Shown here: positions 1-49,951 of the stretch, piece by piece | How the letters are laid out: each line of letters begins with the position of its first letter | Position numbering within the stretch: the first letter of the stretch is position 1 | Assembly: GCA_019240115.1 (NCBI GenBank) | Contig: JAFAYV010000050.1 | Span: forward strand, 1 to 49,951 | Source of the DNA: Solirubrobacterales bacterium | Lineage (GTDB): Bacteria; Actinomycetota; Thermoleophilia; Solirubrobacterales; Solirubrobacteraceae | DNA: 49,951 nt | Direction: 5' to 3' | Made by a program: the position numbers and the translations under genes | The notes under the pieces: model-generated | Told to the model about the DNA's origin: nothing | Database searches by the model: none | The model's input: only the letters and a program-made list of their open reading frames with translations

Positions 1-1617
1 CGGGCGCCGGCGGGCGCCGGCGGGGCGGGGGCGGGCGCCGGCGACCGGAGGCGGTGGCTCCGCGGGCTCGTGCTCGCGCTCGGCGGCTTCCGGCACCAGC
101 TCGTCCTCGGGCGTGCGGGCGAGCGCCGCGGCGGCGGCGAGGAAGCCGAGCGCCGGCCCGGAGAGCGCGGGCATCTCCCAGAACCAGTCGAGCGAGCCGT
201 GGATCAGCCAGACGACGAGCGGCAGCAGCGCGACGCCCGCGATCGCGCGGCGCAGCGAGGGGCCGCGGCGCCGCGCTGCGAGTGCGGCGCCGAGCGCCGC
301 GATCAGGAAGCCCGCGAACAGCGCGAAGCCGACGATCCCGGTGTGGGCCAGCAGCCGCATCTCGAGGCTGTGGGTCCACGACGGCTCCTCGTCGGTGCGG
401 CGGTGGCGGACGTAGTAGTCGGCGAAGTTGTCCTGCCCGAGCCCGAGGATCGGATGGGCGGCGAAGGCGTCGAGCGAGACGCGCCAGAAGTCGTAGCGGC
501 CACTGCCGACATCGGTGAAGTGCGAGCTCGTGGAGGCGGTCTGCTGATGGGCGAAGCCGTGCCACTGGCGCGAGATGAACCGGCCCGGATGACCCTTGGA
601 GACGACGAGGCCGGCCCCCAGCACGGCGACCACGCCGAGCACCGCCAGCGCCGTGCCCAGGCCGCGGCGCGCGGCGGCGGGCAGGGGGCGGTCGCCGCGC
701 AGGCCGTCGACCCAGGCGAGCAGGGTGGCGGCGACGAACACGGCCGCGCACAGCATCAGCGCGGGGCGGCCGGCGTGGACGGCGAGCCGGGAGAGGGGGT
801 CCGAGGGGGTGTTCTGGTAGACGTGGAGCAAGCGCCGCGCGGGCACGGCGGCGGCGACCGCGGCGAGACCGGCGGCGGCGGTGACCCGAAGCCGATCGGC
901 GACCACGGCGATCGCGACGAGCGCGACGAGCGGCAGCGTGAACAGCCAGCCGCGGCTCTGCACGATGAGCGCCAGGTCGAGGTCGGCGGTCGCGAACGCG
1001 ACGAGCGCGCCGCGCAGCGGCCCCGGCAGCTCGCGGCGCGCGGCCAGCGCGATCGACGGCAGCGCCCCGATCATGAACAGGGCGGCGGTCGAGTTGATGT
1101 AGCCGGTCGGAGCGGCAAGTCGGCCCCCGACGAACAGCCCCTGGACGTTGCCGCCCGACGCGAGCCGGACGAGCAGCACGATCGCGATGACGCCGATCGC
1201 GCCGGCGAAGGCCGTCACGGCGGCGGTGACGCCGCGCGTCGTCCATGGCAGCACCACGAACAGCCCGAAGATGAGCAGGTAGAGGAGCGCGCGGTTCGCG
1301 CCCAGCAGGGCCGCTCCCGGATCCTGGGCCCACAGGATCGAGCCGTAGGACCATGCGACGTAGAGCCCGAAGCAGATCAGCGCCGCGCCGGTCCGCCGGG
1401 AGAGGCCGATGCGCGCGCGGCCGAGGCCGAGCACCGCGGTGGCCGTCAGGGCGAGCACGACCAGCGCTCCCCAGCTCCAGGTCCCGGTATCGTAGCCGCC
1501 GTTCTGGACCGCCCAGAACACGAACAGGGCAACCGCGGCGAGTCCCGGCGCCAGCACGGGAGCGTCCATCCGGATCCACGACGGGGCGCCGGGCCGGACC
1601 CGCGCTGAGAGCCTCAT
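1..1617 (-). CDS. O-antigen ligase/polymerase-type membrane protein, 3' end beyond the window
   Basis: The reverse strand is open from the ATG at 1617 to base 1 (539 codons, no stop), so the C-terminus lies outside. My translation gives many hydrophobic segments. A loop reads RYDFWRVSLDAFAAHPILG followed by GQDNFADYY and, about 20 residues on, HSLEMRLLAHTGIVGFALF, the pattern of Wzy_C-type O-antigen ligases and polymerases (G-x-G-x-x-x-F, H-S/N, then a G-containing helix). The last ~30 visible codons are rich in Pro, Ala and Arg and look like a low-complexity tail. The start is supported by AGGTGG five bases upstream. It starts two bases from the divergent GT2 gene. Family is clear; ligase versus polymerase, and the sugar acted on, are not determinable. 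Confidence 0.82.
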   Translation of the reverse strand, partial: MRLSARVRPGAPSWIRMDAPVLAPGLAAVALFVFWAVQNGGYDTGTWSWGALVVLALTATAVLGLGRARIGLSRRTGAALICFGLYVAWSYGSILWAQDPGAALLGANRALLYLLIFGLFVVLPWTTRGVTAAVTAFAGAIGVIAIVLLVRLASGGNVQGLFVGGRLAAPTGYINSTAALFMIGALPSIALAARRELPGPLRGALVAFATADLDLALIVQSRGWLFTLPLVALVAIAVVADRLRVTAAAGLAAVAAAVPARRLLHVYQNTPSDPLSRLAVHAGRPALMLCAAVFVAATLLAWVDGLRGDRPLPAAARRGLGTALAVLGVVAVLGAGLVVSKGHPGRFISRQWHGFAHQQTASTSSHFTDVGSGRYDFWRVSLDAFAAHPILGLGQDNFADYYVRHRRTDEEPSWTHSLEMRLLAHTGIVGFALFAGFLIAALGAALAARRRGPSLRRAIAGVALLPLVVWLIHGSLDWFWEMPALSGPALGFLAAAAALARTPEDELVPEAAEREHEPAEPPPPVAGARPRPAGARRRP

Positions 1618-1619
1618 CG

Positions 1620-2600
1620 ATGCCACCTGAAGCGCAGATGATCGCATCCGGTCCGGCCGCGACGAGTCGGTTGACGGCCAGCGTCGTGATCGCCGCGCAC
1701 AATGCCCAGCGGACCGTTCGCGCCGCGATCGCCTCGGCGCTGGGACAGACGCGTCCGCCGCTCGAGGTGATCGTGGTCGACGACGGGTCCACCGATGCAA
1801 CCGGCGAGCTCGTCGAGAAGATCGACGATCCCCGGGTGCGGCTCCTGCGCCGGCCCAACGGTGGGCCGTCGGCGGCTCGCAACACCGGCATCGCCGCCGC
1901 GCGGGGCGATTGTGTCGCGTTTCTGGACAGCGACGACCTCTGGCTGCCGGCGTATCTGCAGCGGGCGCTGGACGGGCTGGGCAGCGTCGAGCACCCCGGC
2001 TTCGCCTACACCGACGCGTGGGTGTTCGATCCCGGCAGCGGCCGGGTGCGCGAGCAGACGGCGATGGGATCGCCGCGGGAGCCCCCCGGGGAACCCGAGC
2101 GCTTCCTGGCCGCGCTGCTGCACCGCAACTTCGTGTTCACCGCGGCCACGGTGCCGCGCTCCGTGCTGACGGCCGTCGGCGGATACGACGAGCGACTGCG
2201 GATGGGCGAGGAGTACCACCTCTGGCTGCGCATCCTCTGCGCGGGGTACCGGGCGGTGTGGATCGGCGGCCCACTCGCCCTCTACCGCGACCATGCCGGG
2301 CAGACCACCACCGACCACGTCGCGTTGTCGCGTGGGGTGGCCGATCTGTTCGCCCGGCTGGACCCCGACACCCTGCCGAGCCCCGAGCTTCGCCGTCTGC
2401 TGGCGCAGCGGCGCGCGCACGCCCGCCGCGAGGCGCGGATCATCGCCGGCGAGGCCGGCATGGCCTCGACGGTGCGCGGCGTGCGCAATCGGCTGGGACG
2501 ACTGCGCAACCAAGGAGGCCTGACCTACACCTGGTACCGACGGGCGCCCGCCGAGGTCGCCGCGGCGTTCGGGGACCTGCGGACCGTCGATTCAGGATGA
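1620..2600 (+). CDS. Family 2 glycosyltransferase
   Basis: About 326 residues with a GT-A fold. It has the N-terminal SVVIAAHN strand, VIVVDDGSTDAT nucleotide-binding motif, PNGGPSAARNTGIAAARG, and FLDSDDLW (the DxD-type metal/nucleotide-sugar site). Further on there is VGGYDERLRMGEEYHLWLRI, the usual GT2 acceptor/catalytic ED-like region. It probably adds one sugar to a lipid-linked repeat unit at the cytoplasmic membrane face. The frame is open further upstream (to 1353), but that part is antisense to the neighbouring ligase and has no family similarity. I start at the ATG at 1620; the ATG at 1638 is an alternative. Its 3' end overlaps the convergent flippase gene by nine bases. Confidence 0.85.
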   Translation: MPPEAQMIASGPAATSRLTASVVIAAHNAQRTVRAAIASALGQTRPPLEVIVVDDGSTDATGELVEKIDDPRVRLLRRPNGGPSAARNTGIAAARGDCVAFLDSDDLWLPAYLQRALDGLGSVEHPGFAYTDAWVFDPGSGRVREQTAMGSPREPPGEPERFLAALLHRNFVFTAATVPRSVLTAVGGYDERLRMGEEYHLWLRILCAGYRAVWIGGPLALYRDHAGQTTTDHVALSRGVADLFARLDPDTLPSPELRRLLAQRRAHARREARIIAGEAGMASTVRGVRNRLGRLRNQGGLTYTWYRRAPAEVAAAFGDLRTVDSG

Positions 2601-4145
2601 GCGCGGCGACGGCCGCAGCCGGGCGGCGATGAGGCGCAGGTCGACGCGCCGTCGGGGGTCGATGATCGGCAACGCGACGAGGTAGACGACCGCCCCGAGC
2701 GCCACCTGCACGGCGGTCAGCGCCAGGCCGGTTGCCTCGCCGTGGTGCAGCGGGTCGACCGCGCCGGCGAAGGCGAGCATCGCGGCGACCATCGCCGCCG
2801 AGGCGGCGAGCGGTCCGGCGAGCTCGCGCACGAGCGCCGACCAGCCCATCCCGGTGAGCGGGTGGACGAGCGCGAACGCGTACACCGCGACCACGGCCTG
2901 GCTGAGCGACACCGCGCTTGCGACGCCGATGAGGCCGAACGGGATCGTCGCCGCGCAGACGAACACGACCGTGGAGACCAGGGTCAGCGTGTGCAGTCGC
3001 ACGAGCAGCCGGGGCGCGCGCGCGGCCTTGATGGACTCGGCGGCGACCGAGACGAACGCGCCGCCGGCGAGCAGGCCCCAGAGCGCCGCGATCGCGTGTC
3101 CGGCCGGCCGCCAGCGGTCGCCGAGGCACAGCACCGCGATCGGGACCCCGAGGACGACGGTCGCCGCGCTGACCGGGATCGCGCTCATGGCGGTCAGGCC
3201 GTAGGCGCGACGCACGGCGGCCGACAGGCGCTGCGGCTGCTCGGAGATGTGCGCGAGCACCGGCTGCAGGACGTAGCCGCCGACGTCGACGAAGGCGACG
3301 CCCGGCTGCTGGGCGAGGCGAAAGCCGTTGCGATACTGGCCGAGGGTCGCGGCGCTGTCGAAGCGGCCGAGCATGATGATGTCCATCTGGCTGGCGATCC
3401 GGCGCAGGATCTCCGACGCGAGCACCGGCCGCGCGAAGGCGGTGATCTCGCGCCACATCGACCACGAGGCCAGCCACCGACGGGGACGAAAGCGGGCGAA
3501 GCCCCAGGCGGCCGCGACCTCGACGACCTCGGAGGCGTAGGTCCCGCCGACGAGTCCCCACACGCCCGCGCCCCGCGCGCAGAGGACGATCGACACGGCG
3601 GCGAACGCGATCGCGCCGAGCGGATCGACGGCCACCCGGCGCGCGAACGACAGCCGCCGCTGCAGCAGCGCGTCGGGCACGATCGTCAGCGAGCGCAGCA
3701 GCAGCCACGCCGCGAGGGCGGCGGCGACCTTGCCCGCGGCGTGGTCGCGGAAGAAGAGCCCGATCAGGGGCGAGATGGCCAGCGCTCCGAGCGTCAGCGC
3801 GATCCCGCTGACGACGAGCGAATAGAACGCGGTGCTCGCGGCCTCGAGGATCCGCTCGCGGCGGTTGATCAGCGCCGACAGCGTGCCCGACTCGGCGACC
3901 AGCGACCCGAAGCCGATGATCAGCGAGCCGGCGGTGAAGCTGCCGAACGCGCTCGGGCTGACGAGATGCGCGAGGGCGATGTAGGCGGCGAAGGTCAGTC
4001 CCTGGCTGCCCGCCCAGCCGACGAAGGCCAGCCGCGCGCCGCGCGATGCGGTCTGACCGAGCGATCCCTCCCCGGTTGACGCCTCCTGGCGCTCGGCGAC
4101 GAAGCGCAGCGGCGGCGGACGGTCGTCATCGAATCCGAGGGGCAC
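2592..4145 (-). CDS. Wzx-type polysaccharide flippase (MATE/MVF superfamily)
   Basis: About 517 residues with 12 or more hydrophobic segments. The start of the membrane part reads GWAGSQGLTFAAYIALAHLV followed by PSAFGSFT, typical of Polysacc_synt_3/RfbX-type flippases, in which LVSPSAFG resembles the conserved L-x-P-x-x-F/Y-G motif of helix 2. Another typical segment is MDIIMLGRFDSAATLGQYRN. It would flip undecaprenyl-linked repeat units across the membrane for the polymerase/ligase. GTG start at 4145 without a clear ribosome site, so the first ~30 residues (acidic/polar) are uncertain. It lies downstream of the secreted paralogs and converges on the GT2 gene. Confidence 0.88.
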   Translation of the reverse strand: MPLGFDDDRPPPLRFVAERQEASTGEGSLGQTASRGARLAFVGWAGSQGLTFAAYIALAHLVSPSAFGSFTAGSLIIGFGSLVAESGTLSALINRRERILEAASTAFYSLVVSGIALTLGALAISPLIGLFFRDHAAGKVAAALAAWLLLRSLTIVPDALLQRRLSFARRVAVDPLGAIAFAAVSIVLCARGAGVWGLVGGTYASEVVEVAAAWGFARFRPRRWLASWSMWREITAFARPVLASEILRRIASQMDIIMLGRFDSAATLGQYRNGFRLAQQPGVAFVDVGGYVLQPVLAHISEQPQRLSAAVRRAYGLTAMSAIPVSAATVVLGVPIAVLCLGDRWRPAGHAIAALWGLLAGGAFVSVAAESIKAARAPRLLVRLHTLTLVSTVVFVCAATIPFGLIGVASAVSLSQAVVAVYAFALVHPLTGMGWSALVRELAGPLAASAAMVAAMLAFAGAVDPLHHGEATGLALTAVQVALGAVVYLVALPIIDPRRRVDLRLIAARLRPSPRSS

Positions 4146-4212
4146 GGCGCATCGCTCGCGATCGGCCGCGACGGCTGGGAGCCGAGGCGGCCGACCGAGG
4201 CTAGCTCAGCGC

Positions 4213-5709
4213 TCAGACGGCGCGCGCCGGCTTGTGGCGAACCCGGGTCGCCGGCGCGGTGCAGTTCGAGGCGCGACGGCGTCCGGCCCGGCGGGAGCGG
4301 CGGCGACGGATCACGCGGCAGGCTGACGCCGTGGTGGCGCTGGCCCGGGTGGCATGCCGACCGGCGCGCCCGGGCGGCGGGGTCGCTCGCGTCGGGCTCG
4401 GGGTCGGGATCTTGCCCGACGTGCTCGTGGCGGTGGTCGTCGTCCGGGTCTCGCCGCTCGCGCTCCGGCCGACCGGCGGTGTGACCGGCGCCGGGATCGG
4501 GGCGACGGTGGTCGGCCCGCCGCTCGTCGGGGTGCTGACGGGCGCCGAGGGATAGGTCGTGCCGGAGGTGCCGCCGGAGCCCTCGCAGGTGCCCTGCGCC
4601 CAGCACGGATCGATGACGCGGAAGTCGGAGATGTCGAGCTTCGGTCCCTCGAGGATCCAGCGGTTCAGCGGCGCGTAGTAGGTTCCGCCCTGCGACTGGA
4701 TGAAGTTCGCGAGCAGCGGCTGCCCGCCGAGGCTGGTGTAGGAGACGTCGGACTCCGCCTCGAGGTCGATGTCGCTGGGGTCGCCGTTGCCGCCGGTGTC
4801 GTTGACATAGAGGCCGTAGCGGGCCATCGCGGTCATGATCGTCTTCTCCCAGTTCGGAGCTCCGGAGGCGGCGATCTGGGCGTCCGTCATGTTGAGCTGG
4901 AACAGGGTCCCGAGCGGCGCGTCGGCCCCGGCCTGATGGTTGGTCATCTCGCTGCAGGGGAAGCCGTTGGCTAGCGTGGCCGGGTAGACCGAGCCCGTCG
5001 TGCAGGGCAGGACGATCGAGAGCGCGTGGTTGATCGTGCCGGAGGCGAGCTCGGGCTCGGTGATCAGGCCGGCGAGGGTGGCGAAGTCGGCGGCGGTCGC
5101 CCCGCTGCCGAGGCCGGTGCCGAGATCGTTGCCGATCGTGGTCTCGCCGCCGGACATCACCTGGAGGGTGCTGGTGTTCTGCCACGAGGCACCTTCGAAG
5201 TCGTACTCGGTGTTCGTCGACTGGTCGACGACGGTCAGGTGCATGTCGCTGCCGTCGTCCTGGGGCTGGGCGCCCACCGGGATGTGGATCTGCCTGCCGT
5301 TGAGGTCGACGCCGTCGCTGCCCTGGCAGGTGTGCGGGCCCCAGTAGTAGGTGCAGTGGATGGTGACCAGCGGATCGGAGTCCTGGGAGTAGTAGACCCC
5401 GTCGCGCGTGTCGCCGGTGGTCAGGGCGAACTGCGAGCCGCCGCCCTCGAAGCCGACGTGGTTGGCCACCAGGTTCGAGATGATCGCGCCGGAGTCCGCG
5501 GCGATCGTCGGGTCGGTCGGCAGCAGGCGGTTGAACGGCGAGGTCGACGCGTAGGGCCGGTAGCAGGCGCTCGGCTGGTTGGTCGCCGAGAACGTCCCGA
5601 ACGTCCCGGGGCACCCGATGGTGCTGGCGCGGGCCGGTCCGATCACCAGCGCGGAGATGATGACCGCGAGCGGGAGCACCGGCGTGACAATTCTAGAAAT
5701 CAGTCTCAT
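4213..5709 (-). CDS. Secreted protein of unknown function, paralog 1
   Basis: About 498 residues. The N-terminus MRLISRIVTP plus a hydrophobic stretch ending GPARAS is a clear Sec signal peptide, which is why I start at the ATG at 5709; an in-frame ATG at 5724 adds MTGAP. The mature part has CYRPYASTSPFNRLLPTDP, NHVGFEGG, HCTYYWGPHTC, PVGAQPQDDGSDMHLTVVD, EPELASGTINHALSI, and DFRVIDPCWAQGTC. Six or more cysteines in conserved spacing suggest disulfides. The C-terminal ~120 residues are Pro/Thr/Ser-rich, then strongly Arg-rich. It is roughly 55-60% alike by eye to the protein encoded just upstream (5862-7136). I recognise this as a family of actinobacterial secreted proteins with no function I can name. 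The basic tail may bind an anionic polymer. Confidence 0.8.
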   Translation of the reverse strand: MRLISRIVTPVLPLAVIISALVIGPARASTIGCPGTFGTFSATNQPSACYRPYASTSPFNRLLPTDPTIAADSGAIISNLVANHVGFEGGGSQFALTTGDTRDGVYYSQDSDPLVTIHCTYYWGPHTCQGSDGVDLNGRQIHIPVGAQPQDDGSDMHLTVVDQSTNTEYDFEGASWQNTSTLQVMSGGETTIGNDLGTGLGSGATAADFATLAGLITEPELASGTINHALSIVLPCTTGSVYPATLANGFPCSEMTNHQAGADAPLGTLFQLNMTDAQIAASGAPNWEKTIMTAMARYGLYVNDTGGNGDPSDIDLEAESDVSYTSLGGQPLLANFIQSQGGTYYAPLNRWILEGPKLDISDFRVIDPCWAQGTCEGSGGTSGTTYPSAPVSTPTSGGPTTVAPIPAPVTPPVGRSASGETRTTTTATSTSGKIPTPSPTRATPPPGRAGRHATRASATTASACRVIRRRRSRRAGRRRASNCTAPATRVRHKPARAV

Positions 5710-5724
5710 CGGGGCGCCAGTCAT

Positions 5725-5752
5725 GCGGGGTCGAGGGGGCTATCGACCCCGC
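5725..5752 (-). promoter_or_regulatory. 10-bp hairpin directly upstream of the secreted-protein start
   Basis: GCGGGGTCGA (5725-5734) pairs perfectly with TCGACCCCGC (5743-5752) across an 8-base loop. On the mRNA it lies immediately 5' of the ATG at 5724 and 15 bases before the preferred ATG at 5709. It has no T-tract, so it is not an obvious intrinsic terminator. It may limit ribosome access or stabilise the 5' end. Confidence 0.45.
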
Positions 5753-5861
5753 CGGGCTCGTCCCGTCGCATGCCGCCGCGAGTTACGACGGATGTCCAGC
5801 CGACGTCCAGCGCCGACGGCCGGCCGACTCCATCTCGGGGGCGGGGCGTCGGCGGGCGGGG

Positions 5862-7136
5862 CTAGCGACGGCCCCGACGGTGGGCCTTGTGGCCCTTGCG
5901 GTGCCCGGTGGAGCGCGTCCGCTTGTGGTGGACGCTGGCGACGCCGGCCTGCGGGGCGCCGGTGCCGCTGCAGGCGCCCTGGGCGACGCAGGGACTGAGG
6001 ACGCGGAAGTCGGTGATGTTGAGCTCGGGGCCGGAGAGGATCCAGCGGCTGAGGGGGGAGTAGTAGGTGCCGCCGTGGTTCTTGACGTAGTTGGCCATGA
6101 GCGGCTGGCCGCCGAGGCTCGTGTAGGAGATGTCGGACTCGGCCTCGAGCGAGATGATGTCGTCGCCGCCGTTGCCGTTGGTGTCGTTGATGTAGAGGCC
6201 GTAGTGGGCCATGGCGGTCATGATCGTCTTCTGCCAGGCGGGGGCGTGGGAGTCGGCGATCTGGGCGTCGGACATGTTGAGCTGGAGCAGCTGGCCGAGC
6301 GCGGGGGAGTTGCCGTGGTTGGAGTAGGCGGTGATCTTGGAGCAGTCAAAGCCGTTGGATCCGCTGGCGGGGTAGACGGAGCCGGTCGTGCAGGGCACGC
6401 TGATCGACAGCGCGTGGTTGATCGTTCCGGAGGCGAGCTCGGGCTCGGTGATCAGGCCGGCGAGAGTGGCGAAGTCCGCGGCGGTCGCCTCGCTGCCCAG
6501 GCCGGTGCCCGAGTCGGGGCCGATCGGGACCTCGGCGCCGGACCACACGTCGATGGTCTTGTGATCGGGTGACCACGTCGCGTGCTCGAAGTCGTACTCC
6601 AGGCCGGCCGACTGGTCGATGATCGTCATGTGCTGGTCGCTGCCGTCGTCCTGGGGCCGTGCGCCCGCCGGGATGTGGATCTGCTTGCCGTCGATGGAGA
6701 CGTTGTTGCCGGGGCCGGCGCAGGTGCCGGGGCCCCACTCGTAGGTGCAGTGGACCGTGACCGTCGGATCCGAGGGCTGGGAGTAGTAGATCCCGTCGCG
6801 GCCGTCGCCGGTGGTGAACGCGAACGCGCTCCTGCCGCCTTCGAAGCCGACGTGGTTGGCGGCCATGGTGGAGATGATCGCGCGGGAGTTCGGGGCGAGC
6901 GCGGGGTTGGTGGGGATCTGGCGGTTGAAGACCGAGTTGCCGGCGTAGGGGCGAAAGCATCCCGCGGGCCCGGCGGCCGAGATCGAGCCGAACGTGTTGG
7001 GGCACGGCGCGGCGGCCGCGGCCGTGGCGGTGATCGGCGTGGCGACCGCGACGGCGGCCAGGACGCCGGTGAGAGTGACTGCGCGACGCAGGGCGCGGGC
7101 GCGGGTGGTGTGGGCGCTTGGGGCGAGCTTTCGCAT
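5862..7136 (-). CDS. Secreted protein of unknown function, paralog 2
   Basis: About 424 residues: a basic N-terminus, a hydrophobic core (VTLTGVLAAVAVATPITA) and an Ala-rich cleavage region form a signal peptide. The mature part follows paralog 1 nearly throughout: CFRPYAGNSVFNRQIPTNP, NHVGFEGG, HCTYEWGPGTC, PAGARPQDDGSDQHMTIID, EPELASGTINHALSI, GLYINDTNGNGG, DFRVLSPCVAQGACSG. It lacks the long Pro/Thr region of paralog 1 but ends in its own short Lys/Arg/His-rich tail. Conserved Asp, Glu and His residues (DDGSD, EPE, NHAL) could be catalytic or metal-binding, but this is a guess. It is 137 bases upstream of paralog 1, so the two may be co-transcribed and arose by tandem duplication. Confidence 0.82.
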   Translation of the reverse strand: MRKLAPSAHTTRARALRRAVTLTGVLAAVAVATPITATAAAAAPCPNTFGSISAAGPAGCFRPYAGNSVFNRQIPTNPALAPNSRAIISTMAANHVGFEGGRSAFAFTTGDGRDGIYYSQPSDPTVTVHCTYEWGPGTCAGPGNNVSIDGKQIHIPAGARPQDDGSDQHMTIIDQSAGLEYDFEHATWSPDHKTIDVWSGAEVPIGPDSGTGLGSEATAADFATLAGLITEPELASGTINHALSISVPCTTGSVYPASGSNGFDCSKITAYSNHGNSPALGQLLQLNMSDAQIADSHAPAWQKTIMTAMAHYGLYINDTNGNGGDDIISLEAESDISYTSLGGQPLMANYVKNHGGTYYSPLSRWILSGPELNITDFRVLSPCVAQGACSGTGAPQAGVASVHHKRTRSTGHRKGHKAHRRGRR

Positions 7137-7234
7137 GCCCTCCGGGATCGACCGGCTACACCCACGGCTGGGCTTTTGGGCCCAGGCTTACGACGAACGT
7201 CCATACGCGCCCCTGGACGGACGTCCGGGGCGTC

Positions 7235-7310
7235 CGCGCGCCGACGGCCACGCGTGGGCGAGCACCACCCGCGCGCCGACGGCCACGCGTGGGCAAGCAC
7301 CACCCGCGCG
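7235..7310. repeat. 35-base direct tandem repeat, two copies plus partial
   Basis: The unit beginning CGCGCGCCGACGGCCACGCG at 7235 recurs with period 35 (CCGACGGCCA at 7241 and 7276). The two copies differ at one base (GGGCGAGC versus GGGCAAGC). A third, partial copy starts near 7305 and then diverges. Function unknown; replication slippage would explain it. Confidence 0.75.
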
Positions 7311-7384
7311 CCCAGCGACAGACCGCGCCCCACCGGCCCGCGCTTGGGTCAGCCGCGCGCGGGTCCGCGACCAGCGTGCGCCAC

Positions 7385-7420
7385 GCGCCAAATCCGGATC
7401 GTCACAAGAGGATCTGGCGC
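7385..7420. repeat. Palindrome 1 (GCGCCAAATCC type)
   Basis: GCGCCAAATCC at 7385-7395 is mirrored by GGATCTGGCGC at 7410-7420, one mismatch in 11. A second copy of the same palindrome begins 61 bases downstream. Could be an operator or a transcribed hairpin; there is no T-tract. Confidence 0.7.
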
Positions 7421-7445
7421 ATTCGAGCTCTATAGCGACGCTGCT

Positions 7446-7480
7446 GCGCCAAATCCAGAACCCACGTCCGGACTTGGCGC
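7446..7480. repeat. Palindrome 2 (GCGCCAAATCC type)
   Basis: GCGCCAAATCC at 7446-7456 is mirrored by GGACTTGGCGC at 7470-7480, one mismatch in 11 and a 13-base loop. The left arm is identical to that of palindrome 1, while the loop sequence differs, so the arms rather than the loops look conserved. Confidence 0.7.
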
Positions 7481-7692
7481 ACGGGGCACGTCGGCGAACC
7501 CCGCCAGGGTCGTCCAGCGACGAACCGTGCACCGCGTCCGGGACGGGCGGAGCGGATGCTGCTGTTTCGCGCCGTCCTTGCCGGATCACCGGAGAAGCGG
7601 ACGCGAGGCACGGATCTCGTCACGGGAGGACCGCACCCCCACCCCGGGGATGGCAAACAGTGACGGTCGAGAGTCCGGTTTCGCGGTGACGC

Positions 7693-8865
7693 TCAGCCCG
7701 CGATCGCGGACAGGCGCGGCCGATCCGGCGGATCGGAGGCCAGCGGCGGCTCGTCGAGCGAGGGCGCGTAGGTCGGCTCGGGAGTCGGCTCCAGGCGCCG
7801 GGACAGGCCCGAGAGCCCGAGCAGGCGGGCCATCGCGGCGAGCGGCGGTCCGTAGCGCGCCCAGCCGCGCAGCTGCCCGAGGCCGTGGCCGAAGTGCATC
7901 GCGGCGAGCACCACCGGAACGAGCGCCGCGTCGCCCGGCGCCTGCGCCGCCGCCCGCGAGCGGGCTGCGCCGGCCGCGAGCGCGGCGGCGTAGCCCCCCA
8001 TCCCGAGCCGCGCGAGCCCTCGCGCCGCGCGGAGCGCGCGCAGCGCCCCGCCACCCCGGCCGACCGGCGCGACGCTCGCCGCCGCGGTCACCACCACTGC
8101 GGGCGGGAGCAGCAGCGACCCGCGCAGCGATCCCGGATGCGCAGTGGCGGTCCGCGCCCGGTACTCGCCGTAGCGCAGATACTGGTCAAACAGCTTGCGC
8201 ACGCTGTCGCGCGGCACGTACTCGGCGCCCATCGCCGGCACGCAGATGAGCGTGTCGCCGGCCTCGATGAAGCGCGCGGCCATCTCGGAGTCGGAGTTGC
8301 GCGGCCAGCGCTCGTCCCAGCCGCCGTACTCGATCAGCGTCGTGCGCTCCCAGACGCCCGCGAAGACGCCGGTGTCGAGCTCGTACTCGGGCCCCGAGCG
8401 CCCGCCGCCGTCGCGCCACTTGCGCGAGGCGCCGCGGCCGAGCGGCGCGCTCAGGGCGAGCGAGACCGCCCGCGACACCGGGCCGTGGCCGACGGGGACC
8501 TGCGGACCCGAGACCCAGCGCGTCCCGCCCCGCTGCAGCCGCGCCACGCCGAGCGCGACGTAGTCGTCGGGGTAGACGGTGTGGGCGTCCATCCGCACCA
8601 CCCAGCGGCCGCGGGCGTGGGCGAGCGCGACGTTGAGCCCGCTGGAGACGCTGGCGCTCGGGTTGTCGACCACCCGGATGCGCGGATCCTCGGCGGCGAA
8701 CGCCGCGAGCGCCTCACGGGTGCGGTCGCGCGAGCCGCCGTCGGCGAACACGTACTCGATCGTCCCCGCGAAGCGCTGACGGCGCATCGCGGCGACGGCG
8801 GGGCCGATGTAGCGCTCCTCGTTGAGCACCGGGATCAGCACCGAGCAGTCGACGACGTCCTCCAT
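7693..8865 (-). CDS. ExoA-like family 2 glycosyltransferase
   Basis: About 390 residues. An N-terminal GT-A domain has CSVLIPVLNEERYIGPAV, FADGGSRDRT, and RWVVRMDAHTVYPDDYV, where MDAH is the DxD-like metal site. Then come TGVFAGVWERTTL and GGWDERWPRNSDSEMAARF. The C-terminal third has hydrophobic segments and an Ala-rich region, as in succinoglycan ExoA-type enzymes that work at the membrane. The last ~40 residues are Pro/Glu/Asp-rich. It likely adds a hexose to the lipid-linked repeat unit. The ATG at 8865 is preceded by a TAGCGT hexamer nine bases upstream. It is divergent from asnB. Confidence 0.85.
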   Translation of the reverse strand: MEDVVDCSVLIPVLNEERYIGPAVAAMRRQRFAGTIEYVFADGGSRDRTREALAAFAAEDPRIRVVDNPSASVSSGLNVALAHARGRWVVRMDAHTVYPDDYVALGVARLQRGGTRWVSGPQVPVGHGPVSRAVSLALSAPLGRGASRKWRDGGGRSGPEYELDTGVFAGVWERTTLIEYGGWDERWPRNSDSEMAARFIEAGDTLICVPAMGAEYVPRDSVRKLFDQYLRYGEYRARTATAHPGSLRGSLLLPPAVVVTAAASVAPVGRGGGALRALRAARGLARLGMGGYAAALAAGAARSRAAAQAPGDAALVPVVLAAMHFGHGLGQLRGWARYGPPLAAMARLLGLSGLSRRLEPTPEPTYAPSLDEPPLASDPPDRPRLSAIAG

Positions 8866-8874
8866 GCCGACGCC

Positions 8875-8880
8875 ACGCTA
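8875..8880 (-). promoter_or_regulatory. Probable -10 hexamer of the ExoA-like GT gene
   Basis: TAGCGT on the reverse strand ends nine bases before the ATG at 8865, with no Shine-Dalgarno between. It fits the leaderless pattern seen repeatedly here. Confidence 0.4.
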
Positions 8881-8919
8881 GCGATCGTCGCGGCCGCCTG
8901 CGCCGATCTCCAGCGCCCG

Positions 8920-8963
8920 CGTCCGCGGGTCCCGCGGCCTTCGAGCACTCCCCGGCGGTGCCG
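8920..8963. repeat. Dispersed repeat end, copy A
   Basis: CGTCCGCGGGTCCCGCGG followed by CCTTCGAGCACTCCCCGGCG matches, with a handful of substitutions over about 44 bases, the reverse complement of the right end of the element at 38826-39030. Only this end is shared; the rest of that element is absent here. It lies in the divergent promoter region of the GT2 gene and asnB. Confidence 0.65.
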
Positions 8964-8986
8964 GCACGACCTGCGGTCCGAGACAC

Positions 8987-8992
8987 TACGAT
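8987..8992 (+). promoter_or_regulatory. Probable -10 hexamer of asnB
   Basis: TACGAT stands seven bases before the ATG at 9000. No Shine-Dalgarno is present, so transcription would start at or next to the start codon. Confidence 0.45.
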
Positions 8993-8999
8993 CAGCCCC

Positions 9000-10886
9000 A
9001 TGTGCGGGATCGCCGGGTTGGCCGGCAGATCCCCGGGGCGCCGCCGGGTCCTTGAGACGATCTCGGACGACCTGCGCCACCGGGGCCCCGACGAGTCGGG
9101 GATCTACGACGACGAGATGGTCAGCCTCGCCATCCGGCGGCTGGCGATCATCGACGTCGCCGGCGGCCATCAGCCCTACCACAACGAGTCGGGCACCGTG
9201 CACGTCGTCTTCAACGGCGAGATCTACGGCTTCCGGGCGCTGCGCGAGCGACTGCAGCGCGCCGGGCACCGCTTCGCCTCCGACACCGACGGCGAGGTGA
9301 TCGCACACGCCTACGAGGAGCACGGCGCCGCGTTCGTCTCCGAGCTCGACGGCATGTTCGCGCTCGCGCTGTGGGATGCGACCGAGCGCCGGCTCATCCT
9401 CGCGCGCGACCGCCTCGGCAAGAAGCCGCTGTTCTATTCGCAGCCCGCCCCGGGCTGCCTGACCTTCGCCTCCGAGCTCGGCTCGCTGCTGCTCGACGAG
9501 CGCATCCCGCGGCGGGTGGAGCCGGCGGCGCTCGCGGAGTACCTGCAGTACGGCTACGTCCCCTCGCCGCGCACGATGCTCCAGGGCGTTCTCAAGCTCG
9601 AGCCCGGCACGATGCTGACCTGGCGGCCGGGGGAGCCGGCGCGCGTGCATCGTTACTGGCAGCTGGACTTCGAGCCCAAGCTGTCGCTGTCCTACGCCGA
9701 GGCGCTCGACGAGTTCGAGGAGCGGTCGCGCGAGGCGGTCCGCGCGCGGCTCATCTCCGACGTTCCGCTCGGGGTGTTCCTGTCGGGCGGCGTCGACTCG
9801 AGCTACGTGCTCGCCCAGATGGCGGCCGCCGGCGCCTCGGACATCCAGTCGTTCGCGATCGGCTTCGCGGACGCCCGCTACGACGAGCGCTCCCACGCCG
9901 AGAAGATCGCCGAGCTCCTCGGGAGCACCCACCACGAGGCGGTGGTGGAGCCGACCGACCTGACGGAGATGCTCCCCGAGCTCGTCCACCACTACGGCGA
10001 GCCGTTCTCGGACCCATCGATGGTCCCGACCTTCTACCTCGCCCGCTGGGCGCGGCGGCGGATCACGGTCGCGCTGACCGGCGAGGGCGGCGACGAGCTG
10101 TTCGGCGGCTATTACCGCCATCAGGCGGTCCGGCTCGCCGGCTACGCCGACCATCTCCCCGACGGGGCGCGCCGGCTCGCGGGCGTCGCCGCGCACCGGC
10201 TCGAGCCCCGAGGCGCGCACCCGATGTCGCTGCGCCACCGCGGCTACCGGTTCCTGCGCTCGGTCGCGCTGCACCCACGCGAGCGCTACGCCGAGTGGAC
10301 TGCCGTCCTCTCGCCCGCCGAGCGCGCGGCGCTCGCGCCCGGACTGGGTGCGGCCGAGCCCTTCGACCCGCCCGGCGTCGCCCGGCGGCCGCTCGACCGG
10401 GCACTGGCAACCGACCTCGCCCGGTCGATGCCCGACCAGCTGCTGTTCAAGATGGACATCGCGACGATGGCCAGCTCATTGGAGGCCCGGGCGCCGCTGC
10501 TCGACTATCGGCTCGCCGAGTGGGCGGCGCGGCTGCCGCCGAGCTTCAAACAGCGCGGCACGACACGCAAGCGGCTCATCGCCGACGCGCTCGCGCGCCA
10601 CGTGCCGGCCGAGCTGTTCAAGCGCCCGAAGATGGGCTTCACCGCCCCGATCCCCGCCTGGCTGCGCGGCGAGCTCTACGAGCTGACCACCGACACCCTG
10701 CTCGGCGCCGCGGCGCGCGAGCGCGGGATCGCCGACCCCGCGGAGGTCGAACGCCTGATCGCCGAGCATCGCGCGGGCACCGAGCACACGCGCGGCCTGT
10801 GGTCGCTGCTCATGCTCGAGCTGTGGCATCAGGAGTTCATCGACAGAAAGCCCGCGAGCCGGGCGCACTCGGCGGCCAGCGTGTGA
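9000..10886 (+). CDS. asnB: Asparagine synthase (glutamine-hydrolysing) family amidotransferase
   Basis: About 628 residues. It begins MCGIAGLAG: Cys2 is the Ntn glutaminase nucleophile, which fixes the start at 9000. The class II glutaminase domain spans ~2-200 (RHRGPDESG, VFNGEIYGF). The synthetase domain follows with the PP-loop LSGGVDSS at ~261-268, GEGGDELFGGYYRH, and KMDIATMASSLEARAPLLDY. The family makes asparagine from aspartate, ATP and glutamine. Members inside polysaccharide loci, including XrtA/PEP-CTERM-linked ones, are thought to amidate sugars or other acids. Its setting among EPS genes favours that second role, for example amidation of a uronic acid, but this is inference. Its last 58 bases overlap the convergent GT4 gene. 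Confidence 0.9.
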   Translation: MCGIAGLAGRSPGRRRVLETISDDLRHRGPDESGIYDDEMVSLAIRRLAIIDVAGGHQPYHNESGTVHVVFNGEIYGFRALRERLQRAGHRFASDTDGEVIAHAYEEHGAAFVSELDGMFALALWDATERRLILARDRLGKKPLFYSQPAPGCLTFASELGSLLLDERIPRRVEPAALAEYLQYGYVPSPRTMLQGVLKLEPGTMLTWRPGEPARVHRYWQLDFEPKLSLSYAEALDEFEERSREAVRARLISDVPLGVFLSGGVDSSYVLAQMAAAGASDIQSFAIGFADARYDERSHAEKIAELLGSTHHEAVVEPTDLTEMLPELVHHYGEPFSDPSMVPTFYLARWARRRITVALTGEGGDELFGGYYRHQAVRLAGYADHLPDGARRLAGVAAHRLEPRGAHPMSLRHRGYRFLRSVALHPRERYAEWTAVLSPAERAALAPGLGAAEPFDPPGVARRPLDRALATDLARSMPDQLLFKMDIATMASSLEARAPLLDYRLAEWAARLPPSFKQRGTTRKRLIADALARHVPAELFKRPKMGFTAPIPAWLRGELYELTTDTLLGAAARERGIADPAEVERLIAEHRAGTEHTRGLWSLLMLELWHQEFIDRKPASRAHSAASV

Positions 10887-11992
10887 TCGGCGGCGGCCGC
10901 GAAGGCCGCCTCGACGCATCGCCGGCGCAGCGCATCGTCTCCCACCAGGCGTCCGAGGCCCTCGGCGGCCGTGTCGGCATCCCCGGCCGCGGCGAGCAGC
11001 CCGCGGTCGCGGACGAGGTCGCCGACGCCGCCGACGTCGGTGGCGACGACCGGCAGCCGCGAGGCGAACGCCTCGAGGATGACCTGGGGCACCCCCTCGG
11101 TCATCGACACGTGCAGCAGCGCGTGCGAGCGGCGGTAGAAGTCCCACAGCCCGCGGTCGACCGGGACGTAGCCGTGCAGCAGGAGCCGATCCGCGACCCC
11201 CAGCTCGGCGGCGCGCTCGCGCAGCGCCTGCGCGAGCGTCCCGTCGCCGCACACCTCCAGGCGCCACCGCGGGTCTGACTGCAGCGCGCGATGCAGGACG
11301 TCCGCCATCAGCAGGGGATTCTTCTCGGGGTCCAGGCGGCCGACGCTGAGCATCGCCAGCGCCTCCGCGTCGTAGCGGCGGTCGTCGTGCGCGGGATCGA
11401 GCAGGTCGTCGGCGCTCAGCAAGGATACGTAGGCGTCCAGCAGGACGGGCGAACGGCGGTACTTGCGCGCGAGCTCGGGGCCCACGACGACGACCGGCAG
11501 CCGACGGGCGAGCCCGCGAAACGCGGTCTCGAGCACCTGTGCGGCGGCGAGCACGAGCCGCTGCCCCGGGCGCCGGTGACGGATCAACTCGGGCAGGTCC
11601 TGGCGGACCCCGAGCACGACGCGTCGACGCCGCAGGCGCCCGAGCAGCGCGAACAGGAGCGCCTGAGGCGGGTTGGGCCCGAGCACCCAGACGACGTCGA
11701 GCCCGGCCAGAGCCCGCCAGAAGCGCCACAGGGCCACCGGCACGGTTCGCAGCACCGACGCCAGGTCGGCGCCGCTGCGGTAATAGGGCAGGCCGACGAA
11801 CTCGGCGCCGCGGAGCGCGAACGGGAACTCGACCTCGCCGGCGCCGGGATCGAGGCGCCCGAGCACGACGAGGCGCGCGCAGTGCGGCGCAAGTCCCTCC
11901 ACGAACCGGATGAACGGAAGTTCGGCGAAGACCGCGCCGTCGACCACCCGATAGGAGAAGTCGCAGTAGACGCCGAGCCGCAGGTCAGACAC
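10829..11992 (-). CDS. Family 4 glycosyltransferase
   Basis: About 387 residues with a GT-B fold. The C-terminal half carries the usual landmarks: MLSVGRLDPEKNPLLMADVL (start of the nucleotide-sugar domain), LEVCGDGTLAQALRERA, LLLHGYVPVDRGLWDFY, and HVSMTEGVPQVILEAFASRL followed by PVVATDVGG, where the E-G-x-P-x-x-x-x-E signature of retaining GT4 enzymes is intact. It would transfer a nucleotide-activated sugar to the growing repeat unit. It is the last gene of the leftward operon, overlapping the deacetylase gene by eight bases, and its end overlaps asnB by 58. Confidence 0.88.
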   Translation of the reverse strand: MSDLRLGVYCDFSYRVVDGAVFAELPFIRFVEGLAPHCARLVVLGRLDPGAGEVEFPFALRGAEFVGLPYYRSGADLASVLRTVPVALWRFWRALAGLDVVWVLGPNPPQALLFALLGRLRRRRVVLGVRQDLPELIRHRRPGQRLVLAAAQVLETAFRGLARRLPVVVVGPELARKYRRSPVLLDAYVSLLSADDLLDPAHDDRRYDAEALAMLSVGRLDPEKNPLLMADVLHRALQSDPRWRLEVCGDGTLAQALRERAAELGVADRLLLHGYVPVDRGLWDFYRRSHALLHVSMTEGVPQVILEAFASRLPVVATDVGGVGDLVRDRGLLAAAGDADTAAEGLGRLVGDDALRRRCVEAAFAAAADHTLAAECARLAGFLSMNS

Positions 11993-12752
11993 CGGCGGGA
12001 GGCTCGAGGTTCAGCGAGCGCTTGGCCAGCAGCTTGGTCGCATAGGCGTACTCGGTCAGCGGACCGACCTTGAGCCGGAAGCGGGCCCACGTGTCCTTGT
12101 GGTAGATCCCAACCCGCGGGAAGCGGAAGCGATCGAGCGTCGCGGTCTGCCACTCGAGCGCGGCGGCGCCGCTGTAGCCGGCGTGCTCGGCGTGGCGCTG
12201 GACGCGCGCGTCGGTGTCGCCGTAGGGATAGGCGATCGTGGTCGCCGGGCGTCCCAGCCGGGCTCCGCACGTCTGGCGCGACTCGGCCAACTCGGCCATC
12301 AGGGTGTCGTCGTCAAGCGAGGACAGCATCGGATGACGGCGGGAGTGCGATCCGATCTCCCAGCCGTCCTCCATGAGCTCGCCGAGGTCCTCCCAGCCCA
12401 TCGAGGCCAGCTCGTGACCGTCCGGCGTCCTCAGCCAGTGATCGAGGCCGGGCCAGGCGAGCGGACTCCTCGCGGAGACGTAGTCGGTGGGCGCGAAGAC
12501 GGTCGCCGGGTATCCGGCGTCATGGAGGATCGGGGCGGCGTAGGTCTTGACCGACTGGAAGGCGTCGTCGAAGGTGACCACGACCGTCGGCTCGCTCGGC
12601 TCACGCTCGACGACATCGGCGAACGTCGTGCCGGCATACCCGCGTTTCCGCAAGCCGACGATCTGACGCTCAAAGGCCTCGGGCGTGACCGACAGGCCCG
12701 CTTCCCAGGAGGGGCTGATCGCGTGATAGCAGAGCACCAGCAGCTTGTTCAC
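11985..12752 (-). CDS. NodB-type polysaccharide deacetylase (CE4)
   Basis: About 255 residues. The CE4 motifs are complete: TFDD at ~60-63 (catalytic base and metal Asp), HSRRH at ~136-140 (the two metal histidines), and an R-x-x-x-Y/PYG motif in TIAYPYGDTDARV. The family removes acetyl groups from N-acetylhexosamines in polymers or lipid-linked sugars. No signal peptide or membrane segment is visible, so it may act on cytoplasmic precursors. GTG start, well supported by AGGAGG about 10 bases upstream. It overlaps the downstream GT4 gene by eight bases. Upstream is a 129-base gap with an alternative small frame (12670-12813). Confidence 0.9.
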   Translation of the reverse strand: MNKLLVLCYHAISPSWEAGLSVTPEAFERQIVGLRKRGYAGTTFADVVEREPSEPTVVVTFDDAFQSVKTYAAPILHDAGYPATVFAPTDYVSARSPLAWPGLDHWLRTPDGHELASMGWEDLGELMEDGWEIGSHSRRHPMLSSLDDDTLMAELAESRQTCGARLGRPATTIAYPYGDTDARVQRHAEHAGYSGAAALEWQTATLDRFRFPRVGIYHKDTWARFRLKVGPLTEYAYATKLLAKRSLNLEPPAGV

Positions 12753-12881
12753 CGCGGCACACCCTCCTCAGCCCGCCCCCGGCCGCAGGCGGGGTGACGG
12801 CAAGCGGTCCCATATTCCTCCTGTGCGAGGAAAACACACGACGATGGCGCTGCGCAAGCGGCTACCGTCGCGGCGACGCGC

Positions 12882-14321
12882 TCAGCCGGCGCCGCCATGG
12901 CCGTTGCCGGCGATCGCGGGGAGGGCCGCGCCGCCGGTGCCCGGAGCGCTCGCCGTCCGCGTCGGCACCGCGCTGAGCGCCGTGCGGCTGAGCGCGAGCG
13001 TCGCCGCACAGAACGCGAACACGAGCCACAGCTGCTTGGAGAACTCGCCGGAGAGAAAGACGTCGGCGACCATGAACGCCAGCAGGGACAGGGCGAGCGA
13101 GCGGGCGATCAGCTCCATCTCGGTGTCGCCACGACGCGAGAAGTTGCGCGCGGCTCTCAGCGCGGCCCACAGGCAGGTCAGCATGATCGTGGCCAGCAGG
13201 ACGAACCCCGGCAGTCCGAGGTCGGCGGCGAGCTCGAGGTAGATGTCGTGCGCCACGTGAGGATCGTCGACGATCAGATCGGCACGCGTGATCGTGCCCG
13301 GCTGCTGCAGATAATGGATCTCGGCGACCTGGAAGTTGCCTGAGCCGACCCCGCGGACGGGATGGGCGTCGACCATCCGCCGCCCGACCGCCCACAGGTC
13401 GGTGCGCCCGTTGGTGTCGGCCATCTCCACCCGCTGTCGGGCCGCCTGCGGGGCGAGGACGAGGTAGTAGGTGAGCGTTCCGAACGTGGTGATCGCCAGC
13501 AGGACCACCGCGATCCCCCGCCAGCGTCCGCCGATGACCACTCCGGCGACGAGCATGGCTCCGAGGGCCACCAGGCCGCCGCGCGACAGGGTGTCGATCG
13601 CGCCGGCGAGGCAGATGAGTCCCCCGATGGCGCAGGCCAGCGAAGCCTCGGGCCGGGCGCGCAGCGCGCGCGTGAGCGCCATCGCCATCGGGATCGCCGC
13701 GACCAGCACCGCCGCCAGCTCGTTGGGATCGAGCCCCGAGCCCGACAGGCGTCCCGATACGGAGGTTCCGGCGCCGACGAACCCCACGATCGAGGAGATG
13801 ACGGCTCCGCCGAGGAACGCGGCCATCATCCACAGCAGGTGCTCCCGGCGGCGCGTGGCGGCGAGCACGATCGGGATGAGCAGCATGTTCAGCGCAAAGC
13901 GCGTCGTCGAGGTGACGGCGTCGCCCTGGCCATAGGCCCAGATGATGCTGAACGCCGACCAGACGAGCAGCGCCACGCAGGAGATCGTCAGCAGCGGCGG
14001 GGCCCGGGACAGCGAGGCCGACCGGCTGCGATGGCGGCTCAAGGTCGTCGCATACCAGGAGCCGAACAGCAGCAGGCCGGCGAGCTTGGTCAGGCTCGCC
14101 CCCCCGCTCGAGACGATGTCGAGAAACGACACGAGCGTGAACAGGACCACGCCGACGGCGACGTCGGCGACCGTCGCGGCGGCGAACACGATCCCGAACG
14201 CGGCCGCGACCCCGAGCGCGGGCTCGATCCCGCTCGCCAGCCCGATGATCACGCAGAGCGCGAGCGCGCCCGCGATGCCCCAGGTGCGCGCGGTCGGCGC
14301 CCAGGACAGCCGCTCGATCAT
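12882..14321 (-). CDS. O-antigen ligase/polymerase family membrane protein
   Basis: About 479 residues with ten or more hydrophobic segments. The Wzy_C region is clear: SGLDPNELAAVLVAAIPMAM, TLSRGGLVALGAMLVAGVV, then a periplasmic loop with GRTDLWAVGRRMVDAHPVRG, VGSGNF and HDIYLELAADLGLPGFVLL, in which the H-D replaces the common H-N. It probably polymerises repeat units or joins the chain to its acceptor outside the membrane. Its start overlaps the end of the Wzz/kinase gene by four bases (ATGA), the classic sign of coupled expression. The C-terminal ~30 residues are low-complexity. The window has a second member at 1-1617, so one may be polymerase and the other ligase. Confidence 0.87.
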   Translation of the reverse strand: MIERLSWAPTARTWGIAGALALCVIIGLASGIEPALGVAAAFGIVFAAATVADVAVGVVLFTLVSFLDIVSSGGASLTKLAGLLLFGSWYATTLSRHRSRSASLSRAPPLLTISCVALLVWSAFSIIWAYGQGDAVTSTTRFALNMLLIPIVLAATRRREHLLWMMAAFLGGAVISSIVGFVGAGTSVSGRLSGSGLDPNELAAVLVAAIPMAMALTRALRARPEASLACAIGGLICLAGAIDTLSRGGLVALGAMLVAGVVIGGRWRGIAVVLLAITTFGTLTYYLVLAPQAARQRVEMADTNGRTDLWAVGRRMVDAHPVRGVGSGNFQVAEIHYLQQPGTITRADLIVDDPHVAHDIYLELAADLGLPGFVLLATIMLTCLWAALRAARNFSRRGDTEMELIARSLALSLLAFMVADVFLSGEFSKQLWLVFAFCAATLALSRTALSAVPTRTASAPGTGGAALPAIAGNGHGGAG

Positions 14322-15913
14322 TCAGTCGGGCTCGAGATCGGCCCCAGCCGCACGCCCGAGCGCTCGACCGGGTCTCCCACCGTCGACGGCGCCGCCTGGT
14401 AGTAGCCGGTGCCGGCGCGGGGGCTCTCGCCGATCAGCAGCACGCCGGCGACCGAGGCCGACTGCGTGCTCAGCAGCTCGCGCAGGTCGACCAGCCGCGC
14501 GAGGCGCGAGACGCCGAGCCGGGCGACGACGACGACCTCGTCGACGGCGTTGGCCAGCGGCAGCGCGTCGATCACCGCGGTCAGCGGCGGCGAGTCGATG
14601 ACCACGTAGTCCGCCGCCTCGCGGGCCTCGGTGACGAGAGAGCTGATGGTGTCGTAGGAGAGGCTGTCGGCGAGCTGGGCTCGGGGCGCCTGAACGGCCA
14701 GCGTGCGGAACTCGATCCCGCCGACGTTGACGTCGGTCAGCGCCTCCTCGAGCTCGTAGCGCCCCGCGATCACGTGCTCGGTTCCGCGCGCCACCTCGAG
14801 GTTGAGGGTGCGGGCGATCATCGGCCGGCGCAGGTCGAGCTCGATCAGGACGACCCGAGAGCCGCTCTGAGCGATCGAGGCGGCGAGGTTGATCGCCGAC
14901 GTCGTCTTGCCCTCCGAGGGCGCCGAGCCGGTGATCAGATACGAGCGGCCGGCGACGCGCGAGCCGCGGTCGAGCATCATCCGCAGCACGCGGTAGCCCT
15001 CGGCGGCGAGCAGCGAGAGCTCGCCGGGAAGCATCGGTCCGCGGTGGTCGCGCATCCGCAGAACCCCGACGCGCCGGACGGTCGGGACGCGGGCGAGTAC
15101 GCGCCAGCCGAGCAGCTCGCGCAGCTGGTCCTCGCGCCGGAGCTTGGGGTCCAGCGCGTCGACCGCGAACGCCGCGGCGATCCCGAGCACCAGGCCGGCG
15201 ATCAGGCCGGCGATCAGCGCCAGCTTCGTCCGGGGGGTGAAGGGCGCGGTCGGCAGCTGAGCGGGCGAGGAGACCACGAGCGTCGGGTCGCCGGAGGTCT
15301 GCAGCTGCTTGAGGTAGTTCAGCTCGGCGGTAGACGTCGTGTCGGCGGCCTTGACCGCGGGTGATTCGGCCTTCAGCTGGGCCTGGAGCCCCGGGATGAC
15401 GGTGCTGAGCGCCCGATGCAGCGCGGCCGTGCGCGTCTTGACCGTCTGACTGGCGAACGCGTTGGCGATGCGCTGCGCGTCGCCCGCCGAGCTCGCGGTC
15501 GCCTGCACGGCGACGAGATCGCTCTGACCGATTGGCGTGGCGTTGACGTCCCCGAGCAGTTGGGTCGGGGTGCGGTGCAGCCCGAGCTGCCGGATGACCG
15601 CCTGCGCGATCGCGGGCGTCGTGATGAGGCTCGCGCCGGTCAGGGTGTCGCGCGTCGGGTCCGTCGAGGAATGCAGCACCGGCAGGCCGACCGTGAACGT
15701 GTCCTGCGGCTGGATCGGCGAGACGATCATCTGCGCCGCGGACTCATATCTCCGGGTCGCGATCTGCGTGTAGGCGCCCGCCGCGAGCAGCGCCACGACG
15801 ACGCACGCGAGGACCAGCTTCCAGTGCTCCACGATCGTGCGTCCATACCGCCCGATGCCCAGCGACGCGCTTTCGGCGGCGCGCCGTCCCGCTCCCGAGT
15901 CATATGAGCTCAT
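14318..15913 (-). CDS. Chain-length determinant fused to BY-kinase (Wzz/Wzc-CpsD type)
   Basis: About 531 residues. Residues ~1-250 are a Wzz-like domain with two membrane helices (~33-52 and ~231-252) flanking an extracytoplasmic coil region. Residues ~320-500 are a CpsD/CapB-type tyrosine autokinase: Walker A GSAPSEGKTT at ~329-338, Walker A' VVLIELDLRRP (Glu in place of the first Asp of the usual DxD), Walker B YVVIDSPP. The C-terminus has only one GYYQ and no Tyr cluster, so autophosphorylation may be minor or differ. The family controls polymer length by working with Wzy. A CATAGT hexamer lies eight bases before the ATG, so this gene may have its own start site within the operon. Confidence 0.9.
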   Translation of the reverse strand: MSSYDSGAGRRAAESASLGIGRYGRTIVEHWKLVLACVVVALLAAGAYTQIATRRYESAAQMIVSPIQPQDTFTVGLPVLHSSTDPTRDTLTGASLITTPAIAQAVIRQLGLHRTPTQLLGDVNATPIGQSDLVAVQATASSAGDAQRIANAFASQTVKTRTAALHRALSTVIPGLQAQLKAESPAVKAADTTSTAELNYLKQLQTSGDPTLVVSSPAQLPTAPFTPRTKLALIAGLIAGLVLGIAAAFAVDALDPKLRREDQLRELLGWRVLARVPTVRRVGVLRMRDHRGPMLPGELSLLAAEGYRVLRMMLDRGSRVAGRSYLITGSAPSEGKTTSAINLAASIAQSGSRVVLIELDLRRPMIARTLNLEVARGTEHVIAGRYELEEALTDVNVGGIEFRTLAVQAPRAQLADSLSYDTISSLVTEAREAADYVVIDSPPLTAVIDALPLANAVDEVVVVARLGVSRLARLVDLRELLSTQSASVAGVLLIGESPRAGTGYYQAAPSTVGDPVERSGVRLGPISSPTE

Positions 15914-15921
15914 TGCGCGCC

Positions 15922-15927
15922 ACTATG
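15922..15927 (-). promoter_or_regulatory. Possible internal -10 hexamer before the Wzz/kinase gene
   Basis: CATAGT on the reverse strand ends eight bases before the ATG at 15913, in the 85-base gap after the epimerase gene. No Shine-Dalgarno is seen. Confidence 0.3.
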
Positions 15928-15998
15928 CCACGGGCCGGAGCGGCCTGCGGCACTTACATCCCAGATTTCTGCAGATCGCGAGATGATCGACTGCATGA

Positions 15999-16961
15999 TC
16001 ACGGACGAGACCACGGCGCCAACCTCCGAAGCATCGGATTGCGGGGGACGATCATCCGAAATGCCGCTTTGTAGGCGAACGCGGTGGCGCGCGAGTAGCG
16101 CGACGCCGAGTAGCCCGCCCAGCGGCGGCGGAAGACCTCGAGCTCGGGCCGGTCGGCGAACGCCTGCATCGCCTCGAGCTGGTTGACGTGCAGGTCGTGG
16201 TAGAAGGAGCTCGCCCGGTTGCAGATCGGGTGGGGGAACAGCGAGTACAGCGACCAGGTGCCGGTGTCGTAGCGCGGGAGGTTGGCCACGAGCGAGTCGA
16301 CGCCCCGCGCGAAGTGCTCGCCGGCCTGGGTCGACCCCAGTCCGACCGCGACGTCGCGCCAGCCCCAGAGCGCGAACATCGCGCCGTTGAGGACGTGCGA
16401 CGGCGGTCGCGTCGGGTACTCCTCCGGCCACGGACGGCCGCCGAGCTCGCCGAGCACGCCGCCATCCGCTTGCGGCCGGCTCATCGGCGACAACGCCGCA
16501 TGGGCGGCCTCGGCGAGCTCGACCTCGCCGGTCTGCAGATGCAGGCGGGTGAAGAGGCTTGCGGCCTGGCCCTGGGTGATCGCCGAGGCCCACGGCGGTG
16601 GCAGCGGAAACGTGTGGGGGAAGGGCTTGGCGTGGTACCAGGAGCCGTCGGGGTCCTGCACCGAGGCGAGGTGGCGCCCCGCATCCAGCGCCGCCTGCAG
16701 CCACTGCTCGCCCTCGCCGGCGATCCAGCGCTCGTGAGCGCCGAGCGCGTACTGGGTCATCGCGACGTGCAGCGCGCCCGGCACCAGCCACGCGGGGTCC
16801 GGCCCGGCGGCCGAGAACGCCTTGACGCGCATGTCGATCGGGTAGCCACGAACCCCGCCGGGGTCGATGTGGGAGCCGACCGGGAGGAAGAAGCTCTTGG
16901 CGCTCGACCAGAATCCGGCGTCCTGACGGCGCGATGTCTGCACCGCGCTCGCCGCGGTCAC
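15999..16961 (-). CDS. D-glucuronyl C5-epimerase-like protein
   Basis: About 320 residues. The frame is open to 17948, but the true gene starts at the GTG at 16961, overlapping the stop of the GT4 gene (GTGA). The C-terminal ~200 residues match the Glce_C pattern of heparosan/alginate-type C5-epimerases: GGVLGELGGRPWPEEYPT, HVLNGAMFALWGWRDVA, YDTGTWSLYSLFPHPICN, FYHDLHVNQLEAM. The Tyr/Trp/His-rich (alpha/alpha) barrel and the N-G-x-x-x-A/L-x-G-L/W motif are typical. The family inverts C5 of glucuronic acid in a polymer or oligomer to give iduronic acid. No signal peptide is seen. I am confident in the family and less so in the exact uronic acid substrate. Confidence 0.8.
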   Translation of the reverse strand: MTAASAVQTSRRQDAGFWSSAKSFFLPVGSHIDPGGVRGYPIDMRVKAFSAAGPDPAWLVPGALHVAMTQYALGAHERWIAGEGEQWLQAALDAGRHLASVQDPDGSWYHAKPFPHTFPLPPPWASAITQGQAASLFTRLHLQTGEVELAEAAHAALSPMSRPQADGGVLGELGGRPWPEEYPTRPPSHVLNGAMFALWGWRDVAVGLGSTQAGEHFARGVDSLVANLPRYDTGTWSLYSLFPHPICNRASSFYHDLHVNQLEAMQAFADRPELEVFRRRWAGYSASRYSRATAFAYKAAFRMIVPRNPMLRRLAPWSRP

Positions 16962-18076
16962 GCCGCCAGCCCCTCGTAGAGCGCGGCGAAGCGCTGCGCG
17001 GCGACGTCGATCGTGTAGCGCTGGAGTCGCTCGTGCGCGTCCCGGGCCATCCGTCGACGATAGGGGGCGTCGGTGAGCAGCCGGATCAGCGCGCGCGCGA
17101 GGGCGTCGGGGTCGCGCCGCGGCACGAGCAGGCCGGTGCGCTCGTTCTCGACGACGTCGGGGATCCCGCCGACGGCGGTGGCGACGAGCGCGGTCTCGTT
17201 GGCCATGCACTCGAACACGAACAGCGGCGAGCCCTCCCGATCGGAGCACATCGCGCCGATGTCCGCGCAGCGCAGGACGCCGTCGACGTCGGCGCGAGCG
17301 CCCAGGAAGTGCGTCGTCTCCCCGCATCCGAGCTCGACGGCGCGCCGCTGCAGCGCGGGTCGGCACTCGCCGTCGCCGGCGATCACGAGCTGGACGTCGG
17401 GGACCTGGGCCGACGCCTGCGCGTAGGCCTCGAGCAGCAGGTCCAGGCGCTTCTCGGGCCGCAGCACGGCCGCGATGGCGACGACCGGCGTGGAGGGGTG
17501 CAGCGCGAGCTCGGCGCGCAAATCGGTGTCGGAGTGGACCGGGCTCGGGACGTAGCCGTTGGGGATGATCGTGACCTTGCTCGGCCGGACGCCCTCGCGC
17601 GAGACCATCCGCGCGCCGTCGGCGCTCGAGACGGCGATGAAGCGGTCGGCGAGTCGTCCGATGACGTGCCCGTCGAGCCACGCGCGCGTCGGGTTGCCCT
17701 CGTAGGACCAGCTGTGCTCGTGGGCGACGATCGCCGGGACCTGGCAGGCCGACCCGATCAGCGACCCCCAGAGGTTTGAACCGAACTTGTGCGTGTGCAG
17801 GACGTCGATCCGCTCGCCGCGGACGATCCGCGCCACCTGGCCGAGCCGGTGGACGTCCCAGTGCGACCGGCGCCCGAGCACCACGTGGCGCACCCCGGCG
17901 TCGGCGAGCGCCCGGGAGGCGACGAGGTCCGAGCTCCGGGTGGCGCACATCCAGGTCTCGAACCGGTCGCGGGGCAGGTGCGTCGCCAGTCCGATCGCGA
18001 AGCGCTCGGCCCCGCCGGTCGAGGTGGCGAAGTCGATCAGGTACATCACCCGCAGGCGTGAGTTGGAGTTGCGCAT
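16958..18076 (-). CDS. Family 4 glycosyltransferase
   Basis: About 372 residues with a GT-B fold. N-terminal part: VMYLIDFATSTGGAERFAIG, with the GGAE motif of GT4 enzymes, and DVLHTHKFGSNLWG. C-terminal part: VVAIAAVLRPEKRLDLLLEA, VIAGDGECRPALQ, FLGARADVDGVLRCADIGAM, SDREGSPLFVFECMANETAL followed by VATAVGGIPDVV. The usual E-x7-E pattern is intact (E in DREGSP and FECMA). The frame is open to 18205, but residues before 18076 have no similarity and would overlap the upstream gene. I use the ATG at 18076, preceded by AAGG; a GTG at 18091 is possible. Confidence 0.87.
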   Translation of the reverse strand: MRNSNSRLRVMYLIDFATSTGGAERFAIGLATHLPRDRFETWMCATRSSDLVASRALADAGVRHVVLGRRSHWDVHRLGQVARIVRGERIDVLHTHKFGSNLWGSLIGSACQVPAIVAHEHSWSYEGNPTRAWLDGHVIGRLADRFIAVSSADGARMVSREGVRPSKVTIIPNGYVPSPVHSDTDLRAELALHPSTPVVAIAAVLRPEKRLDLLLEAYAQASAQVPDVQLVIAGDGECRPALQRRAVELGCGETTHFLGARADVDGVLRCADIGAMCSDREGSPLFVFECMANETALVATAVGGIPDVVENERTGLLVPRRDPDALARALIRLLTDAPYRRRMARDAHERLQRYTIDVAAQRFAALYEGLAA

Positions 18077-18134
18077 CGAGACCTTGGTCACGGCGCAGGC
18101 GCGGCCCCCACAGCCTCGCGTGCGCCCGGCGACC

Positions 18135-19682
18135 TCAGAGGTTACGCCGGTGGCGCGCGGTGTGCGGAAGCGTCGGATCGTCGGGCAGGCTCGTCCGGCT
18201 GTCACGAGACCGCAGGACCTCGGCGATCGTCAGCAGCGCAATCCGGACGTCGAGCCGCAGCGACCAGTTCTGGATGTAGTAGTTGTCCCATTCGACGCGG
18301 TCGGCGATCGAGGTCTGGCCGCGCAGGCCGTTGACCTGGGCCCAGCCGGTGATCCCCGAGCGGACGCGGTGGCGATCGTCGTAGCGGGCGACGTCGCGCG
18401 CGAAGCGGGCGACGTACTCCGGCCGCTCGGGCCGCGGCCCGACGAGGCTCATGTCGCCGCGGAGCACGTTGATCAGCTGCGGCAGCTCGTCGAGCGAGAG
18501 GTCGCGCAGCAGTCGCCCCACCCGGGTGCGCCGATCAGAGCCCTCGACGCCGCCCGGGGCCACGCCCTCGGGCAGGTTGAACGCCCGCACGTCGTCGTCG
18601 GGCATGCGCATCGTGCGGAACTTCAGCAGGTCGAACTCGCGCCCGTCGCGACCGACGCGACGCTGGCGGAAGAGGATCGGTCCCGACGACGAGACGCGGA
18701 CCGCGATCGCCACCGTGACCATGACCGGGGATGCGATCAGCAGCCCGATCAGCGCCACCGTGCGGTCGAGTGCGTGCTTGACCGCGAACTGCCAGCCCCG
18801 CGGGTCGGTGGCGTGCAGGGTCAGCAGCGGCAGGCCGCCGAGGTGGTCGAGCGTCGTGCGCTCGTTGATCGTCTCGTAGAGGCGGGGCACGAGCGAGACG
18901 CCGATGCCCGACCCCTCGAGCTGGCGCACGCGCTCGACGAGCACCTGGTCGCGCTCGCCGGAGAACGCGAGGATGACGTGACGAGCGCCGGTCCGCGCGA
19001 TCACGTCGAACAGGTCGTCGAGGCCGCCGAGGACGGGCAGGGAGTGGCGCGAGGAGACGGGCGCGGTCGGGAGCGGATCGTCGTCGACGAAGCCGACCGG
19101 TCGCAGGCCGTAGCCGGGCTCGCCCGCGAGTCGCTTGACGAGATGACCGCCGATGAGGCCGGCGCCGACGATCAGGGTGGGGGACCCGAACGCGCCAGTG
19201 GCGCGAGCCTGCTGGCGCGCCGAGACGAGCGCCACCCGTGCGGTTCCGAGATACACCACCGAGAACAGCCACAGCCGCGGAGCGAACGCGAGCGGATCGC
19301 TGCCGCCGAGGATCGAGTCGACCGAGACCGCGAGCATCGCGACGAGCGAGACGACCCCGAGCAGGTAGATGAAGGTGTCGAGCATCGAGACGTGCAGACG
19401 CTCGTCGGGGGACCGGCGCGCCCGCATCAGAGCGGTGACGGCGATCGGGAAGCTGATCGCGAGCCAGCGGTCCGAGGTGACGTCGCGCACGGTCGGGTCG
19501 GCGAACAGCGCCAGCGCGGCCGCGAGGTAGAGCACGAACGCGTCGAGCACCAGTCGGATCCGCGCCGCGGAATCGGCGTCCGCGAGATACCAGGCGAGGC
19601 GCGCGGTGAAGCGGCGGGGCCGCTCCGCCCTGCCGAGCAGGCCGGTCTGCGGGGCCGCCTGGGCTGCGGGGGGTGGGGTCAT
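18135..19682 (-). CDS. Polyprenyl-phosphate sugar-1-phosphate transferase (WbaP/WcaJ type)
   Basis: About 515 residues. Four to five N-terminal membrane segments (for example RLVLDAFVLYLAAALALFA), a central nucleotide-binding-like domain (TLIVGAGLIGGHLVKRL, VGFVDDDP), then the catalytic Bac_transf domain: GPILFRQRRVGRDGREFDLL, KFRTMR, LSLDELPQLINVLRGDMSLV, GPRPERPEYV, RSGITGWAQVNGLRG. These enzymes start repeat-unit synthesis by moving a sugar-phosphate (often galactose or glucose) to undecaprenyl phosphate. As the first gene of the leftward operon it fits the initiating role. The frame is open to 19979, but that stretch is less GC3-biased and lacks family features, so I start at the ATG at 19682. 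Confidence 0.9.
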   Translation of the reverse strand: MTPPPAAQAAPQTGLLGRAERPRRFTARLAWYLADADSAARIRLVLDAFVLYLAAALALFADPTVRDVTSDRWLAISFPIAVTALMRARRSPDERLHVSMLDTFIYLLGVVSLVAMLAVSVDSILGGSDPLAFAPRLWLFSVVYLGTARVALVSARQQARATGAFGSPTLIVGAGLIGGHLVKRLAGEPGYGLRPVGFVDDDPLPTAPVSSRHSLPVLGGLDDLFDVIARTGARHVILAFSGERDQVLVERVRQLEGSGIGVSLVPRLYETINERTTLDHLGGLPLLTLHATDPRGWQFAVKHALDRTVALIGLLIASPVMVTVAIAVRVSSSGPILFRQRRVGRDGREFDLLKFRTMRMPDDDVRAFNLPEGVAPGGVEGSDRRTRVGRLLRDLSLDELPQLINVLRGDMSLVGPRPERPEYVARFARDVARYDDRHRVRSGITGWAQVNGLRGQTSIADRVEWDNYYIQNWSLRLDVRIALLTIAEVLRSRDSRTSLPDDPTLPHTARHRRNL

Positions 19683-20234
19683 CCCGACCGGCTCGCCCGG
19701 CCTGGAATGCGACTGGTTCGTCTTGGGCGCAAGCCCGGCATGCCGGTCAGCCCCCTTCTTCCTGTCGACGACCGATGAGGACCATGAGGGCCACCCCGAG
19801 TCGTTGCCCTGCTCGGGGATCATAGCGCCGGGAGGGCCGAGATCGGCATTGGTGATCCGCCCATCCGGATGGTCTTGCACGCCGGATTCGCGATCCCTTC
19901 GCTCGGGCGTGATCGAGTGGATGATCCGGGCATGAGGCTCGGGGAGGGGGGAGGATTCGGGACCGGGTCTGGAGGTCATCGCAGGAGGTGCGCCGCTGGT
20001 TCATGAATCGTCCCCGCGCCGGGTCCGGACGTCGGTAATGACTACGGCTTGCCGGGCGGAAGGCTACGGGCCGTGGCGACGGAAAACGGCTGCATCCCGC
20101 ATTAATGCACTGGCTCCGGGGAGCGGCGGGCGCCGAGAACCTCATGTGCGCGATCGCCGGCGGGGGAGCCCGGGCCGGCAGCGGCCCCGACGGTCCCGGG
20201 GCCCAGGGTCGCGAGGCGCTAATCTTGTTGCACC
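19683..20234. other. 552-base divergent upstream region of the EPS operon
   Basis: It separates the leftward EPS operon from the rightward small membrane-protein genes. I see no convincing gene. It contains a 7-bp-stem inverted repeat (CCCCGAG 19794-19800 / CTCGGGG 19812-19818), the palindrome CATCCGGATG (19863-19872) and, in a locally AT-richer patch, GCATTAATGC (20099-20108) nested in TGCAT...ATGCA (20091-20109). The EPS promoter and perhaps a regulator site probably lie here. Confidence 0.5.
20220..20225 (+). promoter_or_regulatory. Probable -10 hexamer of the small membrane-protein pair
   Basis: TAATCT ends nine bases before the ATG at 20235 and no Shine-Dalgarno is present. Confidence 0.4.
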
Positions 20235-20426
20235 ATGAGAGGCGAGCTCGAGACCCAACCGCAGCGCACCCCGATCCTCCGCCGGGGGGTCGCCGGCCTG
20301 GTGCTGATCGCGGTCGCCGCCCTGGCGATCCACTTCGTCATCGGCCTGATCATGACCGTGTTCTGGCTGGTCGTGGCGGCCGCGGCGGTGGTGGCTGTGC
20401 TCTGGGCGATCAATAACGTCTTCTGA
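20235..20426 (+). CDS. Small membrane protein, unknown function
   Basis: 63 residues. A polar, charged N-terminus (~17 residues, MRGELETQPQRTPILRR) is followed by two hydrophobic segments (~19-38 and ~40-58) that may form a hairpin, ending AINNVF. No domain is recognised. It is 12 bases before the zinc-ribbon membrane protein, so the two are probably co-expressed. The hydrophobic pattern, the TAATCT hexamer upstream and the close downstream partner make it a likely real gene. Confidence 0.65.
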   Translation: MRGELETQPQRTPILRRGVAGLVLIAVAALAIHFVIGLIMTVFWLVVAAAAVVAVLWAINNVF

Positions 20427-20438
20427 CGAGCTGGATCG

Positions 20439-20735
20439 GTGCAGGGCCTGGGCCTGCTCGTGATCCTGCTGTGCTTCGGCGTGGCCGGAGGCGCGGTGGG
20501 CCGGATGAAGGGCAGCTCGTTCTTCATGTGGTTCCTCGTGTCGTTCTGCGTCCCGTTCATCGGCCTGCTGACCGCGGTCTGCTACCGCTGGGATGACCGC
20601 GAGCTGCGTCGCACCTGCCCGTCGTGCGGCGTGGTGCTCAAGCTCCACGACGCCGTGTGCGTCAACTGCGGCGAGGAGCTGGTCTTCCCGGACGTCGCGG
20701 TCGCCTCCGAGGCCGCGTCGCGAGCGCGCACCTAA
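20439..20735 (+). CDS. Small membrane protein with C-terminal zinc ribbon
   Basis: 98 residues. Two hydrophobic segments (~4-20 and ~28-48) come first, with a GRMKGSSFFMWFLVS turn between. Then CPSCG (~60-64) and CVNCG (~75-79) form a four-cysteine zinc ribbon placed after the membrane part, most likely in the cytoplasm. Similar small double-helix plus zinc-ribbon proteins are common and uncharacterised. GTG start. It follows the 63-residue membrane protein after 12 bases. Its stop codon overlaps that of the convergent hydrolase gene by three bases. Confidence 0.75.
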   Translation: MQGLGLLVILLCFGVAGGAVGRMKGSSFFMWFLVSFCVPFIGLLTAVCYRWDDRELRRTCPSCGVVLKLHDAVCVNCGEELVFPDVAVASEAASRART

Positions 20736-22543
20736 GCCGCGACCGCCGGCGCGGCCTCCAGCACGGGCACCAGGGCGCGTTCGAGCAGCTCGTGCGCCCA
20801 GCGCTGGCTGACCACCGGACGCAGCGTGTGGTCGCGGACGGGCAGGTGCTCGACCGTCGCCTGCGGCCACCGCGCGATGCGCTGCAGCCATCCGGACGCG
20901 ATCAGCTCCTCCTCGAGCGGCTCGTTGTCGGCGAACGCGAGCGCCCGGAGCTTGCCGGACTCCTCGAGCTCTGAGAGGAGCCGCTCGATGCGCGCCGGCA
21001 CCGCCGGCCCGGTGCCGGCGTGGCGCCGGGCGAGGCTCCGGCGCGGGGTCGCGGCCACCCATCGCGCCATCTCGGCCATCCGTTGGCGGCTCGCCGCCCG
21101 GCGCAGGCGGGCGACATCGAACGGATCGTCGAGCAGCCGGCGCAGGTCGCGGGCGGGGCCGAGCCCGGCGTCGTAGACGAGCGCGCGTGGGTTGACGAGC
21201 AGGGCGCCGACCACGCGCGGGTCGTCGAGCGCCACGTGCAGCGACCAGTAGGCGCCCGAGCACAGTCCGCAGAACACGGCCCGGTCGGCGATCCCGCGGC
21301 GCTGCAGCTCGTCGACCGCCGCGCGGACCTGATCGAGGAGGCGCGGCTCGTGCAGCGGGCCGTCGGTCCGGTAGGGCGCGACCGGCCCGCCGGCGTCGCC
21401 GATGCCCTCGATGTCCAGACGCAGCGACGCGACCCCGTGCCTCGCCGCCCAGCGCCGCGCCGCCTCGACCCACATCCGGTTGGGGCCCACCCGGCGCACC
21501 GACCCCGAGTGCAGGAAGACGGCGGCGACGGGATGGCGATGACCGGGTGCACGGGCGAGCACGCCCGCCAACCCCACGCCGTCGCACACGATCTCGACGG
21601 GGGTCTCGTGGACGGGGCCGTCGGGGGTCTGCATGCGCGCCTCGACGACCGGCGTCCCGGCGACCGCCGCCCCGCCGGCCGGCGTCCCGGCGACCGGCGT
21701 CCCGGCGACCGGCGCGGCCGCGCGCCCGTCGGCGATCCGCGAGCCGCCGTGCAGCCACCCCCGCAGCCGCTCGACGACCGCCTCGGGCACCTCGCTGCGC
21801 TGCGGATGGCCGATCAGCGCCTCATAGCCCTCGCCGGAGCCCTCGGTCACCGCGATCCCCTGTCCGCGCAGCGCGTCGGCGAGCCGGCCGTCGCCCGCGA
21901 TCCCGTCGCGGTCGAGCAGCAGCGCGCCGCGCGACAGCCCGGCGGGGATCGGCAGCGCGGCGAGGTCGAGCGCTCGCAGGTCGGCGACGGTCTCGGCGCT
22001 CAGCACGAAGCCCCCGGCCTCGAGCTCGCCCTCCGGAGGCGGCGGGGGCGCGGGCCGGTCCTGGAAGAAGAGCGGCCGCTCGAGCCGCGCGAACGCGCGC
22101 AGCGCGCGGAGGAGGTCCTTGCCCGCGGCCGGGGTCGCCCACAGCGCGAGCCCGTCGAGCGGGGCACCCGTCGCCGCCGCGCGGTGGGCGACGAGCCCGC
22201 CGAGGCCGAGGCCGAACGCGACCACCGCGGTGGCTCCGGTGAGCTCGCGCATCGCGCGCGCCGCCGCGGCCACCGCCGCGGTCCAGGTCTCGAGCCGATG
22301 GGGATCGCGCGGCGAGCCGCCGCTGTCCCCGCAGCTCGGCAGGGTCAGGCGCAGCGTCGGATACCCCGCCTCGGCAAGGCGGGCGGCGACTTCGCGCAAG
22401 GAGCGATACGCGCTGATCTCCTCGAAGCCGAACGGAGGGCAGATGACGACCGCCGTGTCGCGGGCGGCGGCGGCGGCGTGCAGGACCGCGAACGCCGGCT
22501 CGGAGGCGACGTCGAGATACAGGCTCTGCGTGGTGGAGGTCAT
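20732..22543 (-). CDS. Two-domain alpha/beta-hydrolase fusion
   Basis: About 603 residues. The frame is open to 24418, but everything before the ATG at 22543 is antisense to ilvB. Domain 1 (~1-265): VVICPPFGFEEISAYRSLRE, LPSCGDSGG, and FGLGLGGL at the nucleophile elbow, where Gly113 stands in place of Ser. A VAGTP-repeat linker (~278-300) leads to domain 2 (~310-600): VFLHSGSVRRVGPNRMWVE, LDIEGIGDAGG, and FCGLCSGAYWSL, where Cys428 takes the nucleophile position, then a late Asp/His region (VRDHTLRP). Both domains resemble the hydrolases found beside exosortase/EPS loci. Substrate unknown; an acyl or thioester bond is plausible. Domain 1 may be non-catalytic. Confidence 0.78.
   Translation of the reverse strand: MTSTTQSLYLDVASEPAFAVLHAAAAARDTAVVICPPFGFEEISAYRSLREVAARLAEAGYPTLRLTLPSCGDSGGSPRDPHRLETWTAAVAAAARAMRELTGATAVVAFGLGLGGLVAHRAAATGAPLDGLALWATPAAGKDLLRALRAFARLERPLFFQDRPAPPPPPEGELEAGGFVLSAETVADLRALDLAALPIPAGLSRGALLLDRDGIAGDGRLADALRGQGIAVTEGSGEGYEALIGHPQRSEVPEAVVERLRGWLHGGSRIADGRAAAPVAGTPVAGTPAGGAAVAGTPVVEARMQTPDGPVHETPVEIVCDGVGLAGVLARAPGHRHPVAAVFLHSGSVRRVGPNRMWVEAARRWAARHGVASLRLDIEGIGDAGGPVAPYRTDGPLHEPRLLDQVRAAVDELQRRGIADRAVFCGLCSGAYWSLHVALDDPRVVGALLVNPRALVYDAGLGPARDLRRLLDDPFDVARLRRAASRQRMAEMARWVAATPRRSLARRHAGTGPAVPARIERLLSELEESGKLRALAFADNEPLEEELIASGWLQRIARWPQATVEHLPVRDHTLRPVVSQRWAHELLERALVPVLEAAPAVAA
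21649..21708. repeat. 15-base repeat encoding a VAGTP linker
   Basis: CCGGCGTCCCGGCGA occurs at 21649, 21679 and 21694, with a diverged unit between. It encodes the Ala/Gly/Thr/Pro linker joining the two hydrolase domains. Confidence 0.75.
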
Positions 22544-22566
22544 ATCGTGCCCGTCACTGGGTGGGG

Positions 22567-22588
22567 CCGAAAATCTGCCAGTTTTCGG
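22567..22588. promoter_or_regulatory. Inverted repeat in the hydrolase/ilvB divergent promoter region
   Basis: CCGAAAA (22567-22573) pairs with TTTTCGG (22582-22588) across eight bases. It lies 78 bases before ilvB and 24 bases before the hydrolase start. It could be an operator for either gene. I found no Val/Ile/Leu-rich leader peptide before ilvB. Confidence 0.4.
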
Positions 22589-22666
22589 GCCAATGCGCTT
22601 GTTAGACTGCCCGTTCCGGTCGCCCGACGCGGCCCCGTTTGCGTACCCCGAGAGGAGGTTAGTGCG

Positions 22667-24337
22667 ATGCGTGCTGTCGATGCGCTGATGGAATGTCTGA
22701 AGGCCGAGGGTGTCGACGTCGTATTCGGCCTCCCCGGCGGCGCCAACCTTCCGACCTACGACGCCTTCTACGACGCCGGGATCCGTCACATCCTCGTGCG
22801 CCACGAGGCCGGCGGCGGTCACGCTGCCGAGGGATACGCGAAGGCGACCGGCAAGGTGGGCGTGTCGCTGGGCACGAGTGGGCCGGGCGCGACCAATCTC
22901 GTGACGCCGATCTGCGACGCGATGATGGACTCGGTCCCGCTCGTGTTCCTGACCGGCCAGGTGCAGACCCACCTGCTCGGCACCGACGGCTTCCAGGAGG
23001 CGGACACGATCGGCATCACGATGCCGATCGTCAAGCACAGCTTCATGATCCGCCACCCGCTCGAGATCCCGCGCACGCTGCACGAGGCGTTCCACATCGC
23101 GCGCAGCGGCCGGCCCGGCCCCGTGGTCGTCGACATCCCGTCGGACCTCAGCCGCGCCGACATCCCCTACGAGCCGGTCTCCGACGTGCACCTGCCCGGC
23201 TATCAGCCGACGACCGACGGCAACCAGAAGCAGATCCGGCTCGCCGCCAAGGCGCTGGCCAACGCGCGGCGGCCGGTCATCTACGCCGGCGGCGGGGTGG
23301 TCGACGCCGCGTCCGAGCTGCGCGAGCTGGCCACCGCCGACCGGTTCCCGGTCACGTGCACGCTGATGGGCCTCGGCTCCTTCCCCGCGCCCCACGAGCA
23401 GTGGCTCGGCATGCTCGGCATGCACGGCACCCGGACCGCCAACTACGCGATGGACGAGGCCGATCTGATCGTCGCCATCGGCGCCCGCTTCGACGACCGG
23501 ATCACGGGCAAGATCTCGGAGTTCGCGCCCCGGGCGAAGTTCATCCACATCGACATCGACCCGGCGGAGATCTCCAAGAACGTGCCCGCGCACATCCCGA
23601 TCGTCGGCGACGCGCGCAACATCCTGCCGCGGCTGACGACCGAGTACCGCGCCCTGTCGGCCGACCGATCGCGGCTCGAGGAGTGGTGGTCGCGGATCGC
23701 GACCTGGCAGGAGCGCCATCCGCTGCGCTACGAGGACACCGACGACGGCGAGATCAAGCCGCAGTACATGATCCAGGCCCTGTACGAGGCGACCGGGGGC
23801 GCGGCGATCGTCACCTCGGACGTCGGCCAGCATCAGATGTGGGCCGCCCAGTTCTACGACTTCCCGATGCCGCGCCGCTGGATCAACTCCGGCGGCCTGG
23901 GCACGATGGGCTTTGGGCTGCCCGCGGCGATGGGCGCGCAGGTCGGCTGTCCCGACCAGACCGTCGTCTGCATCGCCGGCGACGGCTCGGTGCAGATGAA
24001 CATGCAGGAGCTCGCGACCTGCGCCCAGGAGGGCATCCCGATCAAGGTGTTCATCATGAACAACGGGTACCTCGGCATGGTCCGCCAGTGGCAGGAGCTC
24101 TTCTGGGACCGGCGCTACAGCCACGTCGACATGGGCCAGTGGCCCGACTTCGTCAAGGTCGCCGACGCCTACGGGGCGACCGGAATGCGCCTGCGCGACA
24201 AGGACACGCTCGTGCGGGACATGCGCGCCGCGCTCGCCACCCCGGGCCCCGTGCTCGTCGACGTCCGGGTCACGCGCGAGGAGAACACCTATCCGATGAT
24301 CCCGGCGGGCCAGGCGGCCCGGGACATGGTCGGCTGA
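22667..24337 (+). CDS. ilvB: Acetohydroxyacid synthase, catalytic subunit
   Basis: About 556 residues. A ThDP enzyme joining two pyruvates to acetolactate, or pyruvate plus 2-oxobutyrate to acetohydroxybutyrate, in valine/leucine/isoleucine synthesis. Motifs: VVFGLPGGANLPTYDAFYDA, RHEAGGGHAAEGYAKATGKV with the catalytic Glu, VSLGTSGPGATNLVTP, the FAD-region GMLGMHGTRTANYAMDEADL, and the ThDP/Mg motif GDGSVQMNMQELAT...IMNNGYLGMVRQWQELFWD. Size is normal for the family. The frame is open far upstream, but the ATG at 22667 with AGAGGAGG eight bases before it is clearly the start. ilvN follows after 56 bases; ilvC is 19 kb away. Confidence 0.96.
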   Translation: MRAVDALMECLKAEGVDVVFGLPGGANLPTYDAFYDAGIRHILVRHEAGGGHAAEGYAKATGKVGVSLGTSGPGATNLVTPICDAMMDSVPLVFLTGQVQTHLLGTDGFQEADTIGITMPIVKHSFMIRHPLEIPRTLHEAFHIARSGRPGPVVVDIPSDLSRADIPYEPVSDVHLPGYQPTTDGNQKQIRLAAKALANARRPVIYAGGGVVDAASELRELATADRFPVTCTLMGLGSFPAPHEQWLGMLGMHGTRTANYAMDEADLIVAIGARFDDRITGKISEFAPRAKFIHIDIDPAEISKNVPAHIPIVGDARNILPRLTTEYRALSADRSRLEEWWSRIATWQERHPLRYEDTDDGEIKPQYMIQALYEATGGAAIVTSDVGQHQMWAAQFYDFPMPRRWINSGGLGTMGFGLPAAMGAQVGCPDQTVVCIAGDGSVQMNMQELATCAQEGIPIKVFIMNNGYLGMVRQWQELFWDRRYSHVDMGQWPDFVKVADAYGATGMRLRDKDTLVRDMRAALATPGPVLVDVRVTREENTYPMIPAGQAARDMVG

Positions 24338-24393
24338 GCGAGGCGTGATGCGCAGCCCGAGTCTCGCAACGGCGGTCCGGATGCCCGGCGGGG

Positions 24394-24960
24394 GTGACCC
24401 CAGTGGGTGAGCCGGCAACCCAGGAGGTCCTCTCCCTCGACGACCTGAACGCGGCCGTCGGGCTGCGCACCGGGCGCAAGCACGTCCTCGCGATCCTCGT
24501 GGAGAACAAGCCGGGCGTCCTGACGCGGATCACCGGCCTGTTCGCCCGCCGCGGGTTCAACATCGACACGCTCGCCGTCGGTCCGACCGACGACGAGACG
24601 GTGTCGCGGATCACGCTGACGCTCGACGGCGCCGTGGCGCCGATCGACCAGGTCACCAAGCAGCTGCACAAGCTCGTCAACGTCCTGAAGATCCGCGATC
24701 TGGACCCGGGCGAGATGCTCGCGCGGGAGTTGGCGATGTTCAAGGTGTCGGCCGACGGGGCCGCGCGCGCCGAGGTAATGCAGATCTGCGAGATCTTCCG
24801 CGCCAAGGTCGTCGACGTCACCAAGCGCTCCCTCGTGCTCGAGGTCACCGGCACCTGTGACAAGGTCGACGCCTTCGAGGCGCTCGTGCGCCCGTTCGGG
24901 CTGATCGAGATGGCCCGCACGGGCGAGATCGCGATCTCCCGCGGGCGCGCCGAGACGTAG
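24394..24960 (+). CDS. ilvN: Acetohydroxyacid synthase, regulatory (small) subunit
   Basis: About 188 residues with two ACT-type domains. The first reads HVLAILVENKPGVLTRITGL followed by FARRGFNIDTLAVGPT, the valine-binding region. The second is the ALS_ss_C part (ELAMFKVSA...EIFRAKVVDVTKRSLVLEVTG). It activates IlvB and makes it sensitive to valine. GTG start; about 27 residues precede the first ACT strand, slightly longer than usual, so a start a few codons downstream (GTG at 24403) is possible. Its stop lies in a tandem 11-base repeat. Confidence 0.95.
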   Translation: MTPVGEPATQEVLSLDDLNAAVGLRTGRKHVLAILVENKPGVLTRITGLFARRGFNIDTLAVGPTDDETVSRITLTLDGAVAPIDQVTKQLHKLVNVLKIRDLDPGEMLARELAMFKVSADGAARAEVMQICEIFRAKVVDVTKRSLVLEVTGTCDKVDAFEALVRPFGLIEMARTGEIAISRGRAET

Positions 24961-24978
24961 TGCTCAGGTAGTGCTCAA
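24957..24978. repeat. Tandem 11-base repeat at the ilvN stop
   Basis: GTAGTGCTCAG (24957-24967) is followed directly by GTAGTGCTCAA. The first copy includes the ilvN stop codon. It is likely a slippage duplication. Confidence 0.7.
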
Positions 24979-25038
24979 GTTCTCGCCGCGGCACGCCGAA
25001 ACTAGGGCTCAGTCCCCCGACCTCAGGGAGAAGCCTCC

Positions 25039-25320
25039 ATGCACACGACCGAATCCGCCAGCCCGGTGAGCCTGCAGTCCGAGATCCGCGAGGTGCTGCG
25101 CGCCCACGCGCGGCTGCCCGTCGACGTCGACACGCTGCCCGACGATGCCGACCTGTTCCGGGCCGGGATGAGCTCGCACGCCTCGGTCAACGTCATGCTC
25201 GCGCTCGAGGACGCCTTCGACGTCGAGTTCCCCGACGAGATGCTGACCCGTGGCGCGTTCGAGAGCGTCGAGGCCATCGCCGCCGCGATCGGCGAGCTCG
25301 TCGAGTCGCCGGCGGCCTGA
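25039..25320 (+). CDS. Acyl/aminoacyl carrier protein
   Basis: 93 residues with the helical carrier-protein pattern: DDADLFRAGMSSHASVNVML, then ALEDAFDVEFPDEML and FESVEAIAAAI. The phosphopantetheine site is normally DSL; here it reads M-S-S-H-A, with the second Ser (~45) in the modified position. This is a departure from fatty-acid ACP, and I recall a similar pattern for carrier proteins served by amino acid:[carrier protein] ligases. It is the first gene of a seven-gene group that includes an AcpS and such a ligase. ATG preceded by GGGAGAAG. A TAGGGC hexamer in the 78-base gap may be part of the promoter. It is predicted to hold an amino acid as a thioester. Confidence 0.88.
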   Translation: MHTTESASPVSLQSEIREVLRAHARLPVDVDTLPDDADLFRAGMSSHASVNVMLALEDAFDVEFPDEMLTRGAFESVEAIAAAIGELVESPAA

Positions 25321-25382
25321 CCGCGGGCCGTCGGCCGGGCACGGGCTCAAAGTCTCGGTGCAGCTGCCGAGAACGTCGCACA

Positions 25383-25742
25383 ATGGCTCAGCATGTCGGC
25401 ATCGACCTGGCTGACGTCGAGGAGGTGCGCGCGTCGGTCGTCGCTCAGGGGGAGCGGTACCTGGCGCGCGTGTTCACCGATTCCGAGCGCCGCCACAGTG
25501 ACGGGCGCATCGAGCGACTGGCGGCGCAATTCGCCGCCAAGGAGGCGACAATGAAGGCTCTGCGCTGCGAGGACAGACTGCCCTGGAGATCGATCGAGGT
25601 GGCGACGGACGCGACCGGCACGGCGTCGCTCGCGCTGCACGGGCCGGCGGCCCGAGTGGCCCGCGAGCGCGGGGTCGGCGAGCTCGTGCTCAGCCTCACG
25701 CGAACGTCGTGGCACGCGGCGGCGGTGGTGGTCGCGCGATGA
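25383..25742 (+). CDS. acpS: Holo-ACP synthase-type phosphopantetheinyl transferase
   Basis: 119 residues. AcpS motifs are present: GIDLADVEEV at ~6-15 (Asp8 binds Mg), VFTDSE, and LAAQFAAKEATMKAL, with the KEA Glu (~54). It transfers phosphopantetheine from CoA to a carrier-protein serine. Its position between the carrier protein and the dehydrogenase suggests it is dedicated to this pathway; whether a second AcpS serves fatty-acid synthesis elsewhere in the genome is unknown. ATG at 25383, stop overlapping the next ATG (ATGA), so translation is probably coupled. Confidence 0.9.
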   Translation: MAQHVGIDLADVEEVRASVVAQGERYLARVFTDSERRHSDGRIERLAAQFAAKEATMKALRCEDRLPWRSIEVATDATGTASLALHGPAARVARERGVGELVLSLTRTSWHAAAVVVAR

Positions 25743-26914
25743 GCATCGCCGTCGACCGTGACCAGGAGCTGATCGGGCGGGTCATCGCGATCGCCGACGA
25801 GGTGGCCGCCGTCCACGCCGACGAGGTCGATCGCGAGGCGCGCTTCCCCGCCGAGACGGTGGCGGCGCTGCGCGAGGCGGGGGCGCTGTCGGCGCTCGTC
25901 CCCGAGACGCTCGGCGGGGTCGGCGCCTCGTTGCGCGCGGTCGCCGCCGCCTGCTTCGAGCTCGGCCGGCGCTGCTCCTCGAGCGCGATGGTGTTCGCGA
26001 TGCACCAGATCCAGGTGGCCACGATGGTCCGTCACCTCGACGACGCGCCGTGGTTTCAGGAGTACCTCGGCGAGCTGTGCGCCCAGCAGCGGCTGATCGC
26101 CTCGGTCACCTCGGAGATCGGCACCGGGGGCGACATGGGCCGGTCGATCGCCCCGCTCAGCGAGGCGGCCGGCGGCCGCCTGCACTTCACCAAGCTCGCG
26201 CCGACGGTCAGCTACGGCGCCCACGCCGACGACCTGCTGACGACCGTGCGCCGCTGCGAGATGGCCGAGCAGTCAGACCAGGTGCTCGTGCTGAGCCGGC
26301 GCGAGCAGACCGAGCTCGAGCAGACCGGGACCTGGGACACGATCGGGATGCGCGGCACCTGCTCGCCGGGCTTCACCGTCCGCGCGGAGATCGACAGCGG
26401 CCAGGTCCTGCCCGCGCCCTTCTCCGATGTCATGAACCAGACCCACGTGCCGATCTCGCACATCCTGTGGTCGCACGTGTGGCTGGGGATCGCCACCGAG
26501 GCGTTCGAGCGCGGGCGCGCGTTCGTTCGCGGTCAGGCCAAGCGGGCCCCCGGCCAGCCCGTCCCGGCGGCCGCCGGGCTGTCGCGGGTCATGAACCAGC
26601 TCTCGATGCTGCGCGCCGAGGTGCGCTCAGCGCTTGACGAGTTCGAACGCGCCTCCGAGGAGCCGGGCCGGGGCCGGCTCGGGACGATGGCGACGATCCT
26701 GCGGTTCAACAACCTGAAGCTCGCCGCCTCCGAGCAGGCGCCGCTCATCTGCTCGGCGGTGCTCGAGCTCGTGGGGATCGTCGGGTTCAAGAACGACTCG
26801 CCGTTCGCGGTCGGCCGGCTGCTGCGCGACTCGCTGTCGGCGCGCCTCATGGTCGCCAACGCCCGCATCCACGACGTCGACGCGGGCCTCCTGCTCATCG
26901 CCAAGGATGTGTGA
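25739..26914 (+). CDS. Acyl-CoA dehydrogenase-like flavoprotein
   Basis: About 391 residues. N-terminal helical domain with FPAETVAALREAGALSALVP; middle domain with ASVTSEIGTGGDMGRSI and a THVPISHILWSHVWLGIATE region; C-terminal helical domain with AAGLSRVMNQLSMLRAEVRS and GRLLRDSLSARLMVANARIH. The last is the FAD-binding RD motif region of the family. A normal catalytic Glu was not located with confidence. Standard members oxidise acyl-CoA at the alpha-beta bond. Relatives such as PltE/RedW act on an aminoacyl chain bound to a carrier protein, and the setting here favours that: oxidation of the aminoacyl-S-carrier product. Starts in a four-base overlap with acpS. Confidence 0.88.
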   Translation: MSIAVDRDQELIGRVIAIADEVAAVHADEVDREARFPAETVAALREAGALSALVPETLGGVGASLRAVAAACFELGRRCSSSAMVFAMHQIQVATMVRHLDDAPWFQEYLGELCAQQRLIASVTSEIGTGGDMGRSIAPLSEAAGGRLHFTKLAPTVSYGAHADDLLTTVRRCEMAEQSDQVLVLSRREQTELEQTGTWDTIGMRGTCSPGFTVRAEIDSGQVLPAPFSDVMNQTHVPISHILWSHVWLGIATEAFERGRAFVRGQAKRAPGQPVPAAAGLSRVMNQLSMLRAEVRSALDEFERASEEPGRGRLGTMATILRFNNLKLAASEQAPLICSAVLELVGIVGFKNDSPFAVGRLLRDSLSARLMVANARIHDVDAGLLLIAKDV

Positions 26915-26917
26915 GCG

Positions 26918-27862
26918 ATGTCCGTGACCGTGCGTGAGGCCTCCGCCGACCAGGCCGAGTTCCTCGCCGACCTGATCGCCCGGGGCCTGCTGATCGAGAC
27001 CGGCGTGCCCGGCGTCTACGGGCACAACGCCGCGTTCGAGGACGTCCGCGAGGCGCTCGCCGCCCGCCTGACCGCCGAGGCGGGTCTGCGGGGGGCGCAG
27101 CGGCTGCGCTTCCCGCCGCTGCTGCCCCGCCGGCAGCTCGAGTCCAGCGGCTACCTGTCGTCGTTCCCGCATCTGGCGGGCACGGTGTACGCGTTCGACG
27201 GCGACGAGCGCCAGGCGCGCGAGCAGGCCGAGTGCGCCGCCGCTCACGGCGATTGGTCCGAGCACCAGGAGATGACCGCGCTCGCGCTGATGCCGGCGGC
27301 GTGCTACCCGGTGTACCCGGCGATCGCCGCGCAGGGGCCGCTCCCCGAGGGCGGGACCTTCGTCGACGCCGGCGGCGCCTGGGTGTTCCGCCACGAGCCG
27401 TCCCACGACCCCGCGCGACGTCAGATCTTCCATCAGCACGAGCTCGTGCGCATCGGCGAGCCCGAGGGGGTGCTCGAGTGGCGCGACGAGTGGGCCCAGC
27501 GCGGGCTGGACGTGCTCCGCGCGCTCGGTCTCGACGCCGAGCTCGACGTCGCCAACGACCCGTTCTTCGGCCGCCGGGGCCGGATGCTGCAGGCCAACCA
27601 GCGTTCCGAGCGCCTCAAGCTCGAGTTGCTCGTCCAGATCGCGGGTCCCGAGCCGACCGCCTGCGCATCCTTCAATCACCATCGCGAGCACTTCGGCGGG
27701 ACCTACGGCATCGAGCTCGCCGACGGCGGCGTCGCGCACACCGCGTGCCTCGGGTTCGGCCACGAGCGGATCGTGCTCGCGCTGCTGCACACCCACGGGC
27801 TCGACCCCGACCGCTGGCCCGACGCGGTGCACGCCGAGCTGGGCGCCGATGCGGCTCGCTGA
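26918..27862 (+). CDS. Amino acid:[carrier protein] ligase (aaRS-like, class II)
   Basis: 314 residues, with no tRNA-binding domain. It has the class II aminoacyl-tRNA-synthetase catalytic core: motif 2 VFRHEPSHDPARRQIFHQHE and motif 3 CLGFGHERIVLALL. Known relatives (atypical seryl-tRNA-synthetase-like enzymes described in Bradyrhizobium) bind zinc through Cys, Glu and Cys and load glycine or alanine onto a carrier protein. Here Cys129 (AACYP), Glu175 (HQHE) and Cys277 (TACLG) fall at matching places. Predicted reaction: amino acid + ATP to aminoacyl-AMP, then transfer to the phosphopantetheine thiol of the carrier protein at 25039. Three bases after the dehydrogenase. Family call is strong; amino acid identity is unknown. 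Confidence 0.9.
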   Translation: MSVTVREASADQAEFLADLIARGLLIETGVPGVYGHNAAFEDVREALAARLTAEAGLRGAQRLRFPPLLPRRQLESSGYLSSFPHLAGTVYAFDGDERQAREQAECAAAHGDWSEHQEMTALALMPAACYPVYPAIAAQGPLPEGGTFVDAGGAWVFRHEPSHDPARRQIFHQHELVRIGEPEGVLEWRDEWAQRGLDVLRALGLDAELDVANDPFFGRRGRMLQANQRSERLKLELLVQIAGPEPTACASFNHHREHFGGTYGIELADGGVAHTACLGFGHERIVLALLHTHGLDPDRWPDAVHAELGADAAR

Positions 27863-28823
27863 ACGGCCGGCGCTGCGCTCCCTGACGGGATCCGATCCCG
27901 CCACCTACGCGCAGCACCCACTGCACGCCGCCGCTCCGGCCTATCCGGAGACCAACTGCTACACCGACATCATCATCGAGCTGCTGCACGCCGCCGGCCA
28001 CGAGCCGCTGGCGATGCTCGGTCACCTCGTGCGGATGGACTTCGAGGGCGACCAGTGGACGTTCTTCAAGCCGCCGCCCGAGGATCTCGAGCGGCTGTTC
28101 GCGGTCGACATCCACGAGATGCAGCCCTATCGGCCGCTGCCCGCGATGATCGCCGAGCAGCTCGAAGTCGGGCGGACGATCATCGTCGAGCTCGACAGCT
28201 TCCACCTCCCCGACACCGCGTCGACGAGCTATCGCACCGAGCACGTCAAGTCCTCGGTCGCCGCCGACGCGATCGACCACGACGGCGAGCGGCTCTGGTA
28301 CTTCCACAACGCCGGCTTGTTCGAGCTCTCCGGCGAGGACTACCGGCGCGCACTGCGGCTCGAGCCGCTGCACCCCGACGTCCTGCCGCCCTACACCGAG
28401 CTCGTGCGCCTCGACGCGGGCGAGGCGCTGCGCGGCGAGACCCTGCGCGCCGCGGCGCGCGAGACGCTCGCCCGGCATCTCCTCCGCCGTCCCGCCGCCA
28501 ACCCGTTCGCGCGGTTCGGCGCCCAGCTCGAGCGCGAGCTCCCCGCGCTGCTCGAGGGCGGCCTCGAGGACTTCCACGCCTACGCGTTTGCGACCGTGCG
28601 GATGGCGGGCGCCGCGTTCCAGCTCGCCGCCGCCCACGCGCGGTGGCTGCTCGACGCCGAGGGGGAGCCGGCGGCCGCGGCGATGGACGAGCTCGTCGCC
28701 GGCTGCAAGGCGATGTCGTTCCGCCTCGCGCGCCGAGCGCCGTTCGCGACCGCGCCCCGCATCGAGAAGCTGGCCACTGCCTGGGACCGCGCCATGGCCG
28801 AGCTCGCCGACCATGTCATATGA
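27849..28823 (+). CDS. DUF1839 family protein
   Basis: 324 residues. Characteristic segments: PETNCYTDIIIELLHAAGHE, DFEGDQWTFFKPPPEDLERL, VDIHEMQPYRP, VELDSFHLPDTASTSYRTEH followed by VKSS. These match DUF1839 as I know it. The Cys in NCYTD and the His in the YRTEHVK segment recall a papain-like or transglutaminase-like fold and could be catalytic, which would suit transfer or release of a thioester-bound aminoacyl group, but this is inference. The ATG at 27849 overlaps the ligase gene by 14 bases, so the two are tightly linked. DUF1839 genes are, to my knowledge, typical companions of this ligase family. Confidence 0.85.
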   Translation: MRLAERPALRSLTGSDPATYAQHPLHAAAPAYPETNCYTDIIIELLHAAGHEPLAMLGHLVRMDFEGDQWTFFKPPPEDLERLFAVDIHEMQPYRPLPAMIAEQLEVGRTIIVELDSFHLPDTASTSYRTEHVKSSVAADAIDHDGERLWYFHNAGLFELSGEDYRRALRLEPLHPDVLPPYTELVRLDAGEALRGETLRAAARETLARHLLRRPAANPFARFGAQLERELPALLEGGLEDFHAYAFATVRMAGAAFQLAAAHARWLLDAEGEPAAAAMDELVAGCKAMSFRLARRAPFATAPRIEKLATAWDRAMAELADHVI

Positions 28824-29658
28824 CTCGCGCCCGCCGACGGCAGGGATCGCCGACGACATCCAGGTCCGCGTCAACGCCGAGGTCTGGCGCGACGGTGAGT
28901 TCGCGTCCTTCTACGACCACGTCTCGCTCCTGCCCGCCGAGGCGCTCATCCTCGCGCGGTACTGCGGACGGCTGACCGGCCGGGTCCTCGACGTCGGGTG
29001 CGGCGCCGGCCGGATCCTGAACTACCTCGTCCGGCTCGGCGCCGAGGCGCACGGGATCGACATCTCCGAGCACATGGTGCAGTTCAGCCGGCGCAGCGTG
29101 CCCGCCGCCGACGTCCGGTGCGTCGATCTGGCCGACATCCGCGGGGCGGTGCACGGCCGCTTCGACGCGATCCTCATGACCGACAACGTCCTCGACGTGT
29201 TCGACGATGCCCACCGCCGCGCCGTGCTCAGCGACCTGCGCGAGCTGCTGACCGCCGACGGTCTGCTCATCTTCTCCTCGCACAACCTCGCCGCGTGGGA
29301 GCAGCCTCCGTCCGGCGACGAGAAGCTCGGGACGCGGGTCGCCGAGATCGGACAGCGGGTCGCCCAGCGTCCGCTCGGCGACATCATCCGCGCCACGCGA
29401 CGCCTCCCGCGCCGGGTCGCCAACCACCGCCGGCTGGCGCCGCTGCAGTACCGGGCGGTCAACCATGCGGTCGTCAACGACTCGGGCCAGGACTACGCGC
29501 TGCTGCACTACTACATCACCCGGGCCGACCAGGAACGGCAGCTGACCGAGCTCGGCTACGCGCTGCTCGAGGCGCTCGAGCTCTCGGGCGCGCCGGTGCC
29601 CACCGGACAGGAGGGCGCGACCTCGTCGCTGTACTACGTGGCGGCCCTCGCGGCGTGA
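28813..29658 (+). CDS. Class I SAM-dependent methyltransferase
   Basis: 281 residues. The SAM-binding motif I is VLDVGCGAGRILNYL, followed by GIDISEHMVQFSRR (motif post-I acidic end), CVDLADI, FDAILMTDNVLDVFDDAHRR and LLTADGLLIFSSHNLAA. The C-terminal part (LPRRVANHRR, LLHYYITRADQERQL) probably selects the acceptor. The likely role is methylation of the carrier-bound or released product of this operon. It overlaps the DUF1839 gene by 11 bases and the GH2 gene by four (GTGA). The frame is open upstream to 28588, but that part is antisense-free shadow without family features. Confidence 0.87.
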   Translation: MSYDSRPPTAGIADDIQVRVNAEVWRDGEFASFYDHVSLLPAEALILARYCGRLTGRVLDVGCGAGRILNYLVRLGAEAHGIDISEHMVQFSRRSVPAADVRCVDLADIRGAVHGRFDAILMTDNVLDVFDDAHRRAVLSDLRELLTADGLLIFSSHNLAAWEQPPSGDEKLGTRVAEIGQRVAQRPLGDIIRATRRLPRRVANHRRLAPLQYRAVNHAVVNDSGQDYALLHYYITRADQERQLTELGYALLEALELSGAPVPTGQEGATSSLYYVAALAA

Positions 29659-32078
29659 GCCCCGTCGTCCGGCGGGACCTGACCGACGGCTGGATGGTCG
29701 CCGGGTCCGATCCCGGCGCCTGCGCGGGACCCGGCGAGCTCGATCGGCTGCACTTCATCCCGGCGGTCGTGCCCGGAACCGCCGCGGCCGCCGTCGGCGA
29801 TGACGCGCTGGACTACGACGCGCGCGACTGGTGGTTCACGACCCGGTTTCATGCCGAGCCGGCCGCCGCGGGGGAGACCGTCGCGCTCGGGCTCGAGGGG
29901 CTGGCGACCGTCGCCGAGGTCTATCTCAACGGTGAGCTCGTGCTGAGCGGCGAGTCGATGTTCGCCGGCCACGAGCTCGACGTCGGCGCCCGGCTGCGCG
30001 GCGACAACGAGCTCGTCATCGGCTGCCGGGCGCTGCACCCGCTGCTCGCCGCGCGACGCCGGCCGCGCGCTCGCTGGCGGACCCGGCTCGTCACCTCGGG
30101 CAACCTGCGCTTCTACCGGACGATGCTGTTGGGACGGGCGCCCGGCTTCGCGCCGGGTCCGGCGGTCGTCGGGCCGTGGCGGCCGGTGTGGCTGCAGCGG
30201 TGCTCGGGCCGCCGGCTCGAGGCGGTCGCGCTGCGCGCGCGGGTGCGCGACGACGTCGGGGTGGTGTCGGTAGCCGCCACCCTGCGCGGGGCCCGCGAGG
30301 CGCTGGCGCTGGACGTCGGCGAGCATCGCGTCGCGCTGAGCGTCGACGCGGTGGGACGGGTGAGCGGCGAGCTGCGGATCCCCGACTGCCGGCGCTGGTG
30401 GCCCCATACGCACGGGGAGCCGGCGCTGCACGACGTCGCGATCGCCGGCGACGAGGGCGTCCTGCACCGCGGGCGCGTCGGCTTTCGGACGCTCGAGGCG
30501 CCGGACGACCTGGCGACCGACGGGCCGGCGCTGACGATCAACGGCGTCGACGTGTTCTGCCGGGGGGCGGTGTGGACGCCGCCGTCGCTGCGCAAGCCGT
30601 CCGGTGATCGGGCGCACTACGAGCCGGTGCTCCGCCGTCTGACCGCCGGGGGGCTGAACATGCTCCGCGTCCCCGGGACCGCGGCGTACGAGTCAGACGC
30701 CTTCTACGACCTCTGCGACGAGCTGGGGATCCTCGTCTGGCAGGACTTCATGTTCGCCAACCTCGACTACCCCGAGTCAGAGCCCGAGTTCCTGGACGGG
30801 GTGGCGCGCGAGGCGCGCGAGCAGCTGTCGCGGATCGCGGGGCGCCCGAGCCTGGCGGTGCTCTGCGGCGGCAGCGAGGTCGCCCAGCAGGTGGCGATGC
30901 TCGGCCTCGATCCGGCGCTCGCGCACGGTCCGCTGTTCGGCGAGGTCCTCCCGGCGGCGGTGGCCGACGCGGACGTGGACGCGCCGTACGTCCCCTCGGC
31001 GCCGTGGGGCGGCGAGCTGCCGTTTCGCACCGACCGCGGCGTCGCGCACTACTTCGGGGTTGGCGCCTACCGGCGCCCGCTCGCCGACGCCCGGCTCGCC
31101 GAGGTGCGCTTCGCCGCCGAGTCGCTCGCCTTCGCCAACCTGTCCGACGAGCCCGAACCGGATCTCGGGGTGCCGCGCGACGCGGGCGCCGACTGGGACT
31201 TCGCCGACGTCCGCGACCACTATCTGCGCGAGCTCTTCGGGCTCGATCCGGCCCACCTGCGCACGACGGATCCCGCGCGCTACCGCGCGCTCTCGCGGGT
31301 GGTCAGCGGCGAGGTCATGGCCGAGACGTTCGGCGAGTGGCGCCGCGCGGCGTCGCCGTGCCGCGGCGCCCTCGTGTTGTGGAGCAAGGACCTTGAGCCC
31401 GGCGCCGGCTGGGGCCTGCTCGATCACCGCGGCGAGCCCAAGGTCGCCTTCCGTCACGTCGCCCGCGCCCTGGCGCCGGTGGCGACGTGGACGACCGACG
31501 AGGGGCTCGGCGGCATCGACGTCCACGTCGCCAACGATCGTGGGCTGCCGCTGCGGGCCCACCTGCGGGTGGCGCTGTACCGCGACTTCGCGCTCCGCGT
31601 GGAGGAGTCGGTGACCGAGCTCGAGCTCGCCGCCCGCGGGTGGGCGCGGTTCGGCGTCGAGGCGCTGCTCGGGCGGTTCGTCGACGTCTCCTGGGCCTAC
31701 CGCTTCGGTGCGCCGGCGCAGGACCTCGTCGCGGTGTCGCTGCTCGACGCGGACGGCGAGCTGCTCTCGCAGGCGTTCCGCTTCCCCGTCGGCCGCCCGC
31801 TCGCGCTCGGCGACGTGGGGCTGCGCGGGCGCCTGCAGGGCACCCGCCTCGTCGTGGCCGCCGATCGCTTCGCCTACGGCGTGCGCGTCCACGCCGCGGG
31901 CTTCGATCCCTCCGACGACGCGTTCGGGGTTGAGCCCGGGGGCGAGCGGACGATCGAGCTGCGCGGGGGCGCGGGGCCACGCGGTCCGGCGGCGGTCACG
32001 CTGACCGCGCTCAACGCCCCCGCGGTCGAGGTCAGGGCCCACGGCTCTCCGGTCGCTCCGGCGAACTCGCGCCGCTGA
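29655..32078 (+). CDS. Glycoside hydrolase family 2 protein (beta-mannosidase-like)
   Basis: About 807 residues. N-terminal sugar-binding domain: DYDARDWWFTTRF and VAEVYLNGELVLSGESMFAG. Middle domain, then a TIM barrel with INGVDVFCRGAVWTPPS, GGLNMLRVPGTAAYESDAFY, DELGILVWQDFMFANLDYP, LCGGSE (Glu408, in the place of the CGNNE acid/base), and RFAAESLAFAN (Glu489, in the place of the SEFGxQ nucleophile). Both catalytic Glu appear present, though the flanking residues are unusual (GGSE rather than GNNE). No signal peptide, so it is probably cytoplasmic. GTG start within the MT stop. It suggests the pathway product, or a precursor, carries a sugar. Confidence 0.83.
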   Translation: MSPVVRRDLTDGWMVAGSDPGACAGPGELDRLHFIPAVVPGTAAAAVGDDALDYDARDWWFTTRFHAEPAAAGETVALGLEGLATVAEVYLNGELVLSGESMFAGHELDVGARLRGDNELVIGCRALHPLLAARRRPRARWRTRLVTSGNLRFYRTMLLGRAPGFAPGPAVVGPWRPVWLQRCSGRRLEAVALRARVRDDVGVVSVAATLRGAREALALDVGEHRVALSVDAVGRVSGELRIPDCRRWWPHTHGEPALHDVAIAGDEGVLHRGRVGFRTLEAPDDLATDGPALTINGVDVFCRGAVWTPPSLRKPSGDRAHYEPVLRRLTAGGLNMLRVPGTAAYESDAFYDLCDELGILVWQDFMFANLDYPESEPEFLDGVAREAREQLSRIAGRPSLAVLCGGSEVAQQVAMLGLDPALAHGPLFGEVLPAAVADADVDAPYVPSAPWGGELPFRTDRGVAHYFGVGAYRRPLADARLAEVRFAAESLAFANLSDEPEPDLGVPRDAGADWDFADVRDHYLRELFGLDPAHLRTTDPARYRALSRVVSGEVMAETFGEWRRAASPCRGALVLWSKDLEPGAGWGLLDHRGEPKVAFRHVARALAPVATWTTDEGLGGIDVHVANDRGLPLRAHLRVALYRDFALRVEESVTELELAARGWARFGVEALLGRFVDVSWAYRFGAPAQDLVAVSLLDADGELLSQAFRFPVGRPLALGDVGLRGRLQGTRLVVAADRFAYGVRVHAAGFDPSDDAFGVEPGGERTIELRGGAGPRGPAAVTLTALNAPAVEVRAHGSPVAPANSRR

Positions 32079-32139
32079 GGAGCCACGCCCGGGCGAAACC
32101 GGCCGAGCGTGGGCGGTGAAACGTCCGGCGGCCCGACGG

Positions 32140-32145
32140 TAGCCT
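32140..32145 (+). promoter_or_regulatory. Probable -10 hexamer of menF
   Basis: TAGCCT ends nine bases before the ATG at 32155 in the 76-base gap after the GH2 gene. No Shine-Dalgarno. Confidence 0.4.
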
Positions 32146-32154
32146 CCAAACGGC

Positions 32155-33591
32155 ATGCGCCGCGCCGCCACCGCCCCCGCAGCCTGGCTGCCCGCGCGGA
32201 CCTCCGAGCGCCTCGAGCGCCGGATCGCCGACGCGCTGGCGCACGCGCGATCGACGGGACGGCCGACGGTCGCGAGCGTCACCGTCGCGCTCGCGGGCGC
32301 CCACGACCCGAGCGCGACCGTGTCGGCCTCCCGGCGCGCCGGCGAGGACTGGTTCTGCCTCGAGCAGCCCGACCGCGACGCGATCGCGCTCGCCGGGCTC
32401 GGCGTCGTGCGTCGTCTGGAGGCCGCGGGGGAGGGCCGCTTCGGGCAGGTCGCCGAGCGCTGGCGGACGCTCGCCGCCGACGCGGCCGCCGACGAGGCGG
32501 GCGACGCCGCGCCGGGGGCCGGGCTGACCTGTCTCGGCGGCTTCGCGTTCGACGCCGCCGGGGGCGAGGCGCCGCTGTGGCGCGGGTTCGCGCCCGCCTC
32601 GCTCGTCGTGCCCGAGATCTCGCTCGCCCGCCGCGGCGAGCGGACGTGGCTGACCGTCAACGTCGAGCTCGCCCCCGACGACACCGCCGCCGACGCGCTG
32701 CGGCGCGTTCGCCACCGCCTCGGCGAGCTGCGCGCCGCGCCCCTGCCGCTGCTCGATCCCGCGCCGACCGGCGTCTACGACGTCGTCAGCCCGATGCCGC
32801 CGGCCCACTTCGAGGAGGCGGTCGCCCGGGCGACGGCGCGCATCGCGACCGGCGAGTTCGAGAAGGTGGTGCTCGCCCGCGAGGTCGACGTCCACGCCCC
32901 CCGGGCGCACGACGCCGCGGCCATCCTCGGGCTGCTGCGCGTGGCGTTCGCCACCTCGTTCGTGTACGCCGTCGGTCGCGGCGAGGCGACCTTCATCGGC
33001 GCCACCCCCGAGCTGCTCATCCGCCGCCAGGGGCAGCGCGCGAGCACCGTCGCGCTCGCGGGCTCGACGCGCCGCAGCGCCGACCCGGCGGTCGACGCCC
33101 ACCTCGGCGAGCGGCTGCTGCGCTCGGACAAGGATCGCCACGAGAACGCGATCGTCGCCCGACGGATCGTGCGCAGCCTGCGCCCGTACTCGGTCTGGGT
33201 GACCGCCGCGGCCGAGCCGGTCGTGATCCAGGTGGCGAACATCCAGCATCTCGCCGCGCCGATCCGCGCGCAGCTGACCGCGCCGATCGACGCCATCACG
33301 CTCGCCGGGCACCTGCATCCGACGCCGGCGGTCGGCGCCGAGCCCGCGACGGCGACGGCGGCGATCCCCGCGCTCGAGGGCTTCGATCGCGGCTGGTACG
33401 CGGGCGCCCTCGGCTGGTCGGATGCCGGCGGCGACGGAGAGTTCTGCGTCGCGCTGCGCTGTGCGCTGCTGCGTGACCGCCTCGCCCGCTGCTACGCGGG
33501 CTGCGGCGTCGTCCGCGACTCCGACCCCGCCGCCGAGCTCGCCGAGTCCGAGGTCAAGCTCGGGGTGATGCTGCCCGTGCTCGCCGGCTGA
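32155..33591 (+). CDS. menF: Isochorismate synthase
   Basis: 478 residues, a chorismate-binding enzyme. Landmarks: GEFEKVVLAREVDVHAPRAH (the A-R-E strand with the catalytic Lys), ATPELLIRRQGQRASTVALA, GSTRRS, RLLRSDKDRHENAIVARRIV, LHPTPAVGAEP, WYAGALGWSD, and GCGVVRDSDPAAELAESEVK. It turns chorismate into isochorismate, the first step of menaquinone synthesis. The surrounding men genes favour this role over a siderophore or salicylate one. Its last 38 bases overlap the convergent menD. It may start a leaderless mRNA. Confidence 0.94.
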   Translation: MRRAATAPAAWLPARTSERLERRIADALAHARSTGRPTVASVTVALAGAHDPSATVSASRRAGEDWFCLEQPDRDAIALAGLGVVRRLEAAGEGRFGQVAERWRTLAADAAADEAGDAAPGAGLTCLGGFAFDAAGGEAPLWRGFAPASLVVPEISLARRGERTWLTVNVELAPDDTAADALRRVRHRLGELRAAPLPLLDPAPTGVYDVVSPMPPAHFEEAVARATARIATGEFEKVVLAREVDVHAPRAHDAAAILGLLRVAFATSFVYAVGRGEATFIGATPELLIRRQGQRASTVALAGSTRRSADPAVDAHLGERLLRSDKDRHENAIVARRIVRSLRPYSVWVTAAAEPVVIQVANIQHLAAPIRAQLTAPIDAITLAGHLHPTPAVGAEPATATAAIPALEGFDRGWYAGALGWSDAGGDGEFCVALRCALLRDRLARCYAGCGVVRDSDPAAELAESEVKLGVMLPVLAG

Positions 33592-35251
33592 CGGCGAGCG
33601 CTCCAAGGCCCCGGGCGGCGAGCCGCCGGTGGCCTTCGAGGTTCTCGTGGCGGTCGGTGACGATCTCGATCAGCCGACGGCCCCCGCGCGCGAGCGCCCG
33701 CTCGAGCTCGCGCGCGCCTCCCGGCCGCTCGTAGGCGATCTCGAACAGCCCGGCGACGGCGGCGAGGTCGAGCCCGTGGGGGGTGGCGACGTGCTCCTCG
33801 AAGGCGTCGGCCTGCGAGCTGACCGGGAGGAAGTGGAAGATCCCACCGCCGTCGTTGTTCAGCGCGACGATCGTCACCTCGACGCCGAGCCGCCGGGCGG
33901 CGAGCAACCCCCCGAGATCGTGCAGCAGCGCGACGTCGCCGATCAGCAGCACCACCGGCCCACCGGTCGCGGCGGCGACGCCGAAGGCGGTCGAGACGGT
34001 CCCGTCGATGCCGTTGGCGCCGCGGTTGGCGAGCACGCGCGGCAGCGGCACGCCCGCCGGCAGGTGGAGCTCGACGTCGCGGATCGGCATCGATGAGGCG
34101 ACGACGAGCGTCGCCCTCGGGGGCAGCCAGTCACCCAGCAGGGCCGCCACGAGCGGCTCGGACAGCCCGTCGCCCAGCTCGTCGCGGACGGCGGCGCGCA
34201 CGACGCCGTCGGCGTCGTGCCAGGCGGCGGCGTACCCCGGGTCACCGGTCGCCTCCAGCGAGTCCAGCGCGGCCACCGGATCGCCTCCGAGCGCCTCGGA
34301 GACGACCGCGTCGGGGTCCTGCCACGGCGACAGCGCGAGCTGGCGGGCCTGCGCCAGCGAGGCCAACCACGCGCGCAGCGGCTTGGACGTCGGCAGGTCG
34401 CCGGCACGGACGACGATCTCGGGCGCCATCGCGGCCGCGAACTCGGGGTCGCGCACGAGCAGGTCATAGCTGGCGACCGCCGCAGCGCTCTCGCGCGCGC
34501 CCGAGAGCGGATCGGCGAGCACCGGATAGCCGGTCCGCGCGGCGCAGCGGCGCACGGCGTCGCCGACCGCGGGCTCGGCGGCGCCGGCGACGATCACGCC
34601 CCGGGGCGCCAGCCGGCGTTGCCCGGCGGGACGGGCGGCCGGGGGGGCGCGGTCGACCCACGGCCGGCCATCGGGACGGCCGGGGATGGGATCGTCGAGC
34701 TCGAGCGGCTCGTCGAGCACGAGCGGCTCGCGCAGCGGGACGTTGAGATGGACCGGCCCCGGCGGCTCGCCGAGCGCCGTCCAGTAGCTGCGGCAGGCGA
34801 GCTGGCGGATCCAGCGCAGGCCGGTGGCGTCGGCCGCGGGCAGCTCGGCCTCGAGGAACCAGCGCGGGGCGTCGCCGAAGAGCTTGAGCTGGTCGATCGC
34901 CTGCCCGGCGCCGACGTCGCGCAGCTCGGCGGGGCGGTCGGCGGTCAGCACGATGAGCGGGACCCGGGCCCAGGATGCCTCGATCACCGCCGGAGCGAGA
35001 TTGGCCGCGGCGGTCCCCGAGGTGCAGGTCACCGCGACCGGGCGTCCGCTCGCCTTGGCCGCGCCGAGCGCGAAGAAGCCCGCGGAGCGCTCGTCGATGT
35101 GCGAGAAGCACCGGATCCCCGGCTCGCGGACGAGCGAGAGGACGAGCGGCGTATTGCGCGACCCCGGCGACGTGCACGCCTCGCGCATCCCGCAGCGCAC
35201 GAGCTCGTCGCAGAACGCGCGCAGCAGACAGTAGGTGTCGATGGTCGTCAT
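33554..35251 (-). CDS. menD: 2-succinyl-5-enolpyruvyl-6-hydroxy-3-cyclohexene-1-carboxylate synthase
   Basis: About 565 residues; a ThDP enzyme joining isochorismate to a succinyl semialdehyde unit from 2-oxoglutarate. Motifs: CTSPGSRNTPLVLSL, SHIDERSAGFFALGAAKASG with the catalytic Glu, CTSGTAAANLAPAVIEA, and the ThDP/Mg region GDVALLHDLGGLLAARRLGV with VALNNDGGGIFHFLP. The reverse frame is open to 36085, but sequence before the ATG at 35251 is antisense to menH. The start lies only nine bases from the menH start, divergently. A C-terminal ~15-residue Ala/Arg tail lies in the overlap with menF. Confidence 0.94.
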   Translation of the reverse strand: MTTIDTYCLLRAFCDELVRCGMREACTSPGSRNTPLVLSLVREPGIRCFSHIDERSAGFFALGAAKASGRPVAVTCTSGTAAANLAPAVIEASWARVPLIVLTADRPAELRDVGAGQAIDQLKLFGDAPRWFLEAELPAADATGLRWIRQLACRSYWTALGEPPGPVHLNVPLREPLVLDEPLELDDPIPGRPDGRPWVDRAPPAARPAGQRRLAPRGVIVAGAAEPAVGDAVRRCAARTGYPVLADPLSGARESAAAVASYDLLVRDPEFAAAMAPEIVVRAGDLPTSKPLRAWLASLAQARQLALSPWQDPDAVVSEALGGDPVAALDSLEATGDPGYAAAWHDADGVVRAAVRDELGDGLSEPLVAALLGDWLPPRATLVVASSMPIRDVELHLPAGVPLPRVLANRGANGIDGTVSTAFGVAAATGGPVVLLIGDVALLHDLGGLLAARRLGVEVTIVALNNDGGGIFHFLPVSSQADAFEEHVATPHGLDLAAVAGLFEIAYERPGGARELERALARGGRRLIEIVTDRHENLEGHRRLAARGLGALAVSRRARAASPRA

Positions 35252-35260
35252 GATCGGTTC

Positions 35261-36019
35261 GTGCCGCCGACGCTTCTCCTCCTGCACGGGTTCACGCACA
35301 CCGGCGCGAGCTGGGAGGGCGTCCTGGCGGAGCTCGGGCAACGCTATCGGCCGCTGGCCCCCGACATCCGGGGGCACGGCGCGGCCGGGGCGGTGCGGCC
35401 GGTGACGCTGGCGCCGGTCCTCGAAGACGTCGCGGCCGCGACCGACGGCCCGTTCGCGCTCGGCGGCTATTCGATGGGCGGCCGCCTGGCGCTCCACGTC
35501 GCCCTCGCGCTGGGCGGTCGGGTGCGCCGGCTCGTGCTCATCGGCGCGAGCCCCGGGCTCGCCGACCCCGAGGAGCGGACCGCCCGCCGCGCCGCCGACG
35601 AGCGGCTCGCCGGCGAGCTGGAGGGCCTGACGATCGAGGCCGCCGCGCGGCGCTGGGCCCGGACCGCCGTGCTCGCCGACCAGCCCCCGGACGTGCGGGC
35701 CGCGGTGCACGCCGACCGGCTGCGCAGCACGCCGGCGGGGCTTGCCGCGGCGCTGCGGGGCCTCGGCACCGGAGCGCTCCCGTCGCTGTGGGGGCGGCTC
35801 GGCGAGCTGACGCTGCCGGTGGCGCTGATCGTCGGCGAGCGCGACGAGAAGTTCCTCGAGGTCGCCGAGCGCATGGCGCAGCGGCTGCCCGACGCGCGGC
35901 TCGCGGTGGTGCCGGGGTGCGGCCACGCGGTCCACCTCGAGGCCCCCGAGGCGGTCGCGCGGATCATCGATACCAGTCCAGCAGCCCGTCTCCGAGTCCC
36001 GGGCCGCGCGGCGCCGTGA
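35261..36019 (+). CDS. menH: MenH-type alpha/beta-hydrolase (SHCHC synthase)
   Basis: 252 residues. Features: LLLLHGFTHTGASWEGVLAE (oxyanion region), PDIRGHG, GGYSMGGRLALHVAL (G-x-S-x-G nucleophile Ser), the late IVGERDEKF Asp and PGCGHAVHLEAPE His. In the pathway MenH eliminates pyruvate from the MenD product to give 2-succinyl-6-hydroxycyclohexadiene carboxylate. GTG start; the open frame continues upstream but is antisense to menD. Its final 56 bases overlap convergent menC, and the last ~15 residues are an unusual extension. No promoter or ribosome site is obvious in the nine-base divergent gap. Confidence 0.88.
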   Translation: MPPTLLLLHGFTHTGASWEGVLAELGQRYRPLAPDIRGHGAAGAVRPVTLAPVLEDVAAATDGPFALGGYSMGGRLALHVALALGGRVRRLVLIGASPGLADPEERTARRAADERLAGELEGLTIEAAARRWARTAVLADQPPDVRAAVHADRLRSTPAGLAAALRGLGTGALPSLWGRLGELTLPVALIVGERDEKFLEVAERMAQRLPDARLAVVPGCGHAVHLEAPEAVARIIDTSPAARLRVPGRAAP

Positions 36020-37001
36020 TCGACCCCGCGTTCGGCGGCAGGGGATCGGACCGGCCCGCGAACAGGCGCAGCGTCGCCAGGCCACAGGCGCGCGCGGGCC
36101 GGATGACCGCCGCGGCGTGCAGCGCGGCCGCGATCCCGAGCGGGCCGTCGAGCGTCGAGGCCAGGTAGACCTCGTATCCGGCCGCGGTGGCGCGCCGGGC
36201 GGCGTCGATCGTGCCCGAGATCCCGCCGCAGCGGGCGATCTTCAGGCAGACGAGGTCGGCGACGCGGTCGCGCAGCGCCTCCGGGTCGCCGGCCGACTCG
36301 TCGAGCGCGAGCGGAATCTCGGTGGCCCCGTGCAGCGCTCGGATCTCGTCCAGCCCGGCGACCGGCTCCTCGCACAGCTCGATCCCCGCGGGCTCCAGCG
36401 CGGGGAGCGCGGCCGCGGCCTCGTCGAGCGTCCAGGCGCCGTTGGCGTCGATCCGGATCGCCATCTGCGGGCCGGCGAAGGCACGGACCGCGGCCAACCG
36501 CGCGGCGTCGTCGCCGATCCCGACCTTCAGCTTGATCGCCGGAAAGCCCTGGGCGCGCGCCTCCGCGGCCTCGCGGGCCGCGGTCGAGCGGTCGGCGGCG
36601 GCGATCGTCCAGTTGACCGCGACGGCGAGCGGGGCGGGCGCGCCGAGCAGGCGCCACGCCGGCTCGCGCAGGCGCCGGCCGGCGAGATCCCAGAGCGCCA
36701 GGTCAAGCGCCGCGAGCGCCTGCGGGAGGACGGTCGCCTCCGAGCAGCGGGCGAGCACGTCGGCGATCGGGCTGGCGTCGCGGTAGCCCTCGAGCACCGG
36801 TCCGCACGCCTGGAGCGCCGCCGCGACCTCGTCGACGCCGACGCCGTCGTAGGAGGGCAACGGCGCCGCCTCGCCATGGCCGCTCAGGCCGTCGGCGGCG
36901 CGCAGCTCCGCGAGGATCAGGTCGCGCTCGGCGACCGTCCCGTGACCGGCCATGTGCGGCGAGGCAAGCGCCGCCCGCACCGTGCGCAGCTCGAGCTTCA
37001 C
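35964..37001 (-). CDS. menC: o-Succinylbenzoate synthase
   Basis: 345 residues, enolase superfamily. Catalytic residues are visible: IKLKVG (K157, K159, the K-x-K), RIDANGAW (D185), CEEP (E211/E212), LDES (D234/E235), and CLKIARCGG (K254). It dehydrates SHCHC to o-succinylbenzoate. Some relatives are dipeptide epimerases or racemises N-acyl amino acids, but the men neighbours make OSB synthase most likely. Menaquinone genes menC-menA-menB are reverse-strand neighbours with small gaps (10 and 6 bases), reading menB to menA to menC. Confidence 0.93.
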   Translation of the reverse strand: MKLELRTVRAALASPHMAGHGTVAERDLILAELRAADGLSGHGEAAPLPSYDGVGVDEVAAALQACGPVLEGYRDASPIADVLARCSEATVLPQALAALDLALWDLAGRRLREPAWRLLGAPAPLAVAVNWTIAAADRSTAAREAAEARAQGFPAIKLKVGIGDDAARLAAVRAFAGPQMAIRIDANGAWTLDEAAAALPALEPAGIELCEEPVAGLDEIRALHGATEIPLALDESAGDPEALRDRVADLVCLKIARCGGISGTIDAARRATAAGYEVYLASTLDGPLGIAAALHAAAVIRPARACGLATLRLFAGRSDPLPPNAGSITAPRGPGLGDGLLDWYR

Positions 37002-37011
37002 CGGTGGCCGC

Positions 37012-37920
37012 TCACCCGCTGAGCAGCAGCCCGATCGACAGCAGCCCGCAGAAGGCGAGCTGCAGCAGCCCCGAGCGAGCGAGCGCGCCGTTCAGCGAGG
37101 GGCCGTCGCTGCGCGTGCGCACGAGGCGGACCACGGCGGCGGCGAGCGGCAGCGCGAGCCAGGTCAGCATCACCCAGGCGCCCACCGGGCCGAAGATCCA
37201 GGTCACGGGCGCGAGCAGGAAGGCGAGGTAGACGATCGCGGCGAACATCTCCCGCGTCCGCGCCCGGCCGAGCTTGACCGCGAGCGTGCGCTTGCCGGCG
37301 CGGCGGTCGGAGTCGATGTCGCGGACGTTGTTGACGACGAGGATCGAGGCCGCGAGCAGGCCGACCGGGACGGCGAGCGCGAACGCCTCCCAGTCGACAT
37401 GACGGGTCTGGGCGAAGTAGGAGCCGGCGACCGCGACGACGCCGAAGAACAGGAACACGAACACCTCGCCGAGGCCGGCGTAGCCATACGGCCGCGGCCC
37501 GCCGGTGTAGAGCACGCCGGCGAGGATCGACGCCGCGCCGAGCACGAGCAGCAGCCAGCCCGCGACGACGATCAGGTAGATCCCGAACAGGACCGCCAGG
37601 CCGAAGGACACGTAGGTGGCGACGAGCACCTGGCGGGGCGGCACGAGACCGCCGGCGGTCACCCGGACCGGGCCGAGGCGATCCTCGGCATCGGCGCCCC
37701 GCCGGGCGTCGGAGTAGTCGTTGGAGAGGTTGGTGCCGACCTGGATGAACACCGCGCCGAGCAGCGCGGCCACGAACCGCAGCGGGTGAAAGGCGCCCTG
37801 GAAGCCCGCGAGCGATGTGCCGACGAGCACCGGCGCGATCGCCGCCGGCAGCGTCCGGGGACGCGCCGCCATCAGCCAGATGCGCGCCCCACCCGTCGCC
37901 CTGACCGCCCCCACCGCCAC
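37012..37920 (-). CDS. menA: 1,4-Dihydroxy-2-naphthoate polyprenyltransferase
   Basis: 302 residues with eight or so membrane helices; UbiA superfamily. The first Asp-rich motif is NLSNDYSDARRGAD (D-x-x-x-D), the second is NNVRDIDSDRRAGKRTLAVK. Both bind Mg-polyprenyl diphosphate. It attaches the isoprenoid chain to dihydroxynaphthoate at the membrane, giving demethylmenaquinol. It lies six bases after menB. The start at 37920 is reasonable; MAARPRT at ~17 residues in is an alternative. Confidence 0.95.
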   Translation of the reverse strand: MAVGAVRATGGARIWLMAARPRTLPAAIAPVLVGTSLAGFQGAFHPLRFVAALLGAVFIQVGTNLSNDYSDARRGADAEDRLGPVRVTAGGLVPPRQVLVATYVSFGLAVLFGIYLIVVAGWLLLVLGAASILAGVLYTGGPRPYGYAGLGEVFVFLFFGVVAVAGSYFAQTRHVDWEAFALAVPVGLLAASILVVNNVRDIDSDRRAGKRTLAVKLGRARTREMFAAIVYLAFLLAPVTWIFGPVGAWVMLTWLALPLAAAVVRLVRTRSDGPSLNGALARSGLLQLAFCGLLSIGLLLSG

Positions 37921-37926
37921 GGCTCG

Positions 37927-38799
37927 CTACGCCCGGCGCGGGAACTTCGAGAAGTCCGGCCGCCGTTTGCCGAGATAGGCGTCGCGGCCCTCCTGGGCCT
38001 CCTCGCTCATGTAGAAGAGCAGGTTGGCGTCGTGGGCGAGCTGCTGGATCCCGGCCAGGCCGTCCTCGTCGGCGTTGAAGCTCGCCTTGACCATCCGCAG
38101 CGCCAGCGGCGACATCGTCAGCATCTCGCGGCACCATTGCACGGTCTCGGCCTCGAGCCGCTCGAGCGCCACCACCGTGTTGACCAGGCCCATCTCGAGC
38201 GCCTGCGCAGCGTCGTACTGGCGACAGAGGAACCAGATCTCCTTGGCGCGCTTGGGTCCGACGAGCCGCGACAGGACGCTCGCGCCGAAGCCCCCGTCGA
38301 ACGAGCCGACCTTCGGCCCGACCTGCCCGAAGCGGGCGTTCTCGGCGGCGATGGTCAGATCGCACACGACCTGGAGCACGTGGCCGCCGCCGATCGCATA
38401 GCCGGCGACCATGGCCACGATCGGCTTGGGCAGCCGGCGCATCTGGACGTGCAGATCGGTGACGTGGAAGCGTCCCACCGCGGTGTGGCTGCCGGCGGCG
38501 GCGGGATCGACGCCCGTCACGTAGCCGCCGCGGGCGCCGCGGACGCGCTGATCGCCGCCCGAGCAGAACGCGTCCGGACCCTCGCCGGTCAGCACGATCA
38601 CGCCGACCGCGGGATCCTCGCGGGCGCGCTCGAGCGCCTGGGAGATCTCGATGATCGTCTCCGGCCGAAACGCGTTGCGCACCTCGGGGCGGTCGATCGT
38701 GATCTTGGCAATCCCGGCGTCGTCGCCGTCGGACAGCTCGTAGCGGATGTCCTCATACTCGCCGTCGGTCGGCCGCCAGGTGGTCGGGGAGTCGCTCAT
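37927..38799 (-). CDS. menB: 1,4-Dihydroxy-2-naphthoyl-CoA synthase
   Basis: 290 residues, crotonase fold. Features: [93 protein letters not shown] and the C-terminal [20 protein letters not shown], all typical of MenB. It cyclises OSB-CoA to DHNA-CoA. First gene of the leftward menB-menA-menC set. Upstream, TAGAGT lies 12 bases before the ATG and could be the -10 element. The 205-base inverted-repeat element begins 27 bases upstream. Confidence 0.96.
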
Positions 38800-38825
38800 C
38801 GGCTGCGTAGGACTCTAGTGTCCGC

Positions 38826-39030
38826 GTCCGCAAGTCCTGCGGCACCGAGAGTGCTCACTGGTGGTGCCGGGCGAGGACGCAGAAGTCGACGTGTAGCAGC
38901 GCTACACGAGACTTCGAGGACAGCCGGATGACGCGGGCGCGGCCCGATCTGGCGAGGCTGGATGCCGAGCGGGCCGCGAGCCCGCGCGGGCGCTGCCAGG
39001 GAGTGCTCGAATGCCGCAGGACTTGCGGAC
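38826..39030. repeat. 205-base inverted-repeat element with central hairpin (MITE-like)
   Basis: GTCCGCAAGTCCTGCGGCA (38826-38844) and its exact reverse complement (39012-39030) form a perfect 19-bp terminal inverted repeat. The next bases are also related (GAGTGCTC versus CGAGCACTC). Inside, GAAGTC-GAC-GTGTAGC (38882-38896) pairs with GCTACAC-GA-GACTTC (38900-38915). No protein-coding gene is supported inside. A third, diverged copy of one end lies at 8920-8963. It may be a non-autonomous mobile element or a structured RNA, in the menB/permease gap. Confidence 0.7.
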
Positions 39031-39087
39031 GGGGGCACAGGCAACGAGGGGGAATATCGATCGACGATGCCCGCCGGCGGCTCATGT

Positions 39088-39101
39088 TTAGGACGCCCTA
39101 A
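39088..39101 (+). promoter_or_regulatory. DtxR/IdeR-like box 1
   Basis: TTAGGACGCCCTAA: half-sites TTAGG and CCTAA as in the DtxR/IdeR consensus TTAGGTTAGGCTAACCTAA, with a 4-base spacer instead of the longer centre. It is 34 bases upstream of box 2. Confidence 0.55.
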
Positions 39102-39121
39102 CGATCCCCCGGCGTTTCCTG

Positions 39122-39135
39122 TAAGGTGCCCCTAA
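39122..39135 (+). promoter_or_regulatory. DtxR/IdeR-like box 2, over the ribosome site and start codon
   Basis: TAAGGTGCCCCTAA has near-identical half-sites (TAAGG, CCTAA) and the same 4-base spacer. It ends on the A of the ATG at 39135 and includes the AAGG ribosome-site candidate, so binding would block expression. Confidence 0.5.
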
Positions 39136-40160
39136 TGCGGAGCCTGACGCGCAAGCAGATCGGCTGGTGGTCGCTCGGCGTCGTCGCCGTCGGCCTGCTC
39201 GTCTGGCAGATCATCACCGCGAGCGGGGGGACCCCGGACCCGACCGATCCGAGCACCCACCTCAGCCACTTCGCGGTCATCCTCGACAGCGGCATCCTCG
39301 TGCTCCGCGAGGGCCTGGAGACGATCCTCGTGCTGGCGGTCATCACCGCGAGCATGCGGGGCGCGAACGCCGCCTACCGCCGGCCGCTCGGCCTCGGCGC
39401 CGCGGTCGCGTTCCTCGCGAGCATCGTCACCTGGTTCATCGCGATCGCGATCACCGACGCCGTCGGCCCCGGCAGCCTGGAGCTGCAGGCGGCCACCGGC
39501 CTGCTGGCGATCGTCGTGCTGCTCGTCGTCATGAACTGGTTCTTTCACCGGGTCTACTGGACCGGCTGGATCGCGCACCACAACCGTCGCGGCAGGGCGC
39601 TCGTCGGCGGCGCCGGCTCGGTCGCGGTCCAGCGGACGGTGCTCGGTCTCATGTTGCTCGGCTTCACCTCGGTCTACCGCGAGGGCTTCGAGGTCGTCCT
39701 GTTCCTGCAGAACCTGCGCCTGCGCTACGGCGCCGGGGTGGTGCTGCAGGGCGTCGTGCTCGGGCTCGTGCTCGTGGCGATCATCGGCTTCGCGACGTTC
39801 AAGCTCCAGGCCCGGCTGCCGTACAAGCGGATGCTCGTCGCGACCGGCGTTCTGCTCGGCGTCGTCCTGCTCGTGATGGTCGGCGAGAGCATGCAGGAGT
39901 TCCAGCTCGCCGGCTGGCTGGGCACGACCCCGGTCGACATCAACCTCCCTGGCTGGATGGGGCTGTGGCTGGCGATCTTCCCGAACGTGCAGACGATCGT
40001 CGCCCAGGTGGTCGCGGCGGCCGTCGTGATCGGCTCCTACGTCCTCGCCGAGGAGGTCCGGGTCCGCCGTCCGCGCCGCCGTGGCGGCCCCGTCGCCGTC
40101 CGGCCGAGCGCACCGCCCCCGGCGCCCACCGCCAGCTCCTCGCCCGGCCTGACCGCTTAG
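39135..40160 (+). CDS. FTR1-family iron permease
   Basis: About 341 residues with seven or so membrane helices. Two REGxE motifs typical of FTR1/EfeU: LREGLETILVLAVITAS and SVYREGFEVVLFLQNLRL. They bind ferric iron in the transport path. A further helix has VMVGESMQEFQLAGWLG. The C-terminal ~35 residues are Arg/Pro-rich and cytoplasmic. ATG at 39135 preferred over the GTG at 39126 because AAGGTG precedes it. It probably imports iron; no EfeO/EfeB partners lie in the window. Two palindromic boxes upstream fit iron-repressed control. It stands 18 bases before menE, so menE may be co-transcribed with it. Confidence 0.87.
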   Translation: MRSLTRKQIGWWSLGVVAVGLLVWQIITASGGTPDPTDPSTHLSHFAVILDSGILVLREGLETILVLAVITASMRGANAAYRRPLGLGAAVAFLASIVTWFIAIAITDAVGPGSLELQAATGLLAIVVLLVVMNWFFHRVYWTGWIAHHNRRGRALVGGAGSVAVQRTVLGLMLLGFTSVYREGFEVVLFLQNLRLRYGAGVVLQGVVLGLVLVAIIGFATFKLQARLPYKRMLVATGVLLGVVLLVMVGESMQEFQLAGWLGTTPVDINLPGWMGLWLAIFPNVQTIVAQVVAAAVVIGSYVLAEEVRVRRPRRRGGPVAVRPSAPPPAPTASSSPGLTA

Positions 40161-40178
40161 GGCCCCGAGCGTCGGCCG

Positions 40179-41453
40179 GTGGAGCCCTGGCTGGTCCGCG
40201 CCGCGCGGACGCGTCCCGATCGGCTGGCGCTGGTCGCGGGCGAGCGCCAGCTGACCTATGCCCAGCTGCTCGCGTCCGCGCGCGCCGCCGCCGGCGGGCT
40301 GCGAGAGCGGGGGATCGGGCCCGGCGATCACGTCGCGCTCGCGCTCGCGAGCGCCGAGCTCGTGCCGGTGCTGCACGCGTGCCTGCTCCTCGGGGCGGTC
40401 GCGGTCCCCATCGACCTGCGGCTCGGCGCGCAGGAGCGCGCCGCGCGCGAGCGGATCGCGCGGCTCGTCGTGCGCGCGCCGATCTCGGGACCCGCGGCGG
40501 CGATCGAAGCGGCGCCGCCGCTGCACAGCCCCGCCACGCTGATGTTCACCTCGGGCACGACCGCCGCCCCCAAGCCGGTGACGCTCAGCTACGACAACTG
40601 GCGCTGGAACGCGATCGGCTCCGCACTCGCACTCGGCCTCGATCCCGACGAGCGCTGGCTGTGCCCGATGCCGCTCGCCCACGTCGGGGGTCTCTCGATC
40701 CAGATCCGCAGCGCGATCTACGCCACGGGAGTGGTGCTCCAGGACGCGTTCGACGTGCCCCGGGCGCTCGCGGCGCTCATGGACCCCGGCGAGCGGATCA
40801 CGCTCGTCTCGCTCGTGCCGACGATGCTCGCCCGGCTGCTCGACGCGGGGCTCCGCGAGCCGCCGACGCTGCGCCGGGTGCTGCTCGGCGGCGGCCCGAT
40901 CGCGCCCGCGCTGCTCGCGCGAGCGACGAGAGCCGGCGTCGACGTCGCGCCGTCGTTCGGGATGACCGAGACGTGCTCGCAGATCGCCACGGACGGCGTC
41001 GCGCTGTTCGGATCCGAGCTCGCGGTCGCCGCCGACGGGGAGCTGCTCGTCCGCGGCCCGGCGGTCGCCCGGGCCGCGATCGCCGCCGACGGCTGGCTGC
41101 ACACCGGCGATCTGGCGGCGCTCGACGAGCACGGGCGGATGACGATCGTCGGACGGACCGCGGACACCATCGTCACCGGCGGCGAGAACGTCTCCCCGAC
41201 GCACGTCGAGGCGGCGTTGCTCGAGCACCCCGCGGTGCTCGATGCCGCCGTCCTGGGACGCGCCGACCCGGAATGGGGGGAGGCCGTCGTCGCCCAGGTC
41301 GTGCCGCGCGCCGGGTCCCGCGCGAGCGCCGCCGAGCTGCGCGAGCACTGCGCGGGGCGCCTGGCGCCGTTCCAGGTGCCCAAGCGGATCGAGTTCGTCG
41401 ACCGGCTCCCGCGTGGGGTGACCGGCAAGCTGCTGCGCCGCGAGCTGGCGTGA
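40179..41453 (+). CDS. menE: o-Succinylbenzoate-CoA ligase
   Basis: 424 residues; adenylate-forming ANL superfamily. A3: LMFTSGTTAAPKPVTLSYDN (P-loop). A5: SFGMTETCSQ. A7: GWLHTGDLAALDEHG. A8: GRTADTIVTGGENVSPTHVE. A10: PRGVTGKLLRREL with the catalytic Lys. It converts o-succinylbenzoate to OSB-CoA with ATP and CoA. Slightly short for the superfamily but normal for actinobacterial MenE. GTG start, 18 bases after the iron permease and with no separate promoter seen. Confidence 0.93.
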   Translation: MEPWLVRAARTRPDRLALVAGERQLTYAQLLASARAAAGGLRERGIGPGDHVALALASAELVPVLHACLLLGAVAVPIDLRLGAQERAARERIARLVVRAPISGPAAAIEAAPPLHSPATLMFTSGTTAAPKPVTLSYDNWRWNAIGSALALGLDPDERWLCPMPLAHVGGLSIQIRSAIYATGVVLQDAFDVPRALAALMDPGERITLVSLVPTMLARLLDAGLREPPTLRRVLLGGGPIAPALLARATRAGVDVAPSFGMTETCSQIATDGVALFGSELAVAADGELLVRGPAVARAAIAADGWLHTGDLAALDEHGRMTIVGRTADTIVTGGENVSPTHVEAALLEHPAVLDAAVLGRADPEWGEAVVAQVVPRAGSRASAAELREHCAGRLAPFQVPKRIEFVDRLPRGVTGKLLRRELA

Positions 41454-41464
41454 GATCGTCCGAG

Positions 41465-41470
41465 TAGGCT
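41465..41470 (+). promoter_or_regulatory. Probable -10 hexamer of the methyltransferase gene
   Basis: TAGGCT lies seven bases before the ATG. The 16-base string TAGGCTCCGGCGCATG is identical to that before ilvC (43365-43380). Confidence 0.5.
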
Positions 41471-41477
41471 CCGGCGC

Positions 41478-42329
41478 ATGGAGCCCGAGGAGCAGCGCGC
41501 CGCGAGCCGCGCGCATTGGGACGACGCCGCCGAGGGCTGGGGCCGCCGCGCGGACGAGATCCGCGAGTGGGGGATGCCGGTCGCGCGCGCCATGGTCGAC
41601 TCGCTGTCGCTGTCGCTGGCGTCCGGCCAGCGCGTGCTCGATCTGGCCGCCGGCCCCGGGGACACGGGGTTTCTCGCCGCCGGCGCGCTGGGGCCCGCCG
41701 GATCGCTGATCTGCAGCGACGGCGCGGCGGCGATGGTCGAGGTGGCGCGCCGGCGGGCGGCCGAGCTCGGGCTGTCAAACGTCGAGTTCAAGCAGCTCGA
41801 GCTCGAATGGATCGACCTCGGGACCGCCTCGGTGGACGCCGTGCTCGTGCGCTGGGGGATCATGCTCGCCATCGATCCACTCGCCGCCGCCAAGGAGATC
41901 CGGCGCGTGCTGGCGCCGGGGGGCCGTGCCGCGCTCGCGGTCTGGGACGCCCCGGAGCGCAACCCGTGGGCGACGATCCCGAGCGGCGCGCTGGCCCACC
42001 TCGGGCTCGCCGAGCCGCCCGACCCCGACGCTCCCGGACGGTTCGCGCTGTCGGGTGACGGGCAGCTGTCCGGGCTGCTGCAGGACGCCGGCTTCACCGA
42101 GGTGGCGGTCCAGGCGGTGCCGCTGGACAGCCGGTACGCAGGCGTCGAGGACTTCATCGCCGAGTCCAGCGACCTCTCGCCGACCTTCTCGGCGACGTAC
42201 CACGGGCTCGACGACGAGCGGCGCGCGCGGGTCGTCGCCGCGATCTCCAGCGCGCTCGCCCCGTACGCCACCGCCGACGGGGCGGTCGCGGTCCCCGGCA
42301 GCTCGCTGGTCGCCGCCGCGTCGGCGTGA
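41478..42329 (+). CDS. SAM-dependent methyltransferase, candidate demethylmenaquinone methyltransferase
   Basis: 283 residues. Motif I is VLDLAAGPGDTGFLAAGAL, with acidic SDGAAAMVEVARRR, then LELEWIDLGTASVDAVLVRW, LAPGGRAALAVWDAPERNPW and LLQDAGFTEVAVQAV. The N-terminal HWDDAAEGWGRRADEIREWG resembles UbiE-like/Methyltransf_11 proteins acting on quinone-type substrates. In the men neighbourhood the last step, methylation of demethylmenaquinone (menG), is the natural guess. The sequence is not a textbook MenG, so another substrate is possible. Leaderless-type start with TAGGCT at seven bases. Confidence 0.75.
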   Translation: MEPEEQRAASRAHWDDAAEGWGRRADEIREWGMPVARAMVDSLSLSLASGQRVLDLAAGPGDTGFLAAGALGPAGSLICSDGAAAMVEVARRRAAELGLSNVEFKQLELEWIDLGTASVDAVLVRWGIMLAIDPLAAAKEIRRVLAPGGRAALAVWDAPERNPWATIPSGALAHLGLAEPPDPDAPGRFALSGDGQLSGLLQDAGFTEVAVQAVPLDSRYAGVEDFIAESSDLSPTFSATYHGLDDERRARVVAAISSALAPYATADGAVAVPGSSLVAAASA

Positions 42330-42331
42330 CA

Positions 42332-42379
42332 GCCGGGTTGCAGGCAAGCTCGCTTGCATCCTGAAACGCCGGTTGCAGG
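42332..42379. repeat. Direct repeat flanking a small palindrome
   Basis: GCCGGGTTGCAGG (42332-42344) and GCCGGTTGCAGG (42368-42379) flank GCAAG-CTCG-CTTGC (42344-42357). There is no T-tract, so a factor-independent terminator for the methyltransferase gene is only possible. Confidence 0.45.
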
Positions 42380-42417
42380 AGTTCCTCGTGGCCGGGCGAC
42401 GGGCGAGACTTGCGCGC

Positions 42418-43329
42418 ATGCGAATCTGGAAACTGATCCTGCTCACGGTGGTCGCGGCCGCGCTCGGCGCGCCCGCCACCGCCTCGGCGAGCTTCGTGCA
42501 CGTCGTCTCTCCGGGCGAGTCTCTGTCCTCGGTCGCCGCCGCCGACGGTGTGTCGGTGTCCGCCCTGGCCGCCGCCAACGGCCTGTCAACCGACGCGGGG
42601 CTGACCGCCGGCACCGACCTGAACATCCCGCCGCAGGGCGCCGTGCCGACCGCTTCGACCTCGATCCCGGCGACCGGCGGCGACGCCACCGGCGCCGGCG
42701 GCGACGCCACGGGCGCCGGCGGTGGCTACTTCGTGCGCCCCGGTGACAGCCTGTCGGAGATCGCCGCCCAGCACGGCATCGGCGTTGACGCCCTCGCCGC
42801 GGCCAACGGCCTCAGCGTCGCCGGGGTCCTCCCGGCGGGGATCACGCTCAGCCTCGACGGCGGCGGTTTGGACGCGCCGGCGCAGCCGACGGGCGTGGCG
42901 AACACGAGCGGCAGCGGCGCCTCGCCGACGCCGGTGACGGTCAGCCCCGCCGCCGTCGGGTCGATCGCCGCCCAGAACGGCGTCTCGCCGTCGCTCGCCG
43001 AGGCGATCGCCGACCAGGAGAGCGGCTTCAGCAACGCTCTGGTGTCGCCGACCGGCGCCGCCGGCGTGATGCAGATCGAGCCCGGCACCTGGCGCTACAT
43101 CGAGCGCAACCTCGGCGGGCCCCCGCTGTCGCCCGACTCGGTCACCGACAACGTCCGCGGCGGCGTCGAGCTGCTGCGGACCCTGCTGGACCAGACCGGC
43201 GGCGATCCGGCGCTGACGGCGGCCGGCTACTACCAGGGGCTGGCCTCGGTGCGCCGGCACGGGATGTACGCCGACACGCAGCGCTACGTCAACGACGTGC
43301 TCGCGCTCCGCGACCGCTTCGGCGGCTGA
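42418..43329 (+). CDS. Secreted LysM/transglycosylase-like cell-wall protein
   Basis: About 303 residues. A signal peptide (MRIWKLILLTVVAAALGAPA...SAS) is followed by two LysM domains (~26-71 and ~104-146) that bind peptidoglycan, joined by a GGDATGA-repeat linker. Then comes a lysozyme-like SLT domain (~180-300): LAEAIADQESGFSNALVSPT with catalytic Glu201 and GAAGVMQIEPGTW. It likely trims or remodels peptidoglycan outside the membrane. The frame is open upstream but that part overlaps the methyltransferase gene in another frame; the signal peptide fixes the ATG at 42418. No clear ribosome site. Confidence 0.9.
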   Translation: MRIWKLILLTVVAAALGAPATASASFVHVVSPGESLSSVAAADGVSVSALAAANGLSTDAGLTAGTDLNIPPQGAVPTASTSIPATGGDATGAGGDATGAGGGYFVRPGDSLSEIAAQHGIGVDALAAANGLSVAGVLPAGITLSLDGGGLDAPAQPTGVANTSGSGASPTPVTVSPAAVGSIAAQNGVSPSLAEAIADQESGFSNALVSPTGAAGVMQIEPGTWRYIERNLGGPPLSPDSVTDNVRGGVELLRTLLDQTGGDPALTAAGYYQGLASVRRHGMYADTQRYVNDVLALRDRFGG

Positions 43330-43364
43330 GCCCCGCGCCGGCGGCCTCGCGAGCCAGTGCCCGC

Positions 43365-47131
<3,767 letters not shown>

Positions 47132-47388
47132 GCGGTTTCTCCGGGGCGGGCGCGACTCGCCCGGATCGCGGGCGACGCCCTCAGGGGGAGTGCGGGGCGC
47201 GGTCGGGGGCGCTGGCGACTCAAGGGCGGCGCTCGCGATCGGCCGAGCCAACCCGCCTGCCCGCCGCGATCCCAGCGTGACGCCGCCCTCGTTGGGGAGC
47301 GGGGGTGACGTGGCAAACGTCCGGAGCCCTCGGCCACGCGAATCGCGCCGTGCCGCGCAGCTCGACGAGCGCCGTCGCGCTACGGCTG
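47132..47388. other. 257-base convergent intergenic region
   Basis: The gap lies between the 3' ends of serA and the helix-hairpin-helix gene. I saw no gene, no strong hairpin with a T-tract and no repeat worth naming; only weak, GC-driven inverted repeats. Confidence 0.5.
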
Positions 47389-48003
47389 TCAGTTCGCGCG
47401 GCGGGGGAGAAACACGGCTGGGCCGCGCAGCGCCTCGACGATCTCGCCGTCGAGGTTGAGCGCGGCGCCTAGGTCCTCGACCGACTCGAAGCCGTGCACG
47501 CGGGCGCGCGTCTGCACGATCCAGGTCGCGAGGTCGTCGTCGACGAGCGGGAGCTGGGCGAGCGCCGCGGCCGACGCGTTGTTGACGTCGACGAGGCCCG
47601 CGGAGTGCGCGCCCGGCACGTCGGGCCGTCCGATCCCCATCTCGAGCGCGAGCTCCGGGTGCTCGCGCGCCAGCCGGCGCGCCCGCTCGCGATCGTGCAG
47701 GCGGATCTCCGCCGCGTGGCGGGCCTCGTCGAGCGGGGTGTAGCCGGGGAGCCGGGGCGGGGGGCTCAGCTGCGGCTGGCCCGGGCCTCCGACGCTCGCC
47801 GAGGTCACGACCGCGCCCACCCAGGAGAGGCTGATCAGCCACCCCAGGTGCAGGCTCGCCAGCACGATGCCGAGGACCGCCATCACCATCCACAGCACTC
47901 CCAGCAGCATCCATCCGCGCCGCCCCGCCTTCATCCCGGCGTACAGCGGCACCACCGTCCCCAGCACCGGGATCAGGGAGAAGTACCGCCAACCCCGGCG
48001 CAT
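47389..48003 (-). CDS. Membrane protein with helix-hairpin-helix domain
   Basis: About 204 residues. An N-terminal part with two or three hydrophobic segments (RYFSLIPVLGTVVPLYAGMK, WMLLGVLWMVMAVLGIVLAS, LISLSWVGAVV) is followed by a Pro-rich linker, a charged stretch (LHDRERARRLAREHPELALE), and a ComEA-type helix-hairpin-helix: LVDVNNASAAALAQLPLVDD, then ARVHGFESVEDLGAALNLDG. Such domains bind DNA or other partners. No partner is known here. I choose the ATG at 48003 because AAGGA lies seven bases before it; an upstream ATG at 48027 adds MGTVKDVE. The frame continues to 49539 only as antisense to leuA. Confidence 0.8.
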   Translation of the reverse strand: MRRGWRYFSLIPVLGTVVPLYAGMKAGRRGWMLLGVLWMVMAVLGIVLASLHLGWLISLSWVGAVVTSASVGGPGQPQLSPPPRLPGYTPLDEARHAAEIRLHDRERARRLAREHPELALEMGIGRPDVPGAHSAGLVDVNNASAAALAQLPLVDDDLATWIVQTRARVHGFESVEDLGAALNLDGEIVEALRGPAVFLPRRAN

Positions 48004-48067
48004 CTCGACGTCCTTGACCGTGCCCATCCCTACAGGATGCCACCGACGATCGCTCGGGTGGGCTTGA

Positions 48068-48073
48068 TATGTT
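48068..48073 (+). promoter_or_regulatory. Probable -10 hexamer of the leuA leader transcript
   Basis: TATGTT ends eight bases before the leader ATG at 48082. The transcript would begin at or beside that ATG. Confidence 0.5.
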
Positions 48074-48081
48074 CGAGACCG

Positions 48082-48138
48082 ATGGCTCTCCGCCTCGAAC
48101 GTGCGCTCCCGCTTCTCCTCCCCCTTCGGGGGGAATAG
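48082..48138 (+). CDS. leuL: Leucine-rich leader peptide of leuA (attenuator)
   Basis: The 18-residue peptide MALRLERALPLLLPLRGE has seven leucines, five of them in LPLLLPL near the end, using CTC and CTT codons. It ends with TAG 72 bases before leuA. The rule for such peptides is that ribosomes stall at Leu codons when leucyl-tRNA is scarce, which changes downstream RNA folding and raises leuA expression. No Shine-Dalgarno; TATGTT lies eight bases upstream, so it is likely leaderless. Leader peptides of this type before leuA are known in actinobacteria; this copy is too short to be found by size-based gene calling. Confidence 0.75.
   Translation: MALRLERALPLLLPLRGE
48119..48134 (+). promoter_or_regulatory. 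UUCG-capped hairpin inside the leader
   Basis: TCCCCC-TTCG-GGGGGA forms a perfect 6-bp stem with a very stable UUCG tetraloop. It overlaps the last Leu codons and the end of the leader peptide, so a ribosome reading the leader must open it. A second small stem (GCGGC/GCCGC, about 48147-48163) follows. Confidence 0.6.
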
Positions 48139-48210
48139 CGCGCCGGCGGCCGCTTCAAGCCGCGAACCAGGACCGAGAAGCAGCCAGTTCGAACGAGACA
48201 AGGAGAGACC

Positions 48211-49809
48211 ATGACCCCGCCTGACGACCCCAACCGAGTCCTGATCTTCGACACGACGCTGCGCGATGGCGAGCAGTCGCCGGGGATCTCGCTGAACGCG
48301 TCGGAGAAGCTCGAGATCGCCCAGCAGCTCGCTCGGCTCGGCGTCGACATCATCGAGGCCGGCTTCCCGATCGCCTCGCCGGGCGACTTCGAGGGCGTCC
48401 AGGGGATCGCCCGCGCTGACTACGGTCCCGCCCATCCGATCGTCGCCGGGCTGGCGCGCACGCACGTGGCCGACGTCGACGCCGCCTACAACGCCGTCAA
48501 GGACGCCGCGCGGCCGCGCATCCACACCTTCATCTCGACCTCGGACATCCACATCGAGCATCAGCTGCAGTCCACCCGCGAGGACGTCAAGGGCCAGGCC
48601 CGGGCCGCGGTGGCGCACGCCAAGCGATACCTCGACGACGTCGAGTTCTCGCCGATGGACGCCACCCGGGCGGACATCGACTACACCGCCGAGGTCATCC
48701 AGATCGCGATCGACGAGGGCGCCACGACGATCAACATCCCCGATACCGTCGGCTATGCGGTGCCCGAGGAGTACGCGGCGTTTCTGGCCGGTCTCTACGA
48801 GCGCGTGCCGGGGCTGCGCGACGTCGTCCTCTCGGTTCACTGCCACAACGACCTGGGGTTGGCGGTCGCCAACACGCTCGCGGGCCTGCGGGCGGGCGCG
48901 CGCCAGGTCGAGTGCGCGGTCAACGGGATCGGCGAGCGGGCGGGCAACGCGTCGATCGAGGAGATCATCATGCTCCTGCACACCCGCCAGGCCGACGTGG
49001 GCCTGCACACCGGAGCCAATACGCGCGAGATCGCTCGCACCTCGCGAATGGTCTCGCGGCTGACCGGCTATCCGGTGCAGCCCAATAAGGCGATCGTCGG
49101 GCGCAACGCGTTCGCCCACGAGTCGGGCATCCACCAGGACGGCGTGCTGAAGGAGCGGCGCACCTACGAGATCATGGACGCCGAGACGGTCGGCCTCGAC
49201 GACGTCAACTCGATCGTGCTCGGCAAGCACTCCGGGCGCCACGCGCTCGCGCAGGCACTCACCGAGCTCGGCTTCGAGCTGAAGGGCCAGACGCTGAACA
49301 CCGCCTTCCAGCGCTTCAAGGAGATCGCCGACAAGAAGAAGCAGGTGACCGCGATGGACCTCGAGGCGCTCGTCACCGACGAGCTGCGCTCCGAGATCGC
49401 CGGCTACACCCTGGAGTGGTTCGACGTCGAGGCCTCCTCGCGCCGCCCCCCGCACGCGACCGTCTGCGTGACCGGTCCCGACGGCGACCAGCTGACCGGG
49501 TCGTTCACCGGCGACGGCCCGGTCGACGCGATCTTCCACGCGATCAACGCCGCCACGGCGGTCGACGCCAAGCTGCGCGAGTTTCGGGTCGACGCGGTCA
49601 CCGGCGGACGGGACGCGCTCGGCGAGACGTCGGTGCAGGTCGAGGTCGCGGGCGTCAGCGGCGCGGGCCAGGGCGTCTCCACCGACATCCTCGAGGCGGC
49701 GGCGAGCGCCTACGTGCGAGCGCTGTCGGCCGCGGTGCGCCGCCAGGGCGCTCTCGCCGAGGCCGAGTCGGCGAGCGCCGAGGTCCCGGAGGTCGTGCGC
49801 GCGCCCTAG
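48211..49809 (+). CDS. leuA: 2-Isopropylmalate synthase
   Basis: 532 residues. Catalytic barrel: FDTTLRDGEQSPGISLNASE (metal Asp and the RDGEQ motif), VEFSPMDATRAD, NIPDTVGYAVPEEY, VHCHNDLGLAVANTL (HxH metal site), and CAVNGIGERAGNASIEE. Then AHESGIHQDGVLKERRTYEI, and a C-terminal leucine-sensing regulatory domain (~400-520). It joins acetyl-CoA and 2-ketoisovalerate, the first committed step to leucine. ATG with AAGGAG five bases before it, one of the better ribosome sites here. Its control is probably by the upstream leader peptide and by leucine feedback. Confidence 0.96.
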   Translation: MTPPDDPNRVLIFDTTLRDGEQSPGISLNASEKLEIAQQLARLGVDIIEAGFPIASPGDFEGVQGIARADYGPAHPIVAGLARTHVADVDAAYNAVKDAARPRIHTFISTSDIHIEHQLQSTREDVKGQARAAVAHAKRYLDDVEFSPMDATRADIDYTAEVIQIAIDEGATTINIPDTVGYAVPEEYAAFLAGLYERVPGLRDVVLSVHCHNDLGLAVANTLAGLRAGARQVECAVNGIGERAGNASIEEIIMLLHTRQADVGLHTGANTREIARTSRMVSRLTGYPVQPNKAIVGRNAFAHESGIHQDGVLKERRTYEIMDAETVGLDDVNSIVLGKHSGRHALAQALTELGFELKGQTLNTAFQRFKEIADKKKQVTAMDLEALVTDELRSEIAGYTLEWFDVEASSRRPPHATVCVTGPDGDQLTGSFTGDGPVDAIFHAINAATAVDAKLREFRVDAVTGGRDALGETSVQVEVAGVSGAGQGVSTDILEAAASAYVRALSAAVRRQGALAEAESASAEVPEVVRAP

Positions 49810-49880
49810 ATGAGTGATTCCGAATTGGACGCTGCCGTAATGGCTGCGCGAGGGAACATAAACAGGCCGTCGAAGGTCGG

Positions 49881-49896
49881 CGTTGCTCTAGCAACG
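49881..49896. promoter_or_regulatory. Perfect 7-bp palindrome before the last gene
   Basis: CGTTGCT-CT-AGCAACG, 21 bases before the GTG at 49917. The surrounding bases (49810-49870) are clearly more AT-rich than the rest of the window. It may be an operator or part of an insertion-sequence end. Confidence 0.45.
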
Positions 49897-49916
49897 TCGA
49901 CCACGGAGGTGGCCTC

Positions 49917-49951
49917 GTGCTCGCCGACCTCGACGACCTTCTCATCGCACT
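49917..49951 (+). CDS. Start of a gene cut by the window edge, possibly an IS982-like transposase
   Basis: GTG with GGAGG seven bases upstream, an ideal ribosome site. The visible residues read VLADLDDLLIA. Transposases of the IS982 family often begin with a similar D-L-D-x-L-L-x-A-L stretch, which is the only basis for the name. Eleven codons cannot settle it. Confidence 0.4.
   Translation, partial: MLADLDDLLIA

Follow-up and report, generated by a model that had tools for sequence, protein, structure and literature searches.

The window, a 49,951-nucleotide stretch of Solirubrobacterales DNA, contains seven open reading frames between positions 25039 and 32078, all on the forward strand (Table 1). 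The first-pass annotation had described seven co-directional genes with short overlaps, and the ORFs were verified at their original coordinates, with overlaps of exactly 4, 14, 11 and 4 nt and gaps of 62 and 3 nt at the remaining junctions; its family assignments were upheld by profile matches for all seven genes. The operon has housekeeping-like neighbours, with ilvBN directly upstream and menF downstream. A double alpha/beta hydrolase gene and an opposite-strand exopolysaccharide cluster, also listed in Table 1, were absent from that first reading.

Table 1. Positions of annotated features in the window, with the profiles that identify them
Feature	Position	Strand	Profile evidence
Wzx/Wzy-type exopolysaccharide cluster	2592-19979	-	Pfam/NCBIfam
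Wzx	2592-4145	-	Pfam/NCBIfam
GT2	7693-8865	-	Pfam/NCBIfam
GT4	10829-11992	-	Pfam/NCBIfam
Deacetylase	11985-12752	-	Pfam/NCBIfam
Wzy-like	12882-14321	-	Pfam/NCBIfam
Wzz/Wzc-like	14318-15913	-	Pfam/NCBIfam
GT4, second	16958-18205	-	Pfam/NCBIfam
Und-P sugar transferase	18135-19979	-	Pfam/NCBIfam
Double alpha/beta hydrolase (exosortase-A-system hydrolase 2 + 1 type)	20732-22555	-	TIGR03101/TIGR03100
Carrier protein (ACP), core gene 1	25039-25320	+	PF00550 E 1e-7; NF005480 E 6.5e-32
AcpS-type 4'-phosphopantetheinyl transferase, accessory, not core	25383-25742	+	PF01648 E 3e-14
Acyl-CoA-dehydrogenase-like flavoprotein, core gene 2	25739-26914	+	PF02771 (Acyl-CoA_dh_N)
Amino acid:[carrier protein] ligase, SerRS-like, core gene 3	26918-27862	+	NF005479 E 5e-118
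DUF1839, predicted papain-like carrier-protein-dependent amide synthetase, core gene 4	27849-28823	+	PF08893 E 1e-95, 320.8 bits
Class I SAM methyltransferase, insertion	28813-29658	+	PF13649 (Methyltransf_25) E 3e-15; PF05401 NodS E 1e-6
GH2 glycosidase, core gene 5	29655-32078	+	PF22666 (GH2 N-terminal domain)

The ligase scored 393.6 bits against NF005479 ("amino acid--[acyl-carrier-protein] ligase"), for which the equivalog cut-off is 357, and a sequence search matched it to PDB entries 3mey and 4h2w (E 7e-79 and 6e-81), structures of Bradyrhizobium ligase 1 (Bll0957). Membership of this family and homology to a solved enzyme support the earlier proposal of a carrier protein, a phosphopantetheinyl transferase and loading by a relative of the aminoacyl-tRNA synthetases (aaRS). 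At 314 aa, the ligase aligns with the catalytic part of SerRS proteins of 518-527 aa and has lost the tRNA-binding domain; the zinc ligands C129, E175 and C277, which had been read as an intact site, are identical in 88 of 88 aligned relatives. The adjacent ACP gene is suggestive of a carrier protein, rather than tRNA, as the charged substrate. By extension of the family activity found in Bradyrhizobium, the SerRS-like enzyme would adenylate an amino acid, which we take to be Gly or Ala as in the ligase family, and load it onto the ACP thiol. The attachment residue of the carrier protein, Ser46, is present in 84 of 84 relatives, and AcpS, whose motif is present, would convert ACP to holo-ACP.

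The characterised Bradyrhizobium ligase shares with the window the ligase family, the zinc site and an adjacent flavoprotein, but it represents another, DUF1839-free locus type. A locus with a near-identical ligase (L140) and two relatives (L144 and L145) have an acyl-CoA dehydrogenase (ACAD)-ligase arrangement without DUF1839, GH2 or hydrolase, and their ligases form a clade separate from that of the window type.

Oxidation by an ordinary dehydrogenase, as first suggested, is doubtful, since the catalytic Glu of classical ACADs (position E376 of MCAD) is Val or Ile in 87 of 87 flavoproteins, Val372 in the window and Ile in most relatives. Nor does the alignment of relatives hold a conserved Glu at residues 235-260, corresponding to the IVD E254 alternative. 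The FAD-binding motifs are retained, and an AF2 model (pLDDT 91) matched KijD3, DnmZ and TdsC as well as ACADs in a fold search, with Z about 40 for the ACAD fold; KijD3 and DnmZ are nearest by identity, at 22-24%. KijD3, DnmZ and ORF36 are nitrososynthases that act on amino-sugar nitrogen, and they share the ACAD fold with the flavoprotein, although the fold score alone sets them apart from ACADs no more than it separates oxygenase from dehydrogenase for the protein itself. With the catalytic Glu absent, an ordinary ACAD is unsupported, though the fold search does not discriminate. The flavoprotein resembles amine N-oxygenases, and with the catalytic Glu lost it is probably either an N-oxygenase or a dehydrogenase of non-classical type, whose substrate would be the amino acid on ACP or else the acceptor.

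A sequence search returned no solved relative of DUF1839, and matches came only from a fold search with its AF2 model (pLDDT 91). This model, which has a papain-like fold with a long C-terminal helical part, aligned with CcbD over 286 residues (Z 19.8, 3.4 A) and matched AziU3 at Z 18.9 and CtaG at Z 18.1, the next unrelated fold scoring Z 8.0. Cys37, His132, His153 and Asp164 are invariant in 87 aligned sequences, and the Cys-His spacing along the sequence is 116 for DUF1839 (C37-H153), 112 for CcbD (C19-H131) and 117 for CtaG (C11-H128). CcbD is a carrier-protein-dependent Cys-His-Glu amide synthetase, which condenses an amino sugar with the amino acid carried by a PCP (PMC12945683). The fold match to CcbD and CtaG supports the earlier view of DUF1839 as a likely transferase, and we predict that it is a CcbD-like carrier-protein-dependent amide synthetase, which would accept the aminoacyl group on Cys37 and hand it over to an amine acceptor. 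If this reading holds, PF08893, which a single paper of the literature searched mentions by name, would gain a function. CtaG from Ruminiclostridium and AziU3 from an azinomycin producer fall in the same fold class (Z 18-19) but belong to other clusters, with other substrates and about 13-15% sequence identity. In the lincosamide synthetase (CcbZ/LmbN carrier, CcbD/LmbD), a papain-like condensing enzyme of the DUF1839 fold links an amino sugar with the carrier-bound amino acid (PMC12945683), whereas here an aaRS-like ligase activates the amino acid, a flavoprotein and a GH2 enzyme are added, and the acceptor is putative.

The GH2 protein matches the beta-mannosidase 2vqu (E 4e-46), and alignment to beta-mannosidase places both catalytic glutamates of a glycoside hydrolase, the acid/base Glu408 in the motif CGGSE (81 of 85 sequences) and the nucleophile Glu489 (83 of 85). 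It carries no signal peptide and is probably cytosolic. The double alpha/beta hydrolase, encoded 2.5 kb upstream of the operon, is 37% identical to the hydrolase that follows GH2 in Azospirillum; its relatives occur at 50 of 87 loci, in many of them beside GH2, making it a frequent sixth partner of the core genes. Together, these two enzymes might trim or proof-read a glycan or ester.

Comparison of loci defined a core of five genes, encoding the carrier protein, flavoprotein, ligase, DUF1839 and GH2. This core was complete in 76 of the 80 nearest ligase loci, which are mostly from Rhizobiales and not independent, and also in two other, distant families of Actinomycetota. In an order-wide sample of the Rhizobium order, the ligase gene was immediately adjacent in all 26 genomes with DUF1839, none of which had DUF1839 without an adjoining ligase. 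These frequencies place the linkage of the five genes far above chance. Most copies found are in alphaproteobacteria, so that the set is not confined to actinobacteria, and GH2, singled out earlier as an unusual member, is among the most conserved companions. The claim of a seven-gene conserved pathway thus stands for the five core genes and fails for the methyltransferase, with AcpS reduced to an accessory. AcpS turned up at only two other places: in the closest relative, L006, and in genome G139, where it accompanies a second pair of ligase and ACP genes. The methyltransferase had no match at any other locus examined, L006 included, and was dropped as a conserved member; in the window it might carry out an N-methylation like that by CcbJ in lincosamides. 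One genome of the same class (G292) keeps the ligase, flavoprotein and hydrolase and lacks DUF1839, for which a search found no replacement. As a pathway, the five-gene set is apparently undescribed.

Surface modification was one of the options first offered, and it gains from the exopolysaccharide cluster next door and from the wider distribution of such genes: Wzx, Wzz or glycosyltransferase genes lie near the operon at 37 of the 80 loci versus 1 of 28 control regions, the latter drawn from only six genomes. They also adjoin the operon in a distant genome (G278). The link is not universal: in G139 a UDP-glucose dehydrogenase is the sole neighbour of this kind, and loci of the Rhizobium tropici type adjoin sugar ABC transporters. 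Literature searches that paired the ligase family with exopolysaccharide, or ACP with aminoacylated O-antigen, turned up nothing of use.

For the pathway in the window, we infer both the enzymology and the acceptor. On balance we lean towards a carrier-protein route in which an amino acid is activated, oxidatively modified and transferred to an amine. The acceptor would most likely be an amino sugar in a surface-polysaccharide precursor, and Wzx/Wzy-type machinery, judging from gene context, would export the product. Such a route would supply a testable function for the amino acid:[carrier protein] ligases, a known family that lacks a role, and bring an aaRS descendant into polysaccharide chemistry; with a named amide synthetase, a flavoprotein and a likely cellular destination, it allows a concrete test in rhizobia, which are easy to handle. 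A more specific version is offered tentatively: an undescribed, phylum-crossing, cytosolic N-oxidised aminoacylation of exopolysaccharide amino sugars before export, by the aaRS-derived ligase, a CcbD-like synthetase and an enzyme of ACAD fold that performs the N-oxidation, with editing by GH2 and the hydrolase.

A small diffusible natural product, such as a lincosamide-like aminoacyl amino sugar or a dipeptide, with GH2 and the hydrolase serving in its release or activation, is a rather unlikely alternative to the polysaccharide acceptor. In its favour, CcbD, AziU3 and CtaG all act in natural-product biosynthesis, polysaccharide genes are missing near some copies, and the combination of carrier protein, ligase, amide synthetase and methyltransferase mirrors the lincosamide synthetase (PMC12945683). 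However, genes dedicated to transport, regulation or resistance are absent from the conserved core, and strong conservation across phyla with enrichment of Wzx, Wzz and glycosyltransferase genes is atypical of a specialised metabolite.

We regard as improbable a scheme of thioester dehydrogenation, in which a dehydroamino acid is formed by the flavoprotein, as a true acyl-ACP dehydrogenase, and released by DUF1839 as a hydrolase. The ACAD fold and FAD-binding motifs would suit it, as would ColB1 (PDB 7xp7), which according to its entry title dehydrogenates assembly-line-tethered cysteine, but the catalytic Glu is lost throughout, the alternative helix offers no conserved substitute, and the matches of DUF1839 are to enzymes that form amides, not to thioesterases. 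That a compact genome has brought seven unrelated genes together by chance, or as a purely operonic cluster, is scarcely credible: this reading would accommodate the lineage-specific methyltransferase and AcpS, but for the five-gene core it is refuted by the same genes in the same order in Rhizobiales, Azospirillum, Burkholderiales and Actinomycetota.

If correct, N-oxidised aminoacylation would parallel Dlt alanylation within the cytosol and supply the physiological role that the amino acid:[carrier protein] ligases have lacked. In the Dlt system (DltA/DltC/DltB/DltD), too, a carrier-bound amino acid modifies a surface polymer, and a profile search matched the ACP weakly to DltC. The operon differs in that the same type of search found neither an MBOAT protein (DltB) nor a DltA adenylation domain in it, the ligase being aaRS-like and the putative transferase the cytosolic DUF1839. 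A divergent branch of the ligases does adjoin an MBOAT acyltransferase, a neighbourhood that constitutes a DltB-type arrangement.

The seven open reading frames of the plus-strand operon lie exactly where the first-pass annotation had placed them, overlaps of 4, 14, 11 and 4 nt included, and family searches agree with the gene names it had assigned; the contig that carries them, C3, is one of 99 in the 4.03-Mb host genome and is the window in full. A score above the curated cut-off places the ligase in the equivalog family "amino acid--[acyl-carrier-protein] ligase", and it also matches the Bradyrhizobium enzyme of known structure. The zinc site said to be intact, C129/E175/C277, has ligands invariant across 88 sequences, and Ser46 of the carrier protein (ACP) is invariant across 84.

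Among species genomes, the 80 ligase loci closest to that of the window were compared; ACP, flavoprotein, ligase, DUF1839 and GH2 stand in the window's order at 76 of them, the exceptions being three loci interrupted by contig ends (L007, L032, L037) and one (L008) without the downstream DUF1839 and GH2. GH2 is thus conserved with the set; the methyltransferase was found in the window only. AcpS was seen elsewhere in the near relative L006 and in G139, where it adjoins a second ligase/ACP pair. The same five genes occur in two Actinomycetota of other families, G139 and G278 (in the latter as two facing groups), and on plasmids of Rhizobium, Azospirillum and Mycetohabitans. Among 199 evenly drawn genomes of the Rhizobium order, DUF1839 is present in 26 and a ligase over its cut-off in 36, and the ligase directly adjoins all 26 DUF1839 genes. 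Judged by the counts in 346 Actinomycetota genomes (DUF1839 in 3, a ligase match in 8), the set is rare outside that order.

Several loci depart in detail (see table). In two Rhizobium genomes GH2 seems to be broken or frameshifted, occupying two or three reading frames, while the other four core genes appear whole; in Oryzibacter a fumarase-type lyase separates DUF1839 from GH2. The second ligase cluster of G139 adjoins a UDP-glucose dehydrogenase and lies on the strand opposite to the five-gene operon, at a distance of about 8 kb. Genes for EF-P, a class II LysRS-like (EpmA-type) protein and a radical SAM protein stand just upstream of the operon at about 45 loci, probably through mere synteny.

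Ten over-cut-off ligases of the 199-genome sample form a single clade and a second locus type, in which the flavoprotein adjoins the ligase and GH2, hydrolase and DUF1839 are all absent. One such locus, L140, encodes a near copy of Bll0957, so that the biochemically studied ligase belongs to this other type. The window ligase clusters with those of L006 and G292, a genome of the same class, whose locus holds flavoprotein, ligase and, directly behind the ligase, a double hydrolase; DUF1839 and GH2 are absent from it.

A 2023 survey classed DUF1839 as papain-like, gave its triad as C-(T/S)-H and guessed at a glycan-related role at the cell wall (PMC10318531). Along almost its full length, our AlphaFold model (33 sequences, pLDDT 91) matches the natural-product enzymes CcbD (Z 19.8), AziU3 (18.9) and CtaG (18.1), with a drop to 8.0 for the next fold. 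CcbD synthesises amides by a carrier-protein-dependent ping-pong mechanism, in which its cysteine accepts the carrier-bound amino acid and then transfers it to an amino-sugar amine (PMC12945683). Cys37, His132, His153 and Asp164 are invariant in 87 DUF1839 sequences. Cupriavidus agavae has two copies (with a homologue in L088). Cys37, Thr123 and Lys134 have all been lost from the copy in the operon and are all retained by the second, nearby copy, as expected if these residues form one active site; the two copies are a likely pseudo-enzyme/enzyme pair.

The flavoprotein has the ACAD fold, with Val or Ile at the catalytic Glu position in 87/87 sequences, and the helix carrying the alternative base has no conserved Glu. 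By identity (22-24%) its closest structures are KijD3 and DnmZ, both N-oxygenases of amino sugars, yet such enzymes cannot be told from dehydrogenases by overall fold score. The two catalytic Glu residues of GH2 are retained, with the acid/base Glu set in a family-specific C-G-G-S-E motif, and no signal peptide was seen in the copies inspected.

The operon has a sixth partner, a double alpha/beta hydrolase some 600 aa long that belongs to the exosortase-A "hydrolase 2 + hydrolase 1" type. Relatives occur at 50 of 87 loci, often immediately 3' of GH2; in Rhizobium leguminosarum the hydrolase is fused to a Wzx-type flippase in one 1103-aa frame. Upstream in the window, 2.6-20 kb on the minus strand, lies a Wzx/Wzy-type exopolysaccharide cluster, and genes of this type also adjoin the operon in G278. 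Homologues of Wzx, Wzz, a priming transferase or a glycosyltransferase occur within 10 kb at 37/80 loci versus 1/28 control regions (20 kb each, from six genomes; Fisher p 2e-5, relatedness of the loci ignored). G139 and the Rhizobium tropici group are counter-examples.

Coordinates of the operon, its hydrolase and features of comparison loci
Locus	Position	Strand	Feature
Window	25039-32078	+	seven-gene operon
Window	20732-22555	-	double alpha/beta hydrolase
L044	11900 onward		split GH2
L054	12722-14110		fumarase-type lyase
L068	5479-8307		EF-P, LysRS-like, radical SAM
L068	15813-19124		flippase-hydrolase fusion
L074	12139 onward		split GH2
L081 (C. agavae)	10919-11905; 15722-16888		two DUF1839 copies
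L102 (G292)	8451-12555		flavoprotein, ligase, double hydrolase
L105 (G139)	9144-10865; 17857 onward		second ligase, ACP, AcpS
L150 (G696)	5692-7203; 7101-8432		divergent ligase homologue with MBOAT

The conserved module, its residues and folds and its genomic setting are observed, and a route can be proposed for them. The ligase would charge ACP with an amino acid, which we take from its family to be glycine or alanine; the flavoprotein would oxidise the ACP-bound residue or the acceptor, and DUF1839 is predicted to form an amide on an amine, for which our best guess is an amino sugar in the precursor to a polysaccharide. The operon would work like lincosamide synthetase, but with an aaRS-derived ligase. 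D-alanylation by the Dlt system requires an MBOAT protein, and the operon is therefore not a member of that system. Ligases of a divergent branch, in G631 and G696, do adjoin MBOAT, a hint that the aminoacylation of surface polymers may recur more widely in the ligase family. The ligase homologue of G696 adjoins an MBOAT O-acyltransferase, with a similar pair at L149, and the G696 pair is possibly a Dlt-like system with an aaRS-type ligase.

What the first reader, a model, noticed from the sequence alone, without database searches (positions are those of the whole stretch)
48068..48210. Leucine attenuator before leuA with a leaderless leader peptide and UUCG hairpin
MALRLERALPLLLPLRGE is too leucine-rich for chance, ends upstream of leuA, and its Leu codons run into a 6-bp UUCG hairpin. 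A further possible pairing is TCGAAC (48095-48100) with GTTCGA (48187-48192), just before the leuA ribosome site, which suggests control of translation start. Attenuators are known before actinobacterial leuA; the apparent absence of an untranslated leader for the peptide is the notable part.
Basis: partly seen in the sequence, partly recalled or inferred. Interest (0 to 1): 0.6.

Follow-up and report, generated by a model that had tools for sequence, protein, structure and literature searches.

The report
Leucine attenuator locking leuA start
Upstream of the leucine-synthesis gene leuA lies a tiny leucine-rich reading frame, probably starting at the very first base of the RNA, whose first letters pair with leuA's own ribosome-binding site, so that a ribosome held up for lack of leucine probably frees leuA for translation.

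Summary
Confirmed and extended. The 18-codon leader ORF (48082-48138, 7 Leu), the UUCG hairpin and the TCGAAC/GTTCGA pairing are present. The element is conserved before leuA across the window's family (121 of 146 genomes) and order. It is a leucine-responsive leader of the actinobacterial leuA 'LEU element' kind (Seliverstov 2005). New is which strands pair: the leader's first 10-13 nt, its AUG included, pair with leuA's Shine-Dalgarno and start codon (P0), and the Leu codons pair with a GAGAAG segment upstream (P1b). Own-versus-swapped pairing is sharp for P0 (z -12.8 at leader nt 1-13, 0.2 just upstream, 118 leaders) and repeats in 70 new leaders. A second clade pairs Leu codons directly with the SD. 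Mechanism, inferred: translational attenuation; no intrinsic terminator found. Against: a ribosome-occlusion fold simulation does not separate real leaders from chimeras.

The parts
48068..48073 (+). -10 promoter hexamer TATGTT of the leader transcript (predicted)
   Evidence: sequence; TANNNT ending 6-12 nt before the leader start in 48 of 52 leaders. No mapped 5' end.
48082..48138 (+). leader peptide ORF (leuL) MALRLERALPLLLPLRGE*, probably leaderless
   Evidence: conserved in relatives; no SD before it.
48082..48091 (+). P0 5' strand: AUGGCUCUCC, the leader's first ten nucleotides including its AUG
   Evidence: Pairs with 48202-48212 in the MFE fold; own-versus-swapped and sister-pair tests.
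48095..48100 (+).
48111..48117 (+). P1b 5' strand GCUUCUC, inside the Leu codon run
48119..48134 (+). P2, 6-bp UUCG hairpin overlapping the last Leu/Pro codons
   Evidence: paired in the 47 aligned leaders apart from one mismatched cell; UA-for-CG compensatory change in L054. Not in the window's own MFE fold.
48146..48163 (+). P3 hairpin GCGGC...GCCGC, nearly invariant
   Evidence: 100% paired; one compensatory change (GC to CG, L051). Not in the window's own MFE fold.
48175..48181 (+). P1b 3' strand GAGAAGC, partner of the Leu codons
48187..48192 (+). P1a 3' strand GUUCGA
48200..48205 (+). Shine-Dalgarno AAGGAG of leuA
   Evidence: SD-like 4-mer before 115 of 118 leuA starts.
48202..48212 (+). 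P0 3' strand GGAGAGACCAU (A48208 bulged): the leuA SD and start codon
48211..49809 (+). leuA, 2-isopropylmalate synthase, bacterial type
   Evidence: NF002086 and TIGR00973 above their cut-offs.

Best explanation
A leucine-responsive translational attenuator. Transcription starts at or next to the leader AUG, so the first codon of an 18-codon Leu-rich peptide is the 5' end of the mRNA (inferred from the -10 position, the lack of an SD and the edge of the pairing signal). Folded, the leader is closed by three helices that flank P2 and P3: P0, the first ten nucleotides with leuA's SD and AUG; P1a; and P1b, Leu codons with GAGAAGC (shown by comparison, not by experiment). With leucine plentiful, a ribosome that loaded at the 5' AUG during transcription runs through to the stop codon, leaves nt 1-37 free, and the helices close, hiding leuA's ribosome-binding site (inferred). 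With Leu-tRNA short, the ribosome stalls on the Leu codons and blocks the 5' strands of P1a and P1b; a second initiating or queued ribosome must also cover the 5' end to open P0 (inferred from folding: window cost to open the SD 7.6 kcal/mol free, 6.0 stalled, 1.8 stalled with the 5' end covered, 7.8 at the stop codon). leuA is then translated.
For: P0 coevolution: own pairing beats swapped pairing in 48 leaders (z -7.2; z -4.6 without the start codons) and in 70 leaders not used to form the hypothesis (z -9.5; z -5.6). Sister pairs: 18 better/4 worse, 25/7 and 20/9. The signal peaks at leader nt 1-13 against leuA about -21..+8 and is gone 13 nt upstream and 7-10 nt downstream. In full-length folds P0 holds 5.9 expected pairs against 3.2 in chimeras (p 6e-9). 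P1b: 19/3, 21/11 and 18/12. Leu run: third bases vary, the amino acid does not; CTT is 33% of leader Leu codons against 3.4% in the leuA stretches held. No terminator-like site in 47950-48400. Core model matches in 121 of 146 family genomes.
Against: The simulated switch is no larger in real leaders than in interspecies chimeras (p 0.66), so folding does not itself show a leucine-specific switch; the pyrimidine-rich Leu run hides almost any SD. A stalled ribosome alone barely opens P0 in the window. The window's MFE fold replaces P2 and P3 by another inner fold. P1a fails some sister-pair tests (15/8; 15/18 at distance cut 0). As related by PMC1262725, leader-codon changes before S. coelicolor leuA had effects not consistent with classical attenuation. 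P0 also hides the leader's own AUG. P3's near-invariance is more than this model needs. No expression data of any kind.
Confidence: 0.68

Rival explanations
1. Transcription attenuation: leader translation decides between termination and read-through in the leader, by an intrinsic terminator or by Rho.
For: Leu-run leaders before other actinobacterial leuA genes (L119, L137, L139) are followed by a hairpin and a T run. Rho use cannot be excluded.
Against: No terminator-like site in 47950-48400 and no T run after P2 or P3 in the leaders printed; the strongest coevolution is with leuA's SD and AUG, which a terminator does not need.
Confidence: 0.12
2. The RNA is read by a protein or small molecule: P3 and its flanks are a recognition site and leader translation is secondary. 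Seliverstov et al. preferred a protein for the LEU element.
For: P3 is nearly invariant across 47 leaders (4 of 5 pairs never vary) and its surroundings are strongly conserved. PMC1262725 argues for a protein.
Against: The peptide frame, the Leu identity, the CTT bias and the leaderless start are all conserved, which a bare binding site does not need.
Confidence: 0.12
3. P0 is only a 5'-terminal clamp that stabilises the mRNA or holds leuA at a constant low level, without leucine control.
For: The fold simulation shows no switch beyond chimeras.
Against: Leaves the conserved Leu run and the P1b pairing unexplained; a second clade replaces P0 by direct Leu-codon x SD pairing, as expected if the Leu codons must control the SD.
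Confidence: 0.08

Closest known systems
LEU element before actinobacterial leuA (Seliverstov et al. 2005, PMC1262725; read: two of three parts of the main text, without figures)
   Same: Leu-run leader ORF before leuA, no intrinsic terminator, leuA SD hidden by the leader.
   Different: There the base stem is Leu codons with the SD, plus a pseudoknot. Here, in 96 of 118 leaders (group 1, which includes the window), the SD and AUG coevolve with the leader's 5' end (P0) and the Leu codons pair upstream of the SD; Leu x SD is not supported in group 1 (z -1.0) and is strong only in the other 22. The gene is the bacterial-type leuA (TIGR00973), not the TIGR00970 type that stands behind the Streptomyces-type leader in locus L115. 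A homologous origin is not shown.
S. lividans LeuL1, MRFGLLLLSCRGEGL (PMC8079986; passages)
   Same: Leaderless Leu-run peptide before leuA, no typical terminator.
   Different: In 21 unique Streptomycetaceae-type leaders the strongest pairing with the SD region is leader nt 10-22 (-17.4 kcal/mol), and the 5' strand varies too little to test P0 (6 distinct).
Leaderless Cys-codon short ORFs of M. smegmatis (Canestrari 2020; paper not held; seen only as cited in review PMC9031893)
   Same: Leaderless uORF with a run of the regulating amino acid acting on the downstream gene.
   Different: Other amino acid and gene; whether a 5'-end x SD helix exists there was not examined.
E. coli-type leu/trp leader attenuators (recalled)
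   Same: Stall on codons of the end product.
   Different: Those use an SD-led leader and an intrinsic terminator; neither was found here.

Membership tests
LEU element (Seliverstov 2005) | Leader ORF with a run of Leu codons before leuA | tested here: met
LEU element (Seliverstov 2005) | Base stem formed by the Leu codon run and the leuA SD | tested here: not met
   Group 1, which includes the window: own -11.85 against swapped -11.65 (z -1.0), while P0 has z -11.4; met in energy in group 2 (Leu x SD -18.2, z -2.2).
LEU element (Seliverstov 2005) | Conserved pseudoknot or alternative hairpin | tested here: inconclusive
   P2 loop x the 8 nt after P3 shows no coevolution (z 0.0); the published pseudoknot strands were not available as sequence.
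Ribosome-mediated amino acid attenuator (works like) | Run of codons for the end product in a translated leader | tested here: met
   for the run; translation inferred from amino-acid conservation with third-base variation.
Ribosome-mediated amino acid attenuator (works like) | Mutually exclusive structures selected by ribosome position | tested here: inconclusive
   change in SD opening on simulated stalling, but not specific against chimeras.
Classical transcription attenuator | Intrinsic terminator before the gene | tested here: not met
   none found in 47950-48400.
Leaderless mRNA | Start codon at or within a few nt of the transcript 5' end | not testable with these tools
   Indirect support only.
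Any Rfam 15 family | Covariance model match at the gathering score | tested here: not met
   0 matches in the window; only chance-level matches of unrelated families.

The most novel reading that the evidence does not exclude
A distinct attenuator design in Solirubrobacterales: the 5' terminus of the mRNA is at once the start codon of the sensing peptide and the antisense of the regulated gene's ribosome-binding site. Each transcript then makes one choice while it is being made: whether the first ribosome is still on, or queued behind, the Leu codons when the leuA start emerges. Evolution has exchanged which leader segment locks the SD (5' end in one clade, Leu codons in another) while keeping peptide and hairpins.
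Probability: 0.55. Interest if true: 0.65.

Novelty: new variant of a known kind. Interest (0 to 1): 0.5.

Why it matters
It gives leaderless transcripts, common in actinobacteria, a concrete regulatory use: the 5' end itself is the switch strand. It makes the long-open question of how actinobacterial leuA leaders work, where Leu-codon mutants in Streptomyces gave puzzling results (as told in PMC1262725), directly testable with compensatory mutants of a 10-bp helix. It also supplies an RNA element for an order of soil bacteria that Rfam 15 does not flag in this window.

Tried and rejected
The ribosome-occlusion fold simulation looked supportive until interspecies chimeras gave the same switch, so it is not used as proof. 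Leu run x SD as the main lock (the LEU-element model) was rejected for the window's clade. A P2-loop x post-P3 pairing was rejected (z 0.0). In Streptomycetaceae-type leaders, 31 unique parsed leaders first gave leader 5' end x SD z -2.5, but several leuA starts in that set looked misassigned; with 21 well-parsed leaders it is z -0.4 and not testable for lack of variation. One number (old-set P1a, own 2074) is an artefact of an empty segment; the old-set P1a value used is that.

Rows dropped: one search kept only leuA loci with at least 59% identity and a match beginning by residue 10, and set exact duplicates aside; one search left out L049, L073 and L078; one search lost L055; one search dropped L009, L052, L056 and L074 of 52 (uncertain starts), leaving 48. 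One search tried 157 loci, failed on 19, set aside 52 as duplicates of the first set or of each other, leaving 86; one search excluded 16 more (spacing, promoter, SD or peptide length), leaving 70. Because that filter asks for a -10 hexamer, the 70 are no independent test of the promoter.

Full report
What is there. The window belongs to a Solirubrobacterales-type genome (closest named leuA loci are Solirubrobacterales and Conexibacter). No Rfam family matches at the gathering score.

Not chance. 0 of 3000 dinucleotide shuffles of the region give so Leu-rich a mini-ORF. Relatives found with the LeuA protein carry the same leader: typical peptides are MALRLDLRLLLLPPRGE and MSFRLDLRLLLLPLRGE. 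In 118 curated leaders LLL is present in 118 and LLLL in 104; the third bases of the Leu run vary while the amino acid does not; CTT makes up 33% of leader Leu codons but 3.4% of those in the leuA stretches held. Two stop positions exist: after the hairpin (82 end in RGE) or in its loop (25 end in LPR).

Distribution. A covariance model of the Leu run, P2 and P3 matches 121 of 146 genomes of the family, 151 of 299 sampled from the class and 20 of 296 sampled from the phylum. Matches with E below 1e-8 lie in the window's order; those elsewhere in the class and phylum are weak. The window's genome has one match, at the leuA leader. Of 28 genus genomes, the three without a match (G002, G008, G025) have a leuA match starting at a contig edge, a C-terminal fragment, and only a distant homologue.

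Start of the RNA. A TANNNT hexamer ends 6-12 nt before the leader start in 48 of 52 leaders, with about 0.04 expected per position. An SD-like 4-mer precedes only 9 of 118 leaders but 115 of 118 leuA starts. This is the architecture of a leaderless ORF; no 5' end has been mapped. Leaderlessness of this leader is known in S. lividans.

Structure. P2 and P3 are paired in the 47 aligned leaders, apart from one mismatched cell, with one compensatory change each. In the window's own MFE fold the inner part is another arrangement (-56.8 against -47.5 kcal/mol for the P2+P3 version).

Coevolution. I compared each leader's pairing with pairings in which the 3' strand came from another species. In 48 leaders: P0 z -7.2 (z -4.6 without either start codon), P1a z -3.2, P1b z -5.0, Leu run x SD z -2.5. 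Independent nearest pairs on a LeuA tree (distance cut 0.3): P0 18 better/4 worse, P1b 19/3, P1a 15/8, Leu x SD 13/10. Seventy further leaders, not used to form the idea, gave P0 z -9.5, P1a z -4.8, P1b z -5.3, Leu x SD z -1.5; sister pairs at cut 0.2: P0 25/7, P1a 22/11, P1b 21/11, Leu x SD 19/14; at cut 0: P0 20/9, P1a 15/18, P1b 18/12. Of the two control pairings, leader 5' end x middle was not favoured (18/16 and 10/24), while P1a x SD was slightly favoured at cut 0.2 (23/12; 18/13 at cut 0). Sliding the 13-nt window shows P0 begins at the leader AUG: z 0.2 for -13..-1, -12.8 for the first 13 nt, -0.2 from nt 11 on. In full-length folds P0 has 5.9 expected pairs against 3.2 in chimeras.

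Two designs. In 22 leaders of another clade (DSLALLLLLPLRGE type) the Leu codons pair with the SD itself (-18.2 kcal/mol) and P0 is weak (z -2.1); in the other 96, including the window, P0 is strong (z -11.4) and Leu x SD is not favoured (z -1.0). The 22 were picked by a peptide pattern, not from a tree.

Mechanism. Best reading: translational attenuation. In simulated folds of 48 leaders, opening the SD costs on average 4.5 kcal/mol free, 4.9 with a ribosome at the stop, 3.3 with one stalled on the Leu codons and 2.7 if the 5' end is covered too; for the window 7.6, 7.8, 6.0 and 1.8. Chimeras behave the same (p 0.66), so this is an illustration, not evidence. No intrinsic terminator was found; Rho cannot be excluded.

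Known and new. The LEU element of Seliverstov et al. is the closest kind. It differs in which strand holds the SD. Library searches for 'LEU element' with leuA returned only that paper, and Thermoleophilia with attenuator returned none; other searches are. In 21 unique Streptomycetaceae-type leaders the -10 position also fits a leaderless start (21 of 21), but P0 could not be tested there. A uORF before leuA has ribosome footprints in M. abscessus (PMC4974804, passage).

Noticed in passing
L299 (G024:C50:3600-5700), 622-823 and 1745-1945: The leuA leader is duplicated about 1.1 kb upstream; the outer copy has lost its leader ATG, and between the copies lie minus-strand genes that look like a RelE/ParE-type toxin and its antitoxin (recalled resemblance, not searched).
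   Followed up: partly
window 47389-48028, minus strand: A gene of about 213 aa with a ComEA-like helix-hairpin-helix end (recalled resemblance; no NCBIfam match) lies between serA and the leader and starts 54 nt from it on the other strand; in L299 a serA-like gene lies directly before the outer leader copy.
   Followed up: no
L119, L137, L139, upstream of leuA: Other actinobacterial lineages with bacterial-type leuA have short Leu-run ORFs followed by a GC-rich hairpin and a T run, that is, classical-looking transcription attenuators.
   Followed up: no
window 48140-48169 and alignment A2: P3 and the sequence around it are nearly invariant across an order, more than a simple attenuator helix needs; possible protein or tertiary contact.
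   Followed up: no
leader peptides, e.g. L045, L046, L048, against L001: The stop codon sits either in the P2 loop (peptide ends LPR) or after P2 (ends RGE), in the same frame, so the terminating ribosome's position differs between clades.
   Followed up: no
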